From positions 1 through 46,157 of the forward strand of contig JAFPVR010000052.1 in the NCBI GenBank assembly GCA_017395245.1: a stretch of DNA of 46,157 nucleotides, read 5' to 3'. Position 1 is the stretch's first letter. Every line of letters starts with the position of its first letter. The notes below the pieces were generated by a model. The model was not told where the DNA came from, ran no database searches, and saw only the letters and a program-made list of their open reading frames with translations. Of the stretch, positions 1-46,157 are shown piece by piece. A program made the position numbers and the translations under genes. Source of the stretch: Bacteroidales bacterium (GTDB lineage: Bacteria > Bacteroidota > Bacteroidia > Bacteroidales > WCHB1-69).

Positions 1-1298
1 GAGAAAATCACCTCCAACGTCTTGTCGTCGCGCCAGGCATAGCTCTTGACAGGCGGGAAATCCGCCCCTGAAGTGCTCATATACAGGGCGATGCTGTTTA
101 GCATCGGCTTGGAGAATGTGATGACGAGTGTGAAAGGACCGCTGGGAACATCCTTCGCGCCGTCCTTGAGGTTCAATTTGTAGGTGGCGTTCTTCTTGGC
201 CAGCGCTTTCTGCTGCTTGTTGTACTGCTTCAAGTCAAAGTCGTTCACCATCTTGGCATAGACGGGCATGAAGTCGGACATCGTGGCATACTTGTCGCGT
301 TGCTGCTCGTACTCTTTCAGGGCGTCGCACAAGGTTTGGATGAGGATGAAACCCTGCCGTTCTTCTTCTCCGACAAATGCGGATTCCTCAATCTGAGGAT
401 AGTGGACTCTCATATAGCGGATGACGGAGGCGCGGACAAACGTTTCGTTCATCATAATCAGGGCCGAACCGTAGGCGGATTGCCGCAGCTGCTCTTCTCG
501 TTCCTTGAACACCTTTTCGGCGGATGCCTCCATCAACGACCAAAACTGGCTGTTCAGCGGGTTGCAGTAATGGTGGCAGAACTCGTGGATGACAACGGGC
601 AGTACGGTGTTTGCATTGTAGGAGATGTTTCCGCTATCATCCACTTGGCAGCAGCCAATGACGGGGCTCAATGCGTTAGTGCCGTCTTTCAGTTTGGCAC
701 TGCACCCGTAGTTGTTCGGACCCACTAACAGGCTGAGCACGATGCGGAAGGTGCTGCCGCTTTCCGCGCCGAAATAGTCGTTGAACCAATCGTAATCAAT
801 TTGCTGGTTGATGGCCTCGAACGCCTCCTCCACCTCGTCGAACAGGATATCCTGCTGCAAGTACCAATCGTGGAAATGGGATTTGCGGTAAAAATCGTTC
901 AGCGGTTCCAGGAACTCTTTTTTCTGTTGATCCGACCAACGGTCGAAAGAGTTGTCGCTGCCTTCTAAGAAACTGTCGTCTAATACAATAGCACCATTGG
1001 CATTCAACGTTAGATGCAAACCGTAAGAGGCCACCGCATCATAGCTGATTCCCGATTCGTTCTGGTATTGGCGAGCCAGCTGCACGACGGGATGGTCTTT
1101 GTATGGCCCGAAAACGGAATCGACCTCGTGCGCGTATTGCGGAACTCTGCAACGATTGTATTCTTCGGATCCCGAAAGTCGCCAGACCGTGGCCATCAGC
1201 TCCACACATTCGTCGAAGCGCGCCGGAATCGGGCTTTGGGCGAAGGAAGTCAGCGCGGAGAGGACGGCGCAGAGGAGAACGGTTAATGTTTTCTTCAT
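1..1298 (-). CDS. DUF4932-like secreted metalloprotease-like protein (3' end off window)
   Basis: The minus frame is open from the ATG at 1298 to the left edge, giving 432 residues without a stop, so the C-terminus is missing. Residues 1-20 form a signal peptide (MKKTLTVLLCAVLSALTSFA). A zinc-protease-type HExxH motif is visible as HEFCHHYCNP, with His238, Glu239 and His242. This and the overall sequence resemble the DUF4932 family of Bacteroidetes exported proteins; a peptidase activity is inferred from the motif only. A Bacteroidetes -7 element (TATCTTTGC) lies 25 bases upstream of the start and supports this start. It is divergent from the membrane-protein gene at 1464. The family match is from memory; the HExxH motif and signal peptide are seen directly. 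Confidence 0.75.
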   Translation of the reverse strand, partial: MKKTLTVLLCAVLSALTSFAQSPIPARFDECVELMATVWRLSGSEEYNRCRVPQYAHEVDSVFGPYKDHPVVQLARQYQNESGISYDAVASYGLHLTLNANGAIVLDDSFLEGSDNSFDRWSDQQKKEFLEPLNDFYRKSHFHDWYLQQDILFDEVEEAFEAINQQIDYDWFNDYFGAESGSTFRIVLSLLVGPNNYGCSAKLKDGTNALSPVIGCCQVDDSGNISYNANTVLPVVIHEFCHHYCNPLNSQFWSLMEASAEKVFKEREEQLRQSAYGSALIMMNETFVRASVIRYMRVHYPQIEESAFVGEEERQGFILIQTLCDALKEYEQQRDKYATMSDFMPVYAKMVNDFDLKQYNKQQKALAKKNATYKLNLKDGAKDVPSGPFTLVITFSKPMLNSIALYMSTSGADFPPVKSYAWRDDKTLEVIF

Positions 1299-1322
1299 AT
1301 CGTCAAAGGTTTAAATCCAGCC

Positions 1323-1331
1323 GCAAAGATA
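1323..1331 (-). promoter_or_regulatory. -7 promoter element of the DUF4932-like gene
   Basis: Read on the minus strand this is TATCTTTGC, an exact match to the Bacteroidetes primary-sigma -7 consensus TAnnTTTGC, placed 25 bases before the ATG. No clear -33 TTTG was found at the right distance. Confidence 0.65.
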
Positions 1332-1427
1332 GTCATTTTATTCATTCAGGGCACGCGAATAAACCCTCATTTTTGTCTTACCTCCTTACTTGTTCTCTCT
1401 CATGTTTTCGATGACACGAATTTTTTG

Positions 1428-1436
1428 TATCTTTGC
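1428..1436 (+). promoter_or_regulatory. -7 promoter element of the gene at 1464
   Basis: TATCTTTGC, an exact -7 consensus, 27 bases before the ATG at 1464. Its position rules out the longer upstream start at 1425, which would lie in front of the expected transcription start. Confidence 0.7.
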
Positions 1437-1463
1437 GGTGCAAAAACAACAAGAACAAAGGCT

Positions 1464-2015
1464 ATGGAATCGAGCAAGCTTCCCGTGAAATCCTGTCCGA
1501 AGAAGACCTATACCTACTCGCTGGAAGGTTCCTACAAAGCCGCGGTGGCGGGTGTCGTCTTTGAGGTGATCATCTCCATTTGTATTTTCGCAGTTGACTC
1601 ATGGAGGACACCCTTGATCCCTGTTCTCATCCTCTCTCTGCCTCTTGTTGCTATACTATGGATGAACGCCCTCTATAAAAACGCGCGCATCTCCTTTTCT
1701 CCCGAGGGGCTGACACTTTGCGGCGCATTAAACCTCAAGGATGGATTCAAAAATGATTTCCGTCGGGAGGATTTCAGAAAAGAGGAACATTTCAAGTGGG
1801 AGCAGATTCAGCGTTTGGGATATACCAGAGGTCCGAGGCATCCGTCTTTTTTGTTCATACACCTGTTGGATGGCGAAACCTACTATTTCCCTATCAAGTA
1901 TTCCTACAACGCCATATTCATCATAGACAACCTACGGCGTTTCACTGGATATTCCGGCTGTAAGGACTTAGGGGAACTTGTGCCGTATCTTAAACGGCTC
2001 AAGGAGGAAGAGTAA
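1464..2015 (+). CDS. Small membrane protein with two TM helices and a C-terminal PH-like region
   Basis: 183 residues. A basic N-terminus is followed by two hydrophobic helices (about residues 26-45 and 50-67), and then a soluble region of alternating beta-type sequence (ARISFSPEGLTLCG..., FKWEQIQRLGYTRG...). Two membrane helices followed by such a domain recall bacterial PH-domain membrane proteins (YcxB/YdbS-like), but this is only a resemblance and no function can be assigned. The start is the first ATG after the -7 element at 1428. It is followed by a separate transcription unit with its own promoter at 2071. Confidence 0.7.
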   Translation: MESSKLPVKSCPKKTYTYSLEGSYKAAVAGVVFEVIISICIFAVDSWRTPLIPVLILSLPLVAILWMNALYKNARISFSPEGLTLCGALNLKDGFKNDFRREDFRKEEHFKWEQIQRLGYTRGPRHPSFLFIHLLDGETYYFPIKYSYNAIFIIDNLRRFTGYSGCKDLGELVPYLKRLKEEE

Positions 2016-2049
2016 CGTTTTTTTGGCAATGAAAAAATGATGGCATCTA

Positions 2050-2079
2050 TTGCTCAGTCTCTAAAAAATGTATTTTTGC
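2050..2079 (+). promoter_or_regulatory. Promoter of the gene at 2106 (-33 TTG, -7 TATTTTTGC)
   Basis: TATTTTTGC at 2071-2079 is a good -7 element, and a TTG at 2050-2052 lies 18 bases upstream, matching the Bacteroidetes -33/-7 spacing. The predicted start of transcription is about 2086, so the ATG at 2106 is the likely initiation codon. Confidence 0.65.
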
Positions 2080-2105
2080 ACTGCAAACGTACAAATCCAT
2101 TTGTT

Positions 2106-3008
2106 ATGAAAAAAATCGCAGTTATTACCCTTTGTCTGCTCCTCTTGCAAAGCGTGAGCGCGCAACAGACCTTCAATATGCATGTTGACACTCTTTTCGT
2201 GACAGGAAATCATGTCGAATGGGGCGATTTTTCATTCAGCGGGTACAACGACAAATGGCTTTGGACAAGGTCAAAACCGTACCCCACTGTCTTGTTCGAA
2301 GATGACCTCTACACGGTAAGCCATGACAATTATTACGGAGGCATCCTCTTCACGGCAAAGGAGCCTTCTTTATACATTGACGCCCACAATGGGTGGTTAC
2401 AGCACGAATATGTGAACCGGCAATACTATTTCACGGGGGAATTCCATCAAATACTGCGTCATGGGGATTACTACTACTTTATCAACCCCAAACGGGTGGA
2501 TAGTTTGCGCATCGACCAGAACCCGGGAAATCCGTTGGTAAAGAACATCATTCCAGATATTTGGGACAACAATTTATCATTATGCCATAACGACTTCAAA
2601 TGGTGCGATCCACAGAGCGGTTATGGCGGTGGTAGTAGGTATGTTAGAGGATATATATGTCATGGTTGTTGCATCGGAAGGCACTATTCTTACACAATGC
2701 CGACGGACACACTGTTTCACGGGGCTTTCGTGTCAGACGACCAACTGTATTATGTCGTCAGTTGCGACAATGAAGTGTTCCTTGCCCAACGGAACGGCAA
2801 TGACTTGACCCGTGTCAAGGAATTAGGTCAAGGGTGGAACTTTTATGATTATTTTGGTGACTCAAATCGTTGGTGGAATCTCGGTCCGGGCGACAACCGC
2901 TTGCTGAAACCATTCCGTACCTCCGACGGCACTGCGGGGCTGCTCACCATCGATGGTAGTGACATCCATGTCCAATATGTCATGTCTTCCAAGACGGTGG
3001 TGCCGTAA
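2106..3008 (+). CDS. Exported protein of unknown function
   Basis: 300 residues beginning MKKIAVITLCLLLLQSVSAQQ, a clear Sec signal peptide ending in an AQ-type cleavage site common in Bacteroidetes. The mature part is rich in Tyr, Trp and Asp (for example WGDFSFSGYNDKWLWT and HGDYYYFINPKRVD), with a short Cys/Gly-rich stretch (YICHGCCIGRHY near residue 185). There is no T9SS tail. I recognise no family. The reading frame also runs upstream to an ATG at 2037, but that lies before the promoter, so 2106 is preferred. It stands alone, followed by an intergenic structured repeat. Confidence 0.7.
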   Translation: MKKIAVITLCLLLLQSVSAQQTFNMHVDTLFVTGNHVEWGDFSFSGYNDKWLWTRSKPYPTVLFEDDLYTVSHDNYYGGILFTAKEPSLYIDAHNGWLQHEYVNRQYYFTGEFHQILRHGDYYYFINPKRVDSLRIDQNPGNPLVKNIIPDIWDNNLSLCHNDFKWCDPQSGYGGGSRYVRGYICHGCCIGRHYSYTMPTDTLFHGAFVSDDQLYYVVSCDNEVFLAQRNGNDLTRVKELGQGWNFYDYFGDSNRWWNLGPGDNRLLKPFRTSDGTAGLLTIDGSDIHVQYVMSSKTVVP

Positions 3009-3180
3009 TTACCCTGACTTCACGCCAGCAGCCAGCCATCTACCCCGTCTATTTTTTAGACACCGTTGTCTCATTTTTGGACACAACTGCAACAGCAATT
3101 CATCGCTACACCCTTGATGTTGAAATATTTCCTATTTTTGGCGCGATTTTTGAGAATGCTGAATTATAAATATATTCTTT

Positions 3181-3280
3181 GAGCAGTCTCGAAGAGACAA
3201 AACGCGCGAAGCGCAATTAACACCATACAAGCGAAGCGCAGTGTGGTGCGCACGAAGCGCAGTATGGTGCCTACAGGAAC
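3181..3280 (+). repeat. Structured dispersed repeat, copy A
   Basis: About 95 bases related to copies at 8990-9090 and 32885-32945, both in the opposite orientation. Visible parts are a small hairpin GTCTC-GAA-GAGAC (3187-3199), GAAGCGCA three times, and a stem CACCATAC (3221-3228) with GTGTGGTG (3241-3248) closing a 12-base loop. It occupies the spacer before the response-regulator gene. Comparison with copy B shows paired base changes in the stem. Confidence 0.75.
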
Positions 3281-3300
3281 GATAACGAAAAACAGAACCG

Positions 3301-4626
<1,326 letters not shown>

Positions 4627-4655
4627 GGCAGTAGGCAAAAGGCAGTAGGCAGTAG
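4627..4655 (+). repeat. 7-base spacer array (GGCAGTA type)
   Basis: Directly after the TGA stop of the response regulator come GGCAGTA, GGCAAAA, GGCAGTA, GGCAGTA: four phased 7-mers, three of which contain TAG. One of ten short arrays of about 7-base period in this window. Confidence 0.8.
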
Positions 4656-4704
4656 AGATGATTGTGTCGAAAATGCATTAATATATGAAACTTCTTCCTT
4701 GAAA

Positions 4705-4756
4705 GCCCTGTAAGGGCGTCGTATGTCAGCCTAGGGTGAGCGGAGCGAGCCCTAGG
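4705..4756. repeat. REP-like double hairpin
   Basis: Two inverted repeats in tandem: GCCCT-GTA-AGGGC (4705-4717) and CCTAGGG (4730-4736) with CCCTAGG (4750-4756). It lies between the response regulator and its kinase. No U-run follows, so it looks more like a repetitive extragenic palindrome than a terminator. The bases from 4757 to 4808 are a low-complexity tract of GATGACGA-like words running into the kinase start codon. Confidence 0.6.
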
Positions 4757-4808
4757 ACGGATGACGAGGATGATACGATGACGACAACAATACAATGACG
4801 ACGATGAT

Positions 4809-6029
4809 ATGATAACGATTATAATCATAGGAATAGTAATCGCCTGGGCCGCCACCGCGTGGCTCCTCCTCCGGCGCAACCGCCGCAACACCGGCCGCAT
4901 CAAGTTCCTGTCGGACGCGGTGGCGGGCGGCGACTTCAGCTTCACCTTCCCCGAAGGCGATTCCCGGCGCACCGACCGCGTGATGGCCGAGTCGTTGAAC
5001 CGCATCCGCGACATGCTCGCCCGCGCCCGACAGGAAACCATCGACAAGGAACGCTACTACGCCCAAATTCTTGACAACGTGCGCACCGGCGTCGTGGCCT
5101 TCGACGAACGGGGCTTCGTCACGCAGACCAACGAAATCGCCGCCACGCTCTTCGGACTGCCCGTGCTGACCCACATCCGTCAGCTCGACAGAGTGAGTCC
5201 GGGGCTGTCGGACACGCTACTCCTGTCGGCGGCTGGCGACACCCGCACGCTCACCCTCCACGATGGCGACAGCACCCGCCAGCTCTCCATCCAAGTCTCC
5301 CAAAGCCGCATCCGCGACCGAAACATCCGGATACTGTCTGTCAACGACATCCACAACGAACTGGACAACAAAGAGATAGAATCATGGGTATCGCTCACTC
5401 GCGTACTGACGCACGAAATCATGAATGCAGTCTGCCCCATTACCTCGATGAGCGAAAGTCTACGCGAATTAGTTCCCGACAAGGACTCCGAACTCTACAA
5501 GGGATTGGCGCTCATCCATGAATCGGGCCGCGGCATCGAGGGATTCGTGGAGTCATACCGGCAGTTCACCCACATTCCCACGCCTGCACCGACGCTGTTC
5601 TATGTCCGGGGATTGGTGGAACGAGCCGTGGCACTGGCGCGGAGCATATCGGAAAGTCCGAACATCGAGTTCCGTTGGGCGGTGGAGCCCGACGACATGT
5701 TGCTGCACGCCGACGAGAACCTCATCAGCCGCGTACTCAACAACCTGCTCAAGAACGCCGTGGAGGCGGTGGGCGAAGGAAACGACGGTTGGGTGGAAGT
5801 TCGCGCCCTCCTCAACGAACGCGAGGACGTGGTCGTGGAGGTCAGCGACAGCGGCGGGCCGATTCCGCCAGCCGTGGAGGAGCGCATCTTCATCCCGTTC
5901 TTCACCACCAAGGAGAGCGGCAACGGTGTCGGGCTGAGCATTTCGCGACAGATCATGCGGCTTTCCGGCGGCACGCTCACGCTGCGCACACGTCCGCACA
6001 CCACGTTTGTGATGACCTTTGGTCATTGA
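4809..6029 (+). CDS. PAS-containing sensor histidine kinase, partner of the regulator at 3301
   Basis: 406 residues. One N-terminal membrane helix (2-21, ITIIIIGIVIAWAATAWLLL) is followed by a basic stop-transfer, a linker helix, a PAS-like domain (about 85-180, beginning YYAQILDNVRTGVVAFDERG), a HisKA H-box with His202 in LTHEIMNAVCPI, and a HATPase_c domain with N-box NNLLKNAVEA (311-320), DSGGPIP and the G2 box ESGNGVGLS. There is almost no extracytoplasmic part, so the signal is probably sensed in the membrane or cytosol. The His box and gene order match the AtoS/ZraS-type partners of NtrC regulators. The spacer from the regulator is 182 bp of repeats. The TGA stop is itself part of a TTGACCT array. 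Confidence 0.92.
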   Translation: MITIIIIGIVIAWAATAWLLLRRNRRNTGRIKFLSDAVAGGDFSFTFPEGDSRRTDRVMAESLNRIRDMLARARQETIDKERYYAQILDNVRTGVVAFDERGFVTQTNEIAATLFGLPVLTHIRQLDRVSPGLSDTLLLSAAGDTRTLTLHDGDSTRQLSIQVSQSRIRDRNIRILSVNDIHNELDNKEIESWVSLTRVLTHEIMNAVCPITSMSESLRELVPDKDSELYKGLALIHESGRGIEGFVESYRQFTHIPTPAPTLFYVRGLVERAVALARSISESPNIEFRWAVEPDDMLLHADENLISRVLNNLLKNAVEAVGEGNDGWVEVRALLNEREDVVVEVSDSGGPIPPAVEERIFIPFFTTKESGNGVGLSISRQIMRLSGGTLTLRTRPHTTFVMTFGH

Positions 6030-6077
6030 CCTTTGACTTTGACCTTTAACTTTGACCTTTGACTTTGACTGTTGACC
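6026..6077 (+). repeat. TTGACCT/TTGACT spacer array overlapping a stop codon and a promoter
   Basis: Four consecutive 13-base units made of a 7-mer and a 6-mer (TTGACCT TTGACT). The first contains the TGA stop of the histidine kinase (6027-6029), and the last supplies the TTG of the -33 box of the next promoter. TGA or TAA recurs in nearly every unit. Confidence 0.85.
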
Positions 6078-6101
6078 ATTAAACAAAAAATGTATCTTTG
6101 C
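6072..6101 (+). promoter_or_regulatory. Promoter of the SPFH gene
   Basis: TTG at 6072-6074 and TATCTTTGC at 6093-6101 are separated by 18 bases, close to the Bacteroidetes consensus. The ATG at 6141 is 39 bases downstream. Confidence 0.7.
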
Positions 6102-6140
6102 GCTCCAATATTGAAACGTACAAACCAACAATAAATCATT

Positions 6141-6938
6141 ATGGAAAGAGTTCAACCCAGCAGCAAAAAAGTCGTCAAATGGACGATTTACGGCATTTTA
6201 GGATTTATCGCAATCATCACCATTTTCAGCTCGTTCTACACGGTGAAGTCAACGGAGCGCGGTGTGCTGTCCACCTTCGGGAAGATTCAGGACAGGGCCG
6301 TGAGTGACGGTCTGCACTTCAAGCTCCCGTTCATCCAGACTGTGCAGAAAGTGAACGTGCAGCAGAAGAAATTCGACGGCACGGAGGACTCCTACACGCG
6401 CGACGTGCAGACCTCAGAAGTAACGTACACCATCAACTACGACCTGGTGCGGGAGAACGTCAGCCTGCTGATCAAGAATGTGGGCGCGGACTACCACACG
6501 CGAATTGTGGAGCCGTACATCCGCAGCGCGGTGAAGAGCAGCTTCGGTAACTTCAACGCCACGCAGATTGTAGAGAACCGCGACAAAGTGCGGGCCCAGA
6601 TTGAGTCGAAACTGCGCGAGACACTCGACAAGCGCTACTTCACGAACGTGCACTTCCAGTTGGTGAACATCGACTTCGACGACCAGTTTGAAACGGCTAT
6701 CAAAGAAAAGCAGGTGGCCGAGCAGAATGCGCTGAAAGCCAAGAACGTCACCATCCAAATTGAGGAGCAGGCAAAGCAGACCAAGATCAAGGCGGAAGCC
6801 GAGGCCGAGGCCATTCGCATCAAGGCCAACGCTTTGGAGAAGAACCCGCGCTTGGTGGAGTACGAGGCCGTGCAGAAATGGGACGGTAAACTGCCGGAGT
6901 ACACAGGCGGCGCTATTCCCTTCCTCAACATCAAATAA
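6141..6938 (+). CDS. Prohibitin-like SPFH/Band 7 membrane protein
   Basis: 265 residues. A basic N-terminus is followed by one membrane helix (about 13-33, WTIYGILGFIAIITIFSSFYTV) and the SPFH core: STERGVLSTFGKI, GLHFKLPFIQTVQKVNVQQ, QTSEVTYTINYDL. Then comes an Ala/Glu/Lys-rich coiled coil (about 185-230, EKQVAEQNALKAKN... EAEAEAIRIKANAL). Order and length match the prohibitin branch, which forms large membrane-attached rings and in bacteria is often tied to FtsH-type proteolysis or membrane domains. No protease gene is adjacent. It has its own promoter, and the tRNA-Glu terminator follows on the other strand. Confidence 0.9.
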   Translation: MERVQPSSKKVVKWTIYGILGFIAIITIFSSFYTVKSTERGVLSTFGKIQDRAVSDGLHFKLPFIQTVQKVNVQQKKFDGTEDSYTRDVQTSEVTYTINYDLVRENVSLLIKNVGADYHTRIVEPYIRSAVKSSFGNFNATQIVENRDKVRAQIESKLRETLDKRYFTNVHFQLVNIDFDDQFETAIKEKQVAEQNALKAKNVTIQIEEQAKQTKIKAEAEAEAIRIKANALEKNPRLVEYEAVQKWDGKLPEYTGGAIPFLNIK

Positions 6939-6941
6939 TTT

Positions 6942-7011
6942 AAGTTTCAAGTTTCAGGTTTCAAGTTTCAGGTTGTAAGTCAACAAGGTTGAAGTTTGAA
7001 ACCTGAAACCA
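6942..7011 (+). repeat. AAGTTTC/AGGTTTC spacer array with inverted half
   Basis: Five phased 7-mers (AAGTTTC, AAGTTTC, AGGTTTC, AAGTTTC, AGGTTGT) from 6942, then a looser stretch ending GAAACCTGAAAC, the reverse complement of bases 6951-6962. The array begins four bases after the TAA of the SPFH gene. The minus strand has TGA in each unit. Confidence 0.75.
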
Positions 7012-7012
7012 A

Positions 7013-7056
7013 CAAAAAAATGCGGTTAACTTGCCCATATTAGGCTTGTTAACCGC
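7013..7056 (-). terminator. Terminator of tRNA-Glu
   Basis: On the minus strand a perfect 9-bp stem (GCGGTTAAC and GTTAACCGC, 7048-7056 and 7022-7030) is followed by ATTTTTTT, placed just downstream of the tRNA. Confidence 0.85.
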
Positions 7057-7064
7057 TTTTCTTG

Positions 7065-7139
7065 TACCGGGTAGGGGATTCGAACCCCTGATTTTAAGAA
7101 TGAAAATCTTACGTCCTAGGCCAACTAGACGAACCCGGC
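7065..7139 (-). tRNA. tRNA-Glu (anticodon TTC)
   Basis: 75 bases folding into a complete cloverleaf on the minus strand. The acceptor GCCGGGT pairs with ACCCGGT (first pair G-U). The anticodon stem is TAAGA/TCTTA with loop TTTTCAT, so the anticodon is TTC. The T arm is AGGGG-TTCGAAT-CCCCT. Discriminator is A. CCA is not encoded (the next bases are CAAG). Confidence 0.95.
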
Positions 7140-7215
7140 ATCAAGTGTCAAAATGACGGCGCGAAAATACACTTTTTTTGATATGCGCCGTCACTCCCGG
7201 AAAAAATATTTTCGT

Positions 7216-7890
7216 CTACGCGTTTTTATCTTGTTCAAACCTGAATCCCAGACGTTTACCAGTCCGCATCAGGTTGTTTTGGTCTTCCATTTGGATAATG
7301 TCGTTGACCGTGATGATCTTCATTTCCTCATAATTTGGCACCAGAAGGTCAAAATTGAGCGTATATCGAATGGCTGAACTGAGGATTTCCTTGACCGCCT
7401 CGGCCGAAATCTCGTTGGTGCTGAAGTTGTTGATCACCTGCGCCAGTTCGCGCTTGCCCTCGATGTAGTAATGACCCTCCTTGTTGATGAATATGCGACC
7501 GATCATGTAGCCCAAGTCGTTCACCCGGTCGTACTTCAGAGAATCACCCAAGAAGTTGAAAATCTGAATCATACCGCAGTAGGAACGGTCTTTGTCTTCC
7601 TTGATGTAGGGGGTGCGCATCACCTCGTGATCGCGAGAAAACTCGAAGATGTTGGTGTGCATCAGAAAGATGAGCACGTCGCCGCCGAACTTGAGCATAA
7701 ACTGGTACTGGTTCTTGTTGTTGTACTGCACCGGGATGTTATCGTGGTCGTCGGCGTATTTATCGCGATAATACTCTTCAAAACTTTTGGCAGCGTCTTT
7801 GAAGAGCTGCATGGTTTCCAAGGTGACGGTAAAAATATTTTGTTTCAATTCACCTTTGGTAATCAATAAGTTACATAAACTATCGTCCAT
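7216..7890 (-). CDS. Conserved-looking cytosolic protein of unknown function
   Basis: 224 residues from the ATG at 7890, which has a purine-rich AAAGGAAA just before it. An in-frame upstream start at 7917 is rejected because it lies inside the promoter element (7914-7922). The protein has no signal peptide or membrane helix. It is acidic and mixed alpha/beta (MLKFGGDVLIFLMHTNIFEF, GRIFINKEGHYYIEGKRELAQVINNF). It ends with a basic/aromatic tail (GKRLGFRFEQDKNA). I recognise no domain; sequences of this look occur as single-copy unknowns in Bacteroidales, but that is an impression. It is monocistronic. Confidence 0.75.
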   Translation of the reverse strand: MDDSLCNLLITKGELKQNIFTVTLETMQLFKDAAKSFEEYYRDKYADDHDNIPVQYNNKNQYQFMLKFGGDVLIFLMHTNIFEFSRDHEVMRTPYIKEDKDRSYCGMIQIFNFLGDSLKYDRVNDLGYMIGRIFINKEGHYYIEGKRELAQVINNFSTNEISAEAVKEILSSAIRYTLNFDLLVPNYEEMKIITVNDIIQMEDQNNLMRTGKRLGFRFEQDKNA

Positions 7891-7913
7891 ATTTTCCTTT
7901 AAAAAATTGTGCG

Positions 7914-7922
7914 GCAAAGATA
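7914..7922 (-). promoter_or_regulatory. -7 promoter element of the gene at 7216-7890
   Basis: Minus strand TATCTTTGC, 23 bases before the ATG at 7890. Confidence 0.7.
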
Positions 7923-7930
7923 TAAAAAAT

Positions 7931-7958
7931 GTAGAGACGCAAGATTTTGCGTCTCTAC
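7931..7958. repeat. GTAGAGACG palindrome, copy 1
   Basis: Perfect 12-bp inverted repeat (GTAGAGACGCAA and TTGCGTCTCTAC) around a 4-base loop, flanked by T and A. It lies between the stop of the DUF4332 gene and the promoter of the unknown gene. The outer nine bases are shared with copies at 25098, 26652 and 33013. Confidence 0.85.
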
Positions 7959-7975
7959 AACGACGTACAATCGTC

Positions 7976-8383
7976 TTAGTACTCCATCATCGGTTCCATC
8001 TCCTTGGCCTGGTCGATCATCTTCTGGATCTCGGCGGCGGTGGGGACGCGGCCCACGAGGTGCTTCGCCTCGTTGACCTCGACCATCTTGGCGGCAAGGT
8101 TCTCGGCCACGCGGTGGCGGAACTCCTTGACAGTATCGACGCCGACAGCCTCAAGCAGTTCGGAGAACTGCGGTCCGACGCCATTGATACGCATCAGGTC
8201 AGCGTGGTTGGCCCAGGTGAGGACCAGTTTCGGGGAGATGCCCGTTTTCTCGGCCAATTCGGCACGTCCGGCGGGCTTTTTCGCAGCCTCCAGCAGCTCT
8301 TCAACCGTGTTAATCCCGGCTTCGACCAGCTTCGCGGCGTAAACGTCGCCAATTCCTTCAACATCCATAATCTTGTAACTCAT
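7976..8383 (-). CDS. DUF4332 helix-hairpin-helix protein
   Basis: 135 residues. Two helix-hairpin-helix-like segments are visible: VEGIGDVYAAKLVEAGINTVEELLEAA (about 8-34) and INGVGPQFSELLEAVGVDTVKEFRHRV (about 65-91). This is the arrangement of DUF4332 proteins, which resemble the DNA-binding or scaffold hairpins of RadA/TopI-type proteins. No enzymatic domain is present. The role is unknown; nucleic-acid or protein binding is an inference from the fold. It is divergent from the thioesterase gene at 8462, with interlocking promoters, and followed downstream by a GTAGAGACG palindrome. Confidence 0.85.
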   Translation of the reverse strand: MSYKIMDVEGIGDVYAAKLVEAGINTVEELLEAAKKPAGRAELAEKTGISPKLVLTWANHADLMRINGVGPQFSELLEAVGVDTVKEFRHRVAENLAAKMVEVNEAKHLVGRVPTAAEIQKMIDQAKEMEPMMEY

Positions 8384-8411
8384 AATCGTATAATTTTAAG
8401 GGTTTGAAACG

Positions 8412-8420
8412 GCAAAGATA
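8412..8420 (-). promoter_or_regulatory. -7 promoter element of the DUF4332 gene
   Basis: Minus strand TATCTTTGC, 28 bases before the ATG at 8383. Only 11 bases separate it from the divergent -7 element at 8432. Confidence 0.7.
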
Positions 8421-8431
8421 CATTTTTTTTG

Positions 8432-8440
8432 TATTTTCGC
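8432..8440 (+). promoter_or_regulatory. -7 promoter element of the thioesterase gene (TATTTTCGC variant)
   Basis: TATTTTCGC, a variant of TAnnTTTGC also found before the giant adhesin gene (9197). It rules out a start upstream of 8462. Confidence 0.55.
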
Positions 8441-8461
8441 GCCCTTATTTTTTCAAATATT

Positions 8462-8974
8462 ATGAGAGCCATCATCAACCCCTGGGTGGGGAAAACGGAG
8501 AGATACAACTGTTTCGGGTGCTGTCCAGGCAACCCGAGGGGCGTACACATGCGCTTTTACTGGGACGGCGAGCAGGTAATTTCGGTGTGGCGGGCGGACC
8601 CGAACTTCGTGAGCTGGATCGACACGCTGCACGGCGGCATCCAGGCCACGTTGTTGGACGAGATATGCGGCTGGGTAGTCTTCTACCAACTGCAGACCTC
8701 GGGTGTGACGGCCAAGATGGAGATGCGCTACCGCAAGCCGGTGAGCACGCTTTGGCCGTACGTGCGGCTGAACGCCCGCTTAGTGGAGCAACGGCACAGC
8801 GTCGCGGTGGTTCACGGTGAAATCCTGAACCCCGACGGTGAATGCTGCGCCGAATGCACCTGCACCTACTTCCTCATTTCCGGCGAAAAGGCCCGCGAGA
8901 TGGGCTACGAGTTCACCGGACTTGAGGAGGCGGACCTCACCCTCGAAGAGGCTATCGCGCTGCTAGGGATGTAA
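8462..8974 (+). CDS. PaaI-type hotdog-fold thioesterase
   Basis: 170 residues. The hotdog signature is HGGIQATLLDEICGW (about residues 58-72), with the usual catalytic Asp/Glu region, followed by beta-strand sequence MEMRYRKPVSTLWPYVRLNARLVE and a C-terminal strand region CCAECTCTYFLIS. This matches PaaI/YbgC-like acyl-CoA thioesterases; the substrate cannot be read from the sequence. The N-terminus is Cys-rich (NCFGCCPGNPRG), as seen in several family members of this phylum. The start is the first ATG after the -7 element at 8432. Confidence 0.85.
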   Translation: MRAIINPWVGKTERYNCFGCCPGNPRGVHMRFYWDGEQVISVWRADPNFVSWIDTLHGGIQATLLDEICGWVVFYQLQTSGVTAKMEMRYRKPVSTLWPYVRLNARLVEQRHSVAVVHGEILNPDGECCAECTCTYFLISGEKAREMGYEFTGLEEADLTLEEAIALLGM

Positions 8975-8989
8975 CACCCGCGCTGGTTA

Positions 8990-9090
8990 CGTACCAGCCC
9001 CACACTGCGCTTCACGCGCCCCACATTGCGCTTCGCTTATGTGGGGTTAATTGCGCTTCGCGCGTGTTGTCTCTCCGAGACTGCTTAAGG
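8990..9090 (-). repeat. Structured dispersed repeat, copy B
   Basis: Inverted relative to copy A. It contains a perfect 8-bp stem CCCCACAT (9019-9026) with ATGTGGGG (9039-9046) closing a 12-base loop TGCGCTTCGCTT, a further CCCCACAC at 8998-9005, and the small hairpin GTCTC-TCC-GAGAC (9069-9081). It fills the first third of the 320-bp spacer between the thioesterase and the adhesin; the rest holds an AT-rich stretch and the adhesin promoter and leader. Confidence 0.75.
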
Positions 9091-9196
9091 AAGAAATTCC
9101 TTGTATTAACGAATATTAACATTTTTATTTTCCTGATTGTAAGCGCACTAACGAAAAAAAAGTTGGTGCGAGTGGCCGAGTGTACGGTGAATTTTG

Positions 9197-9205
9197 TATT
9201 TTCGC
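9197..9205 (+). promoter_or_regulatory. -7 promoter element of the giant adhesin gene
   Basis: TATTTTCGC, the same variant as at 8432. Transcription would begin near 9211, giving a leader of about 85 bases before the ATG at 9295. No convincing -33 box is visible. Confidence 0.55.
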
Positions 9206-9212
9206 GGCCGAT

Positions 9213-9261
9213 TTTCTGGCGTGGTCTGCGGAACGGTTAACCGCTCACAGTCAGCCAGAAA
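9213..9261 (+). other. Stem-loop at the predicted 5' end of the adhesin mRNA
   Basis: TTTCTGGC (9213-9220) pairs with GCCAGAAA (9254-9261). The stem continues GTG/CAC and an inner GCGG/CCGC closes a 9-base loop, with a 5-base bulge on the 3' side. It starts within a few bases of the predicted transcription start, so the long mRNA would begin with a hairpin. Confidence 0.55.
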
Positions 9262-9294
9262 CGGATTTTATGGATAATAAATAATGTTAAAGAT

Positions 9295-12200
9295 ATGAAG
9301 AAAGTTTTACTGTTATTGACAACATTCACAGCATTATGCACCCTTGCCTACGCACAACTCGGTGTGGGACAGCAGTTTCCGAACAACAACTTTGAAACGT
9401 GGAAAACTGAAGCCACGTGGGGCCTTATAAGCACTAAAACTGCAAGAGTTCCCAATGGATGGCACTCACTATGCGATGCAACGGGTACTTACGCCTCATC
9501 GGCAAGAAATGAGAACTTCGTCACGGAAGCGAGTGGTAGTCCCGGTGGTGGAAGCTGCGTGAAATTGACAAGCCAGAGCGTCGTCGTCACAGCCAATGGT
9601 AGTATGACTTCAGGACGATTTAATGCGGGTAGTATGAGTGCTAGTAATTCTGCCAATTGTGCCTATACAAGTACTAGCTCTAACTACCACTGCAGCATGA
9701 CGGCATACCCCGACTCTGTTTATGTCTACGTCAAGACAAGTAGTTCGACCAACAACGCTCGAATAAATATTGTAATCCATAATGGTAGCGTGGGCAGCAA
9801 CAATGCTGTGTATCAAGATCCGGCCCCAACCAGTTCTAGCGCTAGCTACGTTGGAACCACTGGATCCGTCAATGAAGCCAAAGTAGTTGCCAAAGCTACT
9901 TGGACAGGTCACACAAATAATGCTTGGCTGCTTTTAAAGGATACTTTCAATTATGCAGCTTACACAAACAATAACACAACCCCTTCTTACATCTTAGCCA
10001 CATTTTCGACAAATGAGTCCGCTGGAGGCGGCAGTGTAGGCGACGCTCTGTATATTGATGACATTGTCCTCATCTACAACACCCGCCTCAAGACCCTTTC
10101 CGTTGGTGGACAGCCGTTGAGCGGATTTAACGCGGACGTGACCACCTACAACTACCCTACCCCAATCTCCTGTACGGGCACTCCACCCACTGTGGCAGGC
10201 ACCTGCCAGTCGGCGCATGCCAGCACCGCCATCATGCACACCGCCACCCCAGCTGAACCCTACACAACAATCCGCGTGCGGCACCAGAACCAAGAAAGCA
10301 CGGTATATAAGGACTATCGTATCAACTTCACCTATGCCCCACTCGCCGTCACCCTCAACAACACTTCCGTATGCCCGGGGACGGAGGTCTCCGTGACCTC
10401 TCCGACAGGCAGCGGCTATACCTACAGCTGGAGCGGCGGTCTCGGTAGCAGTACTGCCATCACCCCGACAACTGCGGGCACTTATACGGTGACAGTCACC
10501 AACGCCAGCGGTTGCAACGGCACGGCCACCGTCACGGTGAAGCCGCAACCGTCTGTCACTGTTAACGGCAGCACGAGTGCCACAGCCGCCATCTGTTCGG
10601 GCGCGTCCACTACCCTGAATGCAGTCGCCAACCCGGCCAACGCCACGCTGACCTGGTCAGGCAGTGCCGTCACGACCAACCCGCTGACGGTCAACAGCGC
10701 GGGCACCTACACCGTGACTGCCAACTTAGACGGCTGTACTTCCACAGCCACCGTCGCGGTTACGGCCTACGATAACCCCGTGGTCACCATCAGCGGACCT
10801 TCCGAAGCCTGCAGCACCGATGACATCACGCTGACGGCTTCCGGTGCCGTTGACTATGTATGGTCTAACAATCTGGGCACCAGTGCCTCCATCCATCCGA
10901 CCACATCAAACGACTACACCGTCACCGGCACTGACAACCACGGCTGTTCAAACACGGCCACCCACCATTTGACGGTGAACACGACCCCTGTGGTGAACAT
11001 CACGGGCACCACCGCCATCTGTGCGGGAGAATCCACCACCCTGACGGCCACCTCCTCGTTGGTGAACACAACCTACCTGTGGTCCGACAACACGACCACC
11101 ACCAGCACCTTTACGGTTTCCACCGGCGGCAGCTATTCCGTGACGGGCACCCTGAACGGCTGTTCCAGTTCCGCTACGGTGACAGTGAATCAGGCGGACA
11201 GACCTTCCGTGCCGACCGTCACCCCGGCTACACGCTGCGGGGCCGGCGAAGTGACCTTGAGTGCCTCTTCTTCGGAGGGATCCATCGTTTGGTACGCCTC
11301 TGAAAACACCCTGAGCGAAACCGCCACAGGGGCTTCCTATACATTCAACGCCAACAACACCACAACCTACTACGTGACAGTGCGCAATACGGCAGGTTGC
11401 GAGTCCACGCCGCGCGTGGCGGTGACGGCCACCGTGAATCCCCTGCCGAACGTGACGGCAACGGCCAGTCCGGCAGCGGTCTGTGCAGGTGCCTCCTCTA
11501 CCCTGACCGCCAGCGGGGCCACCTCCTACAGCTGGAGCAACGAAGCCACCAGCGCCACCATCACCGTAACACCTGTGGAAACGACCACCTACACGGTGAA
11601 CGGCACTGATGCCAACAACTGTTCCAATTCGGCCAGCGTGACGGTGACAGTGAACCCCGTGCCGGGTGTTCCCACGGTAGCTAACCCGACAGTCTGCAAG
11701 AGCACAGGGTCTGCCCCCCTGACCGCCACTGTTGGTACCAACGGCGACGCGCTGCGTTGGCGCACCTCCCCGACAGGCACCCCCACACAAGGTGCGAGCT
11801 ACTCGGCTACTTCCACGGGTACTTACTACGTGTCCACTTACAACTCCACGACGACCTGCGAGAGCCAGCCTGTAACTATCACGGTGGCAGCGACCCCCGC
11901 CGCCCCCGTCGCAGCCCCGGTGACGCTTTGTGCCGCCGGCACAGCCACCTTAGCGGTGAGCAACCCCGACATCAACACGACCTACACCTGGTACTCCGAT
12001 GCCAACCTCAACAATTACGTGGGCACCGGTTCCACGCTTGAGGTGACGGTCAGCCAGGATGCTACCTACTACGTAACGGCCCAATCCAACGGCTGCGAAA
12101 GCCAGCAGCCCACCTCGGTGGCGGTAACTATTGGCGAGACGATTGAGGCTCCGTCCATCGCGACTCCGATTTACGCCTGCGGCGGTACCGCCACGCTGTC

Positions 12201-15200
12201 TGCCACCGACGGCAGCCATACCTTGGTTTGGAAGAACAACAACGGCACGGTCATCAGCGACCTGAACGTCAGCATCGCCAGCGGCAGTGCCACCTACACC
12301 GCCACCTACGAGGTGAACGGCTGCGAAAGCCAGCCCGCCACGGTGACGGTCACGTACGAGGCTTTCCCGACCCTCAGCGCCACGGGCGACACCCGCTGCG
12401 GTGCCGGCGAAGTCACCCTGACGGCCACCTCCAACGGCACCGTCTACTGGTTCACGACCCAGAATGCGGCTAACGCCTTCACCAACGCGAGTAGTCCCTA
12501 CGCGGCCACAGGTACTAACTATACCCCGAATGTCAGCAACACGACAACATTCTATGCCCGTGCGATGAGCACCGGAGGCTGCTTGTCCGATGTCACCTCA
12601 GCGGTGGCCACCGTGAACACCCTGCCAAACGTGACGGCCACGGCAAGTCCGACAGCAGTCTGTGCAGGTACCTCCTCTACCCTGACCGCCAACGGAGCCT
12701 CCTCCTACAGCTGGAGCAACGAGGCCACCGGCGCCACCATCACGGTGACACCTGCGGAAACGACCACCTACACAGTGACCGGCACCGATGCCAACAACTG
12801 TACGAACACGGCCACGGTAACGGTGACGGTGAACCCCGTACCGGGTGTCCCCACGGTGACTAATCCGACGGTCTGCAAGGGCACGGGTAATGCCATCCTG
12901 TCCGCCACAGCGGGCGCCGACGGCAACGTATTGCGCTGGCGCACCTCCCAGACAGGCACCCCCACGCAAGGTGATAACTACACGGCCACTTCCACGGGCA
13001 CCTACTACGTGTCCACCTACAACCCCACGACGACCTGCGAGAGCCAGCCCGTGACCATCACGGTGGTGGCAACCCCCGCCGCCCCCGTCGCCGCCCCGGT
13101 GACGCTCTGTGCCGCCGGCACAGCCACCTTAGCGGTGAGCAACCCCGACAACAACACGACCTACACCTGGTACTCCGACGCCAACCGCACCAATTCCGTG
13201 GGCACCGGTTCCACGCTTAACGTGACGGTCAGCCAGGATGCCACCTACTACGTGACAGCACAGTCCAACGGCTGCGAAAGCCCGGCCACCACGGTTGCGG
13301 TAACCATCCGCGAAACGATTGAGGCTCCGTCCATCACAACTCCAATCTACGCCTGCGGCGGCACCGCCACGCTGCCTGCCACCGACGGCACCCACACCTT
13401 AGTTTGGAAGAACAACAACGGCACGGTCATCAGCAACCTGAACGTCAGCATCGCTACTGGCAGTGCCATCTACACCGCCAACTACGAGGAGAACGGCTGC
13501 GAGAGCCAGCCCGCCACGGTAACGGTCACCTACGAGGCTGTTCCGACCCTCAGCGCCACGGGCGACACCCGCTGCGGTGGCGGTGAGGTCACCCTGACAG
13601 CCAACTCCAACGGCACCGTCTACTGGTTCACGACCCAGAATGCGGCCAACGCCTTCACCAACGCAAGCAGTCCCTACGCGGCCACAGGTACTAACTACAC
13701 CCCGAATGTCAGCAACACAACAACCTTCTACGCCCGTGCGATGAGCACCGGCGGCTGTCTGTCTGACGTCACCTCAGCGGTGGCCACCGTGAACGTCCTT
13801 CCGAATGTAACGGCCACGGCCAGTCCGGCAGCGGTCTGCGCAGGAGCCTCCTCCACCCTGACCGCCAACGGAGCTTCCTCCTACAGCTGGAGCAACGAGG
13901 CCACCGGCGCCACCATCACGGTGACACCTGCGGAAACGACCACCTACACGGTAACCGGTACCGATGCCAACAACTGCTCGAATACGGCCAGCGTGACAGT
14001 AACAGTGAATACAGTGCCGGCCGCTCCCACAGTGACGACACCCGCCCCGCAATGTCTGACCGGTTCCAACGTGCAAGTGGCCCTAACGGCCACGCCCGGC
14101 GACGGCGGCAGCTATGCCCAATGGTACAATACCTCCATGAATCCCCAGACGGAAAACACTTACAGCGTCCGTATCAATACGACAAGCACCTATTATGTGG
14201 CCACAGTCGGCGCCAATGGTTGTGTGAGCGATACCATCCCCGTGACGGTGGTGGTTAACACGCCGCCCTCCGTCCCGGTTGTTGCAGGCACGAGCCGCTG
14301 CGGCGCCGGCGAGGTAACGTTCACCTTAGCCGCTGCGGAACACATATTATATAAATGGTATGACAACAACAACACCCTCCTGACCACCACGACGGGAGAC
14401 TATACGACGACGGTTGATGCAACCACAACCTTCCAAGTGGCTACCTACGATACCGAGACAGGCTGTGAGAGTGCCAAGACCGCTGTAACAGCCACGGTCA
14501 ACACGCTGCCGACGGCCCCGCAAGTGACACCTATCGCCCATTGCGGTCCCACGACTGTGACCTTGACGGCTACCTCCAACAACACCCTGACCTGGTTCAG
14601 CGATGCCGAAGGTACGCAACCGCTCACCAACACCACCCAAGAGGTTTCCCAAACGACTTCCTTCTATGTGATGGCCACCGACCAGAACCTGTGTCAAAGT
14701 GCATTGCAAGAGTTGGTGGTGACCATCAACGATATTCCGGCAGCCCCGACGATTGCCACGCCGGACGCCATCTGTGGAGAGGGCAGCGCGACACTCATCG
14801 CCACTCCGGCTTCCGGATGCACCATCCAATGGTATACGGCCGCTAACGAGCCGCTTACCCAAGGCAGCGCCTATACCACCCCCACCTTGCAAGCCAGCAC
14901 TACGTATAAGGCCACCAATATCGGCCTGACCACCCAGTGCGAGAGTTCCGCTTCCACCGTCGATGTGGTTGTGAACACCTTGCCCGCTGCGCCCGTTTTG
15001 ACCGGAACGGCCATCTGTGGCGCCGGAAATGCCACGCTGACGGCCAACACAACAGCAGGAACAACAACTACCTGGTATCAAGATGCCGACCTGACGGTCT
15101 CCGTGGGTACGGGCAACACCATGACGGCTCCTGTTACGGAAACCACGACCTTCTATGCCGTAAACACCGACAACACGACCCTCTGTGTCAGCACTGCGGC

Positions 15201-18200
15201 CAACGCCGTCGCGACGGTTTATCCGACCTACGAGACGGAGACTTCGGCAACCGCTTGCGTCCAGTATGTGTGGAATGAGGAGACCTTTACCGAATCGGGA
15301 GACTACCCCCGCACCCTCTATACCATTCATGGATGCGATAGTGTGGTAACCCTTCACCTGACCATTCATCCGACCCTTCAGTCTGAAATCACCATCGACG
15401 AATGTGATAGCTGGACTTGGAACGACCAAACCTATACGGAAAGTGGCGACTACTCGCAGACCCTGACCTCTGTGTTGACCCATTGCGACAGTATCGTGAC
15501 AGCGCACGTGACCATCCGCCACAGCACCAGCAGCCAACAGCAGTTGACCCTCTGCAGCAATGAACTCCCCTACTCCTTCGCCGGCACCCAAATCACCAAT
15601 GCGGGTACGAAGACCATCACGATTCAGAACGAGCAGGGTTGCGACAGCATCATCCTTTTGACCGTGACGGTGAATCCGCAACCCGAAATGCCCACGGTGA
15701 CGGATGCTAACCGTTGCGGCGCGGGTAATGTCACCCTCCACGCCACGCTCGGCACCAACGGCACGAACTGTCGCTGGTATGCCGACGAGACGACTCAAGA
15801 GCCTTTCGCCACCGGTCCCAACTACACGGCCAACCTGACGGAGACGACCACCTACTACGTCACCTCCTACAATGCCAACACGGGATGTGAGAGTGAGCGC
15901 GTGGCGGTGACAGCCACCATTAACGAAATACCGACCCAACCCACAGTGGCTGATGTCGAGCGTTGCGGCGCCGGTTCCGTCACCATGACCGTGAGCCCCA
16001 CTGACAACACCCTAACCTACCGTTGGTATATCAACAACACGACGAACACGTCGCTCTACACGGGCGAATCTTTCACCACGGACATCCAGGCTACCACCAC
16101 CTATTATGCGGAAGCGTACAATGCCACAACCAATTGCCGCAGTAGCCGCGAGGCTGTTGTAGCCACTGTGAACCCGATTCCGGCCGTACCGACAACGACC
16201 AATGCGGAAAACTGCGGTGCCAATGTGTTTGACTTGGATAATATGGTCACATCAGCACCGGCCACCACATACCGCTGGTATGATGACAACACCACCGCCA
16301 CCCCGTTGGCCACCTCGAACACCTATACCACGGAGACCGTTTCCGATTCCCGCAGCTTCTTCGTCAGCAACTACAACGAAACCACGAACTGCGAGAGCCA
16401 GCGGAGCGAAATCCAAATCACCATCCATCCGGTTTATGAGCCTGTCACCCTGACAGATGTCGTTTGCCAAGGGGAGATTTACACCGCCTACGACCAATAT
16501 ACCGTCTTTGAGGAACCCGGTGATTATCCGGTGGTGCTCAACGAGACTTCTTCTCACGGCTGCGACAGCCTCGTCATGTTAGTGATCACCGTCAACCCGA
16601 CGAGCACTGCCTCCTACGAAGGCGAGGTTTGTGCCGGAACGCCGTATCAGGGCTATGGTTTCGACACCACAGCAATGGCGGCCGGCACCTACACGCTAAC
16701 CCGCCACAGCACCAATGCGCTCGGATGTGACAGCACCACGACCCTGACCTTGACCGTCAACCCTGTGAAGACCACAACCATCAACACGACCATCTGCGAG
16801 ACAGCCTCCTACAACTTCAACGGCCAGACATTGAACGTGCCGGGCACCTACACGGCCAACTTGCAGACCGTGAACAATTGCGACAGCATTGTGACCCTCA
16901 ACCTCTCCGTGGCCTCCGAATATCGCGACACCATCGTGGCGCATATCTGTGAGGGCACATCCTATACTCAAAACGGTTTCAATGAGAATGCGACTGGTTT
17001 CTATCAACAAGATCTGACGGCCAGCAACAACTGCGACAGCGTGGTGGTTTTGAACCTCACCGTGCATCAGCTTTCCACCACCAACCTGACAGGCGAAATC
17101 TGTGAGGGCGAAAGCTACACGGCCAACGGCTTCAACGAGACCCCGACCGAGGCAGGTGTCTTCACCTATCAGCGGCTGGTCCCGACCTTCTACGGCTGCG
17201 ATAGCACCGTAAACCTCACCCTGACCGTGCATCCTGTCTATCAATATGAGGAGACGGCAACCGCCTGCTCGAACGAGGTTCCCTATCTGTGGCATAACCA
17301 ATCGCTGACCGCTTCGGGCACTTACTACGACAACCAGCAAAGCGTATTTGGCTGCGACAGCAACTACACCCTGCATCTGACCGTGCTGCCGACCTATCAC
17401 CACACCCTTTCCGTCACGCTGTGTGACAACAGCGACCAGCTGCCGTACATGTTCGCCGGCGATTCTCTGACCACCAGCGGCCATTACACCCACACTTTCC
17501 AGACAGTAAACAATTGCGACAGCTTGGTGGAGCTGGATCTCGTCATCAACCCGACCTATCAAGAGGAACAGACGGTGGAAATCTGTGACAACGATCTTCC
17601 ATACGTCTGGAACAACCGTCCGGAATTCACTTACCACCACGCAGGCGAATATACCATCAATTTGCAGACGACTGCTGGTTGCGACAGCATCTGGCATCTC
17701 AACTTGATTGTCCATCCCACCTACGAAAGGGATACCCTCATCACGGTTTGCCAAGGGGCTCTTCCCTACCACTTCGATGAGACGCACACGTTCAGCGAGG
17801 CGGGCGATTACGATGTCGACCTTCAGAGCCAGTACGGTTGCGACAGCCTCTTGCACGTCCAGTTCCGCGTGCAACCCTACGCCCGCCGGACTGAGGCTGC
17901 CACTATCTGCGCCGATGCCCTGCCGTATGCCTACGACGCCACGCACAGCTTTGACACCGCCGGCGTCTATGACATCCTGGAAGAGCACACGGACGGCTGC
18001 AACACGATTGTGACGCTGACACTGACGGTCAACCCGACCTACATGCACTATGACACCGTAACGGCCTGCGCCAACACCCTGCCGTATGTCTATGACGGTC
18101 TGGTGATGGATACCGCCGGCACCTATACGAAGGCATACCAGTCGGTTAGCGGCTGCGACAGCACGGTTATGGTCACGCTGAATGTCACGGAGAACCCGAC

Positions 18201-21200
18201 GGGCAGCGAAACGGTGTATGTCTGTCAGGATGCCTTCCCGTATTCTTACGCCGGTCAGGACTACTCCGCAGCCGACACCTACGAGGTGATTCTCCCCACA
18301 GCCGGTTGCGACAGTATCGTGACACTGACCATCATCGAGGCTCCGCTGTTCCATTCTGAAGAGTCGGTGGAGACTTGCGAGAACGCCCTGCCCTATCTGT
18401 GGCATGGACAGTCGCTTACGGAGAACGGCCAGTACACCGACCAGCACCAGAGCATCTATGGCTGCGACAGCACCTACACGCTGAACTTGGTCATCTCCAA
18501 CGTGAAACGCTCCACCGATACGGTTGACATTTGCGAAGGGGCAAGCTACGAATGGCATAACCTGACGCTCAGCCAGTCAGGAGAATATTTGGACACTATC
18601 CAGTCGGCGGCCGGTTGCGACAGCATCTGCCAGCTTGTTCTGACGGTGCATCCCACCTACCAGATTGCCGACACGGTGACTACCTGCCAGTCGAACACGC
18701 CGTATTACTTTGCCGCTGCCGACACGTTATTGGATGTTTCCACCGCCGGCACTCAGACCGTCATCTTCAACCGCTCGTCCGTTCACGGTTGCGACAGCAT
18801 CACCATGCTGACGTTGGTGGTGAACCCGACCTACGAATATGCTGACCAAGCGGCGGTTTGCAACTACGACCTGCCCTACGAATGGCGTAACCGGATGCTG
18901 ACAGAGGCCAGCACCTATTATGACAGCCTGCAGACCGTGAACGGCTGCGACAGTGTCTATGTGCTGTCTCTGACCGTGAAACCCGCCTTTGTGTTCACCT
19001 CCGACCCCGTGGAAATCTGCCAAGGCGAAACCTACAGCTGGCGCGAACACACCATCACGGAGACTGGTCTTTACCGCGACAGCGTGATCAACGCCCAAGG
19101 CTGTTACGACATCTATGAAGTGAACGTGACCGTACACCCGACCTATCTGTTCACCGACACCGTCACGATTTGCGATGACGCGCTGCCGTATTCCTGGCGC
19201 AACCGCTCACTGACGGCCGCCGGCACCTACGATGTCAACTTCCAGACCGTCACCCTTTGCGACAGCATCTATCGCCTTGTCCTGGTGGTCAACCCGACCT
19301 ACAGCTTCAACGAGACGCTGACCCTCTGCGCCGACGAAACGCCCCATACCTGGCACGGCCAGAGCCTGACGGCCACGGGTGTCTATACCGACAGTCTGCA
19401 AACGGCGAACGGCTGCGACAGCGTTTATACGCTCACCCTGACGGTGAACCCGACCTACAACTTCAACGACACGATGACGTTCTGCGCCAACGAGACCCCG
19501 ATTCTCTGGCACGGACAATCCCTCTCGACCACGGGCATTTATACCGACAGTCTGCAGACTAACAGCGGCTGCGACAGCGTGTACACCTTGGCTTTGACGG
19601 TCAACCCGACTTACAACTTCAGCGAGACAGACAGCGTGTGCAGCTACGACCTGCCGTACACGTGGCGTGGTCAAGAGCTGACTGCCAGCGACGTCTATTA
19701 CGACAGCTTGCAGACGGCGAACGGCTGCGACAGCGTGTATGTCTTGAATTTGACCGTACACCAGTCACAGGTCTTCACCGACCCAATGATCGAGTTGTGC
19801 GACGGTGCAACGCAGACTTGGCGCGACCAGGTGATCAGCACCACAGGCGAGTACCGCGATACGGTGATGAACGCCACCGGCTGTTACGACATCTTTGTGG
19901 TGAACGCCCTCGTGCACCCGACCTACCACTTCTACGATACGATGACGGTGTGCCAGAGCGCGCTGCCGTATACGTGGGGCGGCCACACCTTCAACGCGGC
20001 GGAAACCTACACGCTGAACCTGCAAACGGCGAACGGATGCGACAGCATCCACGAATACACCCTGTTCGTCAACCCGACTTACAGCTTTAGCGAGACGTTG
20101 ACCCTCTGCGCCGACGAGACACCGTACACGTGGCACGGCCAGAGCCTGACGGCCACGGGCGTCTATACCGACAGTCTGCAGACCAACAGCGGCTGCGACA
20201 GCATCTATACGCTCACGCTGACGGTGAACCCGACCTACAGCTTCAACGAGACGATGACCCTCTGCGCCAACGAGACACCTATCCTCTGGCACGGACAAAG
20301 CCTGACGACCACGGGCATCTATACCGACAGTCTGCAGACCAACAGCGGCTGCGACAGCGTGTACACTTTGGTTTTGACGGTCAACCCGACTTACATCTTC
20401 AGCGAGACGGACAGCGTGTGCAGCTACGACCTGCCGTACACCTGGCGCACCCAAGAGCTGAATGCCAGCGGCGTCTATTACGACAGCCTGCAGGCGAAGA
20501 GCGGATGCGACAGCGTGTATGTGCTGACCTTGACCGTGAATCCGTCGCAGGTCTTCACCGACCCGATGATTGAGTTGTGCGACGGTGCAACGCAGACTTG
20601 GCACGGACAGGTAATCAGCGCCACGGGCGAGTACCGCGACACGGTGATGAATGCCACCGGCTGTTACGACATCTATGTGGTGAATGCCCTTGTGCACCCG
20701 ACCTACCACTTCTATGACACGATGACGGTGTGCCAGAGCGCGCTGCCGTACACGTGGGACGGCCACACCTTCACCGCTGCGGAAACCTACGTTTTGAACC
20801 TGCAGACGGTGAACGGCTGCGACAGCATCCACGAATACACCCTGTTCGTCAACCCGACCTACAGCTTCAGCGAGACGCTGGCCCTCTGCGCCGACGAGAC
20901 GCCGTACACCTGGCACGGCCAGAGCCTGACGGCCACGGGCATCTATACCGACAGTCTGCAGACGATGAACGGCTGCGACAGCATCTATACGCTGACGTTG
21001 ACCGTGAATCCGGTTTCCCACCAGCTTGACAGCGCGACCGTTTGCGGCAACGAACTGCCTTACGAGTGGCGCGGACAGCAGCTCAGCGTCGCCGGCCATT
21101 ACACGGATACGGTGCCGAACAGCTATGGTTGCTCAGACATCTATGAGCTGCAGCTGACCGTGAACGCCGTACCGCAAACGATGCTCTACGACACTGTCTG

Positions 21201-21918
21201 TCAGGGCGAGCCCTACATGCAATACGGCTTCGACACCATCCCGACCGCCTACGGCACCTTGCAGCTGCAGAGTGTCCAGACGAGCGCGCTCGGTTGCGAC
21301 AGCCTTGTGACGTTGCTCCTGCAGGTGATGCCGACCTATCTCTTCGAGACCGATGCCGCGACCTGCGACAACGTGCCTTACGAGTGGCGCGGCGGCGAAT
21401 ACAGCGTGGCTGGCGACTACTACGACTCGCTGACCACGCAGTACGGCTGCGACAGCGTCTTCGTGCTGCACCTCACCATCAACCCGACCTACGACATCTA
21501 CGTGAGCGACTCGGCCGTGATGTGGCAGGAGTACTCCTACGGGGAGTTCGTCCTCACCCCGACCGACAGCGGCACCTTCACCTACGACATCCAGGGCTAC
21601 ACGCTGGCCAACTGCGACAGCGTCGTGCACCTGACCCTCTACGTCGCCTTTGCCGACGGTGTCGAGGAGTTCACGATGACGCCGGAGTTCTCGTTCTACC
21701 CGAACCCGACGAGCGTGCTGCTGAACATCCGCGGCGAGCGCATGCTGGCAGTCGAGGTCCTCGACGTGCGGGGCAAGCTGCTCTTCCGCACCGATGCCGA
21801 CACGCCGGAGTTCACCCAGCTTAACGTGACCACCTACCCCGCCGGCCACTACCTCGTCAAGGTCACCCTCGACGACGGCAAGACGGTGATTGGAAAGATC
21901 ATTGTTGGAAGACGGTAA
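9295..21918 (+). CDS. Giant T9SS-exported repeat adhesin (4,207 residues)
   Basis: A signal peptide (1-20, MKKVLLLLTTFTALCTLAYA) leads into an N-terminal beta domain (about 22-260, PCMD-like) and a cadherin-like sandwich (265-345). The bulk is two module types: about 24 Ig-like modules of 70-90 residues (345-1978 and 2132-2380), each with a conserved Cys near the start (CAGASSTLTA) and one near the end (GCES/NCSN), and about 36 short modules of 50-55 residues (1978-2132 and 2380-4120), each with an early Cys and a GCDS motif about 30 residues later, joined by VNPTY. A type A T9SS sorting domain ends the protein (about 4125-4207, FSFYPNPTSVLLNI... GKIIVGRR). It would be secreted and anchored at the cell surface. 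The role as an adhesin is inferred from architecture; no catalytic domain is visible. It is one uninterrupted frame with two strong terminators after it. Confidence 0.93.
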   Translation: MKKVLLLLTTFTALCTLAYAQLGVGQQFPNNNFETWKTEATWGLISTKTARVPNGWHSLCDATGTYASSARNENFVTEASGSPGGGSCVKLTSQSVVVTANGSMTSGRFNAGSMSASNSANCAYTSTSSNYHCSMTAYPDSVYVYVKTSSSTNNARINIVIHNGSVGSNNAVYQDPAPTSSSASYVGTTGSVNEAKVVAKATWTGHTNNAWLLLKDTFNYAAYTNNNTTPSYILATFSTNESAGGGSVGDALYIDDIVLIYNTRLKTLSVGGQPLSGFNADVTTYNYPTPISCTGTPPTVAGTCQSAHASTAIMHTATPAEPYTTIRVRHQNQESTVYKDYRINFTYAPLAVTLNNTSVCPGTEVSVTSPTGSGYTYSWSGGLGSSTAITPTTAGTYTVTVTNASGCNGTATVTVKPQPSVTVNGSTSATAAICSGASTTLNAVANPANATLTWSGSAVTTNPLTVNSAGTYTVTANLDGCTSTATVAVTAYDNPVVTISGPSEACSTDDITLTASGAVDYVWSNNLGTSASIHPTTSNDYTVTGTDNHGCSNTATHHLTVNTTPVVNITGTTAICAGESTTLTATSSLVNTTYLWSDNTTTTSTFTVSTGGSYSVTGTLNGCSSSATVTVNQADRPSVPTVTPATRCGAGEVTLSASSSEGSIVWYASENTLSETATGASYTFNANNTTTYYVTVRNTAGCESTPRVAVTATVNPLPNVTATASPAAVCAGASSTLTASGATSYSWSNEATSATITVTPVETTTYTVNGTDANNCSNSASVTVTVNPVPGVPTVANPTVCKSTGSAPLTATVGTNGDALRWRTSPTGTPTQGASYSATSTGTYYVSTYNSTTTCESQPVTITVAATPAAPVAAPVTLCAAGTATLAVSNPDINTTYTWYSDANLNNYVGTGSTLEVTVSQDATYYVTAQSNGCESQQPTSVAVTIGETIEAPSIATPIYACGGTATLSATDGSHTLVWKNNNGTVISDLNVSIASGSATYTATYEVNGCESQPATVTVTYEAFPTLSATGDTRCGAGEVTLTATSNGTVYWFTTQNAANAFTNASSPYAATGTNYTPNVSNTTTFYARAMSTGGCLSDVTSAVATVNTLPNVTATASPTAVCAGTSSTLTANGASSYSWSNEATGATITVTPAETTTYTVTGTDANNCTNTATVTVTVNPVPGVPTVTNPTVCKGTGNAILSATAGADGNVLRWRTSQTGTPTQGDNYTATSTGTYYVSTYNPTTTCESQPVTITVVATPAAPVAAPVTLCAAGTATLAVSNPDNNTTYTWYSDANRTNSVGTGSTLNVTVSQDATYYVTAQSNGCESPATTVAVTIRETIEAPSITTPIYACGGTATLPATDGTHTLVWKNNNGTVISNLNVSIATGSAIYTANYEENGCESQPATVTVTYEAVPTLSATGDTRCGGGEVTLTANSNGTVYWFTTQNAANAFTNASSPYAATGTNYTPNVSNTTTFYARAMSTGGCLSDVTSAVATVNVLPNVTATASPAAVCAGASSTLTANGASSYSWSNEATGATITVTPAETTTYTVTGTDANNCSNTASVTVTVNTVPAAPTVTTPAPQCLTGSNVQVALTATPGDGGSYAQWYNTSMNPQTENTYSVRINTTSTYYVATVGANGCVSDTIPVTVVVNTPPSVPVVAGTSRCGAGEVTFTLAAAEHILYKWYDNNNTLLTTTTGDYTTTVDATTTFQVATYDTETGCESAKTAVTATVNTLPTAPQVTPIAHCGPTTVTLTATSNNTLTWFSDAEGTQPLTNTTQEVSQTTSFYVMATDQNLCQSALQELVVTINDIPAAPTIATPDAICGEGSATLIATPASGCTIQWYTAANEPLTQGSAYTTPTLQASTTYKATNIGLTTQCESSASTVDVVVNTLPAAPVLTGTAICGAGNATLTANTTAGTTTTWYQDADLTVSVGTGNTMTAPVTETTTFYAVNTDNTTLCVSTAANAVATVYPTYETETSATACVQYVWNEETFTESGDYPRTLYTIHGCDSVVTLHLTIHPTLQSEITIDECDSWTWNDQTYTESGDYSQTLTSVLTHCDSIVTAHVTIRHSTSSQQQLTLCSNELPYSFAGTQITNAGTKTITIQNEQGCDSIILLTVTVNPQPEMPTVTDANRCGAGNVTLHATLGTNGTNCRWYADETTQEPFATGPNYTANLTETTTYYVTSYNANTGCESERVAVTATINEIPTQPTVADVERCGAGSVTMTVSPTDNTLTYRWYINNTTNTSLYTGESFTTDIQATTTYYAEAYNATTNCRSSREAVVATVNPIPAVPTTTNAENCGANVFDLDNMVTSAPATTYRWYDDNTTATPLATSNTYTTETVSDSRSFFVSNYNETTNCESQRSEIQITIHPVYEPVTLTDVVCQGEIYTAYDQYTVFEEPGDYPVVLNETSSHGCDSLVMLVITVNPTSTASYEGEVCAGTPYQGYGFDTTAMAAGTYTLTRHSTNALGCDSTTTLTLTVNPVKTTTINTTICETASYNFNGQTLNVPGTYTANLQTVNNCDSIVTLNLSVASEYRDTIVAHICEGTSYTQNGFNENATGFYQQDLTASNNCDSVVVLNLTVHQLSTTNLTGEICEGESYTANGFNETPTEAGVFTYQRLVPTFYGCDSTVNLTLTVHPVYQYEETATACSNEVPYLWHNQSLTASGTYYDNQQSVFGCDSNYTLHLTVLPTYHHTLSVTLCDNSDQLPYMFAGDSLTTSGHYTHTFQTVNNCDSLVELDLVINPTYQEEQTVEICDNDLPYVWNNRPEFTYHHAGEYTINLQTTAGCDSIWHLNLIVHPTYERDTLITVCQGALPYHFDETHTFSEAGDYDVDLQSQYGCDSLLHVQFRVQPYARRTEAATICADALPYAYDATHSFDTAGVYDILEEHTDGCNTIVTLTLTVNPTYMHYDTVTACANTLPYVYDGLVMDTAGTYTKAYQSVSGCDSTVMVTLNVTENPTGSETVYVCQDAFPYSYAGQDYSAADTYEVILPTAGCDSIVTLTIIEAPLFHSEESVETCENALPYLWHGQSLTENGQYTDQHQSIYGCDSTYTLNLVISNVKRSTDTVDICEGASYEWHNLTLSQSGEYLDTIQSAAGCDSICQLVLTVHPTYQIADTVTTCQSNTPYYFAAADTLLDVSTAGTQTVIFNRSSVHGCDSITMLTLVVNPTYEYADQAAVCNYDLPYEWRNRMLTEASTYYDSLQTVNGCDSVYVLSLTVKPAFVFTSDPVEICQGETYSWREHTITETGLYRDSVINAQGCYDIYEVNVTVHPTYLFTDTVTICDDALPYSWRNRSLTAAGTYDVNFQTVTLCDSIYRLVLVVNPTYSFNETLTLCADETPHTWHGQSLTATGVYTDSLQTANGCDSVYTLTLTVNPTYNFNDTMTFCANETPILWHGQSLSTTGIYTDSLQTNSGCDSVYTLALTVNPTYNFSETDSVCSYDLPYTWRGQELTASDVYYDSLQTANGCDSVYVLNLTVHQSQVFTDPMIELCDGATQTWRDQVISTTGEYRDTVMNATGCYDIFVVNALVHPTYHFYDTMTVCQSALPYTWGGHTFNAAETYTLNLQTANGCDSIHEYTLFVNPTYSFSETLTLCADETPYTWHGQSLTATGVYTDSLQTNSGCDSIYTLTLTVNPTYSFNETMTLCANETPILWHGQSLTTTGIYTDSLQTNSGCDSVYTLVLTVNPTYIFSETDSVCSYDLPYTWRTQELNASGVYYDSLQAKSGCDSVYVLTLTVNPSQVFTDPMIELCDGATQTWHGQVISATGEYRDTVMNATGCYDIYVVNALVHPTYHFYDTMTVCQSALPYTWDGHTFTAAETYVLNLQTVNGCDSIHEYTLFVNPTYSFSETLALCADETPYTWHGQSLTATGIYTDSLQTMNGCDSIYTLTLTVNPVSHQLDSATVCGNELPYEWRGQQLSVAGHYTDTVPNSYGCSDIYELQLTVNAVPQTMLYDTVCQGEPYMQYGFDTIPTAYGTLQLQSVQTSALGCDSLVTLLLQVMPTYLFETDAATCDNVPYEWRGGEYSVAGDYYDSLTTQYGCDSVFVLHLTINPTYDIYVSDSAVMWQEYSYGEFVLTPTDSGTFTYDIQGYTLANCDSVVHLTLYVAFADGVEEFTMTPEFSFYPNPTSVLLNIRGERMLAVEVLDVRGKLLFRTDADTPEFTQLNVTTYPAGHYLVKVTLDDGKTVIGKIIVGRR
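11443..13797 (+). repeat. Tandem 1.18-kb block duplication in the adhesin
   Basis: A five-module block beginning CTGCC(G/A)AACGTGACGGC at 11443 recurs at 12622 (1,179 bp later), and its first module recurs again at 13798 (1,176 bp later; one codon shorter because QQPTS is replaced by PATT). The two full copies are nearly identical in protein sequence. Confidence 0.9.
19291..21006 (+). repeat. Tandem 780-bp block duplication in the adhesin
   Basis: Five consecutive short modules starting CCCGACCTACAGCTTC at 19291 recur at 20071 and start again at 20851, exactly 780 bp (260 codons) apart. The third copy holds only one module. Within blocks neighbouring modules differ clearly, while equivalent modules in the two blocks are almost the same. 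Confidence 0.9.
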
Positions 21919-21948
21919 TAAGAACGAACTAATGGACAATGAATATAA

Positions 21949-21979
21949 ATGGGAGCTCGCGAGGGCTCCCATTTTTTTC
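21949..21979 (+). terminator. Terminator of the adhesin gene
   Basis: ATGGGAGC (21949-21956) pairs with GCTCCCAT (21965-21972), followed by a run of seven T. Confidence 0.9.
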
Positions 21980-21991
21980 GTTTGCAAACGC

Positions 21992-22040
21992 AATTGACTG
22001 GCGACCGGTGACCGGCGACTTAAGACTTGAGACTTAAGAC
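21992..22040 (+). repeat. NNNNGAC 7-base spacer array
   Basis: Seven perfectly phased 7-mers, all ending GAC: AATTGAC, TGGCGAC, CGGTGAC, CGGCGAC, TTAAGAC, TTGAGAC, TTAAGAC. It is sandwiched between two terminator hairpins after the adhesin. Confidence 0.85.
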
Positions 22041-22044
22041 TTTG

Positions 22045-22071
22045 GGGAAACTCAGGAGGGTTTCCCTTTTT
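22045..22071 (+). terminator. Second hairpin terminator after the adhesin
   Basis: GGGAAAC (22045-22051) and GTTTCCC (22060-22066) followed by TTTTT on the plus strand. Confidence 0.75.
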
Positions 22072-22127
22072 GTTTAGGGCGTATCGCATACTTCCCGAAA
22101 TATGGAAGCTGCGGACGTAGAGAAGGA

Positions 22128-22538
22128 CTAAACCAGCACGGCGCGTTGGAGTTTTTGGGCGAACTGGGTCACTCCTTGATGGATGCGCTCTACTGTTTTG
22201 GGTGACGGCTTACGATGCCCCGTCACGTAATGGCTCAACTGCTTGCTGTTGATGCCGGTGATTTTCTGCAAACCTGTAAGAGTGAGGGTGTCACCGTAAT
22301 ATCGAAGGAAACTGGCGGTATCATAGGCGAATTCGAATTCAAAAGCGGGGAGTTCCTTTCCTGATTCTTGAAATAGTTCCCTCATCTCATCGCAACATTC
22401 GAAAAAATCCTCTTCGGCTTCCTCTTCAGTGTTTCCACATCCGAGAAACATGCAGTTGTGTTTTTCACTGCGGGCATGAATGGACACCATTCCATCGCGC
22501 CCCACTTCTATGATTGCATTTATTTTTTCCATATCCAT
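22128..22538 (-). CDS. hicB: HicB-family antitoxin with helix-turn-helix
   Basis: 136 residues. The N-terminal half is a degenerate RNase H-like HicB fold (INAIIEVGRDGMVSIHARSE... LGCGNTEEEAEEDFFECCDEM). The C-terminal part is an XRE-type helix-turn-helix (LTLTGLQKITGINSKQLSHYVTGHRKPSPKTVERI, about 86-120). It would bind and neutralise the HicA toxin encoded 9 bases upstream in the same transcript and bind the shared promoter as autorepressor; both roles come from family knowledge. The start could equally be the Met two codons later. Toxin first, antitoxin second is the standard hicAB order. Confidence 0.88.
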   Translation of the reverse strand: MDMEKINAIIEVGRDGMVSIHARSEKHNCMFLGCGNTEEEAEEDFFECCDEMRELFQESGKELPAFEFEFAYDTASFLRYYGDTLTLTGLQKITGINSKQLSHYVTGHRKPSPKTVERIHQGVTQFAQKLQRAVLV

Positions 22539-22547
22539 AACTGTCTT

Positions 22548-22736
22548 TCAAATTTTAATTCCCGATTGACTCACAATATCAGCCAGTGTGCCATCCGCAA
22601 CTTCCTTCGCCCCGTGACGTGGAACAGGGAAGGGTGTATTCGTGATGGGGCTGTACCAAATGTCATGCCGTTTCCCATGTCTCATGAAATAGCATTTTTG
22701 TGCTTTGAGTATCCGTTCAAGTTCTTTTGTTTTCAT
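22548..22736 (-). CDS. hicA: HicA-family mRNA interferase toxin
   Basis: 62 residues, full length for the family. The HicA dsRBD-like fold has the catalytic His in GKRHDIWYSP (about residue 24) and the conserved second half FPVPRHGAKEVADGTLADIVSQSGI. The family cleaves mRNA during stress when freed from HicB. It is the first gene of the hicAB unit, with a -7 element 27 bases before the start. Nothing suggests damage, so the module is probably active. Confidence 0.9.
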   Translation of the reverse strand: MKTKELERILKAQKCYFMRHGKRHDIWYSPITNTPFPVPRHGAKEVADGTLADIVSQSGIKI

Positions 22737-22762
22737 CTTTCTTCATCATTTAATACAACGCC

Positions 22763-22771
22763 GCAAAGATA
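22763..22771 (-). promoter_or_regulatory. -7 promoter element of hicAB
   Basis: Minus strand TATCTTTGC, 27 bases before the hicA ATG. The expected site of autoregulation by HicB, although no clear operator palindrome is visible. Confidence 0.65.
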
Positions 22772-22914
22772 TAAAATTATCTATCACCATCGTTTGCTTC
22801 TTGATTTTTTCATATTCATAACTGTTAATTCCTTTCCTCAGCTCGCCACACCGCACTCCTTTCGCGCCCTTGCTCTCTTTCCTTTTTTTGCTCAAAACGC
22901 TGGTTGGAAGACCG

Positions 22915-23622
22915 TTAATGAACCAGGGCAAGGCGAAAGCCAACGTTGTTGTAGCGGTGGCCGGGGGTGCGGTTGATGCGGTAAGACACTCGGCAGCTCC
23001 CGGCGATGATGAACCAGCCGCCGCCGCGAAGCACACGGCTCGAGCCTTCGGAAGGACCTGTAGGGTCTGTCTGCGCCGAGCCACTGTAATCCCCATACCA
23101 ATCCTGGCACCACTCCCACACATTGCCGCTCATGTCGTAAATCCCCAACGCATTCGGTTTCTTGGTTTTCACCGGATATGTTCCGAAGCCACTGTTATCG
23201 TCATACCAAGCTACCTCATATATACTGTTACTTCCAGCGTACTTGTACGGGCTGTGGTGTTTGCCGCCCCGCGCCGCGTACTCCCATTTCGCTTCCGTGG
23301 GCAGGCGGAATATCTTTCCTGTAAGCCGATTTAGTTTTTAAATGAATTCCTGACAGTCATTCCAGCTCACCATTTCTACGGGTAGGTTATCGCCCCTGGA
23401 CTTAGATGGATTGTTCCCCATCACCGCCGTCCACAAGGCCTGTGTCACGGGAGTCTCACCTATATGGTAACAGCTGAGCGTCACCGAATGGACGGGTTTC
23501 TCATAACTGAATGCTTCGCTGCCTTGTTCAGGTGTCGCGCCCATCTGGAAGGTGCCGCCCTCCACGTAAATCATCTTGAAGGTGACACCGTTGACGGTGA
23601 ACTCGCGGTCTTGGGAAGTTCT
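22915..23622 (-). pseudogene. Formylglycine-generating-enzyme-like (SUMF1) gene, truncated and with an in-frame stop
   Basis: The whole stretch reads in one minus frame as an FGE/SUMF1 domain: FTVNGVTFKMIYVEGGTFQMG, ETPVTQALWTAVMGNNPSKS, LPVEMVSWNDCQEFI, then TAA (23338-23340), then KLNRLTGKIFRLPTEAKWEYAARGG, GNVWEWCQDWYGDY, RVLRGGGWFIIAGSCRVSYR, NNVGFRLALVH. Family members normally have a sense codon in FI-x-KLN, so one base change explains the stop. The 5' end is also missing: a TAG (23623-23625) lies just before the domain and there is no signal peptide. Two independent defects make this a remnant rather than a working gene. It lies next to a 22-bp tandem array. Confidence 0.85.
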
Positions 23623-23698
23623 CTACAGATATGCATCCCCTAACGGGGATGGTGGTAGGTGTCGAAACAAACCTGCGAAACATAACGTGCCAACGCCG

Positions 23699-23852
23699 GT
23701 GCAGGAATTCACAAACGCCGGTGCAGGAATTCGCAAACGCCCGTGCAGGAATTCGCAAACGCCCGTGCAGGAATTCGCAAACGCCCGTGCAGGAATTCGC
23801 AAACGCCCGTGCAGGAATGAGTCAACGTCTGTACGGGCATAGGCCGACGCCA
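23699..23852. repeat. 22-bp tandem repeat array
   Basis: Units of 22 bp beginning GTGCAGGAATTC at 23699, 23721, 23743, 23765 and 23787, four of them identical (GTGCAGGAATTCGCAAACGCCC at 23721-23808 with the first differing at two bases), then two degenerate units at 23809 and 23831. It lies in the 335-bp spacer between the FGE remnant and the DUF3078 gene. There are no spacers between units, so it is not a CRISPR. Confidence 0.9.
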
Positions 23853-23879
23853 GTACACACAGGCATGAACCAACAAACA

Positions 23880-23905
23880 GTCAAAGTCAAAGTCAAAGGT
23901 CAAAG
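23880..23905 (+). repeat. GTCAAA spacer array
   Basis: GTCAAA, GTCAAA, GTCAAAG, GTCAAAG: the same TTTGAC word as at 6026, 29484 and 40374 but inverted, upstream of the DUF3078 promoter. Confidence 0.7.
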
Positions 23906-23933
23906 TACCCTTCTCCGTCTCGCGAAAATTCTG

Positions 23934-23942
23934 TATTTTTGC
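23934..23942 (+). promoter_or_regulatory. -7 promoter element of the DUF3078 gene
   Basis: TATTTTTGC, 15 bases before the ATG at 23958. This makes 23958 the start although the frame is open back through the tandem array. Confidence 0.65.
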
Positions 23943-23957
23943 ACCAAATTTTATTGT

Positions 23958-25088
23958 ATGCGAAAAGTCTATATTCTGGTGCTCCTTTGCTTGTTCGGTG
24001 TACTCACAGGGTTTGCCCAAGAGGACAAAGCCCAAACGGCTGAGCAGAAGGCTGATACAGCCAAAAAGAATTGGAAATTCGACGGGGTGATGGGGCTGAA
24101 CGCAGGCGCCACGAGCCTCATCTTCTGGACAGGCGGCGGACACGACAACGCCAATGCGCTGACGTACGCCAAACTGCATCTCCTCTACTACAAGGACAAC
24201 ATTGCCTGGGAATCGAACTTCGACACCGACTTTGGGATAACATGGATCGACCAGGAAGACGACCAAGTCAAAAAGTCGTCCGACGACATCAAATTCGCCA
24301 CCAAATTGGGTTGGGAGTTCAAGAAAGGCTGGTACTTGACGGCCTTGGGTAGTTTCCAAAGCCAATACGCCATCGGTCGCGATTACAAAAAAGGAAAATA
24401 CGACCCCGTGATTTCCAAGTGGCTCTGTCCTTCTAAGACCGAATTGTCAATAGGTATCGACTGGAAAAAATCGGTCGGTGGTTGCGACTTTTCCGTTTAT
24501 ATGTCCCCAGTCGCAGGAACCATCAACACCGCGTATGTGAGCGATGCCACAAACGACAAATACACGAAAGAGTATTTGGATGCCTTGGAAGCAGCTGGGT
24601 TACCCATTCCTGAAGAATACAAAGATTTCCGTCAAGAAATGCAGATCAAATACGGCACCTACAAGATTATTCAGGACGAGAATGGCTATCCCATTATTGA
24701 TTGGCGCAACTGTCGGGTAGAATTCGGTCTCTCCCTCAAAGGCACCATTGCCTACAAATACAAGAATCTGACGATTGCTTCCACACTTTGGCTTTTCACG
24801 CCCTACCAAGGCAAAGGATTTGACATGAAGACGGCTTTTCAGGAGGCCTACCCCGACGTGCCTTACGAGTTATATTACCAATATTCTAATTTAAACCGCC
24901 ATTTTGGCCGCTTCGACGTGGACTGGGACTTCCTCATCTCCTACAATTTCCTCAAAGTGCTGAACGTGACATTCAGCTCCAACCTGAAGTTCTACAACGG
25001 CACATTGATCAGCGACAAAAACGGTGTCGAAAAAGATCGCGTGCAATTCAAATCGGTGATCGGTATCGGATTAGGATATAGTTTCTAA
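23958..25088 (+). CDS. DUF3078 outer-membrane-type protein
   Basis: 376 residues. Signal peptide 1-20 (MRKVYILVLLCLFGVLTGFA). The mature protein is made of amphipathic strands rich in aromatic residues and ends in Phe (IGIGLGYSF), as beta-barrel outer-membrane proteins do. Typical DUF3078 features are present: WKFDGVMGLNAGATSLIFWTGGG near the mature N-terminus, LTYAKLHLLYYKDNIAWESNFDTDFG, and GWYLTALGSFQSQY. A barrel in the outer membrane is the likely location; ligand and function are unknown. Immediately downstream a 28-bp palindrome separates it from the convergent MscS gene. Confidence 0.87.
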   Translation: MRKVYILVLLCLFGVLTGFAQEDKAQTAEQKADTAKKNWKFDGVMGLNAGATSLIFWTGGGHDNANALTYAKLHLLYYKDNIAWESNFDTDFGITWIDQEDDQVKKSSDDIKFATKLGWEFKKGWYLTALGSFQSQYAIGRDYKKGKYDPVISKWLCPSKTELSIGIDWKKSVGGCDFSVYMSPVAGTINTAYVSDATNDKYTKEYLDALEAAGLPIPEEYKDFRQEMQIKYGTYKIIQDENGYPIIDWRNCRVEFGLSLKGTIAYKYKNLTIASTLWLFTPYQGKGFDMKTAFQEAYPDVPYELYYQYSNLNRHFGRFDVDWDFLISYNFLKVLNVTFSSNLKFYNGTLISDKNGVEKDRVQFKSVIGIGLGYSF

Positions 25089-25097
25089 TTTCCCCCT

Positions 25098-25148
25098 GTA
25101 GAGACGTTGCGCGCAACGTCTCTACAAACATATGCGCAACGTCTCTAC
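25098..25148. repeat. GTAGAGACG palindrome, copy 2, plus a half copy
   Basis: Perfect 28-bp palindrome (two 14-base arms, 25098-25125) with centre TTGCGCGCAA, followed by a solitary right arm GCGCAACGTCTCTAC at 25134-25148. It lies between convergent genes and could act as a bidirectional transcription stop. Confidence 0.85.
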
Positions 25149-25166
25149 AAGATGCGGGCTGCGTTC

Positions 25167-26147
25167 CTACAACGTGTCGTCCTTGATCAGATGCACATCG
25201 CACTGCGGGAACGGGATGGTGATGCCAGCGGCGTTGAGCACCTCGTAGATCACCTCCTTTGAACGATCCACGTAGGCGATTCTTTCGGGAACCAGCACAT
25301 ACTGCTTCACGATAATGTTCACAGAGCTGTCGGCCATATCGCCCACCACCACCTTGATGCCGTACTTGGGTTCCACAATCTCCCGACCATATTGATCCTT
25401 CGTGCGCACTTGCTGCATGGCCTCCGTCAGCACTTCGCGCACTTTCTTGATGTCGGTGCCGTAAGCCACGCCCGCAATGATTTTGGTGAACTCGTAAGAG
25501 TTGTTGCGGGTGAGGTTGGTGAAGTTCTTGCCGAAAAGCGTGGCGTTGAGGAACGACATCTCCGTGCCGTCAAGAGTCTCCATCTGCACACACTGGTAGT
25601 TGATGGACGCCACCTTTCCCCGCACCCCGTCGCACTCAATCCAGTCGCCCACGCGCAAGCGGCCGCCCATGAGCTGGATGCCGTAGATGAAGTTGTTGAT
25701 GATGTCCTTCACGGCGATACCGATACCAGCCGACAGACCTCCGGCCACTAGCGTGAGTGATCCGACCGGCATTTTCCAGGTCGCCACCACCACAATCACG
25801 TCGTAGGCAAACCAAATCAAGACGCTGATGAGGCTGTTCGCTAACGAAAGGTTGATTTCATTGGCTCTGATGCTGTCACGTTTGTGCCTATGCATAAAGG
25901 CCATGTAACGGACATAACGCCAGATGGTGTGAATGGCCTGGTTGACGTAACGCAGGATGTAGAAAAGGACCAACAGATTGACAATGCTTCTGGCGGAAAT
26001 AGTCAGTGCCTCTTGCCCGTTCTTGTCCACAAACTGCACGAACGGGTCGCAGTACAATCTCACAAAGAGGCCGTTGAAGTCAAAGACGTTCAGCGACAAA
26101 TGGATACACATCGGCAAGGAGAGAAACACCATGGCGGGAAGAGCCAC
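25167..26147 (-). CDS. MscS-family mechanosensitive channel, intact channel domain of a disrupted gene
   Basis: The frame is open from 26213; the first usable start is GTG at 26147 (326 residues). Four or so membrane segments are followed by the MscS pore helix and beta domain: TLVAGGLSAGIGIAVKDIINNFIYGIQLMGGRLRVGDWIECDGVRGKVASIN (about residues 150-200), then the alpha/beta C-terminal domain ending IPFPQCDVHLIKDDTL. It would form a heptameric tension-gated pore in the inner membrane. The natural N-terminus is encoded further upstream (26197-26493) in other frames, so the present protein, if made, lacks its signal peptide and periplasmic part. Whether it is expressed from an internal start is unknown. 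Confidence 0.8.
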   Translation of the reverse strand: MALPAMVFLSLPMCIHLSLNVFDFNGLFVRLYCDPFVQFVDKNGQEALTISARSIVNLLVLFYILRYVNQAIHTIWRYVRYMAFMHRHKRDSIRANEINLSLANSLISVLIWFAYDVIVVVATWKMPVGSLTLVAGGLSAGIGIAVKDIINNFIYGIQLMGGRLRVGDWIECDGVRGKVASINYQCVQMETLDGTEMSFLNATLFGKNFTNLTRNNSYEFTKIIAGVAYGTDIKKVREVLTEAMQQVRTKDQYGREIVEPKYGIKVVVGDMADSSVNIIVKQYVLVPERIAYVDRSKEVIYEVLNAAGITIPFPQCDVHLIKDDTL

Positions 26148-26196
26148 CTGCTTGATGAGGTCGTATGGGCGCCGGTCCTTGCTGAAGTCCTTGTAT

Positions 26197-26493
26197 TCAG
26201 AAGAGACTTTTTTTCAATGCGTAGGTCAAGTCGAACGTCATGTTCTGTTCCTGGGTATAAAGCAGAATGGAAAGGTCGTTGGACTTGTTGATGACATCGA
26301 GCATCTTTTGATGCTGCCGTTCATAATCCTCGTCAAAACTCTGCTACGCCTTTGAACGCTGCTGGCAGGTCATCCGCAGCTCTGCGCAAAGGTCTTTTAG
26401 CTTGTTGGTCAAAGACTGTCCGCTCACGATGGCAAAAAGCGGGATGGCGATGGCAAAAAGGGCAACTACAAGCACCCAACGTTTCTTTTTCAT
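26197..26493 (-). pseudogene. 5' part of the MscS gene, broken by an amber stop and a frameshift
   Basis: From ATG 26493 the minus strand encodes a signal peptide (MKKKRWVLVVALFAIAIPLF) and a helical region to QQRSKA, then TAG (26344-26346), then in the same frame QSFDEDYERQHQKMLDVINK... TFDLTYALKKSLF and TGA. At the run of seven A (26208-26214) a one-base shift joins ALKK to VSSEYKDFSKDRRPYD of the channel frame, restoring sequence like the periplasmic region of Bacteroides MscS proteins. Two separate lesions therefore cut this gene. Sequencing or assembly error could explain the homopolymer but not easily the TAG as well. Confidence 0.75.
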
Positions 26494-26651
26494 AAACCAA
26501 TAGAATAGCGCGATTATTTTTATACTGTTCAATAAAAAGGTGCAAAAACACAAATTATATCGACGTGAGTTCGAGAAAAGTACCAAACAATGTCTCGTGC
26601 AATGTTATATGAAACAGTAAACCAGAAGAACGTATTTTTCCTCTGTAATAC

Positions 26652-26679
26652 GTAGAGACGGGGCGTGTCCCGTCTCTAC
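26652..26679. repeat. GTAGAGACG palindrome, copy 3
   Basis: 11-bp arms GTAGAGACGGG and CCCGTCTCTAC around a 6-base loop GCGTGT, in the spacer between the divergent MscS and CPBP genes. Confidence 0.85.
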
Positions 26680-26721
26680 ACACGGCTATTTCATTATGTC
26701 TGCGTATATTTGAAATTTATG

Positions 26722-26730
26722 TACATTTGC
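26722..26730 (+). promoter_or_regulatory. -7 promoter element of the CPBP operon
   Basis: TACATTTGC fits TAnnTTTGC and lies 31 bases before the ATG at 26762. Confidence 0.55.
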
Positions 26731-26761
26731 CGCGAATTATAGACGCTAAAACCATTCGCGT

Positions 26762-27658
26762 ATGAGACTGAAAGAGAAGTCCTATTTCGTGCAACTGGTC
26801 GTGCTGACCCTGTTCATGCTCGGCGGCATGCTCGTGTTCTCCTCATTGGGGACCCTGCTCGTGATGCTGATCTACCACACCCCGAACATGCTGGAAGCCG
26901 CCGACCCCGTGACCGCCATCCGCATCACGCAGACGCTGACCACCGTCGGCACGTTCCTCGTGCCTTCGCTGCTGTTCGCCTACTGCTACAACCGGCAGTG
27001 GTTCGACTACAACGCCGCCAACCGCCAGCCGAAACAGCAGATGGTCAACATGGTGCTCATCCTGTCCGTCACGCTGCTGCCCGTGGTGGGCGCACTGGCG
27101 GCATTCAACGAGAACATCATGCCGCAGGAGGGCGCCGTGGCCGAGTTCATGCGCGACATGGAGGAGGCCGCCAACCAAATACTGGAACTCGTGACCTCGC
27201 AGCGCAGCAGCTGGGACCTCATCGCCAACATCTTGGTATTTGCGGTGTTGGCGGGTGTCTGCGAGGAGTTCTTCTTCCAAGGCGCCTTGCAACCGCTGCT
27301 GACGAACTGGACGAAGAATCCCCATATCGGCATACTGCTCACCGCCCTGATATTCAGCGCACTGCACTTCCAATTCTACGGTTTCATCCCGCGATTTCTG
27401 TTAGGACTCTACCTCGGCTACCTACTCTATTGGAGCAAGTCACTGTGGCTGCCCATTCTGGCCCATGTGCTTCACAACACCCTCTCCATTCTGGTGGACT
27501 TCACCCTGCAAGGGCGCGGCATCGACACCGACAACATGCAATTCACCGACATGAAGGGCTCTCTGCCCACCGCTGCCGCCTGCGCTTTAATCAGCGCGAT
27601 GGCGATTGTCTATATTTGGCGGATTTACCGCGACGGAGAACACACAAACACAATATGA
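26762..27658 (+). CDS. CPBP-family intramembrane glutamic protease (CAAX/Abi)
   Basis: 298 residues with about seven membrane helices. The family motifs are in order: Glu168-Glu169 in GVCEEFFFQGALQ, FSALHFQFYGFIPRFLLGLYLGYL with His202, and LAHVLHNT with His235. These residues form the active site of CPBP proteases in the membrane. Bacterial members process membrane proteins or confer bacteriocin self-protection; the substrate here is unknown. It is the first gene of a four-gene run. Its TGA stop overlaps the ATG of the L,D-transpeptidase (ATGA), so the two are probably translationally coupled. Confidence 0.92.
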   Translation: MRLKEKSYFVQLVVLTLFMLGGMLVFSSLGTLLVMLIYHTPNMLEAADPVTAIRITQTLTTVGTFLVPSLLFAYCYNRQWFDYNAANRQPKQQMVNMVLILSVTLLPVVGALAAFNENIMPQEGAVAEFMRDMEEAANQILELVTSQRSSWDLIANILVFAVLAGVCEEFFFQGALQPLLTNWTKNPHIGILLTALIFSALHFQFYGFIPRFLLGLYLGYLLYWSKSLWLPILAHVLHNTLSILVDFTLQGRGIDTDNMQFTDMKGSLPTAAACALISAMAIVYIWRIYRDGEHTNTI

Positions 27659-29487
27659 AAAAGTTACTGATCATTACGTTTCTCGCGACCCTCGCGTTTG
27701 TCGGCTGCCAATCCAAAGCGCATGTGCAGCCCGAACCGCACTGGTTCAAGCATTATTCCCACTATCACGAGAAAGATTACATCCAATTTATTGAGAACCA
27801 AATCCATAGCGAGACCGACTCTTCCTTGTCCGCCGCAATGGTCCGGGACTTCTACCGCGACCGGCACTTCCATCCCTTTTGGACGCAGAACGGGCTGCAG
27901 GAGATTCTGACCGACTCGCTGCTTGCCACTTTCGACAATGCCTTGCGCCTACATGGCATCCCCAACGAATATTTCGGGTTGGACAGCATCCGCCACACCA
28001 TCGCGCAACTCGTTGAAAACCAGGTTCCCAACAACGATTCGCTCTACCCGTACCTCTATCGCCTCGAACGGCAGCTCACCGACAGCTACGTGCGCTATGT
28101 CTGTGCCCTCGCCTACGGGGCTACCGACCCCAAGGCCGTAAACGGCAGCAAATGGTACTACGCCACGCTTAAGCCCGACTCCTCGTTCCTCCAAACCATG
28201 CTTGCGGAAATGCCCCGATTTGAGAAGACGATTTCCGGATTAGCGCCCCAGACAGCCGATTATCAATCCCTTCAAAAGGAATTGAAACGGCTGTACAGTT
28301 TGCCGGATTCGACGCAGACCGAGATTCCTGACTTCCGCCTGCGCAAAGACGGTCATAGCGCGAACCTTCCCAAGCTATGCCAACGGCTTAACCAAATCGG
28401 ATTTCCCGTCAGCATTGGCAACACCCTGAACGATACGTTGTTGCAAGCCCTCAATAACTTCCGCCGAATCAACGGCATCCCCGAAAGCGACTCCCTCGAC
28501 GGCGAGACCATTGAAAAGCTGAACCGGCCGCTGCAGTACTATAAGGATGCCGTGGCCGCCAACCTCGAACGCCTGCGCTGGCAGAAGAAGCATCAGAAAT
28601 CCGACGACACCCTTCACATTGCCGTCAACATTCCCGACTACACGCTCTGTGTGGTGCAGAAGGACGAGGTGGTGATGCGCGAACGCATCTGCTGCGGCAA
28701 GACCCAGAATCCCCAAAACGACCCGGCACGTCACAAAGACGGCCTCATCGCCCCGTTCAAGGCCGAAACTCCACTGTTATACAGCCAGATACGCACGCTG
28801 GTACTCAATCCTGAGTGGAACATTCCCTACGACATTATCAAGAACGAATACTACCCGAAACTCGTGAAGAGCAACACGGCGGTGGTAAACCGCGAGCATC
28901 TCTACATCCGCGACAGCCGCACGGGACGCTACGTCAAGCCCGACTCCATCAACTGGAGCATGGTGAACCGCAACAACATCCCCTACCGGTTGCACCAAAC
29001 CTCGGGACGCTACAACGCGCTGGGCCGCTTCAAGTTCGTGTTTGCCAACTCCGAATCGGTCTATCTGCACGACACCAACAACAAGGGGGCGTTCAAGCGG
29101 CGCAAACGGGCGCTGAGCCACGGCTGCGTGCGTGTGCAAAACCCCGACAGCGTGGCCGAGTGGGTCTATGCCGTCAACGGCTTCGACACCAACTACATCG
29201 AACAACTGCATATCCTCCTCGGCGCGGAACCCACCACCGAGAAGGGCGAGAAATTCGTGGAGAAAAAGCACGAGCAGGATTCCATCTATTACGAAAAGCT
29301 GAGCGACTGGGACAAACAGTTCTACCGCGAGCTGCGCCCCACGAGCGTCACCCTGCGCAAGCCCATCCCGCTCTTCATCGAGTACTACACCTGCTTCGTC
29401 GCCGCAGACGGCACCGTGCAATACCGCGAGGATGTTTACTACAAGGACGGGAATATTCTGTTTTTGATGAAACACCCGGATTTTTGA
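27655..29487 (+). CDS. L,D-transpeptidase lipoprotein (YcbB/YkuD type)
   Basis: 610 residues starting MKKLLIITFLATLAFVGCQSK, with a lipobox (AFVGC), so it is probably a lipoprotein. An N-terminal helical region (40-250) and a peptidoglycan-binding-like stretch (LRKDGHSANLPKLCQRLNQIGFPVSIG, about 225-290) precede the YkuD catalytic domain, whose signature ALSHGCVRVQNP holds His489 and Cys491. This is the large YcbB layout found in Bacteroidetes: it makes 3-3 cross-links in peptidoglycan or attaches proteins to it. The start is the ATG inside the ATGA overlap with the CPBP gene. The TGA stop lies in the first unit of a TTGACCG array. Confidence 0.92.
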   Translation: MKKLLIITFLATLAFVGCQSKAHVQPEPHWFKHYSHYHEKDYIQFIENQIHSETDSSLSAAMVRDFYRDRHFHPFWTQNGLQEILTDSLLATFDNALRLHGIPNEYFGLDSIRHTIAQLVENQVPNNDSLYPYLYRLERQLTDSYVRYVCALAYGATDPKAVNGSKWYYATLKPDSSFLQTMLAEMPRFEKTISGLAPQTADYQSLQKELKRLYSLPDSTQTEIPDFRLRKDGHSANLPKLCQRLNQIGFPVSIGNTLNDTLLQALNNFRRINGIPESDSLDGETIEKLNRPLQYYKDAVAANLERLRWQKKHQKSDDTLHIAVNIPDYTLCVVQKDEVVMRERICCGKTQNPQNDPARHKDGLIAPFKAETPLLYSQIRTLVLNPEWNIPYDIIKNEYYPKLVKSNTAVVNREHLYIRDSRTGRYVKPDSINWSMVNRNNIPYRLHQTSGRYNALGRFKFVFANSESVYLHDTNNKGAFKRRKRALSHGCVRVQNPDSVAEWVYAVNGFDTNYIEQLHILLGAEPTTEKGEKFVEKKHEQDSIYYEKLSDWDKQFYRELRPTSVTLRKPIPLFIEYYTCFVAADGTVQYREDVYYKDGNILFLMKHPDF

Positions 29488-29575
29488 CCGTTGACCTTTG
29501 ACCGTTGACTTTGACCTTTGACTGATGACTGTTGACACTGTGAACCCTAAACTCTAAACTCTTAACTCTTAACCA
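29484..29575 (+). repeat. Spacer array filling the gap from stop to next start
   Basis: TTGACCG, TTGACCT, TTGACCG, TTGACT, TTGACCT, TTGACT, then GATGACT, GTTGACA, and then a second series CCCTAAA, CTCTAAA, CTCTTAA, CTCTTAA. It begins within the L,D-transpeptidase stop (29485-29487) and ends two bases before the next ATG (29578). TGA or TAA occurs in nearly every unit. Confidence 0.85.
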
Positions 29576-29577
29576 TA

Positions 29578-30483
29578 ATGCCCCAACCCGACAAACCCGA
29601 TTTCCCGCGCCCCAAAAAGGGTATGATAACCCGGCTCCTCGTGGATGCCGGCGCCACCAAGAGCACCTTTGTGCTGCTCGGCGGAGATGCGCCAGTCCGC
29701 TGCCAATGCGCCGGTATCAATGCCAACTACACCCCCGAGGCCGACATTCTGCGCATCCTCGCCGAAGCGGTGGCGCAGTTCCCTAAAGATATAACCATCA
29801 ATAAAATAGACTATTACGGAGCCGGATGTGCCACTCCGCAGAACGCCTTCCGAATGGAGGGCTACCTGCGCCTCTATTTCCCGACGGCGGAAATCCACGT
29901 CTGGTCGGACCTGATGGCCGCCTGCCACGCGCTTGCGGACGGACGTGAGGCCATCGTCTGCATCCTCGGCACCGGCGCGGCCTCCTGCCACTACGACGGC
30001 CGCGAGATGGTGCACCGCGCTCCCTCCCTCGGCTGGATACTCGGCGACGAAGGAAGCGGCACGAACCTCGGCAAATGTCTCGTCACCGCCTACCTGTCGG
30101 AGACGCTCCCCCACCCCGTCCGCACCGCCTTCGAGGAGCGCTACCACCTCAACCGCGACCTCATCCTGCACAAACTTTATCAGGAACCGCAGCCCAACCT
30201 CTTCCTGTCGCAGTTTGCCCCGTTCCTGAACGAATATCGCGAAGAGCCCACTGTCCGACAGCTCATCACCTCCGCTTTCGAAAGCTTCTTTGCAAAGCAG
30301 AAGAGTTACTATCCTGGCTGCGACGCGCTCCCGTGGCACTTCACCGGCTCGGTGGCGGCGCACTTCGAGACACTGCTGCGAGAGGCGGCAACCCACGCAG
30401 GATGCACGGTCGGGTATGTTGCGGGCGACCCGATGCCGGGGCTCATCACGAAAATGTCGGAACTCATCAAGAAGATAGACTGA
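29578..30483 (+). CDS. BadF/BadG-type ATPase, probable N-acetylglucosamine kinase
   Basis: 301 residues with the ASKHA sugar-kinase fold. The phosphate-1 motif is LLVDAGATKSTFVLLGG (about 20-36), the catalytic/central part VWSDLMAACHAL, the phosphate-2 motif CILGTGAASCHYDG (about 125-138), and the adenosine motif is near TGSVAAHFETLL. LGWILGDEGSGTNLGK matches bacterial GlcNAc kinases, which phosphorylate amino sugars released from peptidoglycan or chitin. With the L,D-transpeptidase before it, a role in cell-wall sugar recycling is a reasonable inference. MITRLL at 29623 is an alternative start. Only 6 bases separate it from the MATE gene. Confidence 0.85.
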   Translation: MPQPDKPDFPRPKKGMITRLLVDAGATKSTFVLLGGDAPVRCQCAGINANYTPEADILRILAEAVAQFPKDITINKIDYYGAGCATPQNAFRMEGYLRLYFPTAEIHVWSDLMAACHALADGREAIVCILGTGAASCHYDGREMVHRAPSLGWILGDEGSGTNLGKCLVTAYLSETLPHPVRTAFEERYHLNRDLILHKLYQEPQPNLFLSQFAPFLNEYREEPTVRQLITSAFESFFAKQKSYYPGCDALPWHFTGSVAAHFETLLREAATHAGCTVGYVAGDPMPGLITKMSELIKKID

Positions 30484-30489
30484 CCGCCC

Positions 30490-31824
30490 ATGGCCTCCCG
30501 CATCCTCCTCTCCGACCACTTCACCTATGGCAAATTGCTGCGTTTCACCGCACCCACCATGGGCACGATGGCGTTCACCTCTATTTACAGCGTGGTTGAC
30601 GGCCTTTTCGTGTCGAACCTTGCGGGCAAAACGCCCTTTGCCGCCCTCAACCTGATTTATCCGTTCATCATGTTCCTAAGCGTGGTGGGCTTCATTTTCG
30701 GTAGCGGCGGCAGCGCCCTCATCGCCAAGAAACTCGGCGAGGGGAAATCCGGCGAGGCCAACCGCATCTTCACTATGCTCGTATGCGCCGGCGCCCTCGC
30801 GGGTACCTTTTTCGCCGCCGTCGGCATGCCCTTTCTCGATGACATTTCCCGCCTTCTCGGTGCCGACGAGCCCATGGTCGCCGACTGCGTCATGTACGGC
30901 CGCATCCTCCTCATCGCCCTCCCCTTCTTCATCCTGCAGCTCATGTTCTTCAACCTGTTCGTCACCGCCGAGCGTCCCCGCCTCGGACTCATCGTCACGT
31001 TCATCTGCGGAGGTCTCAACATGCTGCTCGATTTCCTGTTCATCGCCGTCTTCGGCCTCGGGCTGAAAGGCGCAGCGTGGGCCACCGCCCTCTCGCAGAT
31101 GACCGGAGCCCTCATCCCTATTGTCTACTTCCTTGCCCCCAACGGTTCCGCACTACGACTCGGCAAACCCACCTTTGACGGCGCAGCGCTGCGGCAGACC
31201 TGCCTCAACGGCATGAGCGAGTTCTTCACCAATGTCTCCGCCGCTTTGGTTTCCATGCTTTACAACTATCAACTAATGAAATACATAGGCGAGGATGGTG
31301 TGGCCGCCTACGGCATTATCGTGTACTTGGCGTTCGTTTTCGCGGCCATTATGATGGGCTACAGCATCGGTTCCGCGCCCATCGTGAGTTACCACTACGG
31401 GGCGGGCAACCGCGACGAGCTGCGCAACGTATACCAGAAGAGCATAAAGTTGATTGCTATCTTCGGGGTGGTGCAGTTCCTCATCGCACAATTGTTCGCC
31501 CGTCCGCTTTCGAGCATCTTCGTGGGCTACGACCCCGCGCTGCTCGACCTCACCGTCCGCGCCATGCGGGTTTACAGCGTCTCGTTCCTGCTGATGGGCT
31601 TCAACGGCTACGCATCGGCGTTCTTCACCGCACTGAACAACGACGTGGTGTCGGCGATCATCGCCACCAACCGCACACTTGTATGCGAAACCCTCGCCGT
31701 GCTTGTGCTGCCGCTGGTCTTCGGTGTCGACGGCATTTGGTACGCCATCATCTTCGCCGAATCCGCCGCCCTGCTGCTCTCCGTCACCATGCTGACGCGG
31801 TATCGCGAACAATACGGATACTGA
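30490..31824 (+). CDS. MATE-family multidrug/metabolite exporter
   Basis: 444 residues with twelve predicted membrane helices in two similar halves. MATE-type sequence is clear: FTAPTMGTMAFTSIYSVVDGLFVSNLAG at the N-terminus, then GSGGSALIAKKLGEGKSGEANRIFT (helix 2-3 loop) and the second-half counterpart GYSIGSAPIVSYHYGAGNRDELRNV. It would export cationic or other compounds by Na+ or H+ antiport from the inner membrane. It is the last gene of the CPBP-to-MATE run and ends against the convergent prmC gene, with a hairpin between them. The substrate cannot be told. Confidence 0.92.
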   Translation: MASRILLSDHFTYGKLLRFTAPTMGTMAFTSIYSVVDGLFVSNLAGKTPFAALNLIYPFIMFLSVVGFIFGSGGSALIAKKLGEGKSGEANRIFTMLVCAGALAGTFFAAVGMPFLDDISRLLGADEPMVADCVMYGRILLIALPFFILQLMFFNLFVTAERPRLGLIVTFICGGLNMLLDFLFIAVFGLGLKGAAWATALSQMTGALIPIVYFLAPNGSALRLGKPTFDGAALRQTCLNGMSEFFTNVSAALVSMLYNYQLMKYIGEDGVAAYGIIVYLAFVFAAIMMGYSIGSAPIVSYHYGAGNRDELRNVYQKSIKLIAIFGVVQFLIAQLFARPLSSIFVGYDPALLDLTVRAMRVYSVSFLLMGFNGYASAFFTALNNDVVSAIIATNRTLVCETLAVLVLPLVFGVDGIWYAIIFAESAALLLSVTMLTRYREQYGY

Positions 31825-31923
31825 ATCGTGTGCTTTACCCCCTACCGAGCTTTCGCCCCTGCCGGGGCGTGCAGTCACATCCGACACACGGCACACTTTT
31901 TTACCCCTAAACGTGGCGCACCA

Positions 31924-31953
31924 TTCCGCAAGGCGCAAAGCGCCGTAGCGGAA
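31924..31953. terminator. Hairpin between convergent MATE and prmC genes
   Basis: Nested stem TTCCGC-AA-GGCGC-AAA-GCGCC-GTA-GCGGAA. No T-run follows on either strand, so a bidirectional terminator role is likely from position but not proven. Confidence 0.5.
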
Positions 31954-31970
31954 CCTCCGCCGCTTATTTC

Positions 31971-32855
31971 CTATCGGGGCTTGCGGTCGCCCCTATTCAC
32001 CGCCGTCACAAACCGCAGTTGCCCGTTCAGGTCCCGGACAGACTGGACGTCACGCAAGCCGTACCGGGAGAAAGCCGCCGCAATACCCTCGTGAAAGTCA
32101 TGGTAGGTCTCCACGAAGAGGCGGCCGCCGGGCACGAGCACGCGTTGCGCCAGACGGGCAACGGACTCGTAACACAATAGCGCGTCATCGTCAGGGACGA
32201 ACAACGCCAACGACGGCTCATAGTCTGTGACGTTTCGGTGCATTGCCGCGCGGTCGGAGGCGGGGATATAGGGCGGGTTGCTCACAATGGCATCAAACCG
32301 GCGTTCACCGAAGGGGATGTGCTCCACGTCTGCCATGTCGTGGCGGGCGAAGGCGACCTCCACACCGTTTCGTTGGGCGTTGCGCCGCGCTACCGCCAAA
32401 GCCTCCTCCGAGATATCCGTGGCGAAGACCTCCACGCCCGGAAGCCCCTTCGCTAACGAAACGGCAATGCAGCCGCTGCCCGTGCCGATGTCCCAAAGCG
32501 ACTTTGACGCTGACAATTCCCGTTCCTTGAAGCTCTCCACGACCATCTGCACCAATTCCTCGGTCTCCTGCCTCGGAATCAGCACCGCCGGTGACACCTC
32601 GAACGGCAGCCCGTAAAACTCCGTCTCGCCCAGCACATATTGCACGGGGCAGCCTTGCGCAAGTTTCTCCATATCCCGCTGGATGTCAGCCATCAACAGA
32701 TCATCCACAGGCTCGTCGCCGCGTAAGGCAATCTCGTACCGTTGCATCCCAAACTTCGCACAGACATACACATACGCGACTGCGGCCGCCTCACGCTCGT
32801 CGTAAAGCGGCCGCAGGGTTTGCCGTAGGATTTGGGTCAGTTCTCTGATGGTCAT
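31971..32855 (-). CDS. prmC: Peptide chain release factor N5-glutamine methyltransferase
   Basis: 294 residues. An N-terminal helical domain (TIRELTQILRQTLRPLYDEREAAAVAYVYV) precedes a class I SAM-methyltransferase fold: the SAM-binding loop is DIGTGSGCIAVSLAK, and SNPPYIP is the NPPY motif that binds the glutamine side chain. It methylates the GGQ glutamine of release factors 1 and 2. The frame extends upstream to 33032, but that part is a translated repeat region; the ATG at 32855 gives the normal family length. No neighbour is functionally linked. Confidence 0.95.
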   Translation of the reverse strand: MTIRELTQILRQTLRPLYDEREAAAVAYVYVCAKFGMQRYEIALRGDEPVDDLLMADIQRDMEKLAQGCPVQYVLGETEFYGLPFEVSPAVLIPRQETEELVQMVVESFKERELSASKSLWDIGTGSGCIAVSLAKGLPGVEVFATDISEEALAVARRNAQRNGVEVAFARHDMADVEHIPFGERRFDAIVSNPPYIPASDRAAMHRNVTDYEPSLALFVPDDDALLCYESVARLAQRVLVPGGRLFVETYHDFHEGIAAAFSRYGLRDVQSVRDLNGQLRFVTAVNRGDRKPR

Positions 32856-32884
32856 CGTGCTTACATTTGTTCGTAACTTTGGTC

Positions 32885-32945
32885 TGCACTCGCCCCACAT
32901 TGCGCTTCGCCTTATGCGGGGGTAATTGCTCTCTGTGCGTTTTGC
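32885..32945 (-). repeat. Structured dispersed repeat, copy C (partial)
   Basis: CCCCACAT (32893-32900) and ATGCGGGG (32914-32921) around a 13-base loop TGCGCTTCGCCTT; on the minus strand the one mismatch becomes a G-U pair. Same orientation as copy B, lacking the GTCTC hairpin. Confidence 0.7.
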
Positions 32946-32949
32946 CTTA

Positions 32950-32990
32950 CCACCCCGCCCTACGGGCACCCCTCCAAAGGAGGGGAATGG
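32950..32990. repeat. CCCCTCC-AAA-GGAGGGG hairpin repeat
   Basis: CCCCTCC (32969-32975) and GGAGGGG (32979-32985) with a 3-base loop, preceded by CACCCCGCCCTACGGGCA. I know similar sequences as frequent intergenic elements in Bacteroidetes genomes. Confidence 0.65.
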
Positions 32991-33012
32991 GCTGTTTAAG
33001 GAATATTTTTTT

Positions 33013-33040
33013 GTAGAGACGCGCCACGGCACGTCTCTAC
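33013..33040. repeat. GTAGAGACG palindrome, copy 4
   Basis: GTAGAGACG (33013-33021) and CGTCTCTAC (33032-33040). The centre CGCCACGGCA continues the pairing as GCC/GGC after one mismatch. It runs directly into the ACTCTAA array. Confidence 0.8.
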
Positions 33041-33068
33041 ACTCTAAACTCTCAACTCTAAACTCTCA
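33041..33068 (-). repeat. 7-base spacer array starting in a stop codon
   Basis: Four exact 7-mers; on the minus strand TGAGAGT, TTAGAGT, TGAGAGT, TTAGAGT. The first contains the TGA stop of the BT_3928-type gene (33066-33068). Every unit has TGA or TAG in the sense direction. Confidence 0.85.
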
Positions 33069-34241
33069 CTCCACCGGTTTCGCGGGGATATCGCGCCACG
33101 CCCACTTGTCCATCACCACGCCCTTGTTGAGGCGCATGACACCGGGGTTGGAACGCATGGCGTCGCGCACCATGAAGGGACCGGTGATCGGGTTGATGGG
33201 GTTGTAGTAAATCGGGAACTCAATGCCGTATTCCTTGACAAACGCGGCAATTTCCTCCTCCGACGAGTTGGTGATGCCCACGAAGTCAATGCCGTTCTCC
33301 TCACAAGCTTTCGCCAGAGGTAACACTTTTTGCATACCCTTGGCATTGGATTCGCTCAAATCATGGACATACAGCACATAGACATCGCGGTCGTTCGTCG
33401 TGGAGAAATAATCGGGTGCGTGGTCGGCACCGTTCTCGTCGAGCATATTGAAGCCGTCAATTTTGGCTTTCACCGCCTCCTTGATGACTTTGTCTTCGCG
33501 GGAGACGTACTCGTTCTTCTCGTAGAAAGCCTCGTCCTGATCCATCAGTTCGTCCTGCGTGAGGGTGATTTCCTCGCCGGTAGCCGTGTTCTTGTAGACA
33601 AACACCACGTCCTTCTGGGCGGGCTGCGCCACGAAGACGGAGACATCCTTGCCCTTGTTCCAGTCGCTCTTGCCGATGAACGGCAGATGGCGGATAACGT
33701 AAAGCTGGAAGATGACGGCAATGAGGGCGAAGATGGCCACGGCAATCCACTGCCCGAGCACCGTCAGGCGGCAGTCGCTGATTCTCTTGCGGTTGAAGAA
33801 GACAATGAGCGTGGGGATGATAAAGACCACATTTTTCAGGAAGGTGGCCTTGTTGGACATCTCAATCACATCGCCGAAGCAGCCGCAATCCTTCACCACA
33901 CCGAAGTAGTGGATGCCGTTCACTTCCATATACTCCGCGATGGCAAGCCACAGCGTGAGGAAGAAGAAGAACGTCATGAAGATGAGGTAGCCCCATGCAG
34001 CCAACTGCACGCGCACACGGAAGAGCAGCATGCAGCCCAGCACAAATTCGCAGGTGATGGCCACCACCGCCGCGAAGAGCGCCAACGGGTGCAGAAAGCC
34101 CATGTGGAAGGAGACGAAATAATCGTTCACCGTCACCCCGAAGCCCACCGGGTCAATGGCCTTCGTGAAACTGGAGAAGAGGAACAGGCACCCCAAAAGG
34201 ATGCGGATGATTTTTAACCAAACGGGTTCTTTTTTACTCAT
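33066..34241 (-). CDS. BT_3928-type DoxX/MauE-like membrane protein
   Basis: 391 residues from ATG 34241 (a GTG three codons earlier is possible). Four membrane helices with DoxX/MauE-type sequence come first (ILLGCLFLFSSFTKAIDPVGFG, FVLGCMLLFRVRVQLAAWGYLIFMTFFFFLTLW) and the cysteine motif KDCGCFGD after them. A further helix near 165-190 follows, then a soluble C-terminal domain that looks thioredoxin-like (LPLAKACEENGIDFVGITNSSEEEIAAFVKEYGIEFPIYYN) but lacks a CXXC. MauE/DoxX relatives take part in membrane redox or disulphide chemistry; the exact role in Bacteroidetes is unknown. It follows DUF1599 with a 7-mer array between, a neighbourhood I recall as common in this phylum. Confidence 0.85.
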   Translation of the reverse strand: MSKKEPVWLKIIRILLGCLFLFSSFTKAIDPVGFGVTVNDYFVSFHMGFLHPLALFAAVVAITCEFVLGCMLLFRVRVQLAAWGYLIFMTFFFFLTLWLAIAEYMEVNGIHYFGVVKDCGCFGDVIEMSNKATFLKNVVFIIPTLIVFFNRKRISDCRLTVLGQWIAVAIFALIAVIFQLYVIRHLPFIGKSDWNKGKDVSVFVAQPAQKDVVFVYKNTATGEEITLTQDELMDQDEAFYEKNEYVSREDKVIKEAVKAKIDGFNMLDENGADHAPDYFSTTNDRDVYVLYVHDLSESNAKGMQKVLPLAKACEENGIDFVGITNSSEEEIAAFVKEYGIEFPIYYNPINPITGPFMVRDAMRSNPGVMRLNKGVVMDKWAWRDIPAKPVE

Positions 34242-34246
34242 ATTAT

Positions 34247-34302
34247 TCACAAATCACTAATCACAAATCACAAATCACTAATCACTAATCACTAATCAAA
34301 AC
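34247..34302 (-). repeat. TTAGTGA/TTTGTGA spacer array
   Basis: Eight phased 7-mers (on the plus strand TCACAAA, TCACTAA, TCACAAA, TCACAAA, TCACTAA x3, TCAAAAC) filling almost the whole gap between the DUF1599 stop (34305) and the next start (34241). Each unit carries TGA, often also TAG, in the sense direction. Confidence 0.9.
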
Positions 34303-34304
34303 AA

Positions 34305-34862
34305 CTACTCTTCTTTTTCAAGGACCAAACGGATGAGGCAGAACATGGAGTAGTTAATCATATCGTAATAGTTGGCGTCGAGGCCCTCGGAGACGAGGGT
34401 GTTGCCGTGGTGGTCCTCAATGGACTTGGTGCGGAAAATCTTCATCAGGATGATGTCGGTGATGGAACTGATGCGCATACGACGCCAGGCCTCGTCGTAG
34501 TCGTGGTTCTTGTCCATCATCAGGTTCTTGGCGGCGTGGATGTAGTGGTCGTAGCGTTCCAGGAGCTTGTCGGTCGGCATAACGGTCTCCTCGGGCGAGT
34601 TGGCAACCCCGACCTCCAACTGGATAAGCGCCATCACGCAGTAGTTGACAATGCCGACGAACTCGGGTACAATGCCCTCGGCCACCCGCGCATCACCCTT
34701 TTCCTGGATGCTACGGATGCGGTTGGCCTTGATGTAAATCTGGTCGGTGAGCGACGGCAGCCGCAAGATGCGCCACGCCGTGCCGTAATCGATCGCCTTG
34801 TTGCGGAAAACCTCCTGGCAATAGGCGATTATCTTCTCATATTGTTCCGATGTGTTTGCCAT
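34305..34862 (-). CDS. DUF1599 protein (nucleotide-modification-associated type)
   Basis: 185 residues built from two similar halves. Each carries an RNKAIDYGTAWRILR / DKNHDYDEAWRRMR-type motif followed by IYIKANRIRSIQEKG / ILMKIFRTKSIEDHHG and a helical end with D/E-x-x-YD. This internal duplication is the mark of DUF1599. The family has been linked by others to nucleotide modification, but its function in Bacteroidetes housekeeping loci is not established. It overlaps the preceding gingipain-like gene by one base (TAATG), so translation is probably coupled to that much longer gene. Confidence 0.87.
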   Translation of the reverse strand: MANTSEQYEKIIAYCQEVFRNKAIDYGTAWRILRLPSLTDQIYIKANRIRSIQEKGDARVAEGIVPEFVGIVNYCVMALIQLEVGVANSPEETVMPTDKLLERYDHYIHAAKNLMMDKNHDYDEAWRRMRISSITDIILMKIFRTKSIEDHHGNTLVSEGLDANYYDMINYSMFCLIRLVLEKEE

Positions 34863-37800
34863 TATCGTTTGATAATCTTCAAGTTCTGGGTTTTCTGGTT
34901 GTCGAACGTGAGCTGCAACAGGTAGAATCCGGCATTCAAGTCATTGACACCCAATTCAAAACGGTTGGCTCCGTTCAAGTTCACCGTGCGCACCATGCGA
35001 CCGTTCATGTCGAAAAGAATGGCCTTCGTCACCGCAGTCTCGCTCTCCACCACCACGCGGTCGTTGGCGGGGTTCGGGAAAACGGTGGCGCGGGTCTGCA
35101 CGTAAACCTGAACGCCCACGCCGGAAGAATCGGTAACATCCTCAATCACAAGGATTCCGGCGCACGGCAGTATAATGTCATCCACCCACGCACAGTCGCT
35201 GCCGGATGCCTGGGATTGGTCCTTCTCGTAGGAAAAGCGAATGGTGTGGCTGCCTGCGGGAATTTCGGTGGAGAAAAGAGTCCACGGCACTTCGCCGTCA
35301 GCTTTGTCCACTTCCTGTCCATCTACATGCAGGTAGAATTTGTCGTAGTTGGCCTCGGAACTGACCTTCCGATAGTAGGACAGCAGGGCGGCGGAGGGAA
35401 TGTTCACGCTGATTGTCATCCTGGATTTCGCATCGCTCGGCAGGCTCTGCGCGGAACGGGCACAATAGTCGCCCGAATACGCCCCCGACGAGGTCACAAT
35501 CCACGGGTAGTTATTCATCGTGAAGCCGAAGTCGCCAAAATCGCCGCTCTCAAAGGAGACGAAATCGGCACCGACCATGATGTAAAGCGTGTCCACACGG
35601 TTAACACCGTCGTAGGAAATATGGTAATAAAGCGGCACAATTGACTTGTTCGGCACCGTGTCGGCAATCTGGACGGTAAAGCTGGTGTACATGGTCTCGT
35701 AAACATCAAGCCCGCTGATACTGGTGGCACCGGTCAGCACCTGCACACCGGAGTAATTGCAGGTCAGATCCACAGCACCCGTGTTCACGCCAACGTGACC
35801 CGCATTCAGATTGTTGAAAACGAAAGTCACCTCATCGCCGGCATTATAGTTTGTCACAGCAGAGCTGTTGACGGTGGTAGTATATTCGGTAACTTGCACC
35901 TTGGGCAGCAGCACCCGCACGGCCACGCTGCGCTCGATGATGGTGTCCTGCCAGTGGATGCGGAGCGTAAACGGCAGGTTCACATAATCTTCCGACTGCG
36001 GCATCACGAAGGAGAACGCATTGGCGCGGCTCTCCGTAGCGTCCACACTAATACCGCCCACAAAGACGGAATCCTGCAGCATCGCCACTCCATCGTCGGA
36101 GGTGAGCGTGGCATAGACTTGCGTGGCGGCGCTGACACCCACATTCGACAGCGAAATGTTGATATGGACGGTGGATCCTTGCGTGAACACGGTATTTTCA
36201 GCCACTTCCACAGCGGTCGGAACCACAAACGCGCCGTTGGGCGTTATCACCTGAACCGCCTGGAAATAGGGGATGTAGTTCTGTGCCTGGGCCGTAAACT
36301 CGCAGTCACCAGGCTCGATACCGGCGACATCGAGCGTGGCCGCACCGTTCGCATCGGCGAAAGCAGCCGCAATGAGGTTCCCGTTCCGTGTGAGCGCAAC
36401 GTACGCATACGGCGCGACGGTCACCGCGTAAGTCGTGTTATTGGTAGTAATCACACTGCCGGCCGTCACATCCATCGTGGAGGGAAGGCCCAAATAGGCC
36501 CGCACAGACGGGTCGCCGAAGCAGTGGTAAATCTCCCAATAATACAGTTTCATGCTGGAGGAAGAGGACTGCACGGTCATGTTGCCGGCAGTCATAATGC
36601 CGCCGATGGTGGAGACCCAATTGGTGTAGGGCTCGCCGTGCGTGTGGAACACCTTGTCGTACATGCCGAGATGGGAGGCATCGTAGGTGGGGGTGGCGGT
36701 GATGTTCGAGCGCACGCCTACAGCCCAGTAGAAGTCCTCGCCCCAATAGGTGTTGTTGGAGGCGCCGATATAGCCCATCGCTCCTTTGTTCTCGGCACGA
36801 AGCAGCGCCTCGCCGAAACATTCGGACGTCTTGAAGTTGCCCGACTGGCAGCAGTTGCCAATCATCAAACCGTACTTGCCGTTATTCTGCAGCTGGGCCA
36901 CATGTGAAACGGTGAACGACGGATCCGCCCAGCTGGTCTCGCTACCGTGGGCGGTGTAGTTAACCCAACCGGCACCGGCGCTCACTTCCGCACGGATCTG
37001 CGCCGCCTGCGAACTGCAGTTGTAATGATGCGCCATCACATTGGTATAGCGCGGATTGTTGACATTCATGTAGTTGTCCTCAATATAGAAAATCTGTCCG
37101 TCGGCGTGGATAGGACCATAATGGCTGTCTGTGCCGGCAATGAGCACAGCGTTGCCGAGATACGACGGGTCAGGCATCGTGTACTGCTCATACATGAGGA
37201 TTTTCACAATCTGGTTCGAGAGCTGGGTGTTGCTGGTGGCGGACATACGGCCGTAGTAGAGGTCGGGAAGGTTGTCATCGCCGGAGAGCGTGGCATAGTA
37301 GAGGTCCGTGATGTGGTCGTTGTCGGTGGTGCCGGTAAAGGCGGGAAGCTGCGCGCGGTCGCCAATCAGCAGCAGGAACGACGGCGCGGGATCGGCGGGC
37401 GTGGCCGCGTCATAGCGACTTTGGATAAAGTCCTTGATGGAGGTCGTGGTCGTGCCCACGCTCGCATCGCTGGTGTAGGCCACCTCCACGAGATAGCCCA
37501 AACGACGCTTCCAACTCACGAAAGCGGCCAAATCCTCATTGGTCTCGAACATGCTGTTCGCAATAATGAGGTACTTGATCGGCGCATCGGAATACTCATT
37601 TCGAGTCTCCTGCATCTTATTGATCACCAAGTCTCTATCTAATGAGAAGAGCGGGGAGGTATACTTCTGCAACGCAACGGTGGCCCCCATGTCGGTGTTT
37701 ACAAACGTGAACTGCAAATCAATGTGGTTGTAAACCCGGATTTTACCCGTGACGGGATTGTACTGCACCGGCGACACATATACGTTGGCCAGCGCCGCAT

Positions 37801-38260
37801 TGCGCTTCACACCAGACTTTTCCACACGCACCAGCGGCAGCGAATAGAACGCATTGGTAGCGTAAATCGCCTGGTTGTAAGCAAATTGCGGATTCGGGTC
37901 ATTCTTCGCCACAGAAGGCTGCGACGGAAAAATCAAATGGGTGACGCCCAGATCGGCCGCGTCATAGTCACTGTATTGCGCACTGATGACGGTGGCCACC
38001 ACGGAATCACAGACGGGAATCTGCAGCATCCGGCTGAGCACCGGCAACTGCGGAGCACCGGGATCATTGGAAGGGGCATATCCCTCCAAGGAAATCACAG
38101 AAAAATCACCCTCGGGCACATGGAGGTTTTCCACAGAAATTGCGCCATTATCGATAGAAAACGACACGTTTTGATAAGAATTCTGTGTAAATTGAAGATT
38201 CTGCGCCCAAACAAGCGGGCAGAGGGCCATCACAGCCACCCATAACAAGATTTTTTTCAT
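34862..38260 (-). CDS. Gingipain-like C25 cysteine protease with T9SS sorting domain
   Basis: 1,132 residues. Signal peptide 1-19, propeptide-like region to about 215, then the C25 catalytic domain (about 226-600): His438 in NYTAHGSETSW and Cys471 in GNCCQSGNF, spaced 33 residues as in gingipain RgpB. It continues through Ig-like segments (600-880), a MAM/cleaved-adhesin-like domain (about 905-1040, FESGDFGDFGFTMNNYPW... CAWVDDIILP) and a type A T9SS C-terminal domain (FPNPANDRVVVE... NLKIIKR). It would be secreted through T9SS and attached to the surface, degrading host or dietary proteins. Substrate preference for Arg or Lys cannot be read. It has its own promoter (38297) and leads a unit with DUF1599 and the BT_3928-type gene. 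Confidence 0.95.
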   Translation of the reverse strand: MKKILLWVAVMALCPLVWAQNLQFTQNSYQNVSFSIDNGAISVENLHVPEGDFSVISLEGYAPSNDPGAPQLPVLSRMLQIPVCDSVVATVISAQYSDYDAADLGVTHLIFPSQPSVAKNDPNPQFAYNQAIYATNAFYSLPLVRVEKSGVKRNAALANVYVSPVQYNPVTGKIRVYNHIDLQFTFVNTDMGATVALQKYTSPLFSLDRDLVINKMQETRNEYSDAPIKYLIIANSMFETNEDLAAFVSWKRRLGYLVEVAYTSDASVGTTTTSIKDFIQSRYDAATPADPAPSFLLLIGDRAQLPAFTGTTDNDHITDLYYATLSGDDNLPDLYYGRMSATSNTQLSNQIVKILMYEQYTMPDPSYLGNAVLIAGTDSHYGPIHADGQIFYIEDNYMNVNNPRYTNVMAHHYNCSSQAAQIRAEVSAGAGWVNYTAHGSETSWADPSFTVSHVAQLQNNGKYGLMIGNCCQSGNFKTSECFGEALLRAENKGAMGYIGASNNTYWGEDFYWAVGVRSNITATPTYDASHLGMYDKVFHTHGEPYTNWVSTIGGIMTAGNMTVQSSSSSMKLYYWEIYHCFGDPSVRAYLGLPSTMDVTAGSVITTNNTTYAVTVAPYAYVALTRNGNLIAAAFADANGAATLDVAGIEPGDCEFTAQAQNYIPYFQAVQVITPNGAFVVPTAVEVAENTVFTQGSTVHINISLSNVGVSAATQVYATLTSDDGVAMLQDSVFVGGISVDATESRANAFSFVMPQSEDYVNLPFTLRIHWQDTIIERSVAVRVLLPKVQVTEYTTTVNSSAVTNYNAGDEVTFVFNNLNAGHVGVNTGAVDLTCNYSGVQVLTGATSISGLDVYETMYTSFTVQIADTVPNKSIVPLYYHISYDGVNRVDTLYIMVGADFVSFESGDFGDFGFTMNNYPWIVTSSGAYSGDYCARSAQSLPSDAKSRMTISVNIPSAALLSYYRKVSSEANYDKFYLHVDGQEVDKADGEVPWTLFSTEIPAGSHTIRFSYEKDQSQASGSDCAWVDDIILPCAGILVIEDVTDSSGVGVQVYVQTRATVFPNPANDRVVVESETAVTKAILFDMNGRMVRTVNLNGANRFELGVNDLNAGFYLLQLTFDNQKTQNLKIIKR

Positions 38261-38296
38261 ATCCTTCTTTTAACTTTTTTACTCAAAAATGAAAGC

Positions 38297-38305
38297 GCAA
38301 AGATA
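38297..38305 (-). promoter_or_regulatory. -7 promoter element of the gingipain-like gene
   Basis: Minus strand TATCTTTGC, 36 bases before the ATG at 38260 and downstream of the terminator of the polysaccharide operon. Confidence 0.7.
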
Positions 38306-38322
38306 CATTTTTTTAGGAGACG

Positions 38323-38380
38323 ACGCTTCCCAGCGTCGGAAAAAAGAAACCACGCTTCCTATCGTCAGAAAAAAGAAACG
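38323..38380. repeat. 29-bp tandem duplication with hairpin
   Basis: Two 29-bp units at 38323 and 38352, both ending GAAAAAAGAAAC plus one base. The first contains the perfect hairpin GACGCT-TCCC-AGCGTC; in the second the matching arm is changed and the hairpin lost. Confidence 0.75.
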
Positions 38381-38407
38381 GCGGCCCGGAATCTTCCGAA
38401 CCGTCGT
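38368..38407 (-). terminator. Terminator of the polysaccharide operon
   Basis: On the minus strand a 14-bp stem (ACGACGGTTCGGAA with TTCCGGGCCGCCGT, two G-U pairs) and a 2-base loop, followed by TTTCTTTTTT. Confidence 0.85.
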
Positions 38408-38450
38408 TTTTTATATCAGCAGACTTATTGTTAGATACTTTGTTATACGC

Positions 38451-40373
38451 TCATCGAGCCGCATCGTACTGTTCGAAAACCGAATTCCGGCTGACGAACT
38501 CCGGCACGAATGCTTTCATCTTCTTCACCATGGCCGGAATGTCCACCTTTTCAGAGAGATCCTCCATTACCTGGATACTCTTCAACGCCTCGGGATAGTC
38601 ATACTCGCGGACCTTGGCCACAAAAATGCGGTCGTGGGAGGTCGCCGTGGTGTTCTCGCTGTTGGAGAGCACCTCTTCGTAAAGCTTTTCGCCCGGACGA
38701 AGACCCGTGTATTCGATTTTAATATCAACGCCTACTCGCAGACCCGCCAAGGAGACCATTCGCCTGGCCAAATCGTCGATCTTCACAGGTTCGCCCATAT
38801 CAAAGACGAAAATCTGCGTCCCCGTGCTGAACGTCGCGGCCTCCATCACCAGTCGGCAGGCTTCCGGGATGGTCATGAAGAAACGGGTGATGTCGGGGTG
38901 CGTCACCGTCAAAGGCCCGCCCTTCTCAATCTGTTCGCGGAAGCGCGGGATCACGGAACCGTTAGAACCCAGCACATTACCGAAACGTGTAGTCACAAAG
39001 GTGGTTTTGCCCTTGACCTCGCCACGCTCAATGGCCAGGCCTAACGACTGCACGTAAATCTCCGCAATGCGCTTGGTGCAACCCATCACGTTGGTAGGGT
39101 TCACCGCCTTGTCGGTGGAAATCATCACCATCTTTTCGACATCGTACTCAATACATTTGTCGGCTACGTTATGCGACCCAAACACGTTCACACGCATAGC
39201 CTCACAGGGGTTCTCCTCCATCAGCGGCACATGCTTGTAAGCAGCAGCATGGAAAACAATCTGCGGATGGTGCTCGCGGAAGGCGAAATCGAGACGCGGG
39301 GGCTGGCGAACATCGCCGATAATGGGCACGAACGACAACTCCGGGAATTTCTCCTCCAACTCCAGACGGATATTGTGCATTGGGGTCTCGGCATTGTCGA
39401 ACAACACCAGTTTCTTAACGCCGAAGCCCGCTATCTGTCGACAAAGCTCCGACCCGATGGAGCCGGCCGCACCTGTCACCATCACCACCTTGCCGAGGAA
39501 ATTCTCCATCACCGCATCCATGGAAATGGTGATTTCGTTACGGCCAAGCAAATCCTCGATTTTCAGACGACGGATACTGTAACGGAGATCTTCGTTGTTG
39601 AGTTCGTTAATCTGGGGTATAATGAGCGGTCGCAACTGCAGTGTAACACAGTCCTTTAGCAGACCGTCGCGCTCACGACGGGCATCGGCCTCAGTGGTAA
39701 AAAGGATGGCGTCAATACCGTACTCGCTGACAATACGGCCCAGCTGCTCGCTGTCGTCGTAAGTGAACACCGGCAGGTTGGCAATCAACAAATTAGGCCG
39801 CTGCGGTTTCTTTGTGAGGAAACCGATGATGTTGTAGTGCGGGGAGTTCTGGAAACGCACCACCGTGGCCGTCGATTTGTCGGAGACGCCATACACGAGC
39901 ACCCGCTGCGTCCGCCGGTCCTCGCGACGCTTGGTCAGGTAAAGCTGGTAAACCGCTACCATGACGATGCGCACAAACACCAGCAGGAATAGCGTGAAAA
40001 GGAAGTCGGTGAACAATGCAATGAACAAACCATAATACATTGTACGGTAATAGATTAGCATCACCAAGATCATCAACAGCACCTTGAGCAGCGACTCTTT
40101 GACAAAGCAGAGCATGTCTTTGGCAGAGAGATGCCGGATCACGAGCTTGTGCCCCTTGAAAATGAGCAATGCAATTACCGTCGCGACGAGCGCTGTGGGT
40201 AGCCACAGCAGCGCGAACGACCCTGACTGGTAGAACGACCCGCGCACGAAACCAAGCGCGAGCAAGGCAAGCAGCGACGATATCTCCGAAAGGATACAAT
40301 CTATGGCGAAAATCACCTTCGAATCGATGAATTCCGACAGCTTGCGCACGATTTTGATTGACAATTTTGACAT
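38451..40373 (-). CDS. Membrane-bound UDP-sugar 4,6-dehydratase/epimerase (CapD/PglF type)
   Basis: 640 residues. Four membrane helices (about 20-145), a CoA-binding-like domain (155-260, QRVLVYGVSDKSTATV), then the SDR domain with GxxGxxG at 301-307 (GAAGSIG). The active site is STDKAVNPTNVMGCTK, where Met430 takes the place of the usual SDR Tyr and Lys434 remains. This replacement is typical of the CapD/FlaA1/PglF dehydratases, which convert UDP-GlcNAc to a 4-keto-6-deoxy sugar for surface glycans. Last gene of the upxY-led operon, followed by a strong terminator. The spacer before it is a TTGAC array. Confidence 0.93.
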   Translation of the reverse strand: MSKLSIKIVRKLSEFIDSKVIFAIDCILSEISSLLALLALGFVRGSFYQSGSFALLWLPTALVATVIALLIFKGHKLVIRHLSAKDMLCFVKESLLKVLLMILVMLIYYRTMYYGLFIALFTDFLFTLFLLVFVRIVMVAVYQLYLTKRREDRRTQRVLVYGVSDKSTATVVRFQNSPHYNIIGFLTKKPQRPNLLIANLPVFTYDDSEQLGRIVSEYGIDAILFTTEADARRERDGLLKDCVTLQLRPLIIPQINELNNEDLRYSIRRLKIEDLLGRNEITISMDAVMENFLGKVVMVTGAAGSIGSELCRQIAGFGVKKLVLFDNAETPMHNIRLELEEKFPELSFVPIIGDVRQPPRLDFAFREHHPQIVFHAAAYKHVPLMEENPCEAMRVNVFGSHNVADKCIEYDVEKMVMISTDKAVNPTNVMGCTKRIAEIYVQSLGLAIERGEVKGKTTFVTTRFGNVLGSNGSVIPRFREQIEKGGPLTVTHPDITRFFMTIPEACRLVMEAATFSTGTQIFVFDMGEPVKIDDLARRMVSLAGLRVGVDIKIEYTGLRPGEKLYEEVLSNSENTTATSHDRIFVAKVREYDYPEALKSIQVMEDLSEKVDIPAMVKKMKAFVPEFVSRNSVFEQYDAAR

Positions 40374-40414
40374 ATTGACTTTGACTTTTGACTTTGACCT
40401 TTGACTTTGACCTA
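40374..40414 (-). repeat. TTTGAC spacer array filling stop-to-start gap
   Basis: On the plus strand TTGACT, TTGACT, TTTGACT, TTGACCT, TTGACT, TTGACCT. It runs from the TAG of the flippase gene (40412-40414) to the ATG of the CapD-like gene (40373). Sense direction is GTCAAA, so its TGA words are on the antisense strand. Confidence 0.85.
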
Positions 40415-41632
40415 TTGTTCAACACAATGGCGTGACGCAACAAAATAGGACATCGCGAATCCGGCGTTGAGGATGACCACGGCCACCGCCGCGCCGATAG
40501 CGCCGAATAAAAACGTCAGCACAGTGAAAAGCACCACTCCTAACAGTGTGACAATCAAGGTGATATTACGCAGAAGTTTCTCCTGTCCAACGAGCAGCAA
40601 ATAGTTTACCCCGTAAGCGCTGCTAATGCCAATAAAGAAAACCGAGACCGCCAGTATCCGAAGCAACGTGATGGCGGGAAGGAACTCTTCGGAATAGAGC
40701 AACCTGATGAGGAACGGGGCCAGCACAAAGAGCAGAACCGCCAACAAAAGTGAGAAAACGAAATTGATGCGACGGTACCCCGTGTGCTTGTCCAGATGAC
40801 GCGACAAAAACGGGAAAAAGGTCCGGTTCAACACGTCTACACTGTGTTTGCCGACATTGTGCAACCGACCTGCGGCATCATACAAACCGGCAGCGGCGGA
40901 CCCGGAAACAATCCCTAACAGTATGTTCGGCAGATTGACACAGAAACTCATACAAACTTGATTGACAAACAAATCCTTGCCCGTCTTGAAGCTGCCCAGA
41001 ATCTTCTCCCACGACGGAATATGCAGCCGACACTTGTATTTCATCGTCATCATGCTGATGGAATAGACCGCCGCCAGCACAAAACCGAACAGGTTGAAAA
41101 GCGGATAGAGGATGTAATCTTCGCGTTCTTTAATGAAAAGAAATATTAAAGCGAGGTAAACCACCCTCGAAATCACATTCACGATGGTGATGTGCTCCAT
41201 CTTCTCCATCCCTTGGAAAAACCACTCGGAAACGTGCATCGAGAAGAAGGCCGTGGCGACGGAGATGAGGATCAGCAACCAGATTTCCCGGAACTGCGGA
41301 ACGATCAGCACGATACAGGACAACAGCGTGAATGCCAGTATGTAGAGGATAATGCGGGCGCAAAGGATGGTGGAAACGATGTCGGAAACCTTTTCCATGT
41401 CCTCACGGTTGCGGGCGATGTCCCGGGCGCCGATGAAGTCGAAGCTGAATTTGACGAACGTCTGGAAAATCAGCGCGATAGCATACGCGACGGCAATCTC
41501 GCCGAAATGCTCCACCCCGATAATGGGCGTGACATACGGCAGCACGATGAACGGGATCAGATACCGCATCGCCTGCAACACCGCCAGCGCCGAAAAATTC
41601 TTCGTTAGCGTGCGGGCGTTGCTGTCTTTCAT
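40412..41632 (-). CDS. Wzx-type polysaccharide flippase
   Basis: 406 residues, very hydrophobic, with 12 or so membrane helices and the RfbX/MATE-like pattern: N-terminal NFSALAVLQAMRYLIPFIVLPYVTPIIGVEHFGEIAVAYA, then FSFDFIGARDIARNRED after helix 2 and GLYDAAGRLHNVGKHSVDVLNRTFFPFLSR in the middle. The family flips lipid-linked oligosaccharide units across the inner membrane in Wzx/Wzy capsule or O-antigen pathways. It lies between ugd and the CapD-like gene, which supply sugar nucleotides. No Wzy polymerase or glycosyltransferase is encoded in this operon. Confidence 0.88.
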   Translation of the reverse strand: MKDSNARTLTKNFSALAVLQAMRYLIPFIVLPYVTPIIGVEHFGEIAVAYAIALIFQTFVKFSFDFIGARDIARNREDMEKVSDIVSTILCARIILYILAFTLLSCIVLIVPQFREIWLLILISVATAFFSMHVSEWFFQGMEKMEHITIVNVISRVVYLALIFLFIKEREDYILYPLFNLFGFVLAAVYSISMMTMKYKCRLHIPSWEKILGSFKTGKDLFVNQVCMSFCVNLPNILLGIVSGSAAAGLYDAAGRLHNVGKHSVDVLNRTFFPFLSRHLDKHTGYRRINFVFSLLLAVLLFVLAPFLIRLLYSEEFLPAITLLRILAVSVFFIGISSAYGVNYLLLVGQEKLLRNITLIVTLLGVVLFTVLTFLFGAIGAAVAVVILNAGFAMSYFVASRHCVEQ

Positions 41633-41665
41633 CGTTTTATCAGCTGATTTGCCGGAGAAAAATGC

Positions 41666-42937
41666 CTAATCACGCTTGAAAATATCCCGCGTATAGACCT
41701 TTTCGACCACGTCGTCGAGGCAGGCGTCGTAGCGGTTTGCGATGATGGCCTGCGACTGGCGCTTGAACTCGTCGAGGTCGTTGACCACCTTCGATCCGAA
41801 GAAAGTGGTACCGTCGGGAAGCGTGGGCTCGTAGATGATAACTCTCGCGCCCTTGGCCTTCACGCGCTTCATCACGCCCTGGATGCTGCTCTGACGGAAG
41901 TTGTCGCTGTTCGACTTCATCGTGAGGCGATAGACGCCAATCACGCACTCTTTCTCGTGGGCGGCATCGTAGTCGCCACGGTTGTAGTAGTCGTAGTAGC
42001 CAGCTTTCTTCAGCACCTGGTCGGCGATGAAGTCCTTGCGCGTACGGTTGCTCTCCACAATGGCCGACATCATGTTCTGCGGCACATCGGCGTAGTTGGC
42101 CAACAGCTGCTTGGTGTCCTTCGGCAGACAGTAGCCGCCGTAACCAAAACTCGGGTTGTTGTAGTGCGTGCCGATACGCGGGTCAAGACAGACGCCGTTG
42201 ATAATACTCTGGGTGTCAAGACCTTTCATCTCGGCGTAAGTATCCAGCTCGTTGAAATAGCTGACACGCAACGCGAGGTAGGTGTTGGCGAAGAGCTTCA
42301 CAGCCTCGGCCTCGGTGCTGCCCATGAAGAGCACGGGCACGTCCTCCTTGATGGCGCCCTCCTTGATGACGGCCGCGAAGGTGTGCGCCGCCTTCTCCAA
42401 CGCGGGCTCGCCGTAGCCCACAATGATGCGGCTCGGGTAGAGGTTGTCGTACAGTGCCTTGCTCTCGCGGAGGAACTCCGGCGCGAAGATAATGTTCGGC
42501 GCCACGACATTGAAGGTGCCGTCCGCCAGCCGTTCGCGGTAGCTGAACTTCTCACGCACGCTCTGCGTGTAGCCCACGGGGATGGTGCTCTTGATGACCA
42601 TCGTGGCGTTGGGGTTGACCTGGAGGACCTTGTTAATCACATCCTCCACTGCGCTGGTGTCGAAGAAGTTCTTGGTGCTGTCGTAGTTCGTCGGGGCGGC
42701 GATGACCACGAAGTCGGCGTCGCGATAGCCCGCCTCCCAGTCGAGAGTGGCGTGGAGGTCCAACGGCTTGTGCGCCAGATAGTCCTCGATGTAATCGTCC
42801 TGGATGGGCGACTTCTTGTTGTTGACCATCTCCACGCGTTCGGGCACAATGTCCACGGCGGTGACGGTGTGATGCTGCGCGAGCAGCGTTGCGATACTCA
42901 GACCGACATAGCCGGTCCCTGCTACGGAAATTTTCAT
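41666..42937 (-). CDS. ugd: UDP-glucose 6-dehydrogenase
   Basis: 423 residues. The NAD-binding Rossmann start is [19 protein letters not shown] (GxGxxG, 7-12). The central helix and substrate loop contain KSTIPVGYT and [10 protein letters not shown]. The catalytic cysteine motif is [15 protein letters not shown] with Cys270, Lys273 and Asp274. A full C-terminal domain follows ([11 protein letters not shown]...). The enzyme oxidises UDP-glucose to UDP-glucuronate in two NAD-dependent steps, for acidic surface polysaccharide. Second gene after upxY, 23 bases apart, with that gap built of 7-base units. Confidence 0.93.
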
Positions 42938-42965
42938 ATTAAACGGTTATGGGTTATCGGTTAAA
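42938..42965 (-). repeat. 7-base spacer array between upxY and ugd
   Basis: On the minus strand TTTAACC, GATAACC, CATAACC, GTTTAAT, followed directly by the ugd ATG. The upxY stop TAA (42961-42963) lies in the first unit, and every unit contains TAA. The whole stop-to-start gap is array. Confidence 0.85.
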
Positions 42966-43524
42966 TTTTCTCCAGGAATGCCGAAGGAATGTACGATGTG
43001 GCCACGAGTGCGAGGCCCTCCACGGAGACGAGCAGCCGGCGGTTGCCCTTCACGCGCTTGATGTAGCCCACGCAGCCCTTGTAGGGGCCTTCGAGAACGC
43101 GGACATGCTGGCCTCTCTTATAGTCAATGCTGCCTACGTTGAGGTACTCCAACCTGTCGTCGTCAGCGGAGGTCACCAGCATGAAAATGCGCATCTCATC
43201 CTCGTCAATCGGGGACGGCAGCCGCATCCCGTCGGTAACGTGGGTGTAGAGCATCACCTTGCCTGAGAGTTTCCGTTGCCACGCGAGAATCTCCTCGCAC
43301 GTGCAGCGCACGAAAATCAGCGACGAGATAGCCGGACGCTTCTCCGTCTTCACGACGCCGTCCACGGTCTTCTTGACGTCCACCACCGGGAAGTAGGTCA
43401 CCACCCCGTCCTCGCGCATCTGTTCGTCCAACTCGAAAACCTTGTTGAAAAAAACCTTGAACGCGTACCAACGGGGCTGTTCCACATCGCTACCATCGAC
43501 TATGTTCGGCGTATTATCCTCCAT
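42961..43524 (-). CDS. UpxY-type NusG-like transcription antiterminator
   Basis: 187 residues. A NusG N-terminal domain (about 18-110, RWYAFKVFFNKVFELDEQM... SSLIFVRCTCEEILAWQ) and a C-terminal KOW domain (about 133-178, YKRGQHVRVLEGPYKGCVGYIKRVKGNRRLLVSV) match the Bacteroides UpxY family. UpxY proteins act on the 5' leader of their own capsule operon, letting RNA polymerase pass early termination. It is the first gene of the operon, with a leader of about 160 bases behind a good promoter. The usual partner UpxZ is not encoded here. Confidence 0.9.
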   Translation of the reverse strand: MEDNTPNIVDGSDVEQPRWYAFKVFFNKVFELDEQMREDGVVTYFPVVDVKKTVDGVVKTEKRPAISSLIFVRCTCEEILAWQRKLSGKVMLYTHVTDGMRLPSPIDEDEMRIFMLVTSADDDRLEYLNVGSIDYKRGQHVRVLEGPYKGCVGYIKRVKGNRRLLVSVEGLALVATSYIPSAFLEKI

Positions 43525-43684
43525 GACGTTTCACATTTCCTAATCAATTTGAGCAAAACCCATTATTCCTTCCATAAGCGAATATGAAAGCCGCACAAGG
43601 GGAAGCGGTCATGTAACTGACTGTGATCCACATCCTTATGAACCCAAAAGGACACAAATGGATTTCCCTCAATTTGAATAAAAT
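43525..43684 (-). other. Untranslated leader of the upxY operon
   Basis: About 160 bases between the predicted transcription start and the upxY ATG, much longer than other leaders in this window. It contains a weak CCGC/GCGG stem (CCGCTTCCCCTTGTGCGG on the minus strand). UpxY-family proteins are known to need sequence in such leaders; the element itself is not recognisable. Confidence 0.45.
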
Positions 43685-43690
43685 TCAGGC

Positions 43691-43721
43691 GCAAAAGTAC
43701 ACAAAATTTTTGAAAGGCAAA
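43691..43721 (-). promoter_or_regulatory. Promoter of the upxY operon (-33 TTTG, -7 TACTTTTGC)
   Basis: On the minus strand TTTG (43718-43721), 18 bases, then TACTTTTGC (43691-43699). This is one of the best two-part promoter matches in the window. Confidence 0.75.
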
Positions 43722-43757
43722 CGGGTGGAACATGGAGGGCACGAAACACATCCTATC

Positions 43758-44168
43758 TCACGCGCACACCGGCTTCGGCAGCAGCGTCGCGCAGTGGTTG
43801 ATGATGTCGTTTGCGACCTCGAAACCGGCGTCGCAGACCTTTTTGCTTTCCACACCATCGTAGCCCATGGACAAATGCAGGACATTGTATCCGTAATTCA
43901 TAAATCGAAGCAGCTTTCCGTCGCGTTTGGCAACAGCATCGCGATATTTCTCAATTGACGGGCGACCCTTGCCTTTGCGCAGATGAAAGACTGATTCAAG
44001 GGCAATAAGACAACCGCACCATAGAATATTGCCGGCGGTTCTGACATACTTGCTGTCCGTATAGGACTTTGTTTCAGGGTCATACTTGGCTTTCCCGATG
44101 GTTTCCTCCGCATTGGCCACATATCTTCTGGCCTCAGCAATGGGATCTGTGTTTTGATTGTTTTTCAT
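43758..44168 (-). CDS. DUF5618 protein (small helical, HEPN-like)
   Basis: 136 residues, all-helical in appearance: DPIAEARRYVANAEETIGKAKYDPETKSYTDSKYVRTAGNILWCGCLIALESVF, then RPSIEKYRDAVAKRDGKLLRFMNYGYNVLHLSMGYDG and VANDIINHCATLL. This resembles DUF5618, small Bacteroidetes proteins of HEPN-like helical type; no catalytic RX4-6H motif is evident to me, so an RNase role is not claimed. It has its own promoter at 44216. It is the only gene between the capsule operon and the FISUMP protein, in the same direction as both. Confidence 0.75.
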   Translation of the reverse strand: MKNNQNTDPIAEARRYVANAEETIGKAKYDPETKSYTDSKYVRTAGNILWCGCLIALESVFHLRKGKGRPSIEKYRDAVAKRDGKLLRFMNYGYNVLHLSMGYDGVESKKVCDAGFEVANDIINHCATLLPKPVCA

Positions 44169-44215
44169 GTTTTATCGATTTTAGTAAGTATTAAGAATTA
44201 ACGCCGCAAACATAC

Positions 44216-44224
44216 ACTTTTTTT
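44216..44224 (-). promoter_or_regulatory. -7 promoter element of the DUF5618 gene
   Basis: Minus strand TATGTTTGC, 47 bases before the ATG at 44168. Confidence 0.65.
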
Positions 44225-44322
44225 CAACACGCCACAATATTATAATTAAAATATTTTTTCCGTGCATTATTTAACAATTAACTGTTAAAATTAAGGGTGA
44301 CGGAAAGACGGGTATTACGCAA

Positions 44323-44353
44323 GCAGGGCGCGACCTTGCCGGCCACGCCCTGC
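44323..44353 (-). terminator. Long hairpin after the FISUMP gene
   Basis: A 13-bp stem with two G-U pairs (GCAGGGCGTGGCC with GGTCGCGCCCTGC on the minus strand) around a 5-base loop, 33 bases after the stop. There is no U-run, so it may be a factor-dependent stop or mRNA 3'-end hairpin. Confidence 0.5.
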
Positions 44354-44386
44354 ACCCATTATATTGAACCCTGCATTCTGTATTGT

Positions 44387-46157
44387 TTAATCGCGGAGGC
44401 AACGGACCGAGAATCCGTTGGCCTTGTTGTAGATGCCCCCGTCCACGTACGCGTTGTTGAAGTTCAGGCTGCGGTAGTATGCGCTGACCGGGCCGCTCTC
44501 GTAATGCGTAGCGCTCCAGAAGTAGGCGATGTAGCCCGCGAGGTCGAACGACGAACCGTAGCAGCGGCCTGCCGGAACGGCGGAAAAGCCCGTCGCGTTG
44601 TTCGCCGTCAAGTCGTTGCCCACCGCGCAATTGGACGTGTTAGTATTCCACCCCTCCGTGGAGGCCAGCGCCTTGGCGATGTTGCTGCTGTTGCCTCCAC
44701 ACGGGTATTCGCTCTGGCTGCCCACATAATTCGTCATCGCCGTCCATTCCGCATCGCTCGGCAGGTGCCAGCCCGCCGGGCAGATGCCCCTGCGGTGGCC
44801 GGTGAAGGTCACCGACACCGCGTTGCTGCTGCTGGTGTTCACGCTCGTCTCCCCGTAGGCCGTGTTGAACGTGTCCACCGCCGCGTTCCAGTTATAGAGC
44901 AGGCCGTAGTTCATCGGCGCATACGTGGCCGAGTCGTTGTTGTTCCAGCGGGCCTGCTTGCCTGTGTACGTGTAATTAGCATCGGCGGCCGGGATAAGGT
45001 ACGTCCCCGTGCTCGGCGAGGTGGTGGTCCGCAGGTTGTCGCGCATCCAGCACTGGTTGCCGATCTGCACCGTGGCATACACGTTGCCCTCGTGGTCGGT
45101 CACCGTCTGGGCTTCTGGGCAGGACTTCTCGTCGATGACGGCGGTGCCGCCGGCAGAAAGGGTCGTGAATGTCACCTCCTCGCCATAGCTCGTCCCGTTC
45201 GCCGTGGTCACGAACGCTCGATACGTGTAGCTGGTGTTGGCGGTCAAACCCGTGAGGCTATATGTCATCGTCTCGCCCGTGGCACTCACCTGTGCGTACG
45301 TGCCGCCCTCGGTGGTCTTCCATTCGAAGCCCTGCGCCGTGATAGTCACGTTGTCGGGGTTGGAAACGGTGCCGTTGAGGGTGGCGGAAGTCTGCGTGAG
45401 GTCGGTGGCGGGGGAGGTGGTTGCCGTGGGAGCGGCAGGGGTCGGAGGTATAGGTGTGGAGCCACCGTTAATCAGGCTGTCGAGCAAGTGCTGCTGCGCC
45501 TCAATCACGCCGCCCAGACTGTCAAGCTGGTGTTGGAACGAGCTGGTAAGGGCGCCGAGCTGCTGTTGGTACTGGTCGGCAAGGTTTGCTAACTGCTGTT
45601 GTATAGAGGCCGTAATGGTCTCGGTCTGCGCGGCCAGATAGCTCTTGGTCACGGCATCCTGTGCGTCCGTGGGGTCGCTCACGTTCTTCAGCTGGCGGTT
45701 GCCGGCGGAGTTGCCTTTGGCCGTCACATCGGCGAGAGATTGGGTCTCGGTGTAGCTCGTCAGGTAGCCTGCATCGTTTTGGAACGCGCTCACGTTTGTC
45801 GGCACCGTCGGAATAGTCGGCTTGTTTGTCAAGTCGTTGTAGTCCTTGTTCCAGGCATTGAACTGCGGGTCCGTCTCGGTGTAGCCCGTGATGTAGCCCG
45901 CGTTGTCGAGCTGGGTTTGGGTCACGTACTGCGCGTCATTTTGGAACGCGCTCACGTTCGTCGGCACCGTCGGAATAGTCGGCTTGTTTGTCAAGTCGTT
46001 GTAGTCCTTGTCCCAGGCATTGAACTGCGGGTCTGTCTCGGTGTAGCTTGTCAGGTAGCCTGCATCGTTTTGGAACGCGCTCACGCTTGTCGGCACCGTT
46101 GGAATAGTCGGCTTGTTTGTCAAGTCGTTGTAGTCCTTGTCCCAGGCATTGAACTGC
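44387..46157 (-). CDS. FISUMP-domain surface protein with tail-fibre-like repeats (5' end off window)
   Basis: The frame is open to the right edge (589 residues visible). From the N-terminal side it has repeats of the type LTNKPTIPTVPTNVSAFQNDAGYLTSYTETDPQFNAWDKDYND, as in phage tail fibres and similar trimeric proteins. Next comes a coiled coil (ITASIQQQLANLADQYQQQLGALTSSFQHQLDSL), an FN3-like domain (PTATTSPATDLTQTSATLNGTVSNPDN...) and a C-terminal FISUMP (Fibrobacter succinogenes major paralogous) domain with GNQCWMRDNLR, ICPAGWHLPSDAEWTAM and FSVRCLRD. There is no T9SS tail. A trimeric surface or secreted binding protein is likely; the ligand is unknown. The true start lies outside the window. 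Confidence 0.85.
   Translation of the reverse strand, partial: QFNAWDKDYNDLTNKPTIPTVPTSVSAFQNDAGYLTSYTETDPQFNAWDKDYNDLTNKPTIPTVPTNVSAFQNDAQYVTQTQLDNAGYITGYTETDPQFNAWNKDYNDLTNKPTIPTVPTNVSAFQNDAGYLTSYTETQSLADVTAKGNSAGNRQLKNVSDPTDAQDAVTKSYLAAQTETITASIQQQLANLADQYQQQLGALTSSFQHQLDSLGGVIEAQQHLLDSLINGGSTPIPPTPAAPTATTSPATDLTQTSATLNGTVSNPDNVTITAQGFEWKTTEGGTYAQVSATGETMTYSLTGLTANTSYTYRAFVTTANGTSYGEEVTFTTLSAGGTAVIDEKSCPEAQTVTDHEGNVYATVQIGNQCWMRDNLRTTTSPSTGTYLIPAADANYTYTGKQARWNNNDSATYAPMNYGLLYNWNAAVDTFNTAYGETSVNTSSSNAVSVTFTGHRRGICPAGWHLPSDAEWTAMTNYVGSQSEYPCGGNSSNIAKALASTEGWNTNTSNCAVGNDLTANNATGFSAVPAGRCYGSSFDLAGYIAYFWSATHYESGPVSAYYRSLNFNNAYVDGGIYNKANGFSVRCLRD
45781..46157 (-). repeat. In-frame repeats of the tail-fibre-like region
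   Basis: GGAACGCGCTCACG (plus strand) begins at 45781, 45943 and 46072, giving unit lengths of 162 and 129 bp; the array continues out of the window. The shorter unit lacks an 11-residue insertion (AQYVTQTQLDN). Confidence 0.85.

Follow-up and report, generated by a model that had tools for sequence, protein, structure and literature searches.

Tandem arrays with a preferred seven-nucleotide step in the spacers of a Bacteroidales genome: shared placement, changing words

The spacers of the Bacteroidales genome studied here carry tandem arrays with a preferred unit of 7 nt (heptad arrays), which are real and genome-wide. They exceed chance expectation, lie close to stop codons more often than random placement allows, follow a strand polarity and persist in some of the same gaps across species. 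Their words differ between sites and between genomes, and at one locus three species form a series of one, two and four units. The finding uncouples the rule of placement from both the word and quadruplexes: arrays of many words, none with three-G quadruplex capacity, show the placement, polarity and inverted pairing reported for Xanthomonas and Nostoc, so the factor in common must lie in the heptad step or at the gene edge.

Heptad arrays in the window and across the genome

The window, i.e., the whole 46,157-nt stretch of DNA that was analysed, is contig C31 of G000, a 3.78-Mb draft genome in 129 contigs with 97.6% completeness and 3.25% contamination. By one protein, DUF1599, the closest named relatives of G000 are uncultured Bacteroidales, most of them sampled from the rumen. 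Genes were called by our own codon-score script, and start codons are therefore uncertain. Spacers were scanned for tandem repeats with periods of 3-20 in two G000 samples, one of 528 kb (score at least 14; 307 spacers, 409 CDS) and one of 884.5 kb (score at least 12; 528 spacers). Array sites in other genomes were assessed partly by eye. The following arrays were located in the window:

4626..4655, + strand: GGCAGTA-type array, 4.3 copies, immediately 3' of the stop that ends the gene for the sigma-54 response regulator (3301-4626)
6013..6077, + strand: mixed 6/7 array of TTTGACC/TTTGACTT (13-nt composite), starting in the last histidine kinase codons and including the stop (at 6029)
6942..6974, + strand: AAGTTTC array, 4.7 copies, 3' of the SPFH/Band 7 gene in a convergent spacer
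21996..22042, + strand: GACCGGC and then GACTTAA-type array in a convergent spacer
23879..23906, - strand: mixed 6/7 array of AGTCAA(A); the next gene has an uncertain start, and the gene caller places the site inside the CDS
29483..29536, + strand: TTGACC(N) array including the stop codon of an L,D-transpeptidase-type gene (ends at 29487)
29543..29573, + strand: AACTCTA array, 4.4 copies, on the start side of the 90-nt spacer that also holds the 29483..29536 array
33035..33066, - strand: CTCTAAA array, GAGTTTA on the coding strand, immediately 3' of the stop of a minus-strand gene (33066-34241)
34247..34298, - strand: TCACTAA array, 7.4 copies, 93% matches, covering most of the 63 nt that separate the DUF1599 gene from the MauE/DoxX-type gene
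40366..40413, - strand: mixed 6/7 array of TTTGACC/TTTGAC, filling the 38-nt gap (40374-40411) between the flippase-type and Polysacc_synt_2 genes
42944..42963, - strand: array of CGGTTAT, 2.9 imperfect units with a TRF score of 33, lying in the 23 nt that separate the NusG-type gene from the UDP-glucose dehydrogenase-type gene

An earlier note on this DNA had named ten heptad sites, and period-7 or mixed 6/7 repeats are present near all of them, although the one at 42938 is weak and the one at 23880 lies in a CDS of uncertain start. It had also described arrays that make up the entire gap from stop to start codon. This is correct for 40374, where the array (40375-40411) occupies the 38-nt gap; the gaps at 34247 (63 nt) and 29484 (90 nt, two arrays) are nearly filled, and the site at 42938 is weak. 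The words were said to differ at each site, which they do not: TTGAC-type words recur at 6013, 29484 and 40366 and on the other strand at 23879, CTCTAAA-type words are found at both 29543 and 33035, and three successive AGACTTR units (AGACTTR x3) have 314 overlapping matches in G000.

The AAGTTTC array at 6942..6974 has a reverse-complement partner in its own spacer, and the AACTCTA array at 29543..29573 is C-richer on the coding strand. Spacers orthologous to the 4626..4655 site carry arrays built on other words, and short repeats resembling the CGGTTAT array of the NusG-type gap are present in two relatives.

Several other features of the window deserve mention. A GAGACG...CGTCTC palindrome at 33015-33040 adjoins the CTCTAAA array, and other spacers have similar palindromes. 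A 22-nt tandem repeat (5.8 copies, 98% matches, 23692-23818) is located just 5' of the DUF3078 gene, and a 4207-residue ORF (9295-21918) contains internal 156-nt repeats (11.2 copies, 62% matches). The DUF1599 gene is adjoined by a Peptidase_C25-domain gene with a Por secretion tail (34862-38260, minus strand). The only known RNA families in the window are a tRNA and an Acido-Lenti-1 RNA Rfam match on the minus strand of the regulator-histidine kinase spacer (4704-4756; 38.7 bits, gathering score 37). Stretches of the form CTTCCTT...GCAGCC...GGGGCAA, resembling the region of this match, recur in many spacers of the genus.

In the 528-kb sample, arrays were found in 35 of the 307 spacers, with period 7 in 20 cases, 14 in 14, 11 in five, 13 in three and 15 in one; no array had any other period within 3-20, period 8 included. 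Ten dinucleotide-preserving shuffles of these spacers gave no arrays, and among the 409 CDS seven had arrays, two of them with period 7. With the lower threshold of the 884.5-kb sample, 103 heptad-type arrays were found in 85 of the 528 spacers (period 7: 62, 14: 31, 13: 5, 20: 4, 6: 1), besides five non-heptad arrays of period 11 and one each of periods 9, 12 and 15; no array of period 8 occurred. Shuffling gave heptad-type arrays in two spacers in total over ten rounds (mean 0.2).

The genome-wide excess of lag 7 over lags 5, 6 and 8 that the earlier note had led us to look for is present in G000, with shuffles near zero. Autocorrelation in the 445 spacers of at least 40 nt gave z = 21.8, 18.2 and 18.1 at lags 7, 14 and 21, compared with -1.4, 7.9 and 10.1 at lags 5, 6 and 8; lags 2 and 3 are high too (z = 16.9 and 12.3).

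Placement, strand and words

The earlier note had tied the arrays to spacers between co-directional genes. No such preference was registered in the 884.5-kb sample, where arrays occur in 61/379 co-directional, 15/75 convergent and 9/74 divergent spacers (p = 0.43). Within spacers of co-directional genes, the start of 30 out of 74 arrays lies at most 7 nt from the upstream stop, where random placement gives 9.6 (sd 2.3), and 14 of 74 end at most 7 nt from the start codon (expected 9.5, sd 2.3). The whole stop codon lies in phase inside the array in nine of the 47 arrays located at most 10 nt from a stop; in some others, the first unit takes the last bases of the stop.

On the coding strand, arrays near stops are mostly G-richer (34, with 11 C-richer) and those near starts mostly C-richer (23, with 3 G-richer; p = 2.5e-7). 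With all spacers included and one entry per word, 22 of 24 testable words on the stop (left) side are G-richer and 18 of 19 on the start (right) side are C-richer (p = 5e-9). This polarity is also significant in two further sets, with p = 1e-4 for loci of named relatives and p = 0.0018 for sampled genomes of the genus; as loci L042-L066 and the genus genomes are partly the same (the coordinates of L042 are those of G009:C20, and L057 overlaps L161), these replicates are not fully independent. In other Bacteroidota (L067-L121) polarity was not significant (p = 0.28); period 7 leads there with 20 arrays, followed by period 8 with 11 and period 14 with eight.

Local composition can be ruled out as the full cause of polarity, since G/C skew after stops is absent from 211 array-free co-directional spacers, which show a mild skew before starts. 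In the 27 start-side arrays the NTG density is 0.029 per nt for the coding strand and 0.086 for its complement; start-codon avoidance was not found in stop-side arrays (0.066 and 0.052).

The 93 arrays of period 7 or 14 in the G000 sample have 42 consensus words, which rules out one dispersed repeat. Of 410 pairs of neighbouring units, 390 differ by at most two substitutions, and in the array of L170 near 12904-12963 the word shifts stepwise along its length. In a word-neighbour test, 0.93 were linked, compared with 0.68 (sd 0.08) in shuffles, the highest of 300 shuffles reaching 0.95; this is only suggestive of the words of different arrays being mutational neighbours. Four units is the rounded copy number of 34 of the 93 arrays, a count to be read with a detection threshold that works against imperfect three-unit arrays. 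None of the 93 arrays has three-G quadruplex capacity, so G-quadruplexes are ruled out as a general cause; two-G capacity was found in 12.

The same gaps in related species

G000 and G013 share 54 syntenic gene pairs, 43 of which have a comparable spacer. When periods of 6-8, 12-16 and 20 were counted, arrays were present in both genomes in six of these spacers, in G000 only in four, in G013 only in two and in neither in 31 (Fisher p = 8e-4). As the arrays lie on opposite sides of the gap in some of the six, this comparison points to shared array-prone gaps and not always to a shared position.

A shared position is more evident at three loci: sigma-54 regulator-histidine kinase, ftsI-murE and DUF1599-MauE. 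At the first, a called array is found at the stop of the regulator in nine of the 13 loci with a spacer, with the words AGTTAGC, AGTGATC, GGCAGTA and AGTGAAC; of the other four, three have short versions recognisable by eye and one has none. The spacers of L184, L185 and L190 also contain long period 8/16 arrays on CGATGATN, which are located directly before the histidine kinase start codon and adjoin the heptad array at the stop.

Before the murE start, called arrays, mostly of the AACC type, occur in 14 of 17 closer loci and two of 13 more distant ones, and several unexpanded relatives have one ATTAACC or ATAACC at the array position. The DUF1599-MauE gap has a called array in 13 of 30 loci, whose units measure 6, 7, 8 or 9 nt; unit length thus varies within the genus. 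In the 60-kb sample of G004, 8-nt arrays outnumber 7-nt arrays. Some spacers retain arrays across species while both word and unit length shift.

The gap between infC and rpmI was recovered in all 30 loci, and in 26 of them it is 42-49 nt long and lacks an array. Gaps of 54 nt in G016, 61 nt in G012 and 75 nt in G000 equal a conserved 47-nt leader plus one, two and four units, respectively, the units being GCAAAAG or GCAATAG placed immediately 3' of the TAG stop. The G019 gap is 74 nt long, of unrelated sequence and without an array. Changes of unit number in orthologous spacers, proposed as a check in the earlier note, were therefore observed here as exact 7-nt steps in three species. Together with the dominance of lag 7 and the 42 words, these steps support its central idea, that spacers are made time and again by a route which favours a 7-nt unit, as opposed to one dispersed repeat.

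A nearly identical-looking divergent spacer between two sigma-factor-like genes was noticed in G000 (L181:12216-12542) and G013 (L263), 327 and 329 nt long. The flanking proteins are 79-87% identical and the spacer carries inverted AGACTTR arrays. An Rfam search of L181 gave no match above the gathering score.

Origin of the arrays and known heptad repeats

The origin we favour, with moderate confidence, is tandem slippage that is seeded locally and prefers steps of 7 nt, with mutation and homogenisation acting afterwards. The seed would be 7 nt of sequence at the edge of a gene, in many cases sharing the final bases of the stop or sitting in the leader before a start; this stretch would be duplicated, and the duplicated unit would then grow or shrink in 7-nt steps via slippage or unequal exchange. 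Point mutations in single units would be spread by further duplication, letting the word drift while the array stays in the spacer. Arrays would be lost from coding DNA and retained in untranslated gaps, and transcript selection against NTG start codons ahead of the true one would be part of the cause of polarity. We infer that slippage is the process, that arrays generally originate by the seed step and that transcript selection plays a role; several observations suggest local slippage: the period spectrum, the infC-rpmI steps, the single units at ftsI-murE, the related words at the sigma-54 regulator, the L170 array, the similarity of adjacent units and the NTG depletion.

Other observations speak against this account. 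Local seeding would not predict a single word dominating many sites of one genome and being rare in a relative. A preference for 7 rather than 5 or 6 does not follow from generic slippage, and local composition does not account for polarity. Stop-side arrays show no start-codon avoidance, the G019 infC-rpmI gap has no array and the 1-2-4 series is one locus. Loss of mismatch repair was considered as a cause and rejected on the basis of MutS1, which scores above the family cut-off in 37 of the 40 genus genomes, the array-rich G000 and G019 included, so the loss is not needed for arrays; no match over the cut-off was found in G023, G040 and G044, and the match in G050 is in two pieces.

The arrays may instead be selected transcript elements (3'-end signals or leader elements) read by an RNA- or DNA-binding protein for which array geometry and strand outweigh the word. 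We consider this less likely, though it would account for persistence in the same gap across species whose flanking proteins are 80-90% identical, for a polarity that holds across many words and recurs in two more sets of the genus, and for the frequent array starts next to stops. Words and unit lengths that vary at one site are harder to reconcile with such a reader, as are the 31 of 43 orthologous gaps that are array-free in both genomes and the six with an array in only one.

Dominant heptad words vary between genomes. AGACTTR x3 has only 4 matches in G019, compared with the 314 in G000, whereas AGTTAGY x3 has 357 in G019, 295 in G050, 35 in G000 and 5 in G013; as these matches overlap, the sites are fewer than the counts. 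Any AGACTTR x3 match occurs in 19 of 40 genomes and any AGTTAGY x3 match in 21. The 47 AGACTTR places among the G000 matches listed represent about 20 separate sites. Such vocabularies could have been gained by each genome through spread of words between loci by recombination, template switching or a mobile element. We regard this as rather unlikely, because the words at orthologous sites resemble mutational neighbours and because the birth of the infC array added whole units and kept the remaining gap. The flanks of arrays carry array remnants, which confound a comparison for copied flanks or fixed element ends.

A bolder proposal, to which we give slightly less credence, is a dedicated or strongly biased process in the genus that would add heptads at gene edges, above all at stops, with the G-richer strand pointing outward from the gene on both sides regardless of the word. 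Species would rewrite its vocabulary, and a version with a frozen word would underlie the repeats of Xanthomonas, Nostoc and Beggiatoaceae.

Hairpin-like array pairs are common, yet not the rule. A reverse-complement partner in the same spacer was found for 23 of 103 arrays, while ten re-pairings gave a mean of 8.1 and a maximum of 11; clear cases are L028 near 6849-6986 and L037 near 17582-17716. That arrays are in general hairpin arms, e.g., of terminators, with a G-richer 5' array pairing with a C-richer 3' array of the gap, is nevertheless improbable, as 80 of the 103 have no partner at the threshold used and lone gap-filling arrays are common.

An assembly artefact of metagenome bins is hardly credible: G000 is a contaminated draft with two full-length mutS1 matches and so may be mixed, but drafts of the genus that come from other sources show arrays in the same gaps, the arrays keep out of CDS and their orientation follows that of the genes, and finished-quality Butyricimonas records, outside the genus, also have period-7 arrays. 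The two mutS1 matches are located at C120:4545-7115 and C60:7176-9746, and the G000 bin may include DNA from a second related species.

Heptanucleotide units are also characteristic of the STRR repeats in intergenic DNA of heterocystous cyanobacteria. Our check of 200 kb of one Trichormus plasmid gave two period-7 arrays. In most genomes, heptanucleotides outnumber the other classes among long simple sequence repeats of 5-11-nt units, and polymerase slippage has been proposed for such repeats (Mrazek, 2007, as cited in excerpts of PMC4679880 and PMC4692102). Like this class, G000 has 7-nt tandem units well above chance, and unit number varies between relatives at infC-rpmI, one locus; unlike in the genus arrays, neither gene-edge polarity nor word turnover is described for it in those excerpts.

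A heptad process is not wholly new, as the earlier note had supposed, since heptads were already reported for Xanthomonas and Nostoc (excerpts of PMC4692102) and for Beggiatoaceae and Bacteroidetes (PMC4679880). Excerpts of the former paper describe intergenic GGGAATC heptamers in Xanthomonas and GGGGA(C/T)T in Nostoc, which overlap or lie near stops on the sense strand and near starts on the antisense strand (Rehm, 2015; PMC4692102). In the same excerpts, convergent inverted heptamer pairs are counted in Xanthomonas (70 cases in Xcc, 75 in Xac), 83% of the heptamers are in matching gene context between two species with varying length, and the authors emphasise quadruplex capacity and found no regulatory role (PMC4692102). 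As far as these excerpts go, the likeness is close: G000 arrays are G-richer on the sense strand near stops and the opposite near starts, and inverted pairs are present. The difference lies in the word, which in the excerpts is a single G-rich, quadruplex-capable one per group, against 42 words in 93 arrays without three-G quadruplexes in the G000 sample and a word that changes between species at one site in the genus. The Xanthomonas and Nostoc repeats had been read through their quadruplex capacity, and the genus arrays share the rules without three-G capacity. Many-word polarity, change of word and unit length in the same gap, genome-specific words and the infC-rpmI 1-2-4 series are added here to what is known of such repeats; no report of many-word heptad arrays in rumen Bacteroidales was found in the open-licence literature. 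As many species have arrays in some shared gaps, the origin of the 7-nt step, the way arrays are seeded at stops and the polarity are accessible to comparative and resequencing tests.

Direct TAACTGA repeats occur in Beggiatoaceae, some Cyanobacteria and five Bacteroidetes; the arrays adjoin start codons in forward orientation, with 169 sets in Maribeggiatoa and fewer in other genomes, and other heptamer repeats near them are mentioned for Gramella and a second Bacteroidetes species (PMC4679880). G000 heptad arrays are likewise found at gene edges, whereas the TAACTGA system has a single named word and, Maribeggiatoa apart, fewer sites per genome. The second species with nearby heptamers is presumably Aequorivita (A. 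sublithincola). TAACTGA is not among the 42 consensus words of the G000 arrays, and one array of G011 is of the TAACTGA word type.
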